This document shows positions 1 through 52,898 of a stretch of 52,898 nucleotides of DNA, in pieces (positions within the stretch are counted from its first letter, which is position 1; each line of letters begins with the position of its first letter). The DNA lies in IMG/VR virus record IMGVR_UViG_3300020468_000009, positions 1-52,898 of that record, one strand, 5' to 3'. The position numbers were made by a program, and so were the translations under genes. Source of the stretch: a virus. The notes under the pieces were generated by a model. It saw only the letters and a list, made by a program, of their open reading frames with translations, searched no databases and had not been told where the DNA came from.

Positions 1-945
1 TTCGATGTCATATAATTCTAAATCTCCACGTTCAACTTGTTCATCGGTTAATTCTACACCATATAAATCTAAATTTCTTTGACGCTCATTATCACGCTCA
101 ACAGTACCATCTTCTATTTCATATTCTTCATACTCAGATTCTGTACCATCATCCATGACTACAACAAATACTTCAGGTTCAGGAGGAGGTGGTGGTATAT
201 ATATCTCTGGCTCTGGTTCAGGTTCAGGAGGTGGAGGTAATGTTGTTGTAGTAGTTGTTGGCTGTATGTATTTAAAGGATATATCATCTACTAAAGTCCA
301 ATCATTTAGTGTCAAAGTAAACTTATCTATAAAAGTATCTAAAGTTGTTCTTATGTTATAAACAATAACTTCATACATTGTTTGAGCTGTTACAAATTGT
401 TGAGCATCAATATTATTTGTTTGAGTTGTTTCATCAGTATGTGTATAAGTTACTTCAGCTTGATTATTCAAAGCTCCAATAGTAAATCCAACTTCATAGA
501 TTTCTATTTCAAGTTCTTCTTCATCAACAGTTGTTGTTTCTGGTAAATCAAATTCATAAGACCCAGAATCTCCATGATGTTGTTGGTACTCAATGTTAAT
601 ACAATAGTCGGTGCAACCATATTGACCAGACCATGTATTGTTATAATCAATATTATTTTCTACTTCGTTACCTTGTATATCTAATTCATCTTGAGGAATA
701 ACCATATCAGTTGCCTGTTCATAAGTTTCAGGAACAGTTGTTGTTGTAGTTGTTGTAGTATCTGTAGATTCTTCTTCTACAGGAGGTGGTCCATCAAATG
801 TTTCTACCTCTTCTACTTCTCCCTCTGGGATAGTTGTTGTTGTTGTTGTCGTAGTTGTATTATCTTGTTCGTTAGCTAACGCTGATAGCGGTAGCAAACT
901 TAAAGATACTACTAACCACCATTGCAGCAGCCGTGTCCACAGCAT
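1..945 (-). CDS. Secreted Thr-rich surface protein, 5' part (haplotype 1, cut by contig edge)
   Basis: The frame is open for 315 codons from ATG at 945 to base 1, with no stop reached. It is a diverged allele of the complete 694-residue gene at 40044-42128. Both start with a signal-peptide-like segment (basic MLWTR, then a hydrophobic stretch ending in ALA), followed by two Thr-rich runs ending in IP or VP, a globular middle, a Pro/Glu linker and the start of the acidic region. The Thr/Pro linkers resemble those of actinobacterial exported proteins. Substitutions and indels relative to the other copy are frequent, unlike the identical genes just to the right. Function unknown; see the full-length copy. 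Confidence 0.85.
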   Translation of the reverse strand, partial: MLWTRLLQWWLVVSLSLLPLSALANEQDNTTTTTTTTTIPEGEVEEVETFDGPPPVEEESTDTTTTTTTTVPETYEQATDMVIPQDELDIQGNEVENNIDYNNTWSGQYGCTDYCINIEYQQHHGDSGSYEFDLPETTTVDEEELEIEIYEVGFTIGALNNQAEVTYTHTDETTQTNNIDAQQFVTAQTMYEVIVYNIRTTLDTFIDKFTLTLNDWTLVDDISFKYIQPTTTTTTLPPPPEPEPEPEIYIPPPPPEPEVFVVVMDDGTESEYEEYEIEDGTVERDNERQRNLDLYGVELTDEQVERGDLELYDIE

Positions 946-958
946 TCCATATAACCTC

Positions 959-1144
959 CTACATTAGAGCGTTGACCAACACCACCAATGCAGAACCTGC
1001 AACTAACCAACCGCTTAGTTCTTGTCTTGAAATTTTAGTGTTCACTTTTTCGTGCAGTGAATCTATTCTTTCATTTGTTTTTTCTTGTGTTTCTATAATT
1101 ATGTTTAAAAGTTCTTTGTTTGTATAGCCGTTTCCATTACTCAT
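959..1144 (-). CDS. Small coiled-coil plus C-terminal membrane-helix protein (XhlA-like)
   Basis: 61 residues. The N-terminal two thirds is hydrophilic and helical with heptad-like spacing (ETQEKTNERIDSLHEKVN). The last about 18 residues (GWLVAGSALVVLVNALM) form one membrane segment. This layout matches the haemolysin XhlA type found in phage lysis cassettes. I chose the ATG at 1144 because it overlaps the stop of the upstream 41-aa gene as ATGA; the in-frame start 15 bases upstream has no such coupling. It sits between a membrane microprotein and the secreted surface protein. A role in lysis or membrane targeting is inferred. Confidence 0.75.
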   Translation of the reverse strand: MSNGNGYTNKELLNIIIETQEKTNERIDSLHEKVNTKISRQELSGWLVAGSALVVLVNALM

Positions 1145-1266
1145 ACAATCCAATCCCAATCATCTTCTGTATAATTGTCTGGTATTTTTGGACTTGCAAA
1201 TCTATCTAGCCAAGCTAGAAACTTACTCATAAAATATCCAAAAAGGAAACCGACAATATAATCCAT
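1141..1266 (-). CDS. 41-aa membrane microprotein ending in DWDW
   Basis: A short gene starting at 1266. It has one N-terminal hydrophobic helix (MDYIVGFLFGYFMSKFLAWL) and an acidic tail ending in EDDWDWIV. The same frame is kept in the second copy (42324-42449) with about one third of residues changed but the hydrophobic pattern and DWDW tail preserved, which argues for real coding. Its stop overlaps the next start by 4 bases. It probably belongs to the lysis or membrane group; exact function unknown. Confidence 0.7.
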   Translation of the reverse strand: MDYIVGFLFGYFMSKFLAWLDRFASPKIPDNYTEDDWDWIV

Positions 1267-1273
1267 CAAGAGA

Positions 1274-1963
1274 TTATAGCATACGCTTCGGTCGTTTCCT
1301 TTTTATACTGTCAAATATCGTACGAATATTTCTATGAAAATTTATACTAGCAGTTGAGTAAGACATATATTTTAGAATATCCTCTGTTGGTTCTATTTCT
1401 TTTAAGTCTATAGGTTTATTAAAAAATATTGTGTTACATGGATTACCTTTTACTAAATTAATTGTTGCAGGTTTATTTATATCGTCCTGTACCCATGCAA
1501 GATTAATTGGTCTTAACCAAGCATAAGGATAGAAAGAACCTATAACAGCAGAACAATTAGTTTTGTCTACATTGTCTAATGGGTTCATTAAAGACATTTC
1601 TAAATCTTTATCATCAGTTACAAATATCATACTTATTGTTTGTTGCAGTACAGCTCTTCCATCATCAGTAGCTCTAACAGATAACATATCACCCATCAAT
1701 GTGTGCATATCATCAGATGTACTATGAACTTTTTCATCTAACATATAGTTGTAATATGGTCCTTCTTTATTTATACCAAATTCTATTTGTACACTTAATA
1801 TTCCAGGCAAAGTAAAAAGTCTATTATTTAATCCACCAATAGATGGACAACCATAAACATTGTTATTTATTTTCTTTAACTCTTGTTGTAATGAGGGATG
1901 CATAAAATCGTTAGGTATATAAAAATATCCTGCTTTAGTTTTTTTTAATTTAGGATACACCAT
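1274..1963 (-). CDS. Conserved phage protein of unknown function, divergent fourth paralog
   Basis: 229 residues. It follows three related genes upstream and starts directly at their stop (1-base overlap at 1963). It is more diverged than the other three but keeps the same closing pattern: a Tyr/Trp-rich stretch, then KGNPCNTIFFNKP, which corresponds to the GTPLCYIVPYKRE-type segment of its neighbours. The C-terminus is very basic (KRKRPKRML). No signal peptide or membrane helix. The two copies differ by two residues near the C-terminus (DS versus EG). Position at the end of the fibre genes suggests a tail or particle-associated role; this is not shown by sequence. Confidence 0.75.
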   Translation of the reverse strand: MVYPKLKKTKAGYFYIPNDFMHPSLQQELKKINNNVYGCPSIGGLNNRLFTLPGILSVQIEFGINKEGPYYNYMLDEKVHSTSDDMHTLMGDMLSVRATDDGRAVLQQTISMIFVTDDKDLEMSLMNPLDNVDKTNCSAVIGSFYPYAWLRPINLAWVQDDINKPATINLVKGNPCNTIFFNKPIDLKEIEPTEDILKYMSYSTASINFHRNIRTIFDSIKRKRPKRML

Positions 1964-2682
1964 TACTTAAATCTTTTCTTAGACCAACTTGTATCACGAT
2001 AATGATTTTGCATAGTAGCATTAAAACCATTTTCAGCTAAAACATCTAGCTCACCATCTTGTAGATACTCTGTCTCCATAGACCAGGACTCTCTTTGAAA
2101 TGGTATTATCTGTGCTAAAGGTGTCCCTTTAGTTATAATGCCTGTAAAATCTTCTTTTAACCACATAGGAAAATGAAAGTTTAATACTTCTTTATCTGTA
2201 TCTACTATGGCAGGTATCATTCTAAGAGGTGTATCATGCCAACCAAAAGGTTGTGTAATTAAACAACTGTAACCTTTAGGTGTTTTAATTATTGTATTCC
2301 AAATGTAATTAACAACTTGACTATTGTATCCAGTAGGTGGTTCTATTATATTTGTACTTGTGTTGTGTATTGTAAATAACAGCTCATCACTATTCCACTG
2401 CAAATCAAATACATTGTCTTTGTTGTGTTGAACAATCATATCTTTACGTAGCTCTACAATATAACCTGCTTTCATAGTATCAATGAAAGGTAAACACTTT
2501 TTAAATGTCATGTTCTTTCCTTCATCTGTCATCATAAGTTTTTTATCAGGTGTTCCATCACTCATATAAACAGGTGACATAGAATACCAAGATGGCTTAT
2601 AGAGATAAGCAGGTTTAGGTGCAGGTTGTATTTTAGAATATCGTTTATTTATAGCTACAAATTTAATCTTTTTGTTTAGCAT
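1963..2682 (-). CDS. Conserved phage protein, paralog 3 (PAK..P.W family)
   Basis: 239 residues using ATG at 2682, preceded by AGGAAG at a 5-base distance. An in-frame start at 2727 exists but would lie deep in the previous gene and lacks a ribosome site. It shares with the two upstream genes an N-terminal QPAPK...PSWY segment, a central FxDTxxxGYIV segment and a C-terminal GTPLAQIIPFQRE segment. The repeated modules suggest one fold duplicated in tandem. Function unknown. Confidence 0.78.
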   Translation of the reverse strand: MLNKKIKFVAINKRYSKIQPAPKPAYLYKPSWYSMSPVYMSDGTPDKKLMMTDEGKNMTFKKCLPFIDTMKAGYIVELRKDMIVQHNKDNVFDLQWNSDELLFTIHNTSTNIIEPPTGYNSQVVNYIWNTIIKTPKGYSCLITQPFGWHDTPLRMIPAIVDTDKEVLNFHFPMWLKEDFTGIITKGTPLAQIIPFQRESWSMETEYLQDGELDVLAENGFNATMQNHYRDTSWSKKRFK

Positions 2683-3385
2683 TACGCTTCCTAAACAGTT
2701 TCCTATATCCATTTTTAAATGAACCAAGATTATTTACATAGCCTCTGGCGGAAAGTTCTTCATCCCATTCTTGTAAAACTAAATTATACTCTTCTCTTTT
2801 ATAAGGAACTATATAACATAATGGTGTGCCTTGTGCAATAAATACATCTTTTACACCATTCTTTAACATAATTTGTGGATTAATTAAATGATATTGGTCA
2901 GTGTGTATTATTCCATAAGCCACTTCCCAATCAGGATTGTTGTGCCATAACATTGGTATCTGCATTATTGAGTATCCATCAGGAGTAATACACTCCCAAG
3001 TGTTATCTAATTTAAAAACAAAATCAAAATTAGAATCTCCATAATCAAGAAATTGGTCACGACTATGTATTACTATTTCTATTCCAGGTATTCCTGTTTC
3101 AAATCTCCAGTCACCATTATCTTTGTTATACATTAATTGTAAATCACATGGTGCAGGTATTACATATCCAGTATTAAAAACATCTACAAAAGATGGGCAT
3201 AACTTTGCTGTTCTTGTTTCACTGTTAGGACCAGTATGTTTGTAAGGGTCTAATGGATTATGTTCTATATCTGCAGCAGCAGGTGTATTTTTCCATATCT
3301 CAGGTATAAAATTTTTAGCAGGTTGTACAGTTACTTCTGAATTAAGTAATCCTTTTATAGGTGTTTGAAACTTTACATCTATCAT
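2663..3385 (-). CDS. Conserved phage protein, paralog 2 (PAK..P.W family)
   Basis: 240 residues. Conserved blocks are PAKNFIPEIWKNTP at about residue 22, TAKLCPSFVDVF near 60, GYVIPAPCDL near 75, a Trp-rich GYSIMQIPMLWHNNPDWEVAYG near 145, and GTPLCYIVPYKRE near 195. It is closest to the neighbouring 230-residue gene. Its C-terminus (KNGYRKLFRKRN) is basic. Start overlaps the upstream stop by 4 bases, so the genes are translationally coupled. Function unknown. Confidence 0.8.
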   Translation of the reverse strand: MIDVKFQTPIKGLLNSEVTVQPAKNFIPEIWKNTPAAADIEHNPLDPYKHTGPNSETRTAKLCPSFVDVFNTGYVIPAPCDLQLMYNKDNGDWRFETGIPGIEIVIHSRDQFLDYGDSNFDFVFKLDNTWECITPDGYSIMQIPMLWHNNPDWEVAYGIIHTDQYHLINPQIMLKNGVKDVFIAQGTPLCYIVPYKREEYNLVLQEWDEELSARGYVNNLGSFKNGYRKLFRKRNAKQKD

Positions 3386-4074
3386 TTGTTAAATCTTCTA
3401 TAACCATTTTTAAATTTAGATAATGCTCTATGCATACTGCCTTCTATCTGTGGTTTATACTTATCATAGTTATTATCTATGACTAATTCATAATCTTCTC
3501 TTTTAAATGGAACATAATAACATAAAGGTTCACCTGCTTTAATAAGTATTTCTTTCTTGTTACTTGTATAGCAAATTTGTAAATTAACTTCATTTACTAC
3601 ATCTGCTTTTAGAACACCATAAGCTACATGCCAATCAGGATTGTATTCATAAAACAGTGGTAATTGTCTTACACTATAACCTTTAGGAACAATTATTCTG
3701 TAAGGATAATTTAATTTAAATATTTGTTTTATTACAGGGTTAGGTAAAAAATTATTAAGCTGTCCTTGTCCATGCATTGATATATCAAAGGCTTCATTAG
3801 ATGTTTTCCAAGCCCAATCATTTACACCATCACCATCAACACTTAACCATATATCACAAGGTGCAGGTAAAACAAACCCTTCTGTAAATATATCTAAGAA
3901 GTTAGGACATAACTTTGCTGTTCTAAAGTTAGGTATTTCTGTGTAATTTGTTTCATACTCTACATCTGAAGGCATATTTTTATACCATTCAGGGATATAA
4001 TTTTTTGCAGGTTGTGGTTGAAATTCTTTTATGTCTCTGTGTCCAATCACATCAGAAGTAAATATTATTTTCAT
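3382..4074 (-). CDS. Conserved phage protein, paralog 1 (PAK..P.W family)
   Basis: 230 residues, first of four related genes in a row. A strong ribosome site (AGGTGGAG) lies just upstream of the ATG. Conserved blocks are PAKNYIPEWYKNMP near residue 22, TAKLCPNFLDIF near 54, GFVLPAPCDIWL, NPDWHVAYGV near 148 and GEPLCYYVPFKRE near 188. The invariant Pro, Trp and Cys positions point to a compact beta-rich fold. From memory, similar proteins occur in marine phages, but I cannot name the family. A role in the tail tip or in host takeover remains open. Confidence 0.8.
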   Translation of the reverse strand: MKIIFTSDVIGHRDIKEFQPQPAKNYIPEWYKNMPSDVEYETNYTEIPNFRTAKLCPNFLDIFTEGFVLPAPCDIWLSVDGDGVNDWAWKTSNEAFDISMHGQGQLNNFLPNPVIKQIFKLNYPYRIIVPKGYSVRQLPLFYEYNPDWHVAYGVLKADVVNEVNLQICYTSNKKEILIKAGEPLCYYVPFKREDYELVIDNNYDKYKPQIEGSMHRALSKFKNGYRRFNK

Positions 4075-4090
4075 TCTCCACCTATGTTAG

Positions 4091-4588
4091 CTAATCGCCT
4101 AAATCTTGTCCTTGTAATGCATCTTCATCAGCTTGTGTCCATTGAACAAATTCCCAACCTGTTGTATTGTCTGCTTGATATGCTGTTTCATTCCATCTAT
4201 GTAGCCATATTTCATCAGCAGGTTTACTTGTAATATAATCAGGTTGTGCTGCTGCATCATTTGGGTCTATGTCTGCTAATGGATGAGGTAATGGAGCTAC
4301 ATATTCGTTCTTTGTATCATCCCAAGTCCAACTATCAAATGGTTTTGGTTCTTGAAATTTATCAAGAGAGCTATCATAAGTTCCACCAATGTGTGCAAAG
4401 TTACCTCTTATATTGCTGTTATAAGATGTTTGAACCCATGTGCCTTCTAGTTTTAAAACATTAGCTATATAGTCTAAACCAAGTTGTTCTGTATCTGTAC
4501 CTGTAGATTCAGGGTCTGTAATATCATTTGAAATAACAATAACTTGTTCTACTGTATTGTCATCTGCTATTTTTGCAAAGTGTGCCAT
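4091..4588 (-). CDS. Tail-fibre accessory protein (MAHFAK family)
   Basis: 165 residues. The pattern MAHFAKI.DDN.VEQVIVISN, then WVQTSYN..IRGNFA.IGGTYD, then PKPFDSWTWDD..YVAPLPHP is typical of small fibre-associated proteins of marine tailed phages. The C-terminal 50 residues (LHRWNETAYQADNTTGWEFVQW) are specific to this phage. The start codon overlaps the stop of the polyglycine gene (TAATG), so it is translated with it. A fibre-tip or chaperone role is inferred from context. Confidence 0.8.
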   Translation of the reverse strand: MAHFAKIADDNTVEQVIVISNDITDPESTGTDTEQLGLDYIANVLKLEGTWVQTSYNSNIRGNFAHIGGTYDSSLDKFQEPKPFDSWTWDDTKNEYVAPLPHPLADIDPNDAAAQPDYITSKPADEIWLHRWNETAYQADNTTGWEFVQWTQADEDALQGQDLGD

Positions 4589-5484
4589 TAGAAAGTAATA
4601 CTTCCTGTCCCATTAAATTGATATATATTATTGCTACCACTTGTTGATGTTATTGGAGAACCAGTAGTTGCTGCTGCTGTAGCTGTAGTGCTTAGGATAA
4701 TTGTTCCTGAACCTCCGCCACCACCGTTAAAAGTTTGTCCATGGTTTCCGTGACCTCCGCCACCTCCGCCACCGCCAAGGTTTCCAGAGCCGCCTCCACC
4801 GCCGCCGCCTTTACCGCCGCCGCCGCCTCCACCAGAGCCACCGCCACCGCCGTGTTGTTCTCCTCCTGCATAGATACGATAGTAAGCACCGCCACCACCG
4901 CCTCCAGCACGAGTTACAGCAGAACCAGTAATTGATGATGAAGCACCTGAGCCACCTGCTCCTCTGTTTTGACCAGAAGCATTGCCACCTGTTGCCCCTG
5001 CTCCACCACCACCAGAGTTACCTCCGCTATTTCCTTCAGCAGGAGAGTAACCTCCAGAGTTTCCTGCTTTGCTTGTGCCACCGCCTGAACCTCCTGTAGC
5101 ATTAGAACCGCCACCACCTGTAGCGTTAATTAAAATATTTCCTGAAGTTGTTTCTGCAATTCGTGAAAACCCACCATTAGCACCAGTTGTTCCGTGACCT
5201 GCACCTGAACCACCACTGCCACCTGCACCAATTGTCATTGTGTATTCAACACCTTGTATAAAACCTACTGTCCCTGTTCGGTATCCACCTCCACCACCGC
5301 CACTAGCAGTAGAGCCTCCTCCTCCACCACCGCCACCTAAGACAAGAAAATCAACTGAAACTTTACCACCCCAGTTGTTATCTTCTGTTAGGTTAGTGAT
5401 GTCATCTAATCCGAACACACCTTGAAGTGCAGCAGTATCATCTGCTACATTTCCTATAAATCCATATTTTTTTCTTTCTACCAT
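4588..5484 (-). CDS. Glycine-rich tail adhesin
   Basis: 298 residues. After a 45-residue N-terminal head (VERKKYGFIGN...), the protein turns into a glycine-rich domain introduced by VDFLVLGGGGGG. It contains at least ten runs of 5-8 glycines separated by short Ser/Asn/Ala segments, and ends in a Thr/Ser-rich, TG.ITF-type strand. Such domains form polyglycine-II sandwiches in phage adhesins that contact the receptor. The gly-coding DNA is locally GC-rich in an AT-rich genome. Ribosome site AAGGAG lies about 12 bases upstream, a long spacing over a T9 run. Confidence 0.85.
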   Translation of the reverse strand: MVERKKYGFIGNVADDTAALQGVFGLDDITNLTEDNNWGGKVSVDFLVLGGGGGGGGSTASGGGGGGYRTGTVGFIQGVEYTMTIGAGGSGGSGAGHGTTGANGGFSRIAETTSGNILINATGGGGSNATGGSGGGTSKAGNSGGYSPAEGNSGGNSGGGGAGATGGNASGQNRGAGGSGASSSITGSAVTRAGGGGGGAYYRIYAGGEQHGGGGGSGGGGGGGKGGGGGGGSGNLGGGGGGGGHGNHGQTFNGGGGGSGTIILSTTATAAATTGSPITSTSGSNNIYQFNGTGSITF

Positions 5485-5503
5485 TTAAAAAAAAACTCCT
5501 TGT

Positions 5504-5830
5504 TTAGACGTCTATTTCAAGAACGCTGAGTGTCATTTCTAAATCTGATGCTGCACCTGCCCAGGACCTAAGTTCATCAGCAGCTTCTAGTACTAGCTTT
5601 CCTCCAATAGGATTTATTGCAGTCTTTGCTGGTACTGATAATGCTGAAACTAGAGCTGAGACAACTGAACCATCATTCATGTCAACGTTTAAATCTGCAG
5701 CATTTGTACCGTCTACGTTAGCAACTTGACAATGAATAACCACTGCGATTTTGCTAGCTGGACAGGTATAAACTACTGCATCTGCACTATTACCTAGTGC
5801 TGTGTTAACTGTTTGAAACGCTTCTGCCAT
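5504..5830 (-). CDS. Small virion/tail protein, beta-rich
   Basis: 108 residues with GGAGA upstream. It lacks charged helices and consists of alternating hydrophobic strands (VVYTCPASKIAVVIHCQVANVDG..., GGKLVLEAADELRSWA, LEMTLSVLEIDV). This resembles small phage proteins that coat tails or fibres. Two Cys are present. It sits between the fibre genes. Specific role not determined. Confidence 0.7.
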   Translation of the reverse strand: MAEAFQTVNTALGNSADAVVYTCPASKIAVVIHCQVANVDGTNAADLNVDMNDGSVVSALVSALSVPAKTAINPIGGKLVLEAADELRSWAGAASDLEMTLSVLEIDV

Positions 5831-5856
5831 AATTTATCTCCAATATAATTAATTAA

Positions 5857-6063
5857 TTAACTATCTCCCAATACTATAGCACGACTTTGTGTCGCAGTCA
5901 CGCTTGTTACCGAAAGACTTTCGTAAGTTAATCTGAGGGCTAGGGATATACCTGCTCCTCCTGCTTCATTTAAAGTTAAATCTAAATCTTCATCTAACTT
6001 TGTATTTCCTTTAGCCTCTAAGACTAAATCGCCACCTTCTTTAAGCATCATGAGCATACTCAT
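5857..6063 (-). CDS. Small protein of the fibre cluster
   Basis: 68 residues. AGGAGG stands 5 bases before the ATG at 6063. Sequence begins MSMLMMLKEGGDLVLEAKG and ends with a Ser/Thr-rich strand (SLSVTSVTATQSRAIVLGDS). No recognisable domain. It fits between two tail genes with gaps of only 1 and 26 bases, so it is probably a minor structural component. Confidence 0.65.
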   Translation of the reverse strand: MSMLMMLKEGGDLVLEAKGNTKLDEDLDLTLNEAGGAGISLALRLTYESLSVTSVTATQSRAIVLGDS

Positions 6064-6064
6064 A

Positions 6065-6967
6065 TTATCCTCCTAACGCCAAGACCATACCTAATGTTGT
6101 ACCTGCACCTGGGTACAATGTAATCTCACCTTGTCCACCCATTCCTGAGTGTCCACCTGTAGAGCAGTAGTAATATAATTTAGAAGTTGCTCCTGCTATA
6201 CCTAAAGTTTCAGGTGTAATTTCTATTTGATGATAAGCATTAGCACTTCCAGGACTACCACTTGATGTTACATTAGTTGTAAACTCTGAACCTCCACCAT
6301 GAGTACCATCTCTTGTTACAGAAAATTTAAAGTTATGTCCTGATAAAGATGAGTCTGCTAAATCAAATTTGTATTTAAAACCTAATTGAAGTATAAAATT
6401 AGCTGACCTTGTACCTGCACCTGAATCAGTACCTGATAAAAAGTAAAATACATTTTGACTACCTGAGCCATCATCTGCTACTTTTACTGTAATAACAATT
6501 GTCTGTGATGCAGTACCTGCGGTGATACCATCTATCTGTGCTTGAATATTAGAACTTGCATTATCTAGATATTGAAACTCTGTATTACTTATGCTTCCAT
6601 CACCAATAATTGTTGCAGCTATTGCTGAAGGACCAGCATCAATTCTGTCGTGAATATCTTCAAACATTTCTTTTACAACTGCCATACGAACTACAGTTCC
6701 ATCTGCATGTGTAGGGTCAGAAGTATGTCTAGTTTCTACATCTCTAGTAATTGCAGATAAAGTTGTACCTGATGCACCAGTTACTAATATAACTTCTCTG
6801 TTTGATGCACTGTCAGGGTCTAATACTAAATAATATGGTGCTGCTATGTTTGATGTTCCATTTGATGTAGGTGCAGCAGTCAAAGTTGCTGATGAGCTAC
6901 CTGATGCTAATACACCATTTAATGTTGTTTCAAAAAAGTTTGCAAATTTTACTTCTTGTGCAGTCAC
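6065..6967 (-). CDS. Tail fibre protein with cupredoxin-like C-terminal domain
   Basis: 300 residues. It uses a GTG start at 6967 with GGAG just upstream, touching the stop of the previous gene. Residues 1-110 (KFANFFETTLNGVL..., ending EMFEDIHDRID) look like the tail-attachment part of a phage fibre. A short helical neck follows. Residues about 155-285 resemble a domain common in marine phage fibres: KYKFDLADSSLSGHNFKFS, then a GTPG-like turn and YYYC....H..MGG. His211, Cys268, His273 and Met276 are placed like the ligands of type-1 copper proteins. Metal binding is inferred only. Confidence 0.8.
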   Translation of the reverse strand: MTAQEVKFANFFETTLNGVLASGSSSATLTAAPTSNGTSNIAAPYYLVLDPDSASNREVILVTGASGTTLSAITRDVETRHTSDPTHADGTVVRMAVVKEMFEDIHDRIDAGPSAIAATIIGDGSISNTEFQYLDNASSNIQAQIDGITAGTASQTIVITVKVADDGSGSQNVFYFLSGTDSGAGTRSANFILQLGFKYKFDLADSSLSGHNFKFSVTRDGTHGGGSEFTTNVTSSGSPGSANAYHQIEITPETLGIAGATSKLYYYCSTGGHSGMGGQGEITLYPGAGTTLGMVLALGG

Positions 6968-8902
6968 TTAAGCTCCAAATTTCATAAATCCTAATGCGTT
7001 GATACCAAACACTTCTGCAGAAGTTACATCAGTAACAACATTCTGTCTCGTTCCACGCACTGTAAGTATAGCATATTGAACTACACTTCCTACTTCTGTA
7101 TTAGATTGTACAGGATAGCTTATACTTTCTACAACACCTCTAATAATTTCATTAGGGTCAAAGATTTCAAGGGTAACAGCATCACCTTCTTTATCTCTTA
7201 ATGCATTGTACAAAGTATCTCCTAAACCTTTAACTTTAACTGGTTTTCTATTTGGTCTATTTACTCTGTCTGATATATTTATTGGTATTCTTGCTACAAC
7301 TAATTCTGGTCTTGCTAATGCTCGAAACTGTACAGATTTTACTTTAGGTGTATTAGCAGTATTAGAAGTTTTTAAAGTTATCTTACCTACTAAATATCTT
7401 GATACTTTTTCAATCTGAACTTCGTTGTCACCAGTACCTGTAGTTTGTGTTATAACATTATCAAAAGAACTATCTCCTGAGTTGTTTAATGATTCAAACT
7501 TTGTAGATACATCTATTTCAACACTTGTACCAGCAGTTAACAATTCTGTTGATACTTCTGCACCAACAAACTGTTTATTTTCTGCTGTAAAGAAATCTAC
7601 TGCAGGTAACAATAAAAAACCTTCAGATTCAAATACAGATGTTTGTGCAAATAAACCTGAGCCAGAAACTACAAAAGAAAACTTTTCATTTAATTTACAT
7701 ATTCCTGTAACTAATCCACCTGCTGCAGCTTTATAATATCTAGCAATACCAGCAGAAGGTAAATAGTATCTCCATAAAAAACTTGTTGAAGCAGATTCTT
7801 TTATACCTGTGTAAACAGAGTCTCTTGTTGCATATATTTTTTTTGGTGAAGCATCTATGTTATCAATATCCCATTCTTTTATTAATTGATTTTCTCCAAG
7901 AACATATAAGTCATCTGCTGTTTGTAAATTTGCTCTATATAATCTACCTATTTTTTTTGCTGTAGTTTGGTCTTCTCTAGTTCCATAAAATACAATTCCA
8001 TTTGATTCTGCAATACAAGTAGGAATTTCATTAGTAATTTCTGTTTGTCCTTTTAGTGTAAAAGAGCCAGATACATCTTTAAAAGAATATATTCTTCCAT
8101 CTGTGGCTGTAGCTAATACAACAGCACCAGCATCAACTACATCTGTCCAAGTTTCACCAGATGCTAAAGTAACTAATACTGAACTTACAGTTGTAGCACC
8201 ATCATATTCATAAATGCCTGTACCTGCAGATACTAAAAACTTTCCTTTAACTGACCATATACCATCAAATTGATGTGCTGTTGACTTTTGTGTAGAAGTA
8301 CCTGAAGAATTTAACGTTTCTATTTCTCCTGCAGAAGAACCGTTATTAGCAACCATATACAATAAATCTCCATGTGCAGCCATACCTTTAATTTGTTGAC
8401 CACCAGTAATTCCATGAGATTGTGCTGAATAGGTTTCACCACCATCATCTGATTTATATAATGTTGCATCATCTGAAACGTATATAGTAGTTCCTACTTG
8501 TGCAAGGTAGTTATCAGCATCACTTGATGAAAGACTTCTTAAATTTGTAGTTGTGTTTAGTAATGATATATTGTAAGAATTACCTAAGTCTTTTCCAAAT
8601 ACATCAACACCTGAACTATCCCAGAATCTTATTGTATCTTTTTCTGTACCGTCTCTTCTATGAGCACTATCTAAATTAGAACCACCACTAAAATCATTTC
8701 TTGAAAATACTCTACCTAAGTTTGATGTAAAGTCTTCTGCATTCTGTCTAACATTTACTTGTCCACCTTCAACATCTGAAGATTGAATAGTCATATCTCT
8801 TCCAGGTCCTACAGCAGCTCTTAATAACATATCGTCTAGTTTTATGTCATATCCATATCTTTTTGGATTACTTATGTTTATTGTTGTTGCTACTCTAGGC
8901 AT
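6968..8902 (-). CDS. Large tail/nozzle-like protein with beta-propeller repeats
   Basis: 644 residues. The N-terminus (NPKRYGYDIKLDDMLLRAA) is followed at about 130-370 by repeated strands with Asp-rich turns, including YKSDDGGETYSAQSHG, a BNR/Asp-box type repeat. This suggests a beta-propeller. The C-terminal 110 residues (DAVTLEIFDPNEIIRGVVESI...AILTVRGTR) resemble the end of minor tail proteins. In short-tailed phages the tail nozzle combines a propeller with tube domains, so a nozzle or hub role is plausible. It overlaps the upstream gene by 8 bases. Confidence 0.72.
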   Translation of the reverse strand: MPRVATTINISNPKRYGYDIKLDDMLLRAAVGPGRDMTIQSSDVEGGQVNVRQNAEDFTSNLGRVFSRNDFSGGSNLDSAHRRDGTEKDTIRFWDSSGVDVFGKDLGNSYNISLLNTTTNLRSLSSSDADNYLAQVGTTIYVSDDATLYKSDDGGETYSAQSHGITGGQQIKGMAAHGDLLYMVANNGSSAGEIETLNSSGTSTQKSTAHQFDGIWSVKGKFLVSAGTGIYEYDGATTVSSVLVTLASGETWTDVVDAGAVVLATATDGRIYSFKDVSGSFTLKGQTEITNEIPTCIAESNGIVFYGTREDQTTAKKIGRLYRANLQTADDLYVLGENQLIKEWDIDNIDASPKKIYATRDSVYTGIKESASTSFLWRYYLPSAGIARYYKAAAGGLVTGICKLNEKFSFVVSGSGLFAQTSVFESEGFLLLPAVDFFTAENKQFVGAEVSTELLTAGTSVEIDVSTKFESLNNSGDSSFDNVITQTTGTGDNEVQIEKVSRYLVGKITLKTSNTANTPKVKSVQFRALARPELVVARIPINISDRVNRPNRKPVKVKGLGDTLYNALRDKEGDAVTLEIFDPNEIIRGVVESISYPVQSNTEVGSVVQYAILTVRGTRQNVVTDVTSAEVFGINALGFMKFGA

Positions 8903-9884
8903 AAGTAATTTTATTTAAGGCAACTGGTTCTGGATATCTAGCTCTTAAATCTTTCCTTGATTGTTCTATTAAATCACTTTGATATCTTAGTAATGATGTT
9001 CTTATGTTAGCTGCAGAGTTTACTGGAAATGTTGATGTAGCTAATTGGTCAGATATATAATCTGCAGTTGCAGTAGGAATATCACGTCCAGCTATAAGTT
9101 GTGCTGCTACGCCTGCCATAATTATAGGTTCATATTCATTTTCTAATCCTATTGTTGCTAGAGTATCTGCTTCAGCTGTTGGCTCTATAAATTTCTTTTT
9201 AAATGTAACAAAAACTGTATGACCTGATGATACTCCATATACTTGTAAAGCATTTACTTTATTAGGTCCATTATTACTGTATGTTATAGTTTGTGAATTA
9301 CCATCAGAATCTGTATAAGTAAATGGGTTTGGTAAATCAACAAGCTCAACAGCAACACCTTGATATACAATTCCTGTTTCATCAGAACCTGCAGAAAAAT
9401 CTGTCATTTGTGATATAGCACTAATCGGTGCTACTAAATAATTATCATTAGTTCCACCTAAAGGAATATACCCAACTTTAGCTGATACTGATTTAGTTTC
9501 TACTGCAAATAATGTTGGATATAAATTTTTAATTTGGTCACAAACTGCATCAAAAACATTCTTTCTTGGAAAAGGTGGTGCTATTTTAATAATGTCTCCT
9601 GCTGTATGTGCTACTGCAGTAGTTCCTTTTGCACCTCTTTTAACAGTTATAGTATTTGTAACTGAATTTAAATCAGTACATATCATAAGTTCTTGATTTA
9701 TTTCTACTACTGTACCCTTATCTAATGCGTCCTCTTCTTCAATAGATAACATATCTCCATCGAATACAATACTTGAAATTGAATCATTGACACCTGTAGA
9801 CAATGTTGTATAACTTACTAAATCGTCCATAGGTTCTAGATACTCTCTAAAGGTTCTATCTACGAGATTACCAATATTAGCCAT
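8895..9884 (-). CDS. Probable head-tail connector or tail protein
   Basis: 329 residues, directly after the capsid block. The first 50 residues are helical; then a ring-like beta segment (GTVVEINQELMICTDLNSVTNTITVKRG), then PFPRKNVFDAVCDQIKNLYPTLF. The last third is helical (YQSDLIEQSRKDLRARYPEPV). The position between capsid and the propeller protein is where connector or adaptor proteins lie. Family not identified with certainty. Confidence 0.65.
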   Translation of the reverse strand: MANIGNLVDRTFREYLEPMDDLVSYTTLSTGVNDSISSIVFDGDMLSIEEEDALDKGTVVEINQELMICTDLNSVTNTITVKRGAKGTTAVAHTAGDIIKIAPPFPRKNVFDAVCDQIKNLYPTLFAVETKSVSAKVGYIPLGGTNDNYLVAPISAISQMTDFSAGSDETGIVYQGVAVELVDLPNPFTYTDSDGNSQTITYSNNGPNKVNALQVYGVSSGHTVFVTFKKKFIEPTAEADTLATIGLENEYEPIIMAGVAAQLIAGRDIPTATADYISDQLATSTFPVNSAANIRTSLLRYQSDLIEQSRKDLRARYPEPVALNKITYA

Positions 9885-9892
9885 TGGTTCTC

Positions 9893-10225
9893 CTAACTAT
9901 GTCTAAAGTGTAATGTTAAACTTCTATCTGCTGCTTCATTTCCGTCAGATGTAATTCTAATGTAACCATTGCTAGCAAAAGCCCAACCTGATGGGTCAAC
10001 TCTTAAAATGTCTCCAGCTGAAACTGTATAAGTTACATCAGTTCCATCTGTTTCTTTTACATCAACCCAAGTGCTATTGTCCATTGCGAAGTCAAATGAA
10101 ATATTAGAACCTGTCATTGCTGCTGGAAATTGTATACCACAAAGTAACATTCCTTCAGTTTGTACTCCAAGAGAGTTGCTGTTATCTGCAGAAATATCTA
10201 TTAAACATGTTTTTGATTTAATCAT
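9893..10225 (-). CDS. Small virion protein next to capsid (possible head decoration)
   Basis: 110 residues, nearly all beta strands and turns: CLIDISADNSNSLGVQTEGM, FDFAMDNSTWVDVKETDG, AGDILRVDPSGWAFASNG, SLTLHFRHS. No helices or basic patches. It is the first gene after the capsid terminator-like hairpin. Head decoration or a neck component would fit; neither is shown. Confidence 0.65.
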   Translation of the reverse strand: MIKSKTCLIDISADNSNSLGVQTEGMLLCGIQFPAAMTGSNISFDFAMDNSTWVDVKETDGTDVTYTVSAGDILRVDPSGWAFASNGYIRITSDGNEAADRSLTLHFRHS

Positions 10226-10250
10226 ATCTTCCTTACTATAGCAGAAGAAA

Positions 10251-10274
10251 AGGGTGGAGGTGGAGTTCCACCCT
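10251..10274 (-). terminator. Leaky intrinsic terminator after the capsid gene
   Basis: Read on the minus strand, AGGGTGGA and TCCACCCT form a perfect 8-bp stem with an 8-nt loop, followed by TTTTCTT. It lies 17 bases past the capsid stop and before a co-directional tail gene, so it probably reduces rather than stops read-through, giving more capsid than tail mRNA. Confidence 0.7.
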
Positions 10275-10290
10275 AATCTTCAATATTAAA

Positions 10291-11418
10291 TTATGCTACT
10301 GCTTGAATTTTGCAGTGATATGAAGGAGGTCCGAACTCGAATCCCATCTCCATATAAATTGCTTTTCCAATTCTAGCGTTTGCATCTTGGTCAATGTCAC
10401 GTACGAACACAGTTCCATATCCAGGGATATTGGTAAATACTGGTTGTACATAAGCTAAGTCTAAGATGAAAGCAGTTCCTGTTGGTATAATATCAGGGTC
10501 AATAACCATCAATCCGATTGAACCGAATGGTGTAATGACTGTATCAATGTCAACTCCTGCAACATTTCTATCTCTAGGAATAATTGCACCTGCTATATCA
10601 ACTGTACCTTTAACAAGTTCATTGTTAAGGTCTAGTAATTGTTTTGGACTAACAGCAAGAACAGGTTGTGTCATTGGTGCATGGTTGTCATACATTCTCT
10701 TTAACGCACCTGAAATGGTGGCGAAAGAGATGACTTGTGCTGAACCAGTTCCGTCACCTGAAGAGTCATTGTAGAAACAGTTACCGCCTAATGGGTTAAC
10801 TGCTGCTGAGTTGTCTGCGTTCTTGCCTATGGAAATCCATACGTCAAGACCGTACATTTCTCTAGTTCCTGACCCAGGTGTTACGTTAGCACCATCTGAG
10901 AAAGAACCATTGAATGCGAACCACTCAACTTCTCTTGCTACTTTTTCCATTGCTTTTTCCATTTGGAAAGCAAATTCGTCTGCCACTGGGCTACCACCAA
11001 AGAAAGCCAATTTGTCTGCAGCTGTTGTTGTTCCGTCTCCATCGGAGGTGTTTACAATGTTAGCTGACAAATCAAATGGGTTTTGATTAGCAGTAGATGC
11101 CAAAGCGGTATATGTCATTTGTACACCCTTGTGAAAGATTTGTGTTACATAGGTATATGCAGCCCTGTCTCTTCCAAGATATTCTGTAGGTGTTGCACCT
11201 TCTTGTCCTTTAGTAGGCTCGGCTGAAATGGTTGCATTATCTTCTACTTGGACTTGCCAATATGTAGAGCTAATACTTTTACCACCATTCAAACCACCAA
11301 CTGCGGATAGTAAAGGTGTTCTTTGACCACCAACTTTGAACAATTCACCAGCGAAGTTATTAATTGTTTGTGCATAAATACTGTTGTTCGTTAAAGAACC
11401 ACCTTGTATTGCTGGCAT
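10291..11418 (-). CDS. Major capsid protein (haplotype 1)
   Basis: 375 residues. GAGGAG lies a few bases before the ATG. The sequence has the usual HK97-like layout for marine phages: a N-terminal arm (INNFAGELFKVGGQRTPLLSAVGG), EDNATISAEPTKGQEGATPTEYLGRDRAAYTYVTQIF, an EKVAREVEWFAFNGSF helix, and a C-terminal GLMVIDPDIIPTGTAFILDLAYVQPVF segment. It follows a coiled-coil scaffold gene. The second copy has a different start (MADIS versus MPAIQGG) and about 20 substitutions in the first 165 residues; the rest is identical. Confidence 0.88.
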   Translation of the reverse strand: MPAIQGGSLTNNSIYAQTINNFAGELFKVGGQRTPLLSAVGGLNGGKSISSTYWQVQVEDNATISAEPTKGQEGATPTEYLGRDRAAYTYVTQIFHKGVQMTYTALASTANQNPFDLSANIVNTSDGDGTTTAADKLAFFGGSPVADEFAFQMEKAMEKVAREVEWFAFNGSFSDGANVTPGSGTREMYGLDVWISIGKNADNSAAVNPLGGNCFYNDSSGDGTGSAQVISFATISGALKRMYDNHAPMTQPVLAVSPKQLLDLNNELVKGTVDIAGAIIPRDRNVAGVDIDTVITPFGSIGLMVIDPDIIPTGTAFILDLAYVQPVFTNIPGYGTVFVRDIDQDANARIGKAIYMEMGFEFGPPSYHCKIQAVA

Positions 11419-11441
11419 TTTAATCTCCTCTTATAAATTGT

Positions 11442-11924
11442 TTACTTGTCTTGTTCTTTAAGAGTATCTAACATACGCAATTTTGCATTGATAGAATCTC
11501 TTGTACTTGTGTTGGAATCATTAATGAAGTTGTTGAACTCTTGTGATATATCAACAGGCTCAGCATTAACACCAAGTTTATTAAGCTGTTCAACTCTTCC
11601 TTGAGCTTCAGTAACATTATCTGCAACTTTGTTTTCAACGATAGGTTCAGCATTAATAGCATCACCAAACTCATTACTAACAAAATCTTTGATATCATTT
11701 ACATTCATATCTCCATCGTAAAGTTTTGTTACAGCTTTTCCGATACCTTTGTCAGCTTCTAAACCTAATGACTCTAATGCAGTATTCATGGCTTGTGCCT
11801 TGAATGCTTTGTTCTCAGCTTTAAGTTTTTTAAACTCATCTCTAAGTTGCTTTATATTGTCATTAGAATCTAAAACTTCTTCAATTTTATCTTCTGTAGC
11901 TTGGTCTAATTTATTTTCTTCCAT
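11442..11924 (-). CDS. Capsid scaffold protein (haplotype 1)
   Basis: 160 residues from the ATG at 11924, which has CGGAGA at the right distance; the upstream in-frame ATG at 11948 has no ribosome site. Highly charged: a coiled coil at about 25-55 (IKQLRDEFKKLKAENKAFKAQ), a linker and a C-terminal helix (STRDSINAKLRMLDTLKEQ). Lengths, charge and place just before the capsid gene are those of phage scaffolds, where the C-terminal helix contacts the capsid protein. Confidence 0.82.
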   Translation of the reverse strand: MEENKLDQATEDKIEEVLDSNDNIKQLRDEFKKLKAENKAFKAQAMNTALESLGLEADKGIGKAVTKLYDGDMNVNDIKDFVSNEFGDAINAEPIVENKVADNVTEAQGRVEQLNKLGVNAEPVDISQEFNNFINDSNTSTRDSINAKLRMLDTLKEQDK

Positions 11925-12102
11925 TATTTTCTCCGTTTTCTCTAGCATATAAAGAATCCCATATACATAATCGCTAGGTAATTAAAGGGATTTCACAAGG
12001 ATTTATGAATATCAAACAACACACCTTGGTTGTGTCATCGCGTTTGCAGCCCTATATTTAGTGTGCCGAATCCTGCCAGGCACTACATCTAGTATAGCAG
12101 GT
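11925..12102 (-). promoter_or_regulatory. Untranslated leader of the scaffold-capsid transcript
   Basis: About 150 bases between the promoter and the scaffold start with no gene. It can form two small stem-loops on the minus strand, around AGTGCC/GGCACA (12059-12084) and ACACAACC/GGTGTGT (12025-12046). A TATAGGG string occurs at about 12052-12058 (minus strand). Such a leader could stabilise the abundant capsid mRNA; this is inference. Confidence 0.4.
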
Positions 12103-12117
12103 TTACTGTTCTGTCAA
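12091..12117 (-). promoter_or_regulatory. Sigma-A type promoter for scaffold and capsid
   Basis: Minus strand: a perfect TTGACA (12112-12117), a 15-base spacer and TATACT (12091-12096) preceded by TGC, the extended -10 signature. It sits at the end of the 357-residue gene and points to the scaffold and capsid. The short spacer is unusual but an extended -10 often compensates. It would give the capsid block its own transcript. Confidence 0.65.
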
Positions 12118-13176
12118 GCCAGTTACAGCACCTTGTCTATTTTGTCTAGCACCTGTTGCTGCTGCACTAGCTGATTCTGCTTGTGCTGATAATGAACCTA
12201 CTTGGTCCATAAAATCAGTATCTGGTGCTGCACCAAACTCTGCAAATTCTAATGCGGAGTATGTTTCATCAGGTCTATTAAATCTTCTTGCTAATCTTGA
12301 TGCTGTGATTGCTCTAGCAGATGCTGTTTCAAATTCTCCAGCTGCTCTTTGTGCAGTAATACCACCACCAATTAATCTTTGTACTGCATCAAAATCTATA
12401 TCTTCTCCAGTTACTCTTTCAAAAGTTGCACTTATCTGTGATACATTTAATCTTCTATTTAATATTTGTGCATTTACTTCTGGGTCTATAGCCAAAGCAA
12501 CAAGTGTTGAAGCTTTTGGTTCTACAAACTCACCAAGTTCTTGTGAGTAATATTGTTGATATTGCCCAAGAATTTGTGATTTTTGGTCATCAGGAACAGC
12601 GTCTATTGTTTGTTGTACTGCACTTAATCTCTGTCTCATTTCATCAGGTGAAACATTGTTAGCTAATAGTTTTGGAAATACTGTATTAATATTTTCTTTT
12701 GCATAACCACCTAAATTAAATTCATTAAAATGTACAATCACAGCTTCTTTATTTTGCAGATACTGTGCCTCTGTCATTCTTAAAGAACCATCTGTTCTTT
12801 GTATACCCTCAAACATTTCATTGTATTCTGGTGCTCTACGCATAGCAGCTAAGGCAAAGGTTTCTTTTCCTGATTGAATATACCCATCAACATAAGCTTT
12901 TATAAGTTTTTCACCTCTTTGTGGGTCTAACTTTGTAATGTAAGGTAATAATACTTTTGCTTGTTCTACTGTAAAATTAGCAGAAAAAGAATCTTGTAAA
13001 GTACTCTCTGGTTCTGCAGAGGTATTACCTTTAAAATTTGCTCCTCCAGCTGTATAAGATGCTGCTTCTGCTTCAGCAAAGTTTGTTGTATATCCACCAT
13101 CTCTAATCATTATTTTTGCACGCTCTGAATCTACTTCATAACCTTCAAGAAAATCTTTTCTATATACTTTTACCAC
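12103..13176 (-). CDS. Putative internal virion protein (357 aa)
   Basis: Mostly helical and Gln/Ala-rich (YLQNKEAVIVHFNEFNLGG, VQQTIDAVPDDQKSQILGQYQQYY, LSAQAESASAAATGARQNRQ). No membrane segment or signal peptide. It is the last of a five-gene series of large proteins between portal and scaffold, coupled by overlapping codons at 13176. In short-tailed phages, ejected internal proteins occupy a similar place. A small acidic N-terminal head may bind its partner. No domain is recognised. Confidence 0.6.
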   Translation of the reverse strand: MVKVYRKDFLEGYEVDSERAKIMIRDGGYTTNFAEAEAASYTAGGANFKGNTSAEPESTLQDSFSANFTVEQAKVLLPYITKLDPQRGEKLIKAYVDGYIQSGKETFALAAMRRAPEYNEMFEGIQRTDGSLRMTEAQYLQNKEAVIVHFNEFNLGGYAKENINTVFPKLLANNVSPDEMRQRLSAVQQTIDAVPDDQKSQILGQYQQYYSQELGEFVEPKASTLVALAIDPEVNAQILNRRLNVSQISATFERVTGEDIDFDAVQRLIGGGITAQRAAGEFETASARAITASRLARRFNRPDETYSALEFAEFGAAPDTDFMDQVGSLSAQAESASAAATGARQNRQGAVTGLTEQ

Positions 13177-14519
13177 TATAAACTCCTAACTACTGGACCA
13201 CCTAATGACTTATTCATAAGGTCTGCTACGCTATACCCAAAAAATTCATTACCTGTATCATAGGCATTTTGTCTAAAGTTTATAGCTGATGTATTGTAAT
13301 CATTTTGAAACTGTGATAAAAAGAAATCTGATTCTTCATCTGGTGATTCTCCATAGATTGAAGCATAAAGTTTTATATAAGGTGCTGCTACTTTATTGTA
13401 GTTTAAACCTTTTCCTGCAAATCTTTCAAAGTATGGATTGTTGTCAAATAAATTTTGATAGTATGCATTTACGCTTTCTTCTCCTTCAGTTGCAAATAAC
13501 ATAGCACCTTTTCTTTTATCTGCTTCTGATAACCCATTAAATGCACCTGCACCTAAATATGAAATACCTTTTGCATTGTTTTTATTGTTATAAATAAAGT
13601 CAGATAAATCTAATCCAGAACTATCTGCAGTCAACTTTGTTTGCTGATTTTTAAACAAATTATAAAATGGACTGTCAACAGCCACTTCATATCCATCAAT
13701 GTTCTCTACATAACCTAAAAATTTAGGAAGTAGTGCAACAGAAATTTGTCCTTCCACAGCTCTTTGCAATAGCTGCTCATATAGTTCTGGATTGTCTTTT
13801 TTGTAGTCACTTGGATTAATACCTAATCTAACAAAAGCTCCATCAAGTTGTGTTGCTCTTGTTTCACGTAAAGCTAATAACTTTTGATTTGGCTTTCCGT
13901 TTATTGTGTAACCTTCAGTTCCTAATGCATTTAAATATTGTATTGTTTCTGTTGTATAAGGTGCTTGTATTTCTAATAATCTTGGGTCATCTTCTGATAT
14001 TGGTGTGCCATTTATAATAAAATCAAATAATAATTCCATACCTGGATAATCTGTATTACCATCTTCATCTACTACTGCATCAAAAAACCAAGGAGCTACA
14101 TCTTCATAAAGTAGTATTCTGTCATCAAATGTTTCTCCTGGACTCCAGTTGTCTAGATTTGCATACTTACCAGATATATCACCAACCATAAGAACATCTT
14201 CACCTAACAATATTCCAGGTGCTGTTGTAACTGCTCTTGGTCCTACTCTTTTATTTCCTGCAATCGTATCGCCAAAACCATAAGGGTTATATTTTTTTCC
14301 AGCATTGTATGCTAAGTAAGAAGTTCCTTGTGGTTCATCAAGAGTAGAAGATATATCCCAAAGAAAATAATAAAAGTCTCCATCATAATAAACTTCTTCA
14401 GGTGTAGGTTTATTTGAATACGAAAATATACCAGCACTTGCTGTATTTACTTCTGTGTTATCAGAAGTTTTAAAATCTGCTAAAGTATCTACAGTAGGTT
14501 CTGCTGTATTTTCAGACAT
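13176..14519 (-). CDS. Putative internal virion protein (447 aa)
   Basis: 447 residues, acidic, rich in Tyr, Asn and Asp. The N-terminus is disordered (SENTAEPTVDTLADFKTSDN); aromatic repeats follow (VYYDGDFYYFLWDISS). The middle includes helical RLGINPSDYKKDNPELYEQLLQRAVEG. One-base overlaps at both ends tie it to its neighbours. No enzymatic motif seen. Its context suggests a particle-internal or ejection protein, which is not proven. Confidence 0.6.
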   Translation of the reverse strand: MSENTAEPTVDTLADFKTSDNTEVNTASAGIFSYSNKPTPEEVYYDGDFYYFLWDISSTLDEPQGTSYLAYNAGKKYNPYGFGDTIAGNKRVGPRAVTTAPGILLGEDVLMVGDISGKYANLDNWSPGETFDDRILLYEDVAPWFFDAVVDEDGNTDYPGMELLFDFIINGTPISEDDPRLLEIQAPYTTETIQYLNALGTEGYTINGKPNQKLLALRETRATQLDGAFVRLGINPSDYKKDNPELYEQLLQRAVEGQISVALLPKFLGYVENIDGYEVAVDSPFYNLFKNQQTKLTADSSGLDLSDFIYNNKNNAKGISYLGAGAFNGLSEADKRKGAMLFATEGEESVNAYYQNLFDNNPYFERFAGKGLNYNKVAAPYIKLYASIYGESPDEESDFFLSQFQNDYNTSAINFRQNAYDTGNEFFGYSVADLMNKSLGGPVVRSL

Positions 14520-15244
14520 TATCTCCTCATCGCTTCTAATATTGAGTCACTCAATATACCTTTTAGTTTAATCGAAGCTTTCCAAGCTCGTTGTTTTTTT
14601 CTAAGTTCAGCTTCTGTAAATACTATTCTTTTATCTTTTGGTATAGGTTTACCATCTACAAGTAATCTACCTGTACCAGGTTCTCTATCTGGTGTATAGA
14701 GCCTATCAGGGTCTACAGCATCTGGTGGTATATTTAGTTCATCTATCTTCTCGTATGTGTATTGTCTTGCATAATCAATGAATTGTGGTGTTCTTGGATT
14801 AGTAACAAAACTATCCCAAGTAGACCAGTTGTCATATCCATTTGCACTTTGCAAGACAATCAAATATGCTTTAGCTGCTAATGTTGGATTTTCTGATATT
14901 AGTTCACTTAGCTTAGGTCCATCAATATCTCGAAACTCAGGGACAAATTTATTATTTATAACTGTAACATCTACAGCACTTGTATCTTTACCCCAAGTTG
15001 TTTCATAAATTTGAGCTGGAGAATAAGATTTTTCTTCTCCTATAGCTTTTCCCATGCCTGGACCATCTTTATCAACTTGATTACCTTTCCTCCATTCAGC
15101 AGCAGATATAGCAATCATATTGTGTAAAACTTGTAAATCTTCTGATGGGTCTAAATCTAATGGCATACCTGCTTCTTTTAATTCAACTGCTGCAGCTACT
15201 ATTTCATTTATCCAATCTATCCATGGAATTTGTTCTCCATCCAT
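14519..15244 (-). CDS. Putative internal virion protein (241 aa)
   Basis: 241 residues. Helical N-terminus (IDWINEIVAAAVELKEAGMPLDLDPSED), a central KLSELISENPTLAAKAYLIVLQSANGYDNW segment and a basic C-terminus (RKKQRAWKASIKLKG). Start and stop overlap both neighbours by one base. No known domain recognised; grouped with the neighbouring large proteins by position and coupling. Confidence 0.6.
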   Translation of the reverse strand: MDGEQIPWIDWINEIVAAAVELKEAGMPLDLDPSEDLQVLHNMIAISAAEWRKGNQVDKDGPGMGKAIGEEKSYSPAQIYETTWGKDTSAVDVTVINNKFVPEFRDIDGPKLSELISENPTLAAKAYLIVLQSANGYDNWSTWDSFVTNPRTPQFIDYARQYTYEKIDELNIPPDAVDPDRLYTPDREPGTGRLLVDGKPIPKDKRIVFTEAELRKKQRAWKASIKLKGILSDSILEAMRR

Positions 15245-16695
15245 TATCGACCAGCACTAAATGCAGCAACAAGTCTTGCTGTTCCTTCTTTTCTAGCTTG
15301 GTCAACTTGATTTGATTCTATTAGTTCTCCATAAGTAGATAGTATGTATTTATTAAGTTCATACTCAAATGCATTACTTACATCATCTGATGACATAGCT
15401 GATTGTATTTCATATTGTTTATCAGGCAAATTGTACTTCTTTCTTCTCAAAGCATCTTCTTGAGCTTGTCTTAATTGATTAGCATTGAGTCTATATGAAT
15501 CACGAGCTTCTTGATTTAGTTCTTTTATTTTATTATTTGCCCAATCTTGTATTGCATATACAGATAAATCACTACTTGGTAATCCAACTGATGTTATTGC
15601 ATTTTCTATTTGTTGATTAAGTAGTCCTGGTTTTGGTATATAAACTATATCTGGTCCTGTAAATATAGGATTTGTATCTGTAAATTTTATACCATCTAAA
15701 CTATCTAAATAAAAATCTCTTACAAATCCTAAGAAAGCTGCATTGTTTCCACCAGATGCTATTGCAATATCTTCTAAATCATTTGTATCTATCCCAAATT
15801 CTGTTTTAGGATTCATGTAATAAAAAGATTGTTGAACAGCAGCTTGTGTTGCTTCATCATATCTTCCTTCAGCAAAACTATTTGCTTCTAAAAATCCTGC
15901 TTGTACTAATGCAAGTTGGAAGTCAATTACTCTCTCCGATGGTAAATTTTCTAAAAATCCAACTTCTAAACCTGCATTATATAGTGGTGTAAGATTTTGA
16001 TTATTTGCTGTATCTCTGTATGTATCTAAAGCAAATGGGTCATTTGATAAACCATAATATCCAATATCACTTCCCTGTGCAAAACCTAATTCATATTCAT
16101 ATGCTCCTGTAAGTAGTTCTTCATTATTTGCAATTTGGTCTATTTCAGCAAAAGCATTCATTAATTTATTTACATTGCCATCTTCTGTATATTGTTTGTA
16201 TGCTGCGTCTCTAAGTTCTTCTGGAGAAGGTTTTTCTTCTTCTTTAACTCTAGCTCTTGATGTTTCTGCAACTCTTTGAGTAATGTTAGAATATGATACT
16301 TGTGCTTCTTCAACACTATCTCCAGCAATTAAACCAGCAGCTTCTCTTTCTGCATCTATTTCATCAGGAGTTCTATCTTCTAATGCACCGTCTGCAACGC
16401 CTTGTTTAAAGTTATTTACACCTTCAGATAATCCTTGACCCATAACATAACCAAAGTATGCTTCACCTGTCATACCAAGCATTTCAGGATTACCAAATTC
16501 TTCAAAGATATCGTCTGCTAATTCATCAGGTAATGAATCAAAAAAGTTAGCAATCTTTTGACCAAGCAAAGAACCTATAAAAGATTCTGGACTTTGTCCT
16601 AAATAAGCAGGGTCAACTGCAGTAAATCCAGATGCTTTAGTCTCTGACCATGCTCTTCCTAATCTGTAAAAAAGACCTTTTTTCTTTTTATTCAT
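15244..16695 (-). CDS. Putative internal virion protein with peptidoglycan-binding-like segment
   Basis: 483 residues. At about 260-295, VIDFQLALVQAGFLEANSFA, then GRYDEATQAAVQQS resembles the PG_binding_1 helix bundle (L..LNAAGYL..DG.FG..T..AV..FQ), which anchors enzymes on cell walls. The N-terminus carries YRLGRAWSETKAS and a hydrophobic stretch near 40-60. The rest is helical (LNQEARDSYRLNANQLRQAQEDALRRKKYNLP). It may help the particle pass the cell wall during ejection. The domain call rests on pattern only. Confidence 0.62.
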   Translation of the reverse strand: MNKKKKGLFYRLGRAWSETKASGFTAVDPAYLGQSPESFIGSLLGQKIANFFDSLPDELADDIFEEFGNPEMLGMTGEAYFGYVMGQGLSEGVNNFKQGVADGALEDRTPDEIDAEREAAGLIAGDSVEEAQVSYSNITQRVAETSRARVKEEEKPSPEELRDAAYKQYTEDGNVNKLMNAFAEIDQIANNEELLTGAYEYELGFAQGSDIGYYGLSNDPFALDTYRDTANNQNLTPLYNAGLEVGFLENLPSERVIDFQLALVQAGFLEANSFAEGRYDEATQAAVQQSFYYMNPKTEFGIDTNDLEDIAIASGGNNAAFLGFVRDFYLDSLDGIKFTDTNPIFTGPDIVYIPKPGLLNQQIENAITSVGLPSSDLSVYAIQDWANNKIKELNQEARDSYRLNANQLRQAQEDALRRKKYNLPDKQYEIQSAMSSDDVSNAFEYELNKYILSTYGELIESNQVDQARKEGTARLVAAFSAGR

Positions 16696-19600
16696 TAATA
16701 CTCCATTGGTGTAAATACATCAGTAAACTCTTCTTCTACTTCAAACCTAAGTATATCATCATAAACATAGTAGAAATCTGGAAACTGTGAAAATAGTTCT
16801 TGTGCTTTTCTTCTTAACACTTCTCTAAAATATGTATATTCTTGTCTTTTAAGTGTTGCTCTTGGTCCATCTCTTCTTTGTATTTGTGCAAGAACACTAT
16901 CTCTTATTTCTAAATATGATACTAAACCTTGCATTGATGGCAATTCTTTTAATAACATTGTCTCTCCATTAGGAAGATTAACTGTTCTTTCACCTTCATT
17001 TTGTATCATGTTTATAAGTTGCAATCTTTTTGATTCTGCATCAATAGCTTTTGCAGTAGTAGATGTCTGTCCATAGCCAGGATATTCTTGACGTAATGCC
17101 ATTCTATAATCTGTAAGTATTTCATATTTTCTTTCAGGAGTTAGATTTCTATGTGCTCCTGACTCAAATAACAATCTTCTTTGATATTCATAGGCTAATC
17201 TACCTTGTGCTTGTCTTACAGCTGTAACATATTCATCTTCGGATAAATCTACTCTATCTCTATCTGCAAATGAATCAGCCCAAGCAACAAAACTAAATTC
17301 ATCAAGTGGGTTATCTGGAAATAAGTAATATCCAACATCTGGATATATATTTAAAATTTCTTCATTATCTCTACCAAATTTGACACCTTCATCTGTATAA
17401 CTTCTTTTCTTAATCTCTTTTGATTTAGAAACTAATAATGCTGTAGGGTCTAATCCAAACTGATTTACAAATTCTTTTGTAGCAAGAACTTGGTCTCCAC
17501 CATACTTAGAAAGTATTCTATAATACGCATCTGTAAGAATAGACATTCCATAAAAATGATGTTTAGGGTCATCACCTTTTGTTTGTAAAGGGTCTACGAA
17601 TAGTTGTCCACCTGGTGCAACTTCTATATCATATCTTATTACTGCACCTGTAGGAGCAGCAAACTGTATAAATGTTCTTGCTGCAGTTAAAAACATAGCT
17701 GTCTTTTTAGCTTCTTCTAACATTCTTGCTTGTTTAGCTGGTGTAGAATCATCATACAATCCTGTAGTAACAAACATTTTAATTACATCTTTGTATACGT
17801 TAGCAAATCCTCTTTGCATATCAGGGTCTGATGCACCCATAGACATTGCTTTTTTTGCCCATGAAGGTATTAATGCATTTGCATATGTAGCTGGACTTAA
17901 TGCACTCTTTGTTTCTCTTCCATATGGAAAAAATACTTTATCTATTAGTTCTGTTTCAGGTAATATCTTAGACGCTGGTATTCCAACTAATGGTCCAAGA
18001 CCAGGAGCAGGATTACCTACAATCATATTCAAAGATGATACATAACCTTTTAGATTTATTTTTGCATCTGGTGCTGCAAGTTCTTCACCTGTTACAGGAT
18101 TTTTAATTGTTCTTGAATCTCTATTTCCTTCAAACATCCAGTTTGTTAAGAACTCTGAACCAGGAAAGAAAAACATTTCTTCTCCTGTCATTGCATCTGT
18201 GTGAAAGAATCCTTCGTCATCATTATTTAAATCAGCTTTTCTTGCACCATCAATACCTCGTGTTATTTTTCTTGTTGCTAAGAATTTCTTTTGATTCAAT
18301 AATCTTGACCAAGTTCCCATAATCTCTATATATACTTCTGCGAAAGGAAAAGCTAGACGTAACATATCAGATACAACATGTCTTCTATTTAAATCATAAA
18401 GTAATGATTGTGTTTCTGATAATGCGTAGGCTTTTGCTGTTTCATCTAGTGTATCTAAATCTGCAATTCTTAAGAGTTTACCTTCATCAGCTGAAACTTT
18501 TCCTGTTGTATCTAATTGTTTAATAAAACTTTTTGGCAAGTTAGATGCTTGTGCTTGTTGTTTAATTTGTTTTCTAAGTCCATCATCAAAATATGCAATG
18601 TTAGTTTCCATAAATCTCCAATAGAATTGTCTAAATGCAGGAGAACGTGAAAGTCTATTTGTAGGTGCTGACATAACAATACTAAACAATCTTTCTACAG
18701 CAGCATCATAGGAACTTACTCTTTCTCCATCCATATCAAATACAGATTTTTTCATTACGTGTATTGGTTTATAAGGGTCTTTTTTAGCTAACCACTTTGT
18801 ATATGTTTTTTTATTACCAATACTTGCTTTTCTTCCTATAGCTACAGTTTTACCATCAATATCTACAAGTATTGCTTTGTCATCAACAGCATTTATACCT
18901 TTAGATATATGCTCTAATAATTCTGCATCTCCAGTTGTAACAAGTTCAAACTCTATTTCTGATTGTGGAGATTTTCTAATTCTTTTCATTCCTTCCATAT
19001 CTTCAAATACTATACGTGTACCATCTGGTTTAACTTCTGTAACTTTATATGAACCACCTGTTTTGTAATGAACTCTAGCTGCAACCGAATCAATATAATC
19101 ATCAGCCCATTTTCTATCATTTAATATTTTAATTTTTTGATACTTACCTGCTTCATCAGACCCATAAGCTAAAGCTGTTCTCCAACTACTCAAATCTCCA
19201 TCTTCATTCCAAAATCTATCTTTTATATTTTGTAGTCCAGATTTTATATCATCAACTCCACCTTTAAGTGTTGCTATTTCTGCAGCAATAGGGTCATCTA
19301 CTAATTGAAATATTTCTGAGACTGCAGCTCCGTGATATCCTTTATCTCCTTTTTGAACTTCTTTGAATGCAAAAGTTCTTTTAAGTTTATCACCATCTAA
19401 AATTCCACTGTGTGACATAGACATACTTGATTTATGATAAATACTATCTGCTAATATTTCATTGTCTCTAATACCAAACATACCTCTTTGTATGGTTCTA
19501 TCTATATCTAGGTCTTCATATCCTCTTACTCTTCTTAAAACAGATTGTCTATCTTTTCCTAATATCCAAGCAAATGCTGATAGAGGATGTGTAAATACAT

Positions 19601-22600
19601 TATCTAAATCATCTGCCCACATTCTGATTTGTTCTTCACCAACAACTCTTGCAGTCCATGCACCTCTAATAAGTATGAATGGTTTCCAAGCTCTATTCAT
19701 ATAGTTATCTCCTAATTTAGATAACCAACCTTGCACTAATGCATTAGCATCTGCGTCATCTGCTGATAAATCAAATTTTTTCCTAGCTGTTTTTACTGTC
19801 ATTTTTAACCAATCTGTAATACCTTTTTGGTCATTTGTTTGTAATTCAAATAAATCAGCTACTGGTTTTGCTAACATCTCTTCAAATTCAGAAAGTTCAA
19901 ACTCTCGTCCATCTTCTAAATTGACAGTTTTTCTAGTAGAACTTACTCTTGCTCTTTTAGAACTAGGTATAATTCTTGTCCAAAATTCTCTAGCTGGTGA
20001 GAACACTCTTAAAAATAATCTTGCATCTGGCAAAGGTAATGCACCTGATGCTAAATATTCTGATATCAAATGTGCAGTAGGTCTTCCAACAACTGCTTCT
20101 ATTTCATCAAAATTAGCACGTTTCATTAATGTATTTGTTGCTGTTGTAAGAACATCATCTTCAGTGGTTATGTCAGAAAAATAATTAAGTATTTGATTTG
20201 GAGATACCTTTGCATTTTTAAATACTTTAAATCCTGCTTTAGTATCAAATGCATCTTGTGTTTTTGTAAATAAAGTTTTAAGAACAGGACTTATCTTTGA
20301 CGCATCTCCTGTTCTAGGTCCAATAACATTTACTGTAGGATATTTCTTAATAAGCTCTTGTATCTCTTGAACAAATTTATTATCAATTCTTTGTGCAGTA
20401 TCAACAACTACTAATGGTCTGTTACCTTGATATACACCTTGCTCAGGTATTTTAGCTTGTGACCATTTACCTTTTCTTGCGTAGTTAATTGCACCAGTTG
20501 TACCTTTACCAGCTGGATTACTTGCAGAATCAAATATTGCAATAGTTATATCTGCATCATCAATGTTCTTTTGACTTCTTGCAACAAAATATTTATTAGC
20601 TGGCATCTTATCATTAATATTTTCAGAAGTTAATCTATTTCTTTCACGTTGTAATGTTTCTAATTTCTTTACAGCTGTGTCATCATTAATGTCATTAAGC
20701 CTTGCTTTTAACTGTGCTTCATGTTTTGCTAGAGATTGTTTTTCTTTGTTAATTCTTTTTTGTAAATTTTTATATGCTCTTTGATAACCAGGCATATCAA
20801 AACTATCATATTGTAATATTTTGTTTGGACCTTCTTCTATTAAGTTTGTAGCATATCTAAGTATTGATGCTTTAGCTTCTAGCTCTAATCTAGCTGCTAA
20901 AGATAATTCAGGTGCATCTCCATTCTTTATCCTTACATCATCAGCATCTAATGCTTTTCTTGCAATATAACCAGCTTGTAATTTATTTTGTATTTTTAAA
21001 TCATCTCTAACAGGAGAAAGCTCTAATTCTTTGTAAGCTTTTTCTAAACCTTTTATTTTTGATTTATCATTAGAAACTGTTTGTTTCAATCTATTGTATG
21101 TTGTAGTAAGAGCTCCTACTCTTTTATCTTTAAATACTGCTTCTTTTTCAGTCCTTGAAATTGTTTCATCAATAAAACCAACTTGTCTAGCAGTGTCATC
21201 TGTTAATCCATAATCTATTAACTCTGCTTCATGTAGTCCATAACTACCTGCTTTAGTTTGTGCAGAGTCTCCAAAACCAGGAGTTGCTGTACCACCTGTT
21301 TCTATATCAAGTTCTTTTGCAACTCTAAGTGCTTGTATTTCTGTACCTCTACCACCATTTGAAATAACCTTTGCAGGTAATACTTCTGCTTCTGCTATAT
21401 CTGTTGGTACTCTTTGTGCTGAATCAACTTTAGATAAAAAGTCATCTTTAATATCTTGTATGCTTCTTAATCTTCCAGACTTTTTAAAATTAGAGTTACT
21501 TATTATTTCATCAATAATATCTAATGTTTGTTCCATGTTAAAAGAAACATTATCTAAATTATTTCTACCTTTATCTAAGATATCAATTTTTTGTAAGTTC
21601 CAAGCTTCTTCTCCATATGCACCATAAAAATATTTGTTGGCTTCGTCAACACTAGCAACTAATTTACCAATTTGATTAACTACACCTTTTGGTATATTCA
21701 CAGCTTCAAACTTATCCATAATGTGTTTAAGAACTCCGCCTTCACCACCATAAATATCTAACATCATATTTAATTTTTGTAGTGAAGCTGGACTTCCTTC
21801 AAGAGCTTGAATAACTTCATCATCCATAGCATCAACAATTCTATCTAGTGCTCTTGTTGCAACATCATCATCAACTTTTGCAAACTTCATAAAGTTTTTT
21901 AATTCAAAAAAAGTATCATTTAAACTATCTGTTTGTATTCTTGGTGCAGGAAACACATTAAATAATCTTTCGAAGATACTATTTTTACTATTTAATTTCA
22001 TTGCAGTTCTAAAACCTACTGCTGATGTTTTATCTCCATAAACAAATTTAGCTGCTGCTTTTGATAATGAACCATTAAATAGTAATGACGTTGGGTCAAG
22101 TCTTGCCATTGCATCTGTAGTAGGGTCTTGAGCAGCTTCAACAAGAATATTTTTTATTGCTTGTTTATCTTCAGTATCCCTAAGTCTTCTGTAAAGTTTT
22201 GCACCACCAGCACTTCTTGCAATAGTTCTATCTGAAACTCTTTTACCTTGTTTTCCTAAAAGTATTTCTACTTCATCATATGTTTTTGCTTGTGCAAACA
22301 AATCTGCAATATCATCACCAGTTTTAGTTTCAAAATAAAACTCTCTTGCTTTAGGTACTTTTACTGTCTTTCTAACAACATTATCAATTAAGCCACTTGA
22401 TTTTTTTGTTTCTGTAAGGTTAAATGATTTTTTGATTTTTCCTGCTTTTGCTAATGCACCACCAGCATATGTTGCAGGGTCAGTTACTACTGTATAAACT
22501 CCGTCAATAATACCTGACAATAAATTAAAAGATTTCGTTCCTGGTTCAAATACTTCAACAGCTGCAACACGACCAGGAGATAATTTAACAGTACCTTTTC

Positions 22601-23324
22601 TACCTCTATAAGTTCCTGCATTACCTTCTCTAGTATTCATTTCTAATTGTGTAATTGGTTTGCCATAATATTCTTGGATAATTTGTTTTACTTCATCAGG
22701 ATTTGCACCTCTACCAACTAACTCTTTATAAACTTCTGTGTCTTCTGCAACTGTAGAATTACCAAAATAACCTTCACCTAAGTTAACTTTTTTACCTTGA
22801 CGTAATTGTTGAAAGGCTCTAGTAGCTACAGTAGGTCCTTGGTCTTGTAATGATTGTACAAACTCATTTCTACCATTAGGGTCAAGTAATGGTACTAATG
22901 TGCCTACACCTGTAAAAGCAAGTAGTGGATTCATTTTTCTTGCAGCATAATATTTCATACTTGCTGTGCCATATTTTTTTACAAATTGTGATGCAGACTC
23001 CATTCCAACTACTGCACCCCTTACTGCACCTCTTCCTGCAGCTTTAACACCTTCCCACCATGATGTTTCTTTTTCTAAAAATCTTTCTACAATACTTGTA
23101 AATTCTGGTGAGTCTTTTGTAAGTCCCATCAATGCACCTGCAACCTGTACATCTTTTGGTAAGAATCCATAAGTCTTAGATATCTCAGACATGTTATAAG
23201 GTATAGATGGATTGTTTGCGAAAAAGTTATCTATTTGTTCAGCTTGTCCAAGTAATTCATTTTTGTAAATTTCGTCCTGGTCTTCTTGCCAGGGTGCTAC
23301 CCAGTTCCACCTAAAAGCCGTCAT
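16695..23324 (-). CDS. Giant multidomain virion/ejection protein with SLOG-like nucleotide-binding domain
   Basis: 2,209 residues, one sixth of the genome. N-terminal part (1-200) includes a Gly/Ala-rich, weakly hydrophobic stretch (GAVRGAVVGMESASQFVKKYG and LLAFTGVGTLVPLL). Long helical regions follow (about 400-880, with coiled coil near 850). Residues about 905-1015 match the cpYpsA/SLOG type: YFVARSQKNIDDADITIAIF, GKGTTGAINYA, RPLVVVD, and TVNVIGPRT. Later sections (1150-1900) are rich in Trp, Arg and Asp. It follows the portal and small head genes and may be ejected into the host like large internal proteins of short-tailed phages, or act as tape measure. Confidence 0.72.
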   Translation of the reverse strand: MTAFRWNWVAPWQEDQDEIYKNELLGQAEQIDNFFANNPSIPYNMSEISKTYGFLPKDVQVAGALMGLTKDSPEFTSIVERFLEKETSWWEGVKAAGRGAVRGAVVGMESASQFVKKYGTASMKYYAARKMNPLLAFTGVGTLVPLLDPNGRNEFVQSLQDQGPTVATRAFQQLRQGKKVNLGEGYFGNSTVAEDTEVYKELVGRGANPDEVKQIIQEYYGKPITQLEMNTREGNAGTYRGRKGTVKLSPGRVAAVEVFEPGTKSFNLLSGIIDGVYTVVTDPATYAGGALAKAGKIKKSFNLTETKKSSGLIDNVVRKTVKVPKAREFYFETKTGDDIADLFAQAKTYDEVEILLGKQGKRVSDRTIARSAGGAKLYRRLRDTEDKQAIKNILVEAAQDPTTDAMARLDPTSLLFNGSLSKAAAKFVYGDKTSAVGFRTAMKLNSKNSIFERLFNVFPAPRIQTDSLNDTFFELKNFMKFAKVDDDVATRALDRIVDAMDDEVIQALEGSPASLQKLNMMLDIYGGEGGVLKHIMDKFEAVNIPKGVVNQIGKLVASVDEANKYFYGAYGEEAWNLQKIDILDKGRNNLDNVSFNMEQTLDIIDEIISNSNFKKSGRLRSIQDIKDDFLSKVDSAQRVPTDIAEAEVLPAKVISNGGRGTEIQALRVAKELDIETGGTATPGFGDSAQTKAGSYGLHEAELIDYGLTDDTARQVGFIDETISRTEKEAVFKDKRVGALTTTYNRLKQTVSNDKSKIKGLEKAYKELELSPVRDDLKIQNKLQAGYIARKALDADDVRIKNGDAPELSLAARLELEAKASILRYATNLIEEGPNKILQYDSFDMPGYQRAYKNLQKRINKEKQSLAKHEAQLKARLNDINDDTAVKKLETLQRERNRLTSENINDKMPANKYFVARSQKNIDDADITIAIFDSASNPAGKGTTGAINYARKGKWSQAKIPEQGVYQGNRPLVVVDTAQRIDNKFVQEIQELIKKYPTVNVIGPRTGDASKISPVLKTLFTKTQDAFDTKAGFKVFKNAKVSPNQILNYFSDITTEDDVLTTATNTLMKRANFDEIEAVVGRPTAHLISEYLASGALPLPDARLFLRVFSPAREFWTRIIPSSKRARVSSTRKTVNLEDGREFELSEFEEMLAKPVADLFELQTNDQKGITDWLKMTVKTARKKFDLSADDADANALVQGWLSKLGDNYMNRAWKPFILIRGAWTARVVGEEQIRMWADDLDNVFTHPLSAFAWILGKDRQSVLRRVRGYEDLDIDRTIQRGMFGIRDNEILADSIYHKSSMSMSHSGILDGDKLKRTFAFKEVQKGDKGYHGAAVSEIFQLVDDPIAAEIATLKGGVDDIKSGLQNIKDRFWNEDGDLSSWRTALAYGSDEAGKYQKIKILNDRKWADDYIDSVAARVHYKTGGSYKVTEVKPDGTRIVFEDMEGMKRIRKSPQSEIEFELVTTGDAELLEHISKGINAVDDKAILVDIDGKTVAIGRKASIGNKKTYTKWLAKKDPYKPIHVMKKSVFDMDGERVSSYDAAVERLFSIVMSAPTNRLSRSPAFRQFYWRFMETNIAYFDDGLRKQIKQQAQASNLPKSFIKQLDTTGKVSADEGKLLRIADLDTLDETAKAYALSETQSLLYDLNRRHVVSDMLRLAFPFAEVYIEIMGTWSRLLNQKKFLATRKITRGIDGARKADLNNDDEGFFHTDAMTGEEMFFFPGSEFLTNWMFEGNRDSRTIKNPVTGEELAAPDAKINLKGYVSSLNMIVGNPAPGLGPLVGIPASKILPETELIDKVFFPYGRETKSALSPATYANALIPSWAKKAMSMGASDPDMQRGFANVYKDVIKMFVTTGLYDDSTPAKQARMLEEAKKTAMFLTAARTFIQFAAPTGAVIRYDIEVAPGGQLFVDPLQTKGDDPKHHFYGMSILTDAYYRILSKYGGDQVLATKEFVNQFGLDPTALLVSKSKEIKKRSYTDEGVKFGRDNEEILNIYPDVGYYLFPDNPLDEFSFVAWADSFADRDRVDLSEDEYVTAVRQAQGRLAYEYQRRLLFESGAHRNLTPERKYEILTDYRMALRQEYPGYGQTSTTAKAIDAESKRLQLINMIQNEGERTVNLPNGETMLLKELPSMQGLVSYLEIRDSVLAQIQRRDGPRATLKRQEYTYFREVLRRKAQELFSQFPDFYYVYDDILRFEVEEEFTDVFTPMEY

Positions 23325-23689
23325 GTTTGAAATGATTCAGATTCAGATTGTGCTGTCCCATCATTCATTAATGCTATAATTTCTTTACTCTGTAACACAT
23401 TTGCCATTCTTCTTAATACCATATCTGCATCATAAATAGGTTGCCCTGAAGCTGCCTTATACTGACTTGTTGATACATCTTCACCAGGTACATTAGTAGG
23501 TGTATCAAATATTGATTTACCTGGTTGCATAAATTTTCTAACCCTATCTACTCTTGGAGCACCTTGTGTTTGTGCTACTTCATCTACAAACATTTCTGCA
23601 GAATTTTGTAATTCATTTAACTCTGTGCCTTGTCCGTATTTCTCTGAATCAAATTGTGCTTTGTTTGTTGAAGGTGTATATCTAGTCAT
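23321..23689 (-). CDS. Small virion protein (122 aa)
   Basis: 122 residues, hydrophilic, starting TRYTPSTNKAQFDSEKYG, with a segment DRVRKFMQPGKSIFDTP and a C-terminal helix. Overlaps the giant gene by 4 bases and the 77-aa gene by 8. No recognised domain. It probably accompanies the portal or the giant protein in the particle. Confidence 0.6.
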   Translation of the reverse strand: MTRYTPSTNKAQFDSEKYGQGTELNELQNSAEMFVDEVAQTQGAPRVDRVRKFMQPGKSIFDTPTNVPGEDVSTSQYKAASGQPIYDADMVLRRMANVLQSKEIIALMNDGTAQSESESFQT

Positions 23690-23915
23690 CTAGTACTCCA
23701 TAATCAAAATCTTCTGGCACAACTAATATATCTATTCTTCCTAATGTAGGAATAAAAGCTATAGTTATTGCATCAATAATAAAACCTGGTTTTTGTTGTT
23801 GACTAAATAGTTCTTCATCAAAAGCATCAGCATACATCTCCCACATAGGTTGTTCATCTGCTGTATAGTTATTTGCAATAATTTGTGCAAACTCAAAGTT
23901 TTCTGATTTATCCAA
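23682..23915 (-). CDS. Small acidic protein after portal
   Basis: 77 residues, very acidic, with a hydrophobic centre (IIDAITIAFIPTLGRIDILVV) and DYGVLDD end. Overlaps the portal stop by 8 bases and the next gene by 8 bases. No family recognised; a head-assembly or portal-associated role is a guess from position. Confidence 0.6.
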   Translation of the reverse strand: MDKSENFEFAQIIANNYTADEQPMWEMYADAFDEELFSQQQKPGFIIDAITIAFIPTLGRIDILVVPEDFDYGVLDD

Positions 23916-25662
23916 CTGCTCCTCCTAACAATGCTGCAAGATTAGGTGGTCCTTGTTGTTGAACTTGTTGTGCTTGTTGTAAGACAGCTTGTTCTTCTGG
24001 ACTAGGTTCTTCACCACTTGCTGTAAAGTATTTTTCTAAAATATCTCCAATGTCTTTTGGATTATTATAGATTTCTACTACAGCCATCATTGCAGCTTTA
24101 TCTCCTTGTTGTGACTGTTGTAACAACATAGAAAATAATATTTCTTCAGTTTTTTGTTTAGTTATTCTTTCATTAATTTGACTTAGATTTTCTAAACCAT
24201 CCATTTCTTGTTGCATAGTTTCTTTGTCTATAATACCTGCCTGTAACAATTGCAACCCAGTAATAATTTTGTTTGGTGCATCAAAAGAAGCCATTGCACC
24301 ATATTTTCTTTTTGTAACATAGTTCTTATCAATATCAGTTCCAGGTGTGTAACTTTCAGAAAAAGACGCACCTTTGTATGTACCACTAATAGGTTTTCTT
24401 TTTTTAGTAAATAATATTTCGTCTAACTCTAATCTTTTAGAATCTACTTCTTGTAATGCATTCTCAAGTATTGTGTGGTATTCAGATACCATTGCTCCAA
24501 CACCTGCTTCAAGTTCTTCTAGTCCTCTACCAGTAACAAAAGAATTTGGTGATATTGCATCATCTTGTACAGGATAACCTGCAACAACTCTTAATTGTCT
24601 TTCTAATCTACCTACGGACTCAAATAATTGATACGGTAGGTTATTGACAGGTTTGACAACTTGTGAACCAGGAGATAAATAATTTATAGAGTTTCTACCT
24701 TTTCTATATTGTCCTGACTCTAGTTCTCCAATAATGTTTGTTTCTGTAAATACTGCATCTTCCATAGCTATAACAGATAAAATATTAATCTTTGCCATAG
24801 ATGCCATAAGTCCTATGACTTGGTCAAATTGACCTTGTAATTTATCAAAGCTAAATCTTTTAGCAATAACAAACGAAGGACCTGACTTAAGTGGGTTAGG
24901 AACAAAATCAACAATTTTTTTAGATGCAGGATGCATAATGTATGTTCCTTCAATATTCATGTATTCAACAATTACTTCACCACTTTCATTTGCATTTTCC
25001 CAACTACCATCATTTGTATATTGGTTAAAAGAAATGTTGTAGTATTGTTCTTGTTTATCTTTATTGTCTTTTTCAAAATAAGCTTTAAGTTCTGGATACA
25101 TTTGAATTAAGTTTTTAACAGGAACTTTTTGTATAATTGCAAGTTCTTGTGGTTCTTGCATATTTCCATAGTATCCAGGAAAGCAATCATATGGATTACG
25201 TAATTCTGCACATGGGTACATGTTTCCATTTGTATCTGGTTTAGATGTTATTACCCATACTGCAAATCCATAACCAGGCAACCATCTAGCTACTTGGGGA
25301 AGTTGTAAATCTAATCTTTGCATTTTATCAAATGCAGTAACAATTCTTTCTAACTTATCTTTTTTACTTTTGTTTCTTTGACTATCTCTTGCATTTGTAA
25401 TATGTACGTCTAATGTAGGTACTTTTCCAATCTTTTGTGCAAGTCTATCTAATGCAGACAATAATAAGTTTGGTGCAGGTAATGTAAAAGAATCCATACT
25501 ATCCATACCTGGACCAAGTAAATCTCTTATGCCATGTTCTCCACCATTAAGAATGTTTCTAAATCTGCTTCTATCAAGAAGACTATCATCATGCATTTGC
25601 TTAAGATATACTGCTCTATCAATTATCTGGTCAGGTGTCAATTTAACTCCATGGTATGTCAT
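23908..25662 (-). CDS. Portal protein
   Basis: 584 residues, typical length. The dodecameric portal forms the DNA channel at the capsid vertex and binds the terminase. Supporting segments are the N-terminal DQIIDRAVYLKQMHDDSLLDRSRF, APNLLLSALDRLAQKIGKVPTL near 85, a WLPGYGFAVWVIT core, ELRNPYDCFPGYYG, and a long central helix KINILSVIAMEDAVFTETN. The C-terminal tail is Gln-rich. It follows TerL with a 20-base overlap, the usual order. Best described as an SPP1/actinophage-like portal. Confidence 0.85.
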   Translation of the reverse strand: MTYHGVKLTPDQIIDRAVYLKQMHDDSLLDRSRFRNILNGGEHGIRDLLGPGMDSMDSFTLPAPNLLLSALDRLAQKIGKVPTLDVHITNARDSQRNKSKKDKLERIVTAFDKMQRLDLQLPQVARWLPGYGFAVWVITSKPDTNGNMYPCAELRNPYDCFPGYYGNMQEPQELAIIQKVPVKNLIQMYPELKAYFEKDNKDKQEQYYNISFNQYTNDGSWENANESGEVIVEYMNIEGTYIMHPASKKIVDFVPNPLKSGPSFVIAKRFSFDKLQGQFDQVIGLMASMAKINILSVIAMEDAVFTETNIIGELESGQYRKGRNSINYLSPGSQVVKPVNNLPYQLFESVGRLERQLRVVAGYPVQDDAISPNSFVTGRGLEELEAGVGAMVSEYHTILENALQEVDSKRLELDEILFTKKRKPISGTYKGASFSESYTPGTDIDKNYVTKRKYGAMASFDAPNKIITGLQLLQAGIIDKETMQQEMDGLENLSQINERITKQKTEEILFSMLLQQSQQGDKAAMMAVVEIYNNPKDIGDILEKYFTASGEEPSPEEQAVLQQAQQVQQQGPPNLAALLGGAVG

Positions 25663-27550
25663 TTAAGTCTAACATATTGTAACCTTCATAACTAGGAGTG
25701 TAATCTAATCCCATATCTGCATATGTTAGTTTTTGCAAGTTTCTAATTACTTTCATTGGAAACCAGCTTGCCATAACTATATCACTTTTATAAGAGTTTT
25801 TATTGCCTTTTGAAGCAAAATATGAAAGTTGTTTTGTGTACGAAATACTCTTAGATTGTGCTTCTGCAGAGTAAAAAGGTAAAACAATTTTATGTTCTGC
25901 AAACATTGGTGCTAATGCTGTTACACCAAATCTTTCATCCCATTTGTTTTTATGTGTTTCGTGACCTTCTAATTTAATTCCATGCATATTTGCAAACTGT
26001 TTTGTAGTTTCATCTTGTCGTATAGCTTTTTGAAAACCATTTTCTTCTATAACCCAGTGATAACATCCATACATATCAAACCATTTTTTAATTAAGTTTC
26101 TTGCTTCTTCTAGTCCTCCACCTTGTTGATTCTCCATATCTACCATTTGTAACTTTATATCATCAACAGATGTTTCGACTGCCCATAAAAATCCTGCTTG
26201 ATATCCTGTAGCAGCTGGGTCAAGTCCTGCAACTAAGTAAGAAGATGCTGGAACGTTGCCTAAATCTATATTTTGGTCATAACATTCTTTAATAACTTCA
26301 GGATTAAACAAAGATAAACCTTTTGCTTGTGCTTTATTTAAATAAACCATCTCAAACCTTTGTACACCACCAGTAGTCATAGCATCACGTTTTCTATTCA
26401 TAAGCCATTTAAAACTTCTTTTATCTTCCCACAACATACATTCTTTATGTTCTTCTTCATCAAACTCTGGTATTACACACATTGAATCATGTGCTTCTTC
26501 TACTATTGTCTCCCATGCTTCGTTTTCTAATAATGCAGAATATAAATCATCAGGATGTTGTCTTGAACCAATAACTACCATTGCTGTATGTTCTTCTTTA
26601 CGAGAGCCTAATGTAGTTGTCCACCAATTTTTTGTATTCTTTCTTGATGCAGGTTGCATAGTAGATGAAAAATCTTCAATGTCATCTGCAATAATTATGT
26701 CACAGTCTCTTGATAGAATCTTACCACCTCTACCTAAACCAACCATTGTAGGTGATTTAATACCTGATACTGTTCTAGTAGATACTGTAAAACCATTCTG
26801 TGACCAAGACTTACCTGTTCTTGTTGCTGGTTTAAAAGAACCATTAGGTCCACAAAAATCTTCTTTTAATTTTTCATTGTTTTCTAATGTATCTAATACA
26901 GAAGATACAGAGTTTTTAGAAATATCTTCGTTACCACCTATCCAAAGTATTCTTATGTTTGGATTTCTACAAATAAGCCATATAACAAAATGTATTAGTA
27001 ATTCTGTTTTGCCGTGTCTTGGTGGTGATAGAATCATTTGTTGTCCACCAGTAAGTAAAGCTTTGTTAATTGACTTAATCCAATTGTTATGAAAGTCTGC
27101 TGTTTCAAAAGGTACACCTAGTTCTGTAAGAAAATATCTATCTCTAAAACCTTTAAATTCTTTTAAAGATTGTTTTGCATCATCAGATAGTTCCCAGTTT
27201 TTTGTTGCTACTTCTGTTTCTATATCTTCTCTATAGGCTGCCATAAGTCTAGCTACATTGCCAACTGTACAACCTAATCCTGCTGCAACTTCTTGTCTAG
27301 TTATCTTTCCGTTAAGAAGTTCTAATGCGTAACCTTCATTAACAAATTTTTCATAATATTGTCCTCTTCTTACTGTTGCAGCTTGTGGTTGATTTACATC
27401 TTTAATTGGTAATACATACTCTTCACCTTTGTCTTTAGCTCTTTTAATACGCATTGATATTCTTCTATAACAAGTTTTAGAACAATATTTTGTTGCGTTA
27501 GGTGGTAATGAATTGTTGCAGTCGTCTGCTATACAGACAACATTTACCAT
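25643..27550 (-). CDS. terL: Terminase large subunit with N-terminal zinc-finger/HTH extension
   Basis: 635 residues. The packaging motor couples ATP hydrolysis to DNA translocation. Walker A SPPRHGKTE at about 175-183, Walker B DIIIADDIEDF near 283-293. RNase-H-type nuclease residues follow: Asp in AGLDPAATG near 442, Glu in IEENGFQKA near 502, Asp in KSDIVMASW near 600. The first 160 residues are unusual: four cysteines (6, 11, 23, 27) in a zinc-finger-like arrangement, a basic linker, then a helix-turn-helix-like LNGKITRQEVAAGLGCTVGN segment. This is where a separate small terminase would be expected. Confidence 0.9.
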   Translation of the reverse strand: MVNVVCIADDCNNSLPPNATKYCSKTCYRRISMRIKRAKDKGEEYVLPIKDVNQPQAATVRRGQYYEKFVNEGYALELLNGKITRQEVAAGLGCTVGNVARLMAAYREDIETEVATKNWELSDDAKQSLKEFKGFRDRYFLTELGVPFETADFHNNWIKSINKALLTGGQQMILSPPRHGKTELLIHFVIWLICRNPNIRILWIGGNEDISKNSVSSVLDTLENNEKLKEDFCGPNGSFKPATRTGKSWSQNGFTVSTRTVSGIKSPTMVGLGRGGKILSRDCDIIIADDIEDFSSTMQPASRKNTKNWWTTTLGSRKEEHTAMVVIGSRQHPDDLYSALLENEAWETIVEEAHDSMCVIPEFDEEEHKECMLWEDKRSFKWLMNRKRDAMTTGGVQRFEMVYLNKAQAKGLSLFNPEVIKECYDQNIDLGNVPASSYLVAGLDPAATGYQAGFLWAVETSVDDIKLQMVDMENQQGGGLEEARNLIKKWFDMYGCYHWVIEENGFQKAIRQDETTKQFANMHGIKLEGHETHKNKWDERFGVTALAPMFAEHKIVLPFYSAEAQSKSISYTKQLSYFASKGNKNSYKSDIVMASWFPMKVIRNLQKLTYADMGLDYTPSYEGYNMLDLNDIPWS

Positions 27551-27837
27551 TTAGTTTTGTTAGCCCAGTATGCTGCAGACATTTTACCCTTCTTTATATT
27601 CTTAGCATGTCTAGCTTTAAAAGACTTTCTCCTTGCTTTAGACCTTGCATCTTGTTTCTTACCTGCAGTAGTTACTCCCTGTTGTCCAAACCTAATTAAT
27701 TTAAGTTGATGACCTTCTTGTGCTAAAACAATATGTGATTTAGTTTTATGCTTCGGTGTACGTTTTGGTTTATTAACACCTTTAAGTCCGTGTTTCTTTA
27801 AAAGATTTTTTTTTCTTGCAGAATTACTATGTGGCAT
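27544..27837 (-). CDS. Basic conserved phage protein ending in AAYWANKTKW
   Basis: 97 residues, about 30% Lys/Arg. Recognisable blocks are KPKRTPKHKTKSHIVLAQEG, KLIRFGQQGVTTAGKK and RRKSFKARHAKNIKKGKMSAAYWANKTKW. I recall this pattern in many marine phages, where it lies near packaging genes. Overlaps TerL by 7 bases and the upstream 44-aa stop by one base. Nucleic-acid binding is likely from composition; true role unknown. Confidence 0.78.
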   Translation of the reverse strand: MPHSNSARKKNLLKKHGLKGVNKPKRTPKHKTKSHIVLAQEGHQLKLIRFGQQGVTTAGKKQDARSKARRKSFKARHAKNIKKGKMSAAYWANKTKW

Positions 27838-27971
27838 CAGCTCATCTTTGGTTTTCTTTTACCGTTCTGACGTAGTTTTTTAAAGTCAGCTCCAGTAATT
27901 TTATCAAAAGGTGGTGCAGCTTGTGCAATTTTTTTTTGTGCTGCAGTAAGTTTACCATTACCCTTTGTCAT
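27837..27971 (-). CDS. 44-aa basic microprotein (KGNGKLT..QKKIAQAAPP)
   Basis: Starts at 27971 and ends at 27839, with TAATG and TGATG overlaps on both sides. MTKGNGKLTAAQKKIAQAA, then PPFDKITGADFKKLR and a basic tail. I recall short proteins with this consensus in marine phages. Helical with an amphipathic N-terminal half. Confidence 0.7.
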   Translation of the reverse strand: MTKGNGKLTAAQKKIAQAAPPFDKITGADFKKLRQNGKRKPKMS

Positions 27972-28144
27972 TATTTGCCTACTTTCTTCTGTGCATTGAC
28001 ATGAGCTTTACTAAAACTAGCTCCTCTTCTCATACTATTATACATAAATTGCATGTGTTTTTTTGTATGATTCTTAGAATGTTTCTTCATAGCCTTTTGT
28101 TGTGACTTAGAAAGTTTTGATATATCTACGCCTTTTACTTTCAT
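27971..28144 (-). CDS. 57-aa basic, His-rich microprotein
   Basis: Starts at 28144. Rich in Lys, His, Met and Gln: DISKLSKSQQKAMKKHSKN, then HTKKHMQFMYNSMRRG and a basic tail. It overlaps the upstream gene by 4 bases (ATGA) and the downstream one by one base. Repeated K-H-S/K-H-M spacing suggests nucleic-acid or metal contacts. No function known. Confidence 0.68.
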   Translation of the reverse strand: MKVKGVDISKLSKSQQKAMKKHSKNHTKKHMQFMYNSMRRGASFSKAHVNAQKKVGK

Positions 28145-28269
28145 TTTTTCTTCTTTACTATTTTTTTAATTTTGCCATTTTTAGTTCTAGCAAACTTATG
28201 TGTTTTAGTTTCTCTAATAAGAGTACCGTAGTATCTTTTACCTTTCCACATCCAACTTACTTTTGCCAT
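28141..28269 (-). CDS. 42-aa basic microprotein with WMWKGKRYYG
   Basis: Starts at 28269. MAKVSWMWKGKRYYGTLIRE, then KTHKFARTKNGKIKKIVKKKK. The N-terminal strand-turn-strand followed by a polylysine tail looks like a tiny SH3-like nucleic-acid binder. Four-base ATGA overlap with the next gene; one-base overlap with the 18-aa ORF. Not long enough for standard annotation. Confidence 0.62.
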   Translation of the reverse strand: MAKVSWMWKGKRYYGTLIRETKTHKFARTKNGKIKKIVKKKK

Positions 28270-28325
28270 CAATCATCACCTGCCCAATTGGGATTACCTG
28301 AATATTCTATATCTGTTTCTTCCAT
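28269..28325 (-). CDS. 18-aa acidic microprotein
   Basis: MEETDIEYSGNPNWAGDD, from ATG at 28325 to TGA at 28269. It exactly bridges its neighbours: its start overlaps the upstream stop and its stop overlaps the downstream start by one base each. Without it the coupled chain would be broken by 55 bases. It is the only acidic member of the basic cluster. It could be a real microprotein or only a coupling device. Confidence 0.45.
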   Translation of the reverse strand: MEETDIEYSGNPNWAGDD

Positions 28326-28522
28326 TATCTTTTTTTCTTTTTTTTAACAGCTCTAGATTTTTGTACAGCTTTTAAATCTATATACCGTCCTTCTTTATAA
28401 GCCTTAGCTGTACTTCGAATTTCACGTGCCACAGACGCTTTAGAGTTTCTTTTATTCTGTAAATACTTAGAAGGTACACCTTTCTCATATTTAACCTTTC
28501 TCTTACTTTTTTTTCTTGGCAC
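28325..28522 (-). CDS. 65-aa basic phage protein
   Basis: Very basic at both ends. Core: KYEKGVPSKYLQNKRNSKAS and VAREIRSTAKAYKEGRYIDL. I recall the consensus 'VP.KYL...A..REI..TA..Y..G' in other phage head or packaging clusters. Overlaps the upstream gene by 20 bases. Likely DNA- or RNA-associated by charge. Confidence 0.72.
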   Translation of the reverse strand: MPRKKSKRKVKYEKGVPSKYLQNKRNSKASVAREIRSTAKAYKEGRYIDLKAVQKSRAVKKKKKR

Positions 28523-28763
28523 TCTTGCCCTTCTTTATATCATTATCTTGAGAATGACCACCCCTAATAAAACTATTAACTCTTCCCATAGCCCAAGCAG
28601 CCATGGAAGCTGACTTAGAACCTGATGATAAATATGCTCCTTGTCCACGCCTATATACTCTTGAGAGTTGTCCATATGTGTATTTGGACTTAGCAGCTTT
28701 CTTTTGTAATGTAGCTTTTGTTTTTGCATTCAAGGGTTTCCTTGCAGGTTTCTTTTTTGCCAT
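28503..28763 (-). CDS. 86-aa basic protein, DUF5824-like
   Basis: Core YTYGQLSRVYRRGQGAYLSS and MAAWAMGRVNSFIRGG matches the consensus of DUF5824 (YG.L..VY.RG..A......P...W...RVN.FI) as I remember it. Flanked by Lys-rich tails. Ends with KKGKSAKKKK. One-base overlap with the upstream 69-aa gene. Family function is unknown. Confidence 0.75.
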   Translation of the reverse strand: MAKKKPARKPLNAKTKATLQKKAAKSKYTYGQLSRVYRRGQGAYLSSGSKSASMAAWAMGRVNSFIRGGHSQDNDIKKGKSAKKKK

Positions 28764-28972
28764 TATTCTTCTTCCAAACTATTTTTTAAATTTACCATGT
28801 CTTGCATATTTATATTATAGTCAGAAACAAACTTTTCTATCAACGCATCAATTTTAGATACATTGTGCTTTTTATTTATAAGTTTTGACCCACATGCTTC
28901 TGTTAGGTCTATTGCCCAAGATTTTAAATCTTCTGGTGTTTTAAATATATTTTGTTGATTCTTTATGGACAT
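28763..28972 (-). CDS. 69-aa helical protein of the leftward arm
   Basis: MSIKNQQNIFKTPEDLKSWA, then IDLTEACGSKLINKKHNVSKIDALIEKFV. Start at ATG 28972, where GAGGAGG sits at the right distance; an upstream GTG at 28978 would lie inside the ribosome site. Helical, neutral, no motif. It begins the basic microprotein series. Confidence 0.65.
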   Translation of the reverse strand: MSIKNQQNIFKTPEDLKSWAIDLTEACGSKLINKKHNVSKIDALIEKFVSDYNINMQDMVNLKNSLEEE

Positions 28973-29003
28973 ATCCACCTCCTCTAAATATTTAAGACGT
29001 AAC

Positions 29004-29180
29004 TTATGTTACATCTTTTTCTTTTTTTTCTTCATGTTTTTTTTGGCTTTGTGATACATTAAGTTTCCCTCCGAATCGTTTGTTATATTCTGTACAGCCT
29101 AGATTACCACATTTTCTGTAGTCTGACTCAATCTTAAATGTAGTGTGACATTTCTTGCACGCCAACACTAATTTACTCAT
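29004..29180 (-). CDS. 58-aa zinc-ribbon protein
   Basis: Starts at 29180 and overlaps the nuclease stop as ATGA. Cys-Lys-Lys-Cys near residue 8 and CGNLGC near 25 form a half zinc ribbon (CxxC...CxxxxC). The C-terminus is charged (KKHEEKKEKD). Likely DNA- or protein-binding; too short for more. Confidence 0.68.
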   Translation of the reverse strand: MSKLVLACKKCHTTFKIESDYRKCGNLGCTEYNKRFGGKLNVSQSQKKHEEKKEKDVT

Positions 29181-29710
29181 GCAATAAGTATCTCATCTAC
29201 AATATGGTAGCTAACTGTAATCTCCTTGACTATGTTCGTAGCTAATAAATCCTTTTTGGGGACTAGCATAGTTCGTGAAAAAAAATTTTTATTTTGGGCT
29301 TCTACAATTTTATATTTATTGTCGTACATCCAGTCTATAATGTAAGGCACTAACTCTTGTGGATTCCAGTAATATAAAGTCGAAGTTGGGTATTCCCAGT
29401 AAAATAAGAAATCTGCAAACGTTTTAAGTGCTGCCCCAATTTTCTTTTCTCCGTTGTCCTGGACAATCATTATCTCTAATGCAAAGTTGTCTGTATTTTT
29501 TATCTGTGTATCTGTTTTGACTTCAACGTATCTTGCACCTAATTCATTATTAATAATAAATAAATCTGCACCTTTCATTTGGTCATCGAATGTTACATCT
29601 CTACAAATAAACTGACGTTTGCCTTCATTGTCTGTTTGTGCTTCATAGTATTTTTTAACTAGGGTTTCCCCTTTTTTTCCTATTGCATTTTGTGTTTCGA
29701 AATCGAACAT
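29177..29710 (-). CDS. PD-(D/E)XK-type nuclease
   Basis: 177 residues, first gene of the leftward arm, with AGGAGG 4 bases before the ATG. Active-site pattern: Asp49 in GADLFIINNELGARYVEVKTD followed by Glu63-Val-Lys65, i.e. D-x13-ExK, typical of the PD-(D/E)XK superfamily. A Lys/Gly N-terminus (IGKKGETLVKKYYEA) precedes, also common in this superfamily (Asn/Gly/Lys helix). Could be a junction-resolving, packaging-related or host-DNA-degrading enzyme. The exact substrate cannot be told from sequence. Confidence 0.72.
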   Translation of the reverse strand: MFDFETQNAIGKKGETLVKKYYEAQTDNEGKRQFICRDVTFDDQMKGADLFIINNELGARYVEVKTDTQIKNTDNFALEIMIVQDNGEKKIGAALKTFADFLFYWEYPTSTLYYWNPQELVPYIIDWMYDNKYKIVEAQNKNFFSRTMLVPKKDLLATNIVKEITVSYHIVDEILIA

Positions 29711-29735
29711 AATCCTCCTGTAAATAACTTGTTTT

Positions 29736-29765
29736 ATTCTAACATGCTGTTTATACTATCCACAA
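29736..29765 (-). promoter_or_regulatory. Leftward promoter of the nuclease-terminase arm
   Basis: Minus strand TTGTGG (29760-29765), 18-base spacer, then TAGAAT (29736-29741) preceded by TGT, an extended -10. The inferred start near 29729 leaves a leader of about 18 bases with the AGGAGG site. Weak -35; the call rests on -10 and spacing. Confidence 0.5.
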
Positions 29766-29994
29766 CAAATAGTTTTTTTTAACTATAGAGTTACAGGTAA
29801 GAGCTATCGGACGGCAAAAAGCTGACTGCATCTTATGGATGGACTGGGATTACCACAAAGTCAGTACCCAAGGACTCTTGAAAGAAAAAAATTCAAAAAA
29901 TATGCATATATGTCCGCTATGCTCGAAAACACACTACACATTCCTACAGTAAATAATACGTGTTTTAACTATACATACTACAAAAACGTGTTAA

Positions 29995-30110
29995 TATACT
30001 ACATAGGGAGACTGGTGTAGTCCTTGTTTGGTAATACCTGTAAGTAACCTGTAACAATAAACATCACGCAAGTGATGGTTCACAAACATCTTGCTGGTCT
30101 CCCACCTTTT
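29995..30110 (+). ncRNA. Candidate small structured RNA with own -10 box
   Basis: TATACT at 29995-30000 is followed 6 bases later by GGGAGAC (30006-30012), which pairs perfectly with GTCTCCC (30096-30102). Then CACC and a run of five T (30106-30110). Inside lies a GNRA-capped hairpin, CATCAC-GCAA-GTGATG (30061-30076). The boundaries, promoter-like box and U-run coincide, as in a small RNA gene of about 100 nt. The string ATAGGGAGA also resembles the start of T7-type promoters. It does not fold as a tRNA. Neither strand has a good ORF here. Confidence 0.5.
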
Positions 30111-30167
30111 TCAAAGTAAAAATTACCAGAAAATCCCGAGAACCTTACGTATATACATACCCCACCC

Positions 30168-30185
30168 CCTATGTTAAAACATAGG
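30168..30185. promoter_or_regulatory. Palindrome, operator-like
   Basis: CCTATGTT-AA-AACATAGG, two perfect 8-base arms around a 2-base centre. The arms are too close to form an RNA hairpin, so a dimeric DNA-binding protein site is the more likely use. The binding protein is unknown. Confidence 0.45.
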
Positions 30186-30448
30186 TCTGCCCTGTTAACG
30201 CACGGTGCATACCCCCCATTACTCTATAGTTACTCTGTAATCAAACGTTATGTCAATGAAAAGAAACGTAATACTCTAGGTACATACTGTAGTGTTTTGT
30301 ATAACAAATGGTAGCCCTATGCATTGAACCATACAAAGTACAATAAGCCTAGCTAACAGTACGTTATCCCAAGAAAACATTGTCCCCAAGACTGCATTAC
30401 AAAGCCAAGCACTCGTGCATGTCTTTGCCTATATATGCAGTCATTAAC

Positions 30449-30493
30449 GGGGTACTACTACTAGTTCCCCCTACTGAAGTAGCTTTGCTACTT
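30449..30493 (+). other. Two adjacent hairpins in the control region
   Basis: GGGGTACT...AGTTCCCC (30449-30470, one mismatch) and AAGTAGC-TTT-GCTACTT (30477-30493, perfect 7 bp). No T-run follows either, so these are not simple terminators. They may be regulatory or part of a leader RNA. Confidence 0.4.
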
Positions 30494-30561
30494 GGTCGGG
30501 GTGGACATCTAGCACATGTTTCCTATTAGTAAAGTATTTTTTCAAAATACCTAGCAATAAA

Positions 30562-30581
30562 AAAACGCTCACAAGCGTTTT
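30562..30581. terminator. Bidirectional terminator-like hairpin
   Basis: AAAACGCT-CACA-AGCGTTTT, 8-bp stem with A-run on one side and T-run on the other. It lies just upstream of the TTGACA box and would isolate the early transcript from upstream transcription. Confidence 0.6.
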
Positions 30582-30590
30582 CAATTATTG

Positions 30591-30620
30591 TTGACAAATA
30601 GGGACAGGTGCTCTTGTCCC
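30591..30620 (+). promoter_or_regulatory. Rightward early promoter region with hairpin/operator
   Basis: Perfect TTGACA at 30591-30596. At the expected -10 there is no good TATAAT; instead GGGACA (30601-30606) and TGTCCC (30615-30620) form an inverted repeat. This could be an operator or an element used by an activator or phage-modified polymerase. The first early gene begins at 30653 with GAAAGG 8 bases upstream. Confidence 0.45.
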
Positions 30621-30652
30621 CTTAGTAGTAGCTCAGTAGAAAGGATAAAACA

Positions 30653-31033
30653 ATGAGTAATTACGTAAATAAAGAAAAGAACTATGACCCGATTGGCTCG
30701 ACTGGATTCTTTGGCGTTAAACGCCTTAGTGTCCCGAGTAGAAAAGGACAAAGTTCTTTTTATCTTGTTAAGATGAATGACTTTTGGACTTCCAAAAGTA
30801 ATTCTCTTGGAACTGTTATCAATCAAGAGCCTTTAACAAACTATGATTGCATCATACAGTTTGAAGCTCTTGTGAATAACAAGAAGTTCCAACTTAACAA
30901 GAACGGAACAATGCCTAAAGAACTTGTATCCATGATGGGGACTAACGAACTCGCACGCGAATTCGAAGGAGTCCCATCATTAGACCAAATCAAAGAGATA
31001 AAATCTGGTTGGTCTAAAGGTCGTAAGGCATAG
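30653..31033 (+). CDS. First early protein, unknown function
   Basis: 126 residues. SNYVNKEKNYDPIGSTGFFG, then basic KRLSVPSRKGQSSFYLVKMN, a middle CIIQFEALVNNKKFQLNKNG and a basic end (SGWSKGRKA). Ribosome site GAAAGG. Strong terminator directly after it, so it is expressed as a single-gene early transcript. This pattern (small basic protein, own promoter and terminator) is frequent for host-takeover or DNA-binding proteins; no family recognised. Confidence 0.72.
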   Translation: MSNYVNKEKNYDPIGSTGFFGVKRLSVPSRKGQSSFYLVKMNDFWTSKSNSLGTVINQEPLTNYDCIIQFEALVNNKKFQLNKNGTMPKELVSMMGTNELAREFEGVPSLDQIKEIKSGWSKGRKA

Positions 31034-31044
31034 TTCCTATGTTG

Positions 31045-31086
31045 TATAGCTCGGGGGGTTTATCCCCCCTTGCTATATATTTTTTT
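31045..31086 (+). terminator. Strong rho-independent terminator
   Basis: TATAGC-TC-GGGGGG-TTTAT-CCCCCC-TT-GCTATA: two stacked stems (6 + 6 bp) around a symmetric 2-base internal loop, then T7. Located 12 bases past the first early gene. A second stem, TTTTTGCA-TTC-TGCAAAAA (31082-31100), overlaps its T-run and could act as an alternative fold or opposite-direction stop. Confidence 0.9.
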
Positions 31087-31344
31087 GCATTCTGCAAAAA
31101 GTTCTAGCTAGTATCATACCAAAACCTACCCCCCATACAAGAAAGAGAACCCCATACAGACCCAGAAAATTTTTTTTTCTTTCGCATATGCAATGGGGAA
31201 CGGCTCTCTATACACGCGTGAAAGGGGATTGTCAAGTCTTCCCCATACATGAGGAAATTTGCAAAGCAAAAATTTTGGCGTAAGATTTTCGGCAAGACAT
31301 TTTTTGTTCTTAAATTTATTTATATTGTAGAAAGGAAATATATT
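31087..31344 (+). other. Non-coding gap with three CCCCATACA repeats
   Basis: No gene. The 9-base motif CCCCATACA occurs at 31131-31139, 31150-31158 and 31241-31249, all in the same direction. Also GGGGA/TCCCC (a 5-bp hairpin near 31224-31245) and GCATATGC. The A/T-rich end carries TATATT and the AAAGGA ribosome site of the next gene. No clear promoter was defined. The repeats could be protein-binding sites. Confidence 0.5.
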
Positions 31345-31827
31345 ATGAGTAGAAAAAAGTATGTTCAGCATACGCCTAAGACAAAGAAAGCATTGACTAA
31401 GGTCATTGAGAGAAATGGTAAGTTAGTTCGTATCTATGTAGATACTGGATTACCTATCATCTCTAGTACGGCAGAGTATATGCTAGAAGTAGAGAATGCT
31501 ACTATACCACACACAGATTGTCGGTACTGTGGCAAATCTACAGACGCTATATCAAGCCTATGTTTTGAGTGTAGAGATTTGAACAAGGATTTAGAAATGA
31601 AGATGAAAAGAATTGCTAAGGTAACGAGAGAACAGATTAGAGAAGGAAGTGTTACTGAGACTGATAAAGGATTAGTACCTAAGAAGTTCGGGGTTACTGA
31701 TGGTAGTTGGAAACCATACAGAGATACTCCTGTTATGGAAGAAGATTATCGCACTTGCAGTCGTTGTTACATTGTCTTACCAATTAGCTTTGGTCGTAAA
31801 AGACTTTGTGAAGATTGCAGAAAATAA
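31345..31827 (+). CDS. Double zinc-ribbon early protein
   Basis: 160 residues from ATG 31345, with AAAGGA 8 bases upstream; the longer frame to 31249 lacks a ribosome site. Two C4 zinc modules: CRYCG...CFEC near 65-81 and CSRCY...CEDC at the C-terminus. Between them a basic helix (LNKDLEMKMKRIAKVTREQI) and a conserved-looking KKFGVTDGSWKPYRDTP. It is directly followed by the structured RNA region. Nucleic-acid binding is likely; target unknown. It is not a WhiB-type iron-sulfur protein since the cysteine spacing differs. Confidence 0.72.
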   Translation: MSRKKYVQHTPKTKKALTKVIERNGKLVRIYVDTGLPIISSTAEYMLEVENATIPHTDCRYCGKSTDAISSLCFECRDLNKDLEMKMKRIAKVTREQIREGSVTETDKGLVPKKFGVTDGSWKPYRDTPVMEEDYRTCSRCYIVLPISFGRKRLCEDCRK

Positions 31828-32230
31828 AGCTAAGTAATTAGCTAGAGTACATAGCCTATACAAGTTAGCCCTTTGTTTACGGGGTTATGTACTCTGTGGT
31901 AATTATATTCATAGAGTGGATATGCCTTTCTACAACCCTGTAGACATACCAACTACTACTAGATATGTCCACTCTGTGAAGCTACCTACCATAAGACCAA
32001 AGGTAACGTTGCGTGTATTGTGGGCTTCATTTCCCACTCCTTTCTCAACGTTGCCTGTAGGTAGCTAGATACTCATACAGAACTATGTTCTCCCTTATAA
32101 AAAATGTTATTAGTCGTGTGGGTATCTAGCTATCTATTCCAAAAGATAGCAATCATGACAAGTTCGGTAATGGGCTAGTTAATTCAGTAGTGCCTCCTTA
32201 AGTGCTAAAGAAAAACTAGCCCTTGCCGAG
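31828..32230 (+). ncRNA. Large multi-stem structured RNA, undescribed
   Basis: About 400 nt without a gene, between two early genes. Stems in order: A 31828-31833/31838-31843; B 31844-31853/31886-31895 (10 bp); C 31908-31924/31964-31980 (17 bp, three G-U) with inner 31929-31934/31939-31944; D 31980-31989/32057-32066 (10 bp), D2 32001-32011/32046-32056 (one G-U), D3 32020-32024/32033-32037; E 32062-32078/32116-32132 (17 bp, two G-U, overlaps D by 5 nt) with inner 32079-32083/32087-32091; F 32129-32134/32145-32150; G 32163-32180/32214-32230 (17 pairs, one bulge, two G-U). Helices abut. The wobbles show RNA rather than DNA selection. Confidence 0.7.
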
Positions 32231-32255
32231 AACCATAGAAAGAGAGAGATATATT

Positions 32256-32405
32256 ATGATATGTGATTTGTGTCATCAAGACACATACATGAAACTAATG
32301 ATAGAAGCAAACGTCAAAAGCTCTGTATATCACAGAGTTATGTGTCGTACTTGTGGCTATCAAACAGTTAAAAGAATGAATACAAAGAAAGGTGGTGTTT
32401 ATTAA
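32256..32405 (+). CDS. 49-aa zinc-ribbon protein
   Basis: Starts at ATG 32256 with a GAGAGAG stretch upstream; a TTG at 32223 lies inside the last RNA stem and is unlikely. MICDLCHQD near the start and CRTCG near 34 form a CxxC...CxxC zinc ribbon with a basic linker. Ends TAATG into the next gene. It closes the structured RNA on its 3' side, so it and the preceding double zinc-ribbon protein flank it. Confidence 0.68.
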   Translation: MICDLCHQDTYMKLMIEANVKSSVYHRVMCRTCGYQTVKRMNTKKGGVY

Positions 32406-32935
32406 TGCCCGTAGATAAAGTACCCAATGATGGAAAAGATGCTAGAGAATATAAAAAGCATGTTAGAAGTCTGGGTTTTGAGAACCATTTGCAGTATCGA
32501 CCTACAAGGTTGAAGACAATATATGGGGCTAATGTAGTACAGATTACTTCTAATGAAGAAAATGTATCTAAGCATAAGTTCTCTATTGAAGCTGCGAATT
32601 ATCCAGAAGCTATGACAAAGCTCTGGGAAACAATGATACAAACTGCTGTTGCAACACAGCTCAAAGCGATTGGCTCTTTGATGAAAGCGTTACTAAAAGA
32701 CCAAGACTTTGCAACTACAGAACAACTTGTAGAGAATGTTAGCGATATGCTAACTGATAGCGACTTTGCAGAAACGTTCTTTGATGCGTTGTATCATACG
32801 CAACCCGACATGATTGTCTTAGGTAATCCTGAGATTGTTGGCTCTATGCAAGTAGGAACTGTTGATGAAAGTCAAGCTAGTGATATTGTAGAGAAGCTAA
32901 TCAAAGATGTGTTGGGGGGTGATGAAGAAGAATGA
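32405..32935 (+). CDS. Early protein of unknown function (176 aa)
   Basis: Start overlaps the preceding stop (TAATG). N-terminal basic segment (DAREYKKHVRSLGFENHLQY) then a strand-rich stretch (VVQITSNEENVSKHKFSIEAANYPEAM), a helix (QTAVATQLKAIGSLMKALLKDQDF) and an acidic tail. No motif of an enzyme. First of a run of early genes coupled by ATGA overlaps. Confidence 0.68.
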   Translation: MPVDKVPNDGKDAREYKKHVRSLGFENHLQYRPTRLKTIYGANVVQITSNEENVSKHKFSIEAANYPEAMTKLWETMIQTAVATQLKAIGSLMKALLKDQDFATTEQLVENVSDMLTDSDFAETFFDALYHTQPDMIVLGNPEIVGSMQVGTVDESQASDIVEKLIKDVLGGDEEE

Positions 32936-33078
32936 TAGATATGCAATGTACTAAAGTTCTAAGCCACGAGAAAGAGTGGATTAAATGCGAAAGACCAATA
33001 AAGAATATTGGTTTCTGGAAACATGATGACCACATTTATAGACTTGCTTGTGAAGAACATAGGGAAGGAGGAAGTTAG
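32932..33078 (+). CDS. 48-aa Cys/His microprotein
   Basis: Begins at ATG 32932 (ATGA overlap with the previous stop) and ends at TAG 33078. Cys and His positions (C6, C19, H31, H34, C40, H43) suggest a zinc-binding fold like those in small host-takeover proteins. AAGGAGGAAG before its stop also serves as ribosome site for the next gene. Confidence 0.6.
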   Translation: MIDMQCTKVLSHEKEWIKCERPIKNIGFWKHDDHIYRLACEEHREGGS

Positions 33079-33080
33079 TA

Positions 33081-33260
33081 ATGAATGAAGAAATTGTATC
33101 AATCAATGGCGACATTATAAGTGTTACTGTTGATGATGATTTGTATCTTAGAGTAAAACTCGGGATAACAGAGAAGTATCTTACTGAAGAACAGTTAGCA
33201 GAAGTCAATGATAGGACAGAGCAAGCTGTTACAGAGATACTTAGAAAGGAAGAAGAATGA
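33081..33260 (+). CDS. 59-aa acidic early microprotein
   Basis: MNEEIVSINGDIISVTVDDD, then LYLRVKLGITEKYLTEEQLA and an acidic helical end. Ribosome site GGAGG 10 bases upstream; its stop overlaps the next start (ATGA). No function recognised. Confidence 0.6.
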   Translation: MNEEIVSINGDIISVTVDDDLYLRVKLGITEKYLTEEQLAEVNDRTEQAVTEILRKEEE

Positions 33261-33472
33261 CCGTATACGAGTACATTACTTCTATTAATAATAAGAAAAC
33301 AAATGAGCTAACTGTTGATTTTATCTTTGATATTGAGACTTCAAAGAGTTCTGCTATAGAACAAATTGATATGTTAGTTCAACTAGCCAATGATAATGAG
33401 AACATAAAGTTCTTAGCTCATGAGCCAAAGTTCTTTGAAAAGAGCAAGTGGTCGGAAGTAGAAGAAGAATGA
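33257..33472 (+). CDS. 71-aa early protein
   Basis: Acidic, helical (SSAIEQIDMLVQLANDNENI) with a mixed N-terminal strand region (TVDFIFDIETSKS). Start by ATGA overlap, end by ATGA overlap. Probably one member of a co-translated early set; function unknown. Confidence 0.6.
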   Translation: MTVYEYITSINNKKTNELTVDFIFDIETSKSSAIEQIDMLVQLANDNENIKFLAHEPKFFEKSKWSEVEEE

Positions 33473-33612
33473 TATGTAAACATTGTAGTCAAGAAGTTAA
33501 TAAAGCAGTTGTGTCAATAGATGATATATTAGCACACCCTGATATAACTCTTGATGTAGATTATTGGTTAGAACAATCACATAAAGAAGAATGTAAAGGA
33601 GTAAAACTATGA
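33469..33612 (+). CDS. 47-aa early microprotein with CxxC
   Basis: MICKHCSQEVNKAVVSIDDI, then LAHPDITLDVDYWLEQSHKE and ECKGVKL. CKHC at residues 3-6 and H38/C42 could form one zinc knuckle. Overlaps both neighbours by 4 bases (ATGA). Not long enough for standard gene calls, but coupling and Cys pattern support it. Confidence 0.58.
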   Translation: MICKHCSQEVNKAVVSIDDILAHPDITLDVDYWLEQSHKEECKGVKL

Positions 33613-34142
33613 CAGATGAAGATAGTGATATTAAAGAGTTGAGTGGGAAACTAACTAACTGTGCTATTACAGTAGATATACTTAGGTATCTCAATGACTT
33701 GGCTATTGATATGGAATACAACAGAAGTCTTAATCCAGAGTTTCTTGATGAGACTATGGATACAGAACTAGCTATGAAAATGGACTTAGTTGCTGATACT
33801 AGATTTCCTGTTGTTGTATTGATGGCTACACCTCACTACTACAAACAAGGAACAAGAACAGATATGCACGTAAGACTAATGCTTGATGTTGTTGTTAAAA
33901 GTAAAGTCGGTGCAAAACTAGATAAGGAATATGCAACAGTTACTATTGATGTTCCTTTGGAAGCAATTAATCATCTACCAAATATCCCAGAGATAAGGTG
34001 GATTGATACGGCTTCTACCGACAGAAAGAAATGGAAAGAAGTATGGGACAACGTTGATAAAGATAAGTTAAGTGAAAACTTTATCAAAGACTTTGAAACG
34101 TACTTAGATAATGAAAGGGAAGAAAGAGATGAAGAAGAATAA
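33609..34142 (+). CDS. Early protein of unknown function (177 aa)
   Basis: Helical N-terminus (LSGKLTNCAITVDILRYLND), then a beta-like central region (FPVVVLMATPHYYKQ, MHVRLMLDVVVKSKVGAKLD, YATVTIDVPLEAI), and a long charged C-terminal helix. Ends just inside the AAA+ gene (14-base overlap). Possibly a partner of the ATPase, by neighbourhood only. Confidence 0.65.
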   Translation: MTDEDSDIKELSGKLTNCAITVDILRYLNDLAIDMEYNRSLNPEFLDETMDTELAMKMDLVADTRFPVVVLMATPHYYKQGTRTDMHVRLMLDVVVKSKVGAKLDKEYATVTIDVPLEAINHLPNIPEIRWIDTASTDRKKWKEVWDNVDKDKLSENFIKDFETYLDNEREERDEEE

Positions 34143-34818
34143 TTGGGAATTGCTAGACCTAGTTATTGCTTGTTCGCCAAGAATACTTTTGTATGGTGTT
34201 GCTGGCACGGGCAAAACTTATCAAGCTAATACCCTGAAACTAAAGAAAAATCAAAAGAGCTACAATACTACACTTACGGCAGACAGCACGGCAAGTGAAT
34301 TGATGGGGCATTATATAGCTACTGACAAAGGTGGTTTTGTCTGGCAAGATGGTGTAGGTATTAAAGCTTGGAAAGAAGGTGCAAGACTTGTTATCAATGA
34401 GATAGACCATGCTGGTGTAGATGTTATGACATTCCTACATGCTCTATTAGATGACAAAGAGTTCGCAAAGTTTACTTTACCTAATGTAGATAAAGAAACT
34501 GTAAGACCAGACACAAACTTTCAAGTTATTGCAACTATGAATGGTGTGCCTGATGACTTACCAGAGCCACTTGCAGATAGATTTCCTATCAAGTTAGAGA
34601 TTGATGAAGTACATGAGAGTGCTTTGAACTCTCTACCTGATAAGTTGAAAGCTGTTTACTACGACTACAACAACGGACAGTACTCTGTTCGTAAGTGGAT
34701 TGCTTTCAAGCAGTTGCTAGATAGTGGTATTGATGAACAACAAGCGTGTGCAGTTGTATTCAAAGATGATGCCTATGATATTCTTGAAGCACTAGGTGTG
34801 CAAGATGTCATTATTTAG
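34129..34818 (+). CDS. MoxR/CobS-like AAA+ ATPase
   Basis: 229 residues from ATG 34129 (an in-frame ATG at 34111 is also possible). Walker A GVAGTGKT at 23-30, Walker B RLVINEIDHAG near 86-96, sensor-1-like QVIATMNGVPDD and arginine-finger-like PLADRFPIKLEID near 150. Small, single AAA+ domain, as in MoxR/CobS-type ATPases that act with a VWA-domain partner. The next gene overlaps it by 14 bases and is such a partner. The pair could remodel a metal-bearing or protein complex, possibly of the host. Confidence 0.85.
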   Translation: MKKNNWELLDLVIACSPRILLYGVAGTGKTYQANTLKLKKNQKSYNTTLTADSTASELMGHYIATDKGGFVWQDGVGIKAWKEGARLVINEIDHAGVDVMTFLHALLDDKEFAKFTLPNVDKETVRPDTNFQVIATMNGVPDDLPEPLADRFPIKLEIDEVHESALNSLPDKLKAVYYDYNNGQYSVRKWIAFKQLLDSGIDEQQACAVVFKDDAYDILEALGVQDVII

Positions 34819-36445
34819 TAATAGTGTAAAAGGCTCAATCAAAGTTAAAAGCCAAAAATTACTTCCTAACCTATCTCTTGTAGGTAATGAAGTTAGGAAA
34901 CATGAAGTTGTATATTCTACAACCCCATGGGAAGAAGAACTAAAAGACAGAAATGTAATTGCAGTTCCTAAATCTATGTTGAGTACTACAAGGAAAGACA
35001 GAGAGAATGTAATTAAGGCTCTTATATTGAAGCATAAGTTATTCAAAGGTTGGCGTTTCCGTAACAAGAACCCAGAGTATTTATATTATGCTTTATATCT
35101 TTGGTCGCTCAAAAGACATAAGCACTATCAAAGGGAAACTAGAAAGAAGTTACTTACGGAAGATGAAATCCGTAGTTTAACCTTCTTAGACCGAGATACA
35201 GAAGATAAAGATGAATTGTCTTATGAGCAGAAAAGATTGATTGAGCTAGTAAAAGATGTTGAGTTTCCTGTTATGGACGCGAAATTGTATGAGATTTCGC
35301 TAATGAGATTGATTGGAAACTTATATCGTACTAACAATGTTGATATGTTTATTAAGGAATACGTTAGAGAAAATATCTTTACAAAGTATTCTTACAAAGC
35401 AAACAACAGAGAGATAGTAGAAGTTGCAGTTCAAAGTAATATTGATGTACGTTTACCACAACATGTAGCGTTACAAGATAGAAGCTTTCTTAACATGCTA
35501 GTAGAATATTGCATGTACAAAGTGCAATCTACACAACGATATGCTATGAATACATACACGGGATATTGGGATTGGGACGAAGTAAAAAAGACATGGACAA
35601 GAAAAGAATATTGGAATAAATCTAAGGTAAGACATAGAATTAACAATATTTACAAATTGCTTGTTAAAAAGCCAATGTCTAATTCAATATCACAAGGTGG
35701 ATTACCTAGTGCAGATTATCAAGAAGTGCCAGAAGAAGATATGGTACTTAAATTACCACCAGAAATCAAAGGCAAACTTGCTGATGAAATTATGGAAGAT
35801 GCCGACAGAAAGCATAAGACTGCTTTTGATTGGTATCAAGGTAATGGTGTTCATGGTAATGCTATGTTGCACAAGTTCAATGGAACTAGGAAGATACACA
35901 AAGCTATTAGAGAGCTTAGGCGAAACAATAGTGATGTAGGTGTTGTACCTAGAAACATGCACAGAATGACTACCGACCGAAAAGTTTTCTCTACTAAGAG
36001 AAGCGTAGCAGGGGGTAGCATGCTGATAGATTGTTCTGGAAGTATGGGCTTAACAATGAGAGATGTTGAAGAAATTGTCAATAATTTACCAGCTAGTACT
36101 ATAGCTGGTTATGTTGGATTTCCACATGAAGTAAATGGTATTCATGGCGACATTCGTATCATTGCACAGAACGGCAGAATTAGTGATGAAGCTATGCAAG
36201 AATTACAAAATCATGGATACAACTCCATTGATAAAGAAGCTCTTGAATGGCTAGCTAAACAACCAGAGCCACGAATATGGGTAAGCGACCAACAAGTTGT
36301 TGGTGTTACCGAGAAAGGTGGACACCCTACTAATCTTACCAAACATGGTTTAGATGAAATTAAAAGTATTATGTTACAAAACAACATAATACCTATTGAA
36401 GATGAAGAACAAGTTAAGGCAGTAGCTAAGAAACTTGCCTTATAA
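34805..36445 (+). CDS. VWA-domain protein, partner of the AAA+ ATPase
   Basis: 546 residues. Charged helical N-terminal two thirds with a WRFRNKNPEYLYYALYLW motif, then a basic linker. The VWA/MIDAS domain begins near 402: LIDCSGSMG supplies the DxSxS site at about 408-412, and WVSDQQVVG near 490 the distal Asp. ATG at 34805 chosen; an in-frame GTG at 34796 lies deeper in the ATPase. Gene-pair architecture matches CobS/CobT or MoxR/VWA systems. Ends before a terminator, so the early operon closes here. Confidence 0.85.
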   Translation: MSLFSNSVKGSIKVKSQKLLPNLSLVGNEVRKHEVVYSTTPWEEELKDRNVIAVPKSMLSTTRKDRENVIKALILKHKLFKGWRFRNKNPEYLYYALYLWSLKRHKHYQRETRKKLLTEDEIRSLTFLDRDTEDKDELSYEQKRLIELVKDVEFPVMDAKLYEISLMRLIGNLYRTNNVDMFIKEYVRENIFTKYSYKANNREIVEVAVQSNIDVRLPQHVALQDRSFLNMLVEYCMYKVQSTQRYAMNTYTGYWDWDEVKKTWTRKEYWNKSKVRHRINNIYKLLVKKPMSNSISQGGLPSADYQEVPEEDMVLKLPPEIKGKLADEIMEDADRKHKTAFDWYQGNGVHGNAMLHKFNGTRKIHKAIRELRRNNSDVGVVPRNMHRMTTDRKVFSTKRSVAGGSMLIDCSGSMGLTMRDVEEIVNNLPASTIAGYVGFPHEVNGIHGDIRIIAQNGRISDEAMQELQNHGYNSIDKEALEWLAKQPEPRIWVSDQQVVGVTEKGGHPTNLTKHGLDEIKSIMLQNNIIPIEDEEQVKAVAKKLAL

Positions 36446-36482
36446 TAATAGGCTATAACTCTCTTTCTAGTCTATTGAAAGA

Positions 36483-36513
36483 TAGCTCGGTGTAAAAGCC
36501 GAGCTATTTTTTT
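36483..36513 (+). terminator. Rho-independent terminator of the early operon
   Basis: TAGCTCGG-TGTAAAAG-CCGAGCTA followed by seven T. Perfect 8-bp stem. It closes the run of genes ending with the VWA protein. Confidence 0.88.
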
Positions 36514-36565
36514 ATTCTCCCTTATGCATTGCATATTTATTAATCAAGAAATAATCATTTGGTTG

Positions 36566-36594
36566 TTGTAATCAGCAAACAATCAGCTTATAAT
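36566..36594 (+). promoter_or_regulatory. Promoter giving a leaderless mRNA
   Basis: TTGTAA (36566-36571), 17-base spacer, perfect TATAAT (36589-36594). The predicted start is 36601, the A of the ATG of the next gene, which has no ribosome site. The -10 lies in a palindrome (GCTTAT-A-ATAAGC, 36586-36598) that could be a repressor site. Leaderless transcripts are common in actinobacteria. Confidence 0.68.
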
Positions 36595-36600
36595 AAGCGT

Positions 36601-36876
36601 ATGAACACAGAAAATACTAAACAAGATATTGAAAAAGCTATTGCTAAAGCTACTGCAAAAGTACAAGGTGGGCAACAGCATTGGTATGAAAGGTTGCCTA
36701 AAGAAGCTTTACCTTTTATAAATACACTTGCAGACAGGGTGGAAAATCACGGACAGAAAGCCAACGCTAGAGTTGTTAGCGAAATACTAATGGATAAGTA
36801 TAATTTCGCAGTATCACGTAGCAGAGTGCGATTATGGTTAGTTGAACTAGAGAAACGCAATGCCGAAAAAAATTGA
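36601..36876 (+). CDS. Small HTH-like DNA-binding protein
   Basis: 91 residues from ATG 36601; the longer frame to 36559 would include the promoter. A helix-turn-helix-like region is seen at about 40-80 (LADRVENHGQKANARVVSEI, then a FAVSRSRVRLWLVELEKR recognition-like helix). Overlaps the phosphoesterase gene by 17 bases. It may recruit the phosphoesterase to DNA or autoregulate via the palindrome at its promoter. The leaderless start is inferred. Confidence 0.7.
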   Translation: MNTENTKQDIEKAIAKATAKVQGGQQHWYERLPKEALPFINTLADRVENHGQKANARVVSEILMDKYNFAVSRSRVRLWLVELEKRNAEKN

Positions 36877-37924
36877 TACAGAATTAGCAAAGCTTATAGC
36901 TGAAGCTGAAAGCGATAAGATAAAAGATTTAAAAGATACAAATGCCAGACTACTCAAACAGATTGACAAACTCAAAGATAAGAAAGCCGACATGGTAGAA
37001 GCCGTGTTTTCTGGTGCTAGAGATGGAATGAGAACACTTCAATTTCCAGATATATCTAATCCTAAAATCAAACACAAACCCAAAACACAAACAGAAATCT
37101 GTGTCCCCTTGCTCTCGGATATTCAGCTCGCAAAGAGAACCCCAGACTACGACACTGCTACTGCAGAAGTTAGAGTCAGAAGATATGCAGAAAAGATAGT
37201 CAAACTTACAGAAATCAAAAGAGCTTCTATGAATGTAGATAAATGTGCAGTCTTATGTCTAGGTGACATTGTTGAGGGTGAGCTTATATTTCCAGGACAG
37301 TCACATTTAATAGACAGTTCTTTATATAGACAAGTGACAGTTGATGGTCCAAGAATATTGCATACGTTTTTCTCTATATTATTAGAAAATTTTAAAGAAG
37401 TAGACGTATACTGGGTAATAGGTAATCATGGAGCTTTGGGTGGTAGGTCTCGTAGAGATTACAACCCTGAGACAAACGCTGATAGAATGTTAGGAAAGAT
37501 ACTACAGACAATGTTTGCGTCAGAGAAACGCATCAAGTTTGTTATCCCTGAAGGCGTTGATAATCACTGGTATACAGTTGCTAGACTTGGTCCAAAAGCC
37601 AAGTTTTTTTGTTTTCATGGAGATAATATTCGTGGAAGTATGGGTGTACCATTCTATGGTTACAACAAAAAAATACTGGGTTGGAAAGCACTTGCATCAC
37701 AAGGGCTGATGGAAGACTTTACACACGCAGTCTGCGGTCATTATCACACACCAACATCTTTATATATTAATGATGTACGTGTATGGGTTAATGGTTCGAC
37801 AGAAAGTTATAATAGCTATGCACAAGAACAACTAGCAAGTATGGGTAGACCTTCACAATTTTGTTTGTTTGTGAAACCTACTAAAGGAGTTACTGCTGAG
37901 TATCTTGTCAATTTAGAGGAATAA
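36860..37924 (+). CDS. Calcineurin-like metallophosphoesterase (Mre11/SbcD type)
   Basis: 354 residues. N-terminal coiled-coil (DLKDTNARLLKQIDKLKDKK), then the phosphoesterase motifs: SDIQ near 86 (the usual DxH has Gln), GDIVEGE near 134, GNHG near 187, FHGD near 252 and GHYHTP near 292. Binds two metals and hydrolyses phosphodiesters; in phages such enzymes are linked to DNA ends and recombination. The Asp-Ile-Gln in motif I is an oddity. Follows a DNA-binding protein and precedes the annealing protein, which suggests a recombination module. Confidence 0.82.
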   Translation: MPKKIDTELAKLIAEAESDKIKDLKDTNARLLKQIDKLKDKKADMVEAVFSGARDGMRTLQFPDISNPKIKHKPKTQTEICVPLLSDIQLAKRTPDYDTATAEVRVRRYAEKIVKLTEIKRASMNVDKCAVLCLGDIVEGELIFPGQSHLIDSSLYRQVTVDGPRILHTFFSILLENFKEVDVYWVIGNHGALGGRSRRDYNPETNADRMLGKILQTMFASEKRIKFVIPEGVDNHWYTVARLGPKAKFFCFHGDNIRGSMGVPFYGYNKKILGWKALASQGLMEDFTHAVCGHYHTPTSLYINDVRVWVNGSTESYNSYAQEQLASMGRPSQFCLFVKPTKGVTAEYLVNLEE

Positions 37925-38071
37925 ATGAGTACAAAAACAAAAGTGGTTGCCGTTGAGTATGCAGGGGTTGGAAGTATACCTCAGTTTATTGTAAAAATAG
38001 ACGGCTCATATCAATATGTACCTGTGAAAACAGGAGTAAATCCTATTGATGTACTATTAGAAGAAGAATAA
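37925..38071 (+). CDS. 48-aa early microprotein
   Basis: Starts at ATG 37925, immediately after the phosphoesterase stop. MSTKTKVVAVEYAGVGSIPQ, then FIVKIDGSYQYVPVKTGVNP and an acidic end. Two beta hairpins by pattern. No family recognised; the GAGGAATAA just before it provides a ribosome site. Confidence 0.6.
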   Translation: MSTKTKVVAVEYAGVGSIPQFIVKIDGSYQYVPVKTGVNPIDVLLEEE

Positions 38072-38094
38072 AGCTAATACAAAAGGAGAGTGGA

Positions 38095-38868
38095 ATGGCG
38101 AAATTCAATTTGGACGACTATGAATTGGTCGAAGATAGATTAAAAAAATATTGGAAAGATAATCCTGAAGGAAGGATAGAAACAAACGTTGTACACATTA
38201 CTGATGATGGTTCATGTGTAACCATAAAAGCAGAAATTATGGACAACGAAGGAAGACTTGTAACTACAGGTATTGCACAAGAGACTAAAGGAGATGGTTT
38301 TGCAAACACTACATCATGGATGGAGAACTGTGAAACATCTGCTATAGGTAGAGCGTTGGCAAATTGGAAGTATCAAGGTAGTAAGAACAGACCTAGTCGT
38401 GAAGAAATGATGAAGGTTCAGAAAAATTCAGTAACGCCAACCACTGATAAAAAGGAGAAGGACATTGCTCAGGAGGATGGGAAAAAGGCTATGCCTCCGT
38501 CCTCCACTTCTCCAATAGAGCAAATAAAAGAAGCAGGATTTGGTGATACAAAAGGTTCTAAACATCCTAATGGTGCTTTAGCTATTGATGAAGATGGACT
38601 TATTTGTCCTTGTGGTTCTAACGCAAGAGTTAAATATTACAAAGCACATGAGAAAAGTAAACCTAAAAGTCCTGACTTTAGATGTCAAGCAATGGGACAA
38701 TGTACAGCAGGAGATACAGTAGATGGTAAAGTATTTGCTAAATCTTGGTGGATGGATAATAAAGAAACACCAGAAGCTTGGAAAGACTTTGCTGCAGTAC
38801 AAAATGGTATGTCATTACCTAAAGCAAAATCATTAGATGATATAAAACCAGGAGAAGCTCCCTTTTAA
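38095..38868 (+). CDS. Probable single-strand annealing/recombination protein with zinc finger
   Basis: 257 residues. Ribosome site AAAGGAGAG. The N-terminal domain with ITDDGSCVTIKAEIMDNEGR and the motif WMENCETSAIGRALANW resembles the ETSAIGRALA signature of Rad52/Erf-like annealing proteins in actinophages. A disordered linker is followed by a C-terminal zinc-ribbon-like region: CPCG near 177 and CQAMGQC near 202. Next to a Mre11-like enzyme, it would handle DNA ends in replication. Last gene of the rightward arm. The fold should be confirmed by profile search. Confidence 0.65.
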   Translation: MAKFNLDDYELVEDRLKKYWKDNPEGRIETNVVHITDDGSCVTIKAEIMDNEGRLVTTGIAQETKGDGFANTTSWMENCETSAIGRALANWKYQGSKNRPSREEMMKVQKNSVTPTTDKKEKDIAQEDGKKAMPPSSTSPIEQIKEAGFGDTKGSKHPNGALAIDEDGLICPCGSNARVKYYKAHEKSKPKSPDFRCQAMGQCTAGDTVDGKVFAKSWWMDNKETPEAWKDFAAVQNGMSLPKAKSLDDIKPGEAPF

Positions 38869-38876
38869 AATAGCAG

Positions 38877-38912
38877 AAGCTGAGGGAGAAAGGATTAAAA
38901 AAACCTCAGCTT
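38877..38912. terminator. Hairpin between convergent arms
   Basis: AAGCTGAGG pairs with CCTCAGCTT across an 18-base loop rich in A. It lies between the converging early arm and lysis arm and probably serves both, though the T-run is weak on the plus strand. Confidence 0.6.
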
Positions 38913-38923
38913 TGCTCTAAGAT

Positions 38924-39214
38924 TTACTTGCTAATTTGTTTTTTTGCGTATTCTTTTACTACTACTAGAGCTGCACCACCACCTGCAATAGCTGCAAGTT
39001 CAACTGCATTTGCGTCAACACCAACTAATGGGCTAACTACTAATGCACCTATGAATGCTTCAATGAACGTCCATACGGTTTTCTCTAGCATGTCTTTAAG
39101 TGAATCACTCATTTTATAACTCCATGCTTCGTTCCAAGGAGTCCACCCCACATCCTTCTTGAATGTGCCGTCTTGGTTTCTTTTCCTATTATTCTTTTCG
39201 AATAAATCTGACAT
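38924..39214 (-). CDS. Holin, r1t-like
   Basis: 96 residues. A polar N-terminal 45 residues, then two membrane helices: about 47-65 (WTFIEAFIGALVVSPLVGV) and 72-88 (ELAAIAGGGAALVVVKEYA), and a basic tail (KKQISK). Matches the r1t holin family, common in phages of actinobacteria and firmicutes. Forms holes that let the lytic enzyme reach the wall. Start overlaps the preceding stop (TAATG). Ends the leftward arm. Confidence 0.85.
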   Translation of the reverse strand: MSDLFEKNNRKRNQDGTFKKDVGWTPWNEAWSYKMSDSLKDMLEKTVWTFIEAFIGALVVSPLVGVDANAVELAAIAGGGAALVVVKEYAKKQISK

Positions 39215-39777
39215 TATGTAATATTCCTTCCACTAAGTTTACTATTTAATACTTTGATTTCACCGCTTATCTCTTGTAACTTCTCATAAACATCTGACTG
39301 TTCAGCAGGTTTATTAATTAAATTTTCTATAGTTGTATATTCTATTGTAACTTTCTTACCTTGAAGTAATTGATTTGCTACTTTTGCATACATTTTCTTG
39401 TAAGCAACTGTACTAGAACCTATAAATCCATCTTTAGATATATCAAGGTCCTGTTGTGTCTCTCCAACTATGAGACAACCTGAGGTGTGTTCGTCACTAT
39501 TCCCCGTATGAATTAAGATATAGGTAAAGTTTGGTACGTCTTGTACGTGGAGCATACCATAATGTGCGTTCTTATATCTCTCTGAATATTTTGCATGGAA
39601 TCCACCAGTTTTTCTAAACTCAACATCGTATGTTCCTTCTGGAATACAAGTTTCATGCATGACTTTTACAGCTTGATACTGGTCTTCCAATGTATAACAC
39701 TCAAATAATCCATCAATGAATAACAAACCATTTGTTGCATCTGTACCAAACTGTGTTCTAACTACTGTAAGTTTCAT
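39214..39777 (-). CDS. L,D-transpeptidase-like lysis/cell-wall protein (DUF5675 type)
   Basis: 187 residues from ATG 39777 with AGGAGG 4 bases before it; the upstream in-frame start at 39804 lacks one. N-terminal KLTVVRTQFGTDATNGLLFI and CYTLEDQ match the DUF5675 phage family. His90 in ILIHTGN and Cys101 in HTSGCLIVG recall the YkuD His/Cys active site (H...[ST]xGC). C-terminal coiled tail. Next to the holin, so probably the lytic or cell-wall-modifying enzyme of the phage. No classic amidase, muramidase or peptidase was seen elsewhere. Confidence 0.8.
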   Translation of the reverse strand: MKLTVVRTQFGTDATNGLLFIDGLFECYTLEDQYQAVKVMHETCIPEGTYDVEFRKTGGFHAKYSERYKNAHYGMLHVQDVPNFTYILIHTGNSDEHTSGCLIVGETQQDLDISKDGFIGSSTVAYKKMYAKVANQLLQGKKVTIEYTTIENLINKPAEQSDVYEKLQEISGEIKVLNSKLSGRNIT

Positions 39778-39784
39778 AATCCTC

Positions 39785-39895
39785 CTATTTACCAAGGCTA
39801 CCATATTTAGAATTATTTATAGTAACATTTGTGTACCCATTTGGGTGCTTAAATGTCCTATACTTTACTTTCGGAAGCCTATTGTTAGTAACCAT
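39785..39895 (-). CDS. Possible 36-aa lysis-cluster microprotein
   Basis: From ATG 39895 to TAG/TAA at 39785. MVTNNRLPKVKYRTFKHPNG, then YTNVTINNSKYGSLGK. It overlaps the C-terminus of the upstream membrane protein by 31 bases in another frame. It looks like a small beta-hairpin protein. AGG stands only 3-5 bases before the ATG, which is close. Low certainty. Confidence 0.35.
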   Translation of the reverse strand: MVTNNRLPKVKYRTFKHPNGYTNVTINNSKYGSLGK

Positions 39896-40047
39896 ATACC
39901 TAATGTTATTATAGTGGCTAACCCAGTAACTTGCTGGGCAGAACCAGTTAATGTAAGTGTAGCTATAACTAAACCAACCAAAGTCCAACTTAGGTTAAGA
40001 GTTTCTTTTATAGCTTCTACAAACCAGTTCCATAATCTATTTATCAT
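39865..40047 (-). CDS. 60-aa membrane protein of the lysis cassette
   Basis: An amphipathic N-terminus (NRLWNWFVEAIKETLN) followed by two hydrophobic helices, about 19-36 (SWTLVGLVIATLTLTG) and 41-56 (TGLATIITLGIWLLTIG), and a basic end. Starts by ATGA overlap with the surface-protein stop. Resembles a second holin or antiholin. Both helices are similar in length to the r1t holin. Function inferred. Confidence 0.72.
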   Translation of the reverse strand: MINRLWNWFVEAIKETLNLSWTLVGLVIATLTLTGSAQQVTGLATIITLGIWLLTIGFRK

Positions 40048-42128
40048 ATTTGTTTCCTAAACATAAACGCAGCCATACTTGCTATTCTAGTCAAAATTAC
40101 AGGGACTACCACCTCTTGTGCTTTTTCTTTCTGGTCAGATGTCATATCATTTCCTATAGTTGCAATACTTATATCTTCAAAATCTATATCTACAAAAGTT
40201 TCTATTGGATTCTCTAAGAATGTTTCAAACTGTACCTCTGTTACTACGTCAGCAAGTGTGTAGTTTTCTACATCTGCATTCTCTACAGCTCTTTCAACGT
40301 ATTCTTCTACAGCTTCTGCTACAACTTCATCCTCTTGTATTGCTTCTGCAATGATTTCAACGTCTTCAGTCTGTACCTGTAGTACCTCAGCAACAACCTC
40401 AACTTGTTCTTCAGTAAGTATTTCAATATCATCAATAGCCTCCTCCACTACAGCCTGTATGACCACCTGTGTTTCCTCGGTGGCTTGAGATAGATTTTGT
40501 ACACCTATATCATTTACCTCTTCAAGAACTTCTACAACTTCTTCGGTGTCGAGTTCTTGCACAAAAGTTTCAATAACTTCTTCGATTTGTTCATCTGATA
40601 AATCTTCTTCCTCTATATCAGGTATCTCTATTATTTCTTCTAGTTCTTCAATCTCTTCTTCAACCATCTCTTCAGTAAGTACCTCTTCAATCTCCTCGGC
40701 AATATCTTCCACCTGTAGAACTTCAGGTTCTTCATTGTCATCTCTTCGTATATCCTTTTCGAGTAACTCATCTTTATCTTCTTTTATTTTCTCTTGAACT
40801 TCTTCTAAATCATTTTGTATATCTTCTTCAGAAGGTGGGAACAAATCTGTTTCTATATAAAATTCTACCATATCTATCTCTATTTCTTCTATATCCTCTA
40901 TAATTACAAACTCAAACTCTTCTAAATCTTCTAAATACTCTTCTACTTCTATGATTGTGTCTATGTATTCATCCATTTGTTCTTCAGATTCAAACTCCAA
41001 TATCTCAATCTCTTCTTCATATTCAAGTTTCTTAACATCTCTTTCCATTTGTCTGTCAAGCTCTTCAATCTCTTCATCTGTAAGTTCAACTTCCACATAC
41101 TCAGGTATATCAACATCATCAAAAAACTCTTCTCCGATTTCTGATTCCATAATTTGTAACTCATCTTGTTCATAATCTCTTTCAAGTTGTTCATCAGTTA
41201 ACTCAACTCCATACATTTCTAGGTTATTTTGTCTCTGTTGGTCTCTTTCTAATGTACCATCATCTATTTCTCTTTGTGAATATTCTACAATTTCACCACT
41301 ATCTAGCTCTATAGGTATATCTTTTATTTCTTCAGGTGGAATTATAAATATAGGTTCAGGCTCAGGTTCGGGTTCGGGTGGTGGCGGTAATGTAGTTGTG
41401 GTTGTTGTTGGTTGTATGTACTTAAATGATATGTCATCAAGTAGTGACCAGTCATTTATTGTTATTGTAAAGCTATCTATAAATGTATCTAAAGTGTCGT
41501 AAATGTTATAAACTACATCTTCAAACATAGTCTGTATGTTGCTGTTGCTTTGCCCTTCTAAAACATTCTCTTGTGTAGTTTCATCTGTATGTGTGTATGT
41601 AACTGTGCCATCATTATTTAATGCACCGATTCTAAAACCTACTTCATATATATCTATGTCTAATACTTCATCATCAACTGTTGTTGTATCAGGTAAGGTA
41701 AATATATAATCATTACTACTATCGCCATGTCTTTGATAATGTAAATTCATATGATAGTCAGTCATTCCACAGCACTGCCAATTACCATTACTGTGTTGGT
41801 CATCTATTTGTATATTGTTATCTACTTCATTACCTTGACTATCTAATTCATCTTCAGGTAAAACTATATCTGTAGTTTGTTCGTATGTATCAGGCACAGT
41901 TGTAGTAGTAGTTGTTGTAGTTGTGTCTGTGTTATTAGGAATAGTTGTGGTCGTAGTTGTTTCATCAGGACCATCAAATGTCTCTATCTCTTCTACTTCT
42001 CCAGGTATAGTCGTAGTAGTAGTTGTCGTTGTTGTAGTTGTATTATCTTCTTCATTAGCTAACGCTGAGAGCGGTAACATAACAAGAGATACTACTAACC
42101 ACCATTGCAGCAGCCGTGTCCGCAGCAT
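40044..42128 (-). CDS. Secreted, membrane-anchored Thr-rich/acidic surface protein
   Basis: 694 residues. Residues 1-24 form a signal peptide (MLRTR, hydrophobic core, ALA cleavage-like end). Then two Thr-rich stretches ending in IP/VP, a globular part (about 100-230, with a CC pair and several Tyr/His), TTTTTTLPPPPEPEPEPEP, and 400 residues of Glu-rich helix (VELTDEEIEELDRQMERDVK) likely coiled coil. Near the end a hydrophobic segment (VVVPVILTRIASMAAFMF) followed by RKQ gives a membrane anchor. Not a tail fibre: it is designed for export. It sits between small membrane proteins and lysis genes. A role in lysis or blocking superinfection is possible. The other allele at 1-945 is clearly diverged. 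Confidence 0.78.
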   Translation of the reverse strand: MLRTRLLQWWLVVSLVMLPLSALANEEDNTTTTTTTTTTTIPGEVEEIETFDGPDETTTTTTIPNNTDTTTTTTTTTVPDTYEQTTDIVLPEDELDSQGNEVDNNIQIDDQHSNGNWQCCGMTDYHMNLHYQRHGDSSNDYIFTLPDTTTVDDEVLDIDIYEVGFRIGALNNDGTVTYTHTDETTQENVLEGQSNSNIQTMFEDVVYNIYDTLDTFIDSFTITINDWSLLDDISFKYIQPTTTTTTLPPPPEPEPEPEPIFIIPPEEIKDIPIELDSGEIVEYSQREIDDGTLERDQQRQNNLEMYGVELTDEQLERDYEQDELQIMESEIGEEFFDDVDIPEYVEVELTDEEIEELDRQMERDVKKLEYEEEIEILEFESEEQMDEYIDTIIEVEEYLEDLEEFEFVIIEDIEEIEIDMVEFYIETDLFPPSEEDIQNDLEEVQEKIKEDKDELLEKDIRRDDNEEPEVLQVEDIAEEIEEVLTEEMVEEEIEELEEIIEIPDIEEEDLSDEQIEEVIETFVQELDTEEVVEVLEEVNDIGVQNLSQATEETQVVIQAVVEEAIDDIEILTEEQVEVVAEVLQVQTEDVEIIAEAIQEDEVVAEAVEEYVERAVENADVENYTLADVVTEVQFETFLENPIETFVDIDFEDISIATIGNDMTSDQKEKAQEVVVPVILTRIASMAAFMFRKQI

Positions 42129-42141
42129 TCCATATTACCTC

Positions 42142-42327
42142 CTACATTAGTGCGTTGACCAACACCACCAATGCAGAGCCTGCAACCAACCAACCACTTA
42201 ATTCTTGTCGTGATATTTTTGAGTTTACTTTTTCGTGAAGTAAATCAATTCTTTCGTTTGTTTTTTCTTGTGTTTCAATAATTATATTGAGCAACTCTTT
42301 ATTTGTATAACCATTACCATTACTCAT
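42142..42327 (-). CDS. XhlA-like small membrane protein (copy 2)
   Basis: Second-haplotype copy of 959-1144. Differs at two residues (Ser to Leu and Thr to Ser in the coiled coil); the membrane helix is unchanged. The start at 42327 overlaps the upstream stop as ATGA. Confidence 0.75.
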   Translation of the reverse strand: MSNGNGYTNKELLNIIIETQEKTNERIDLLHEKVNSKISRQELSGWLVAGSALVVLVNALM

Positions 42328-42449
42328 TTTATCCAATCCCAATCTTCTTCTGTATAATTATCAGGTACATTTGGTGATACGAGGTCATCTAACCAAACAT
42401 AAAAGTTTTTTAAAAAGTATCCAAATATAAATCCGATTAAATAATCCAT
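42324..42449 (-). CDS. 41-aa membrane microprotein (copy 2)
   Basis: Diverged allele of 1141-1266: MDYLIGFIFGYFLKNFYVWL, then DDLVSPNVPDNYTEEDWDWIK. About one third of residues differ, yet the frame, hydrophobic helix and DWDW tail are kept, which is evidence for selection on the protein. Confidence 0.7.
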   Translation of the reverse strand: MDYLIGFIFGYFLKNFYVWLDDLVSPNVPDNYTEEDWDWIK

Positions 42450-42456
42450 CAAAAGA

Positions 42457-43146
42457 TTATAGCATACGCTTTGGTCGTTTCCTTTTTATACCTTCAAATA
42501 TCGTACGAATATTTCTATGAAAATTTATACTAGCAGTTGAGTAAGACATATATTTTAGAATATCTTCTGTTGGTTCTATTTCTTTTAAGTCTATAGGTTT
42601 ATTAAAAAATATTGTGTTACATGGATTACCTTTTACTAAATTAATTGTTGCAGGTTTATTTATATCGTCCTGTACCCATGCAAGATTAATTGGTCTTAAC
42701 CAAGCATAAGGATAGAAAGAACCTATAACAGCAGAACAATTAGTTTTGTCTACATTGTCTAATGGGTTCATTAAAGACATTTCTAAATCTTTATCATCAG
42801 TTACAAATATCATACTTATTGTTTGTTGCAGTACAGCTCTTCCATCATCAGTAGCTCTAACAGATAACATATCACCCATCAATGTGTGCATATCATCAGA
42901 TGTACTATGAACTTTTTCATCTAACATATAGTTGTAATATGGTCCTTCTTTATTTATACCAAATTCTATTTGTACACTTAATATTCCAGGCAAAGTAAAA
43001 AGTCTATTATTTAATCCACCAATAGATGGACAACCATAAACATTGTTATTTATTTTCTTTAACTCTTGTTGTAATGAGGGATGCATAAAATCGTTAGGTA
43101 TATAAAAATATCCTGCTTTAGTTTTTTTTAATTTAGGATACACCAT
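42457..43146 (-). CDS. Divergent fourth paralog (copy 2)
   Basis: Copy of 1274-1963. Two residues near the C-terminus differ (EG versus DS) and a silent change occurs at 42565; from there rightwards the copies appear identical. Confidence 0.75.
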   Translation of the reverse strand: MVYPKLKKTKAGYFYIPNDFMHPSLQQELKKINNNVYGCPSIGGLNNRLFTLPGILSVQIEFGINKEGPYYNYMLDEKVHSTSDDMHTLMGDMLSVRATDDGRAVLQQTISMIFVTDDKDLEMSLMNPLDNVDKTNCSAVIGSFYPYAWLRPINLAWVQDDINKPATINLVKGNPCNTIFFNKPIDLKEIEPTEDILKYMSYSTASINFHRNIRTIFEGIKRKRPKRML

Positions 43147-43865
43147 TACTTAAATCTTTTCTTAGACCAACTTGTATCACGATAATGATTTTGCATAGTA
43201 GCATTAAAACCATTTTCAGCTAAAACATCTAGCTCACCATCTTGTAGATACTCTGTCTCCATAGACCAGGACTCTCTTTGAAATGGTATTATCTGTGCTA
43301 AAGGTGTCCCTTTAGTTATAATGCCTGTAAAATCTTCTTTTAACCACATAGGAAAATGAAAGTTTAATACTTCTTTATCTGTATCTACTATGGCAGGTAT
43401 CATTCTAAGAGGTGTATCATGCCAACCAAAAGGTTGTGTAATTAAACAACTGTAACCTTTAGGTGTTTTAATTATTGTATTCCAAATGTAATTAACAACT
43501 TGACTATTGTATCCAGTAGGTGGTTCTATTATATTTGTACTTGTGTTGTGTATTGTAAATAACAGCTCATCACTATTCCACTGCAAATCAAATACATTGT
43601 CTTTGTTGTGTTGAACAATCATATCTTTACGTAGCTCTACAATATAACCTGCTTTCATAGTATCAATGAAAGGTAAACACTTTTTAAATGTCATGTTCTT
43701 TCCTTCATCTGTCATCATAAGTTTTTTATCAGGTGTTCCATCACTCATATAAACAGGTGACATAGAATACCAAGATGGCTTATAGAGATAAGCAGGTTTA
43801 GGTGCAGGTTGTATTTTAGAATATCGTTTATTTATAGCTACAAATTTAATCTTTTTGTTTAGCAT
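43146..43865 (-). CDS. PAK..P.W paralog 3 (copy 2)
   Basis: Identical protein to 1963-2682. The start at 43865 was chosen for its AGGAAG ribosome site, as in copy 1. Confidence 0.78.
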   Translation of the reverse strand: MLNKKIKFVAINKRYSKIQPAPKPAYLYKPSWYSMSPVYMSDGTPDKKLMMTDEGKNMTFKKCLPFIDTMKAGYIVELRKDMIVQHNKDNVFDLQWNSDELLFTIHNTSTNIIEPPTGYNSQVVNYIWNTIIKTPKGYSCLITQPFGWHDTPLRMIPAIVDTDKEVLNFHFPMWLKEDFTGIITKGTPLAQIIPFQRESWSMETEYLQDGELDVLAENGFNATMQNHYRDTSWSKKRFK

Positions 43866-44568
43866 TACGCTTCCTAAACAGTTTCCTATATCCATTTTTA
43901 AATGAACCAAGATTATTTACATAGCCTCTGGCGGAAAGTTCTTCATCCCATTCTTGTAAAACTAAATTATACTCTTCTCTTTTATAAGGAACTATATAAC
44001 ATAATGGTGTGCCTTGTGCAATAAATACATCTTTTACACCATTCTTTAACATAATTTGTGGATTAATTAAATGATATTGGTCAGTGTGTATTATTCCATA
44101 AGCCACTTCCCAATCAGGATTGTTGTGCCATAACATTGGTATCTGCATTATTGAGTATCCATCAGGAGTAATACACTCCCAAGTGTTATCTAATTTAAAA
44201 ACAAAATCAAAATTAGAATCTCCATAATCAAGAAATTGGTCACGACTATGTATTACTATTTCTATTCCAGGTATTCCTGTTTCAAATCTCCAGTCACCAT
44301 TATCTTTGTTATACATTAATTGTAAATCACATGGTGCAGGTATTACATATCCAGTATTAAAAACATCTACAAAAGATGGGCATAACTTTGCTGTTCTTGT
44401 TTCACTGTTAGGACCAGTATGTTTGTAAGGGTCTAATGGATTATGTTCTATATCTGCAGCAGCAGGTGTATTTTTCCATATCTCAGGTATAAAATTTTTA
44501 GCAGGTTGTACAGTTACTTCTGAATTAAGTAATCCTTTTATAGGTGTTTGAAACTTTACATCTATCAT
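43846..44568 (-). CDS. PAK..P.W paralog 2 (copy 2)
   Basis: Identical to the protein at 2663-3385, with the same 4-base coupling to its neighbour at 44565-44568. Confidence 0.8.
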   Translation of the reverse strand: MIDVKFQTPIKGLLNSEVTVQPAKNFIPEIWKNTPAAADIEHNPLDPYKHTGPNSETRTAKLCPSFVDVFNTGYVIPAPCDLQLMYNKDNGDWRFETGIPGIEIVIHSRDQFLDYGDSNFDFVFKLDNTWECITPDGYSIMQIPMLWHNNPDWEVAYGIIHTDQYHLINPQIMLKNGVKDVFIAQGTPLCYIVPYKREEYNLVLQEWDEELSARGYVNNLGSFKNGYRKLFRKRNAKQKD

Positions 44569-45257
44569 TTGTTAAATCTTCTATAACCATTTTTAAATTT
44601 AGATAATGCTCTATGCATACTGCCTTCTATCTGTGGTTTATACTTATCATAGTTATTATCTATGACTAATTCATAATCTTCTCTTTTAAATGGAACATAA
44701 TAACATAAAGGTTCACCTGCTTTAATAAGTATTTCTTTCTTGTTACTTGTATAGCAAATTTGTAAATTAACTTCATTTACTACATCTGCTTTTAGAACAC
44801 CATAAGCTACATGCCAATCAGGATTGTATTCATAAAACAGTGGTAATTGTCTTACACTATAACCTTTAGGAACAATTATTCTGTAAGGATAATTTAATTT
44901 AAATATTTGTTTTATTACAGGGTTAGGTAAAAAATTATTAAGCTGTCCTTGTCCATGCATTGATATATCAAAGGCTTCATTAGATGTTTTCCAAGCCCAA
45001 TCATTTACACCATCACCATCAACACTTAACCATATATCACAAGGTGCAGGTAAAACAAACCCTTCTGTAAATATATCTAAGAAGTTAGGACATAACTTTG
45101 CTGTTCTAAAGTTAGGTATTTCTGTGTAATTTGTTTCATACTCTACATCTGAAGGCATATTTTTATACCATTCAGGGATATAATTTTTTGCAGGTTGTGG
45201 TTGAAATTCTTTTATGTCTCTGTGTCCAATCACATCAGAAGTAAATATTATTTTCAT
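44565..45257 (-). CDS. PAK..P.W paralog 1 (copy 2)
   Basis: Identical to the protein at 3382-4074, including the AGGTGGAG ribosome site upstream. Confidence 0.8.
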   Translation of the reverse strand: MKIIFTSDVIGHRDIKEFQPQPAKNYIPEWYKNMPSDVEYETNYTEIPNFRTAKLCPNFLDIFTEGFVLPAPCDIWLSVDGDGVNDWAWKTSNEAFDISMHGQGQLNNFLPNPVIKQIFKLNYPYRIIVPKGYSVRQLPLFYEYNPDWHVAYGVLKADVVNEVNLQICYTSNKKEILIKAGEPLCYYVPFKREDYELVIDNNYDKYKPQIEGSMHRALSKFKNGYRRFNK

Positions 45258-45273
45258 TCTCCACCTATGTTAG

Positions 45274-45771
45274 CTAATCGCCTAAATCTTGTCCTTGTAA
45301 TGCATCTTCATCAGCTTGTGTCCATTGAACAAATTCCCAACCTGTTGTATTGTCTGCTTGATATGCTGTTTCATTCCATCTATGTAGCCATATTTCATCA
45401 GCAGGTTTACTTGTAATATAATCAGGTTGTGCTGCTGCATCATTTGGGTCTATGTCTGCTAATGGATGAGGTAATGGAGCTACATATTCGTTCTTTGTAT
45501 CATCCCAAGTCCAACTATCAAATGGTTTTGGTTCTTGAAATTTATCAAGAGAGCTATCATAAGTTCCACCAATGTGTGCAAAGTTACCTCTTATATTGCT
45601 GTTATAAGATGTTTGAACCCATGTGCCTTCTAGTTTTAAAACATTAGCTATATAGTCTAAACCAAGTTGTTCTGTATCTGTACCTGTAGATTCAGGGTCT
45701 GTAATATCATTTGAAATAACAATAACTTGTTCTACTGTATTGTCATCTGCTATTTTTGCAAAGTGTGCCAT
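45274..45771 (-). CDS. Tail-fibre accessory protein, MAHFAK family (copy 2)
   Basis: Identical to the protein at 4091-4588; TAATG coupling with the glycine-rich adhesin is also kept. Confidence 0.8.
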   Translation of the reverse strand: MAHFAKIADDNTVEQVIVISNDITDPESTGTDTEQLGLDYIANVLKLEGTWVQTSYNSNIRGNFAHIGGTYDSSLDKFQEPKPFDSWTWDDTKNEYVAPLPHPLADIDPNDAAAQPDYITSKPADEIWLHRWNETAYQADNTTGWEFVQWTQADEDALQGQDLGD

Positions 45772-46667
45772 TAGAAAGTAATACTTCCTGTCCCATTAAA
45801 TTGATATATATTATTGCTACCACTTGTTGATGTTATTGGAGAACCAGTAGTTGCTGCTGCTGTAGCTGTAGTGCTTAGGATAATTGTTCCTGAACCTCCG
45901 CCACCACCGTTAAAAGTTTGTCCATGGTTTCCGTGACCTCCGCCACCTCCGCCACCGCCAAGGTTTCCAGAGCCGCCTCCACCGCCGCCGCCTTTACCGC
46001 CGCCGCCGCCTCCACCAGAGCCACCGCCACCGCCGTGTTGTTCTCCTCCTGCATAGATACGATAGTAAGCACCGCCACCACCGCCTCCAGCACGAGTTAC
46101 AGCAGAACCAGTAATTGATGATGAAGCACCTGAGCCACCTGCTCCTCTGTTTTGACCAGAAGCATTGCCACCTGTTGCCCCTGCTCCACCACCACCAGAG
46201 TTACCTCCGCTATTTCCTTCAGCAGGAGAGTAACCTCCAGAGTTTCCTGCTTTGCTTGTGCCACCGCCTGAACCTCCTGTAGCATTAGAACCGCCACCAC
46301 CTGTAGCGTTAATTAAAATATTTCCTGAAGTTGTTTCTGCAATTCGTGAAAACCCACCATTAGCACCAGTTGTTCCGTGACCTGCACCTGAACCACCACT
46401 GCCACCTGCACCAATTGTCATTGTGTATTCAACACCTTGTATAAAACCTACTGTCCCTGTTCGGTATCCACCTCCACCACCGCCACTAGCAGTAGAGCCT
46501 CCTCCTCCACCACCGCCACCTAAGACAAGAAAATCAACTGAAACTTTACCACCCCAGTTGTTATCTTCTGTTAGGTTAGTGATGTCATCTAATCCGAACA
46601 CACCTTGAAGTGCAGCAGTATCATCTGCTACATTTCCTATAAATCCATATTTTTTTCTTTCTACCAT
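45771..46667 (-). CDS. Glycine-rich tail adhesin (copy 2)
   Basis: Identical to the protein at 4588-5484. Receptor-binding genes normally vary between strains, so full identity over this repetitive GC-rich gene supports a shared assembly path rather than independent haplotypes in this core. Confidence 0.85.
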   Translation of the reverse strand: MVERKKYGFIGNVADDTAALQGVFGLDDITNLTEDNNWGGKVSVDFLVLGGGGGGGGSTASGGGGGGYRTGTVGFIQGVEYTMTIGAGGSGGSGAGHGTTGANGGFSRIAETTSGNILINATGGGGSNATGGSGGGTSKAGNSGGYSPAEGNSGGNSGGGGAGATGGNASGQNRGAGGSGASSSITGSAVTRAGGGGGGAYYRIYAGGEQHGGGGGSGGGGGGGKGGGGGGGSGNLGGGGGGGGHGNHGQTFNGGGGGSGTIILSTTATAAATTGSPITSTSGSNNIYQFNGTGSITF

Positions 46668-46686
46668 TTAAAAAAAAACTCCTTGT

Positions 46687-47013
46687 TTAGACGTCTATTT
46701 CAAGAACGCTGAGTGTCATTTCTAAATCTGATGCTGCACCTGCCCAGGACCTAAGTTCATCAGCAGCTTCTAGTACTAGCTTTCCTCCAATAGGATTTAT
46801 TGCAGTCTTTGCTGGTACTGATAATGCTGAAACTAGAGCTGAGACAACTGAACCATCATTCATGTCAACGTTTAAATCTGCAGCATTTGTACCGTCTACG
46901 TTAGCAACTTGACAATGAATAACCACTGCGATTTTGCTAGCTGGACAGGTATAAACTACTGCATCTGCACTATTACCTAGTGCTGTGTTAACTGTTTGAA
47001 ACGCTTCTGCCAT
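46687..47013 (-). CDS. Small virion/tail protein (copy 2)
   Basis: Identical to the beta-rich 108-residue protein at 5504-5830. Confidence 0.7.
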   Translation of the reverse strand: MAEAFQTVNTALGNSADAVVYTCPASKIAVVIHCQVANVDGTNAADLNVDMNDGSVVSALVSALSVPAKTAINPIGGKLVLEAADELRSWAGAASDLEMTLSVLEIDV

Positions 47014-47039
47014 AATTTATCTCCAATATAATTAATTAA

Positions 47040-47246
47040 TTAACTATCTCCCAATACTATAGCACGACTTTGTGTCGCAGTCACGCTTGTTACCGAAAGA
47101 CTTTCGTAAGTTAATCTGAGGGCTAGGGATATACCTGCTCCTCCTGCTTCATTTAAAGTTAAATCTAAATCTTCATCTAACTTTGTATTTCCTTTAGCCT
47201 CTAAGACTAAATCGCCACCTTCTTTAAGCATCATGAGCATACTCAT
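47040..47246 (-). CDS. Small fibre-cluster protein (copy 2)
   Basis: Identical to the 68-residue protein at 5857-6063, with AGGAGG upstream. Confidence 0.65.
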   Translation of the reverse strand: MSMLMMLKEGGDLVLEAKGNTKLDEDLDLTLNEAGGAGISLALRLTYESLSVTSVTATQSRAIVLGDS

Positions 47247-47247
47247 A

Positions 47248-48150
47248 TTATCCTCCTAACGCCAAGACCATACCTAATGTTGTACCTGCACCTGGGTACA
47301 ATGTAATCTCACCTTGTCCACCCATTCCTGAGTGTCCACCTGTAGAGCAGTAGTAATATAATTTAGAAGTTGCTCCTGCTATACCTAAAGTTTCAGGTGT
47401 AATTTCTATTTGATGATAAGCATTAGCACTTCCAGGACTACCACTTGATGTTACATTAGTTGTAAACTCTGAACCTCCACCATGAGTACCATCTCTTGTT
47501 ACAGAAAATTTAAAGTTATGTCCTGATAAAGATGAGTCTGCTAAATCAAATTTGTATTTAAAACCTAATTGAAGTATAAAATTAGCTGACCTTGTACCTG
47601 CACCTGAATCAGTACCTGATAAAAAGTAAAATACATTTTGACTACCTGAGCCATCATCTGCTACTTTTACTGTAATAACAATTGTCTGTGATGCAGTACC
47701 TGCGGTGATACCATCTATCTGTGCTTGAATATTAGAACTTGCATTATCTAGATATTGAAACTCTGTATTACTTATGCTTCCATCACCAATAATTGTTGCA
47801 GCTATTGCTGAAGGACCAGCATCAATTCTGTCGTGAATATCTTCAAACATTTCTTTTACAACTGCCATACGAACTACAGTTCCATCTGCATGTGTAGGGT
47901 CAGAAGTATGTCTAGTTTCTACATCTCTAGTAATTGCAGATAAAGTTGTACCTGATGCACCAGTTACTAATATAACTTCTCTGTTTGATGCACTGTCAGG
48001 GTCTAATACTAAATAATATGGTGCTGCTATGTTTGATGTTCCATTTGATGTAGGTGCAGCAGTCAAAGTTGCTGATGAGCTACCTGATGCTAATACACCA
48101 TTTAATGTTGTTTCAAAAAAGTTTGCAAATTTTACTTCTTGTGCAGTCAC
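47248..48150 (-). CDS. Tail fibre with cupredoxin-like domain (copy 2)
   Basis: Identical to the protein at 6065-6967, with the same GTG start and His211/Cys268/His273/Met276 set. Confidence 0.8.
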   Translation of the reverse strand: MTAQEVKFANFFETTLNGVLASGSSSATLTAAPTSNGTSNIAAPYYLVLDPDSASNREVILVTGASGTTLSAITRDVETRHTSDPTHADGTVVRMAVVKEMFEDIHDRIDAGPSAIAATIIGDGSISNTEFQYLDNASSNIQAQIDGITAGTASQTIVITVKVADDGSGSQNVFYFLSGTDSGAGTRSANFILQLGFKYKFDLADSSLSGHNFKFSVTRDGTHGGGSEFTTNVTSSGSPGSANAYHQIEITPETLGIAGATSKLYYYCSTGGHSGMGGQGEITLYPGAGTTLGMVLALGG

Positions 48151-50085
48151 TTAAGCTCCAAATTTCATAAATCCTAATGCGTTGATACCAAACACTTCTG
48201 CAGAAGTTACATCAGTAACAACATTCTGTCTCGTTCCACGCACTGTAAGTATAGCATATTGAACTACACTTCCTACTTCTGTATTAGATTGTACAGGATA
48301 GCTTATACTTTCTACAACACCTCTAATAATTTCATTAGGGTCAAAGATTTCAAGGGTAACAGCATCACCTTCTTTATCTCTTAATGCATTGTACAAAGTA
48401 TCTCCTAAACCTTTAACTTTAACTGGTTTTCTATTTGGTCTATTTACTCTGTCTGATATATTTATTGGTATTCTTGCTACAACTAATTCTGGTCTTGCTA
48501 ATGCTCGAAACTGTACAGATTTTACTTTAGGTGTATTAGCAGTATTAGAAGTTTTTAAAGTTATCTTACCTACTAAATATCTTGATACTTTTTCAATCTG
48601 AACTTCGTTGTCACCAGTACCTGTAGTTTGTGTTATAACATTATCAAAAGAACTATCTCCTGAGTTGTTTAATGATTCAAACTTTGTAGATACATCTATT
48701 TCAACACTTGTACCAGCAGTTAACAATTCTGTTGATACTTCTGCACCAACAAACTGTTTATTTTCTGCTGTAAAGAAATCTACTGCAGGTAACAATAAAA
48801 AACCTTCAGATTCAAATACAGATGTTTGTGCAAATAAACCTGAGCCAGAAACTACAAAAGAAAACTTTTCATTTAATTTACATATTCCTGTAACTAATCC
48901 ACCTGCTGCAGCTTTATAATATCTAGCAATACCAGCAGAAGGTAAATAGTATCTCCATAAAAAACTTGTTGAAGCAGATTCTTTTATACCTGTGTAAACA
49001 GAGTCTCTTGTTGCATATATTTTTTTTGGTGAAGCATCTATGTTATCAATATCCCATTCTTTTATTAATTGATTTTCTCCAAGAACATATAAGTCATCTG
49101 CTGTTTGTAAATTTGCTCTATATAATCTACCTATTTTTTTTGCTGTAGTTTGGTCTTCTCTAGTTCCATAAAATACAATTCCATTTGATTCTGCAATACA
49201 AGTAGGAATTTCATTAGTAATTTCTGTTTGTCCTTTTAGTGTAAAAGAGCCAGATACATCTTTAAAAGAATATATTCTTCCATCTGTGGCTGTAGCTAAT
49301 ACAACAGCACCAGCATCAACTACATCTGTCCAAGTTTCACCAGATGCTAAAGTAACTAATACTGAACTTACAGTTGTAGCACCATCATATTCATAAATGC
49401 CTGTACCTGCAGATACTAAAAACTTTCCTTTAACTGACCATATACCATCAAATTGATGTGCTGTTGACTTTTGTGTAGAAGTACCTGAAGAATTTAACGT
49501 TTCTATTTCTCCTGCAGAAGAACCGTTATTAGCAACCATATACAATAAATCTCCATGTGCAGCCATACCTTTAATTTGTTGACCACCAGTAATTCCATGA
49601 GATTGTGCTGAATAGGTTTCACCACCATCATCTGATTTATATAATGTTGCATCATCTGAAACGTATATAGTAGTTCCTACTTGTGCAAGGTAGTTATCAG
49701 CATCACTTGATGAAAGACTTCTTAAATTTGTAGTTGTGTTTAGTAATGATATATTGTAAGAATTACCTAAGTCTTTTCCAAATACATCAACACCTGAACT
49801 ATCCCAGAATCTTATTGTATCTTTTTCTGTACCGTCTCTTCTATGAGCACTATCTAAATTAGAACCACCACTAAAATCATTTCTTGAAAATACTCTACCT
49901 AAGTTTGATGTAAAGTCTTCTGCATTCTGTCTAACATTTACTTGTCCACCTTCAACATCTGAAGATTGAATAGTCATATCTCTTCCAGGTCCTACAGCAG
50001 CTCTTAATAACATATCGTCTAGTTTTATGTCATATCCATATCTTTTTGGATTACTTATGTTTATTGTTGTTGCTACTCTAGGCAT
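48151..50085 (-). CDS. Propeller-containing tail/nozzle-like protein (copy 2)
   Basis: Identical to the 644-residue protein at 6968-8902. Confidence 0.72.
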   Translation of the reverse strand: MPRVATTINISNPKRYGYDIKLDDMLLRAAVGPGRDMTIQSSDVEGGQVNVRQNAEDFTSNLGRVFSRNDFSGGSNLDSAHRRDGTEKDTIRFWDSSGVDVFGKDLGNSYNISLLNTTTNLRSLSSSDADNYLAQVGTTIYVSDDATLYKSDDGGETYSAQSHGITGGQQIKGMAAHGDLLYMVANNGSSAGEIETLNSSGTSTQKSTAHQFDGIWSVKGKFLVSAGTGIYEYDGATTVSSVLVTLASGETWTDVVDAGAVVLATATDGRIYSFKDVSGSFTLKGQTEITNEIPTCIAESNGIVFYGTREDQTTAKKIGRLYRANLQTADDLYVLGENQLIKEWDIDNIDASPKKIYATRDSVYTGIKESASTSFLWRYYLPSAGIARYYKAAAGGLVTGICKLNEKFSFVVSGSGLFAQTSVFESEGFLLLPAVDFFTAENKQFVGAEVSTELLTAGTSVEIDVSTKFESLNNSGDSSFDNVITQTTGTGDNEVQIEKVSRYLVGKITLKTSNTANTPKVKSVQFRALARPELVVARIPINISDRVNRPNRKPVKVKGLGDTLYNALRDKEGDAVTLEIFDPNEIIRGVVESISYPVQSNTEVGSVVQYAILTVRGTRQNVVTDVTSAEVFGINALGFMKFGA

Positions 50086-51067
50086 AAGTAATTTTATTTA
50101 AGGCAACTGGTTCTGGATATCTAGCTCTTAAATCTTTCCTTGATTGTTCTATTAAATCACTTTGATATCTTAGTAATGATGTTCTTATGTTAGCTGCAGA
50201 GTTTACTGGAAATGTTGATGTAGCTAATTGGTCAGATATATAATCTGCAGTTGCAGTAGGAATATCACGTCCAGCTATAAGTTGTGCTGCTACGCCTGCC
50301 ATAATTATAGGTTCATATTCATTTTCTAATCCTATTGTTGCTAGAGTATCTGCTTCAGCTGTTGGCTCTATAAATTTCTTTTTAAATGTAACAAAAACTG
50401 TATGACCTGATGATACTCCATATACTTGTAAAGCATTTACTTTATTAGGTCCATTATTACTGTATGTTATAGTTTGTGAATTACCATCAGAATCTGTATA
50501 AGTAAATGGGTTTGGTAAATCAACAAGCTCAACAGCAACACCTTGATATACAATTCCTGTTTCATCAGAACCTGCAGAAAAATCTGTCATTTGTGATATA
50601 GCACTAATCGGTGCTACTAAATAATTATCATTAGTTCCACCTAAAGGAATATACCCAACTTTAGCTGATACTGATTTAGTTTCTACTGCAAATAATGTTG
50701 GATATAAATTTTTAATTTGGTCACAAACTGCATCAAAAACATTCTTTCTTGGAAAAGGTGGTGCTATTTTAATAATGTCTCCTGCTGTATGTGCTACTGC
50801 AGTAGTTCCTTTTGCACCTCTTTTAACAGTTATAGTATTTGTAACTGAATTTAAATCAGTACATATCATAAGTTCTTGATTTATTTCTACTACTGTACCC
50901 TTATCTAATGCGTCCTCTTCTTCAATAGATAACATATCTCCATCGAATACAATACTTGAAATTGAATCATTGACACCTGTAGACAATGTTGTATAACTTA
51001 CTAAATCGTCCATAGGTTCTAGATACTCTCTAAAGGTTCTATCTACGAGATTACCAATATTAGCCAT
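50078..51067 (-). CDS. Probable head-tail connector or tail protein (copy 2)
   Basis: Identical to the 329-residue protein at 8895-9884, with the same 8-base overlap into the propeller gene. Confidence 0.65.
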   Translation of the reverse strand: MANIGNLVDRTFREYLEPMDDLVSYTTLSTGVNDSISSIVFDGDMLSIEEEDALDKGTVVEINQELMICTDLNSVTNTITVKRGAKGTTAVAHTAGDIIKIAPPFPRKNVFDAVCDQIKNLYPTLFAVETKSVSAKVGYIPLGGTNDNYLVAPISAISQMTDFSAGSDETGIVYQGVAVELVDLPNPFTYTDSDGNSQTITYSNNGPNKVNALQVYGVSSGHTVFVTFKKKFIEPTAEADTLATIGLENEYEPIIMAGVAAQLIAGRDIPTATADYISDQLATSTFPVNSAANIRTSLLRYQSDLIEQSRKDLRARYPEPVALNKITYA

Positions 51068-51075
51068 TGGTTCTC

Positions 51076-51408
51076 CTAACTATGTCTAAAGTGTAATGTT
51101 AAACTTCTATCTGCTGCTTCATTTCCGTCAGATGTAATTCTAATGTAACCATTGCTAGCAAAAGCCCAACCTGATGGGTCAACTCTTAAAATGTCTCCAG
51201 CTGAAACTGTATAAGTTACATCAGTTCCATCTGTTTCTTTTACATCAACCCAAGTGCTATTGTCCATTGCGAAGTCAAATGAAATATTAGAACCTGTCAT
51301 TGCTGCTGGAAATTGTATACCACAAAGTAACATTCCTTCAGTTTGTACTCCAAGAGAGTTGCTGTTATCTGCAGAAATATCTATTAAACATGTTTTTGAT
51401 TTAATCAT
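51076..51408 (-). CDS. Small virion protein next to capsid (copy 2)
   Basis: Identical to the 110-residue protein at 9893-10225. Confidence 0.65.
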   Translation of the reverse strand: MIKSKTCLIDISADNSNSLGVQTEGMLLCGIQFPAAMTGSNISFDFAMDNSTWVDVKETDGTDVTYTVSAGDILRVDPSGWAFASNGYIRITSDGNEAADRSLTLHFRHS

Positions 51409-51433
51409 ATCTTCCTTACTATAGCAGAAGAAA

Positions 51434-51457
51434 AGGGTGGAGGTGGAGTTCCACCCT
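51434..51457 (-). terminator. Leaky terminator after capsid gene (copy 2)
   Basis: Same AGGGTGGA/TCCACCCT stem and TTTTCTT tail as at 10251-10274. Confidence 0.7.
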
Positions 51458-51473
51458 AATCTTCAATATTAAA

Positions 51474-52592
51474 TTATGCTACTGCTTGAATTTTGCAGTG
51501 ATATGAAGGAGGTCCGAACTCGAATCCCATCTCCATATAAATTGCTTTTCCAATTCTAGCGTTTGCATCTTGGTCAATGTCACGTACGAACACAGTTCCA
51601 TATCCAGGGATATTGGTAAATACTGGTTGTACATAAGCTAAGTCTAAGATGAAAGCAGTTCCTGTTGGTATAATATCAGGGTCAATAACCATCAATCCGA
51701 TTGAACCGAATGGTGTAATGACTGTATCAATGTCAACTCCTGCAACATTTCTATCTCTAGGAATAATTGCACCTGCTATATCAACTGTACCTTTAACAAG
51801 TTCATTGTTAAGGTCTAGTAATTGTTTTGGACTAACAGCAAGAACAGGTTGTGTCATTGGTGCATGGTTGTCATACATTCTCTTTAACGCACCTGAAATG
51901 GTGGCGAAAGAGATGACTTGTGCTGAACCAGTTCCGTCACCTGAAGAGTCATTGTAGAAACAGTTACCGCCTAATGGGTTAACTGCTGCTGAGTTGTCTG
52001 CGTTCTTGCCTATGGAAATCCATACGTCAAGACCGTACATTTCTCTAGTTCCTGACCCAGGTGTTACGTTAGCACCATCTGAGAAAGAACCATTGAATGC
52101 AAACCACTCAACTTCTCTAGCTACTTTTTCCAATGCTTTTTCCATTTGGAAAGCAAACTCATCTGCCACTGGGCTACCACCAAACAAACCTAATTTATCA
52201 CCAGCAGTTGTTGTTCCGTCTCCATCAGAGGCGTTTGCAATGTTTGCTGACAAGTCAAAAGGATTTTGATTTTGGGTAGATGCTAAAGCGGTATATGTCA
52301 TTTGTACACCTTTGTGGAAAATCTGAGTTACATATGTGTATGCAGCTCTGTCTCTTCCAAGGTATTCAGTAGGACTAGCACCTTCTTGAGCTTTAGTTGG
52401 TTCAGATGAAATGGTTGCATTATCTTCTACTTGGACTTGCCAAAATGTAGAGTTTAATGTTTTACCTCCATTTAAACCACCTGCTGCTGTAAGTAAAGGT
52501 GTCCTTTGACCACCGACTTTAAACAATTCACCAGCGAAGTTATTAATGTTTTGTGCATAAATCGTATTGTTTGTTAACGATATGTCTGCCAT
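51474..52592 (-). CDS. Major capsid protein (haplotype 2)
   Basis: 372 residues. The C-terminal 205 or so residues equal those of copy 1. Before that, differences accumulate: start MADISLTNN, Asn for Thr near residue 15, TAAGG for SAVGG, Lys-Ala-Gln for Lys-Gly-Gln, GLFGG for AFFGG, EKALEK for EKAMEK. The 9-base length difference lies at the N-terminus. Bases diverge from 52101 onward, so the two copies are real alleles of one gene. Confidence 0.88.
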   Translation of the reverse strand: MADISLTNNTIYAQNINNFAGELFKVGGQRTPLLTAAGGLNGGKTLNSTFWQVQVEDNATISSEPTKAQEGASPTEYLGRDRAAYTYVTQIFHKGVQMTYTALASTQNQNPFDLSANIANASDGDGTTTAGDKLGLFGGSPVADEFAFQMEKALEKVAREVEWFAFNGSFSDGANVTPGSGTREMYGLDVWISIGKNADNSAAVNPLGGNCFYNDSSGDGTGSAQVISFATISGALKRMYDNHAPMTQPVLAVSPKQLLDLNNELVKGTVDIAGAIIPRDRNVAGVDIDTVITPFGSIGLMVIDPDIIPTGTAFILDLAYVQPVFTNIPGYGTVFVRDIDQDANARIGKAIYMEMGFEFGPPSYHCKIQAVA

Positions 52593-52616
52593 TTTTATCT
52601 TCTCCTATTTAAATTG

Positions 52617-52898
52617 TTATTTTTTTTCGTCTTTTATAGAGTCCATCATACGCAATTTAGCGTTAATGGTATCTCTTGGTCTTTGGTTGGAATCTGTAAC
52701 GAATTTGGCGAACTCTTGTGATATATCAACAGGTTCAGCATTTACACCAATTTGATTCAAAGTCTCAACACGTGATTGAGCGTCTACTACATTTTGAGTC
52801 ATATCAGCAGGAGTTGAACTAGGTTGTGTGGAACTACTAACTTCTCCAAACTCTTGAGTTACAAAATCCTGTATGGACTCTACATTCATATCACCTGT
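52617..52898 (-). CDS. Capsid scaffold protein, C-terminal part (haplotype 2, cut by contig edge)
   Basis: The frame continues to the contig end (Thr-Gly-Asp-Met at 52898-52887, matching the Asp-Gly-Asp-Met of copy 1). The ending helix RDTINAKLRMMDSIKDEKK aligns with the copy 1 end, and NAEPVDISQEF is identical. The linker differs: Ser/Thr/Pro-rich here, unlike copy 1. The N-terminal coiled coil is missing only because the contig stops. Confidence 0.8.
   Translation of the reverse strand, partial: TGDMNVESIQDFVTQEFGEVSSSTQPSSTPADMTQNVVDAQSRVETLNQIGVNAEPVDISQEFAKFVTDSNQRPRDTINAKLRMMDSIKDEKK

Follow-up and report, generated by a model that had tools for sequence, protein, structure and literature searches.

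A structured phage RNA that appears to be assembled from exchangeable stem-loop cassettes

The gene-free stretch at 31828-32230 of the window (the whole 52,898-nt DNA of virus record IMGVR_UViG_3300020468_000009) is almost certainly a real structured RNA, and comparison with related viral sequences indicates that it is, with high probability, an array of exchangeable cassettes. By itself, the 403-nt RNA would only add another entry to the orphan structured RNAs; the new part is the exchangeable-cassette organisation, for which we know of no counterpart. A search of open-licence papers returned no description of such an organisation in a viral RNA. It suggests that phages trade structured RNA domains, as well as genes, in the form of cassettes with standard connectors. 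It also supplies a catalogue of about a hundred previously unknown structured RNA domains with clear borders in a natural display format, and gives searches for RNA-based takeover or counter-defence in uncultured ocean phages a definite starting point.

On the + strand, 31828-32230 folds with a minimum free energy of -154.6 kcal/mol, compared with -94.2 ± 5.4 kcal/mol for 100 dinucleotide shuffles (z = -11.3; none of the 100 as good), which rejects a chance origin of the structure; the - strand gives z = -4.3 against its shuffles. Local folding resolves six main hairpins (Table 1). A preliminary description of this DNA had counted at least seven abutting stem-loops; the near absence of linkers stands, and the 17-bp stem with G-U pairs that it listed is real. 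Its statement that the 403 bases hold no gene also holds: no open reading frame is conserved in any frame, and the longest stop-free run on the + strand is 76 codons. Neither frame nor length is preserved among relatives, because entire hairpins are gained or lost, and a coding region is rejected. Searches of Rfam at gathering level across the full window and nine relatives returned no match, those at E ≤ 3 over the window array gave only chance-level eukaryotic microRNA models, and in the arrays of the window and of a related locus, L035, the GOLLD and ROOL covariance models had no match at E ≤ 3. A known RNA family is thus rejected. Cultured phages contain no meaningful DNA match and are likewise rejected.

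Table 1. Positions of the array hairpins, an exposed motif and the flanking genes in the window
Feature	Position	Strand	Remarks
Zinc-ribbon-like protein gene, 160 aa, upstream	31345-31827	+	Sub-threshold Pfam zinc-ribbon matches only; syntenic in relatives
H1 hairpin	31834-31906	+	Compensatory stem changes in relatives; interior replaced in L003 and L010
H2 hairpin, 17-bp stem with G-U pairs	31908-31980	+	CCTTTCT at 31925-31931
H3 hairpin, type D cassette	31981-32065	+	Between arm a GCTACCTAC and arm a' GTAGGTAGC
TCCTTTC, unpaired	32038-32044	+	Mean unpaired probability 0.86; complements GAAAGGA ribosome-binding sites
H4 hairpin, type C cassette	32066-32128	+	Arms c/c'; TGTTCT conserved in loop
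Short hairpin GCTATCTA..AGATAGC	32129-32150	+	Alignment with L003
H6 hairpin	32162-32231 (start approximate)	+	Arms as in L003; interior unrelated to that of L003
Small zinc-ribbon-like protein gene, 49 aa, downstream	32256-32405	+	Sub-threshold Pfam matches; syntenic in relatives

Searches with the terminase and with proteins encoded nearby gathered about 150 viral loci. Between the two zinc-ribbon-like genes, 31 distinct sequences have a hairpin array of 156-668 nt, and the gene strand folds better in all 31 (median z, -8.0 versus -4.4); like those behind our other counts, these sequences are mutually related and are not independent events. All loci are metagenome assemblies, in which chimeras are possible for single loci and less so for the whole pattern. 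Close relatives differ by entire hairpins or entire hairpin interiors. With interiors replaced wholesale, a single fixed RNA fold is rejected: the undescribed RNA of about 400 nt of the preliminary description is indeed undescribed and structured, but is a variable chain of cassettes.

The stems of these relatives carry compensatory changes. Seven positions of the H1 stem are paired in 9 of 9 distinct versions, compared with 67% when the arms are shuffled, through pairs of arms such as TACATAG/TTATGTA, TAGTCTG/TGGACTA, TGTTTTG/TAAAACA and GGTTTTG/TAAAACC. The outer 14 positions of H2 are 97% paired versus 50% shuffled (n = 10, with stems taken from predicted folds). Together with the shuffle controls, the strand asymmetry, the G-U pairs and the lack of an Rfam match, this covariation bears out the earlier proposal of a structured RNA selected at the RNA level. 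A+T-rich DNA often contains short palindromes, and the - strand, too, has a modest folding advantage over its shuffles, as functionless intergenic palindromes might; that reading is already refuted by the shuffle controls, the covariation and the conservation across phages with half-diverged proteins, and we give it next to no credence.

The short hairpin at 32129-32150 is probably what is left of a type-A cassette after loss of its contents; in L003, where a covariance-model search finds type A, this cassette is intact. The same search finds none in the window. The sequence GTAGGTAGC (32057-32065) can pair with 31981-31989, and its last eight bases can pair alternatively with 32129-32136. The minimum-energy folds choose differently, with the upstream pairing in the window and the downstream pairing in L003, so that the switch suggested earlier from a 5-nt overlap of two stems is possible.

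Along the arrays, reusable arms alternate: a (AAGCTATCTA), a' (TAGGTAGCTT), b (GTAGCACATA) and b' (TGTGTTAC). Matches to an exact 19-base stretch from a'-b occur in at least 120 viral contigs, and exact-pattern scans undercount. With relaxed arms, the B cassette (GTAGGTAGCTTGTAGCACATA...TGTGTTACAAGCTATCTAT) is represented by 194 distinct elements with 183 different inserts. Its conservation ends sharply at the borders of a 20-21 bp stem, the pairs of which are 97-100% paired in the 194 elements, a value raised by construction because the elements were selected by arm similarity. True double changes nevertheless occur at several pairs, among them L12-R7 (TA/GC/AT/CG) and L17-R2 (CG/TA/GC/AT), and consistent differences between left and right arms produce G-U pairs on the transcribed strand. 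Of the 164 B elements that have flanking genes, 120 are located between co-oriented genes and 1 opposes both of its neighbours.

The B inserts span 5-177 nt, and those of at least 25 nt form 96 similarity groups; one group of ten members has compensatory changes in 6 of 18 predicted pairs. In some B payloads, from L032, L035, L051 and L047, a T-arm-like hairpin (for example, ATAGG-TTCAAAT-CCTAT) lies beside a second helix. It reaches 13.9 bits with the tRNA model (cut-off, 29), and neither ARAGORN nor Rfam finds a tRNA or tmRNA cloverleaf in the window or in 42 loci; identity with tRNA or tmRNA is rejected, though some inserts end in such a hairpin. At least four B cassettes are spread over more than one intergenic region in L254 (1913, 3111, 3306 and 3646) and in L323, from genome G053 (16722-18456).

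Exchange of the inserts is visible where the surroundings are nearly identical. In 22 pairs of B elements, both 70-nt flanks are at least 80% identical and the inserts differ; in several of these the flanks are about 91-100% identical and the inserts unrelated, with about 50% identity being the global-alignment background for unrelated inserts. The flanks of L040 and L033 are 99 and 100% identical around inserts of 175 versus 50 nt, and unrelated inserts separate flanks that are 100 and 100% identical in L215/L239 and 99 and 93% identical in L281/L239. In 12 carriers we found no dedicated exchange machinery: the Y1 transposase (PF01797) and tyrosine recombinase (PF00589) are both absent, the latter with control genomes positive, although a host enzyme is still possible. 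A phage-borne Y1 transposase or tyrosine integrase is rejected as the exchange route, and because these 12 carriers have neither enzyme we infer homologous recombination between the short, near-identical arms.

Could the cassettes be DNA elements, that is, inverted repeats at the ends of a tiny mobile element, a recombination site like attC, or a palindrome used in replication or packaging? Inverted repeats of 20-21 bp with sharp borders, variable interiors and many copies in many phages are what one would expect of them. We consider this very improbable, given that the arm differences consistently create G-U pairs on the gene strand, orientation follows the genes, the + strand folds better in 31 of 31 arrays, internal loops and terminators are conserved, and the 12 carriers have neither enzyme. 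Cassettes of integrons are bordered by imperfect inverted repeats at attC and are exchanged, as the array cassettes are; the latter, however, are RNA domains and not genes, an RNA nature is indicated by their G-U bias and their orientation along the gene strand, and their carriers have no tyrosine recombinase. They resemble REP and IS200-type elements in being short intergenic inverted repeats in several copies, but differ from REP and IS200/IS605 elements in their 20-21 bp stems, their large, variable, structured inserts, the lack of Y1 transposase in the carriers, and their presence in two largely unrelated phage groups. The array has single features, the anti-Shine-Dalgarno-like loop and the loop-E-like motif, in common with known kinds, and is assigned to no known RNA family or mobile-element class.

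In 34 of 46 carrier records, many of the others being fragments, the terminase is 51-73% identical to that of the window. Genomes G053 (52 kb) and G031 (72 kb) come from a different group of phages, sharing 1 and 6 proteins, respectively, with the window and 18 between themselves, yet they carry the same cassettes. For both the terminase and the exonuclease, most of the best cultured relatives are actinophages, with low identity, and the only terminase match in the genome collection is a contig binned with an Actinomycetota metagenome-assembled genome (MAG). Because the bin contains another such phage contig, the link could be due to binning alone; a marine actinobacterial host is likely. The 20-base arm had 0 matches in bacterial and archaeal genomes totalling 257 Gb, which rejects prophage residence. 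As a tentative wider reading, phages of one marine host group may draw RNA payloads on a universal stem from a common pool and trade them between unrelated phages, an RNA-only counterpart of an anti-host gene island; if so, payload trading would counter changing host targets or defences.

The type-A cassette has the layout GCTATCTA-n-AGTARGA-[stem]-..CCCTGTT..-[stem]-nACYGAAAG-TAGGTAGC. In an alignment of 13 sequences, 96.9% of cells are paired versus 81.0% shuffled, 10 of 15 pairs have changes in both partners, and covariation scores 0.509 compared with 0.184 for shuffles (0 of 500 as high). Among 57 distinct modules picked by loop motifs only, with pairing ignored, the inner helix is complete in 86% (34% shuffled, maximum 47%) and the outer helix in 96% (71% shuffled). 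A covariance model built from the 13 sequences finds type A throughout the group and as far as a cassette of MAG contig L327. When only the stem and CCCTGTT were used to find cassettes, 91 of 94 (redundant loci counted) had AGTA opposite GAA between two helices, a strand pair that matches the loop-E (sarcin-ricin, bulged-G) consensus, the likeness being at the level of sequence. In L212, L227, L237, L248 and L266, the type-A hairpin is the last cassette and eight T's follow directly; there it doubles as a predicted intrinsic terminator that closes the array, and a factor binding the loop could therefore act on termination.

Two single-stranded motifs recur. In 18 representative arrays at the window locus, TCCTTTC has 13 copies versus 0.1 expected (3 on the - strand) and CCCTGTT has 14 versus 0.3 (none on the - strand). 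CCCTGTT persists in 41 of 85 distant arrays (2 expected) and TCCTTTC in only 10 of 85 (1.6 expected), which rejects the latter as a feature of all arrays; its - strand count is high in distant arrays because the stretches include ribosome-binding sites of small genes. At the window locus, TCCTTTC is mostly unpaired (0.82 on average), and H6 exposes CCTCCTT at 32193-32199 (unpaired, 0.85). TCCTTTC is the complement of GAAAGGA, and early window genes at 30653, 31345 and 33257 start after AGAAAGGA. The 3' end of actinobacterial 16S rRNA, CCTCCTTTCT, would fit this loop motif; the Actinomycetota MAG contains no 16S end. Pairing of TCCTTTC with GAAAGGA ribosome-binding sites is a possibility that we put forward with reserve. 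RNAIII, RsaE and the cuckoo RNAs are regulatory RNAs with C-rich, anti-Shine-Dalgarno loops complementary to ribosome-binding sites. An unpaired pyrimidine-rich loop of this kind is present in the array at the window locus, but its motif is confined to one or a few modules and is missing from most distant arrays, and its targets are putative.

The array is probably transcribed with the early genes. A strong intrinsic terminator, CGGGGGG..CCCCCCTTG with a T-run, lies at 31046-31088 directly after the gene at 30653-31033, and the downstream gene group with the array is therefore probably a separate transcription unit. The main rival to the display RNA described below is an array that acts in cis, as leader or attenuator of the early genes that follow, working by alternative pairings, sequestration of the ribosome-binding site, or gating of termination by type A. 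The array directly precedes the ribosome-binding site of the 49-aa gene (AGAAAGAGAG, 32237-32246) at the window locus, with which TCCTTTC could partly pair; arm a' has two possible partners; and several distant phages use type A as an intrinsic terminator. Nonetheless, the number, order and interiors of the cassettes vary upstream of the same gene in near-identical phages, the same cassettes elsewhere precede or follow quite different genes, and the downstream site in L010 is AAGAGAGAGG, not GAAAGGA. On balance, we think a leader unlikely, if worth keeping in view.

The flanking zinc-ribbon proteins, suggested earlier as possible binders of the RNA, are rejected as obligate partners in general, because cassettes also occur at loci and in phages without a detected zinc-ribbon gene. 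The small one is found in only 36 of 152 newly fetched loci (tblastn, E ≤ 1e-3), a scan that may miss remote homologues or genes outside the stretch.

The best explanation overall, which we believe and doubt in about equal measure, is a modular display RNA with exchanged payloads. In such an RNA, the outer stems would be reusable adaptors in a chain of stem-loops, and entire payloads would be exchanged by recombination at the short conserved arms, so that pairing is kept while the interior changes. The constant modules would be the loop-E-like CCCTGTT cassette, which can double as a 3' terminator, and the module exposing unpaired TCCTTTC; the remaining modules would be hypervariable structured inserts. 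The array would then be an RNA display scaffold that targets either host molecules or translation. Loops of the TCCTTTC type are able to base-pair with ribosome-binding sites of sequence GAAAGGA, and the variable payloads probably serve as decoys or binders on which diversifying selection acts. This trans-acting role, proposed from motif complementarity and diversity only, is plausible at somewhat less than even confidence, and a host- or translation-directed function is our best guess. Sponge RNAs of the CsrB type are rows of hairpins that display loop motifs. The array likewise consists of many consecutive hairpins showing loop motifs, but no motif is found in every hairpin and its interiors are diverse and swapped.

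GOLLD and ROOL, both encoded by phages, assemble into cages made of RNA alone, and pull-down experiments reportedly showed ribosomes binding to GOLLD (PMC12286853). The array is also a large, elaborately folded phage non-coding RNA with recurrent structural motifs, among them loop-E-like and T-loop-like hairpins, and with this precedent several array RNAs might be imagined to form a similar cage or another large particle. GOLLD and ROOL, however, each have one conserved fold and often lie near tRNAs, whereas the array consists of variable, interchangeable cassettes, and the window and 42 loci contain no tRNA. Module number, order and interior vary widely even between near-identical phages, which fits one fixed quaternary structure poorly, and Rfam has no match for the array; we regard such a particle as improbable, though a little less so than a DNA element.

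Further along the window, at 34111-36445, a gene for a MoxR/CobS-like AAA ATPase is followed by one for a 549-aa protein, and this pair stays near many arrays. The motif LIDCSGSMG of the 549-aa protein resembles a vWA domain, and Pfam has no match to the protein. The ends of the window (206-11582 and 41356-52757) repeat each other with 96.6% identity and 51 gaps, consistent with a genome of about 41 kb, either circular or with terminal redundancy, that was assembled past one unit, the second pass being slightly different.
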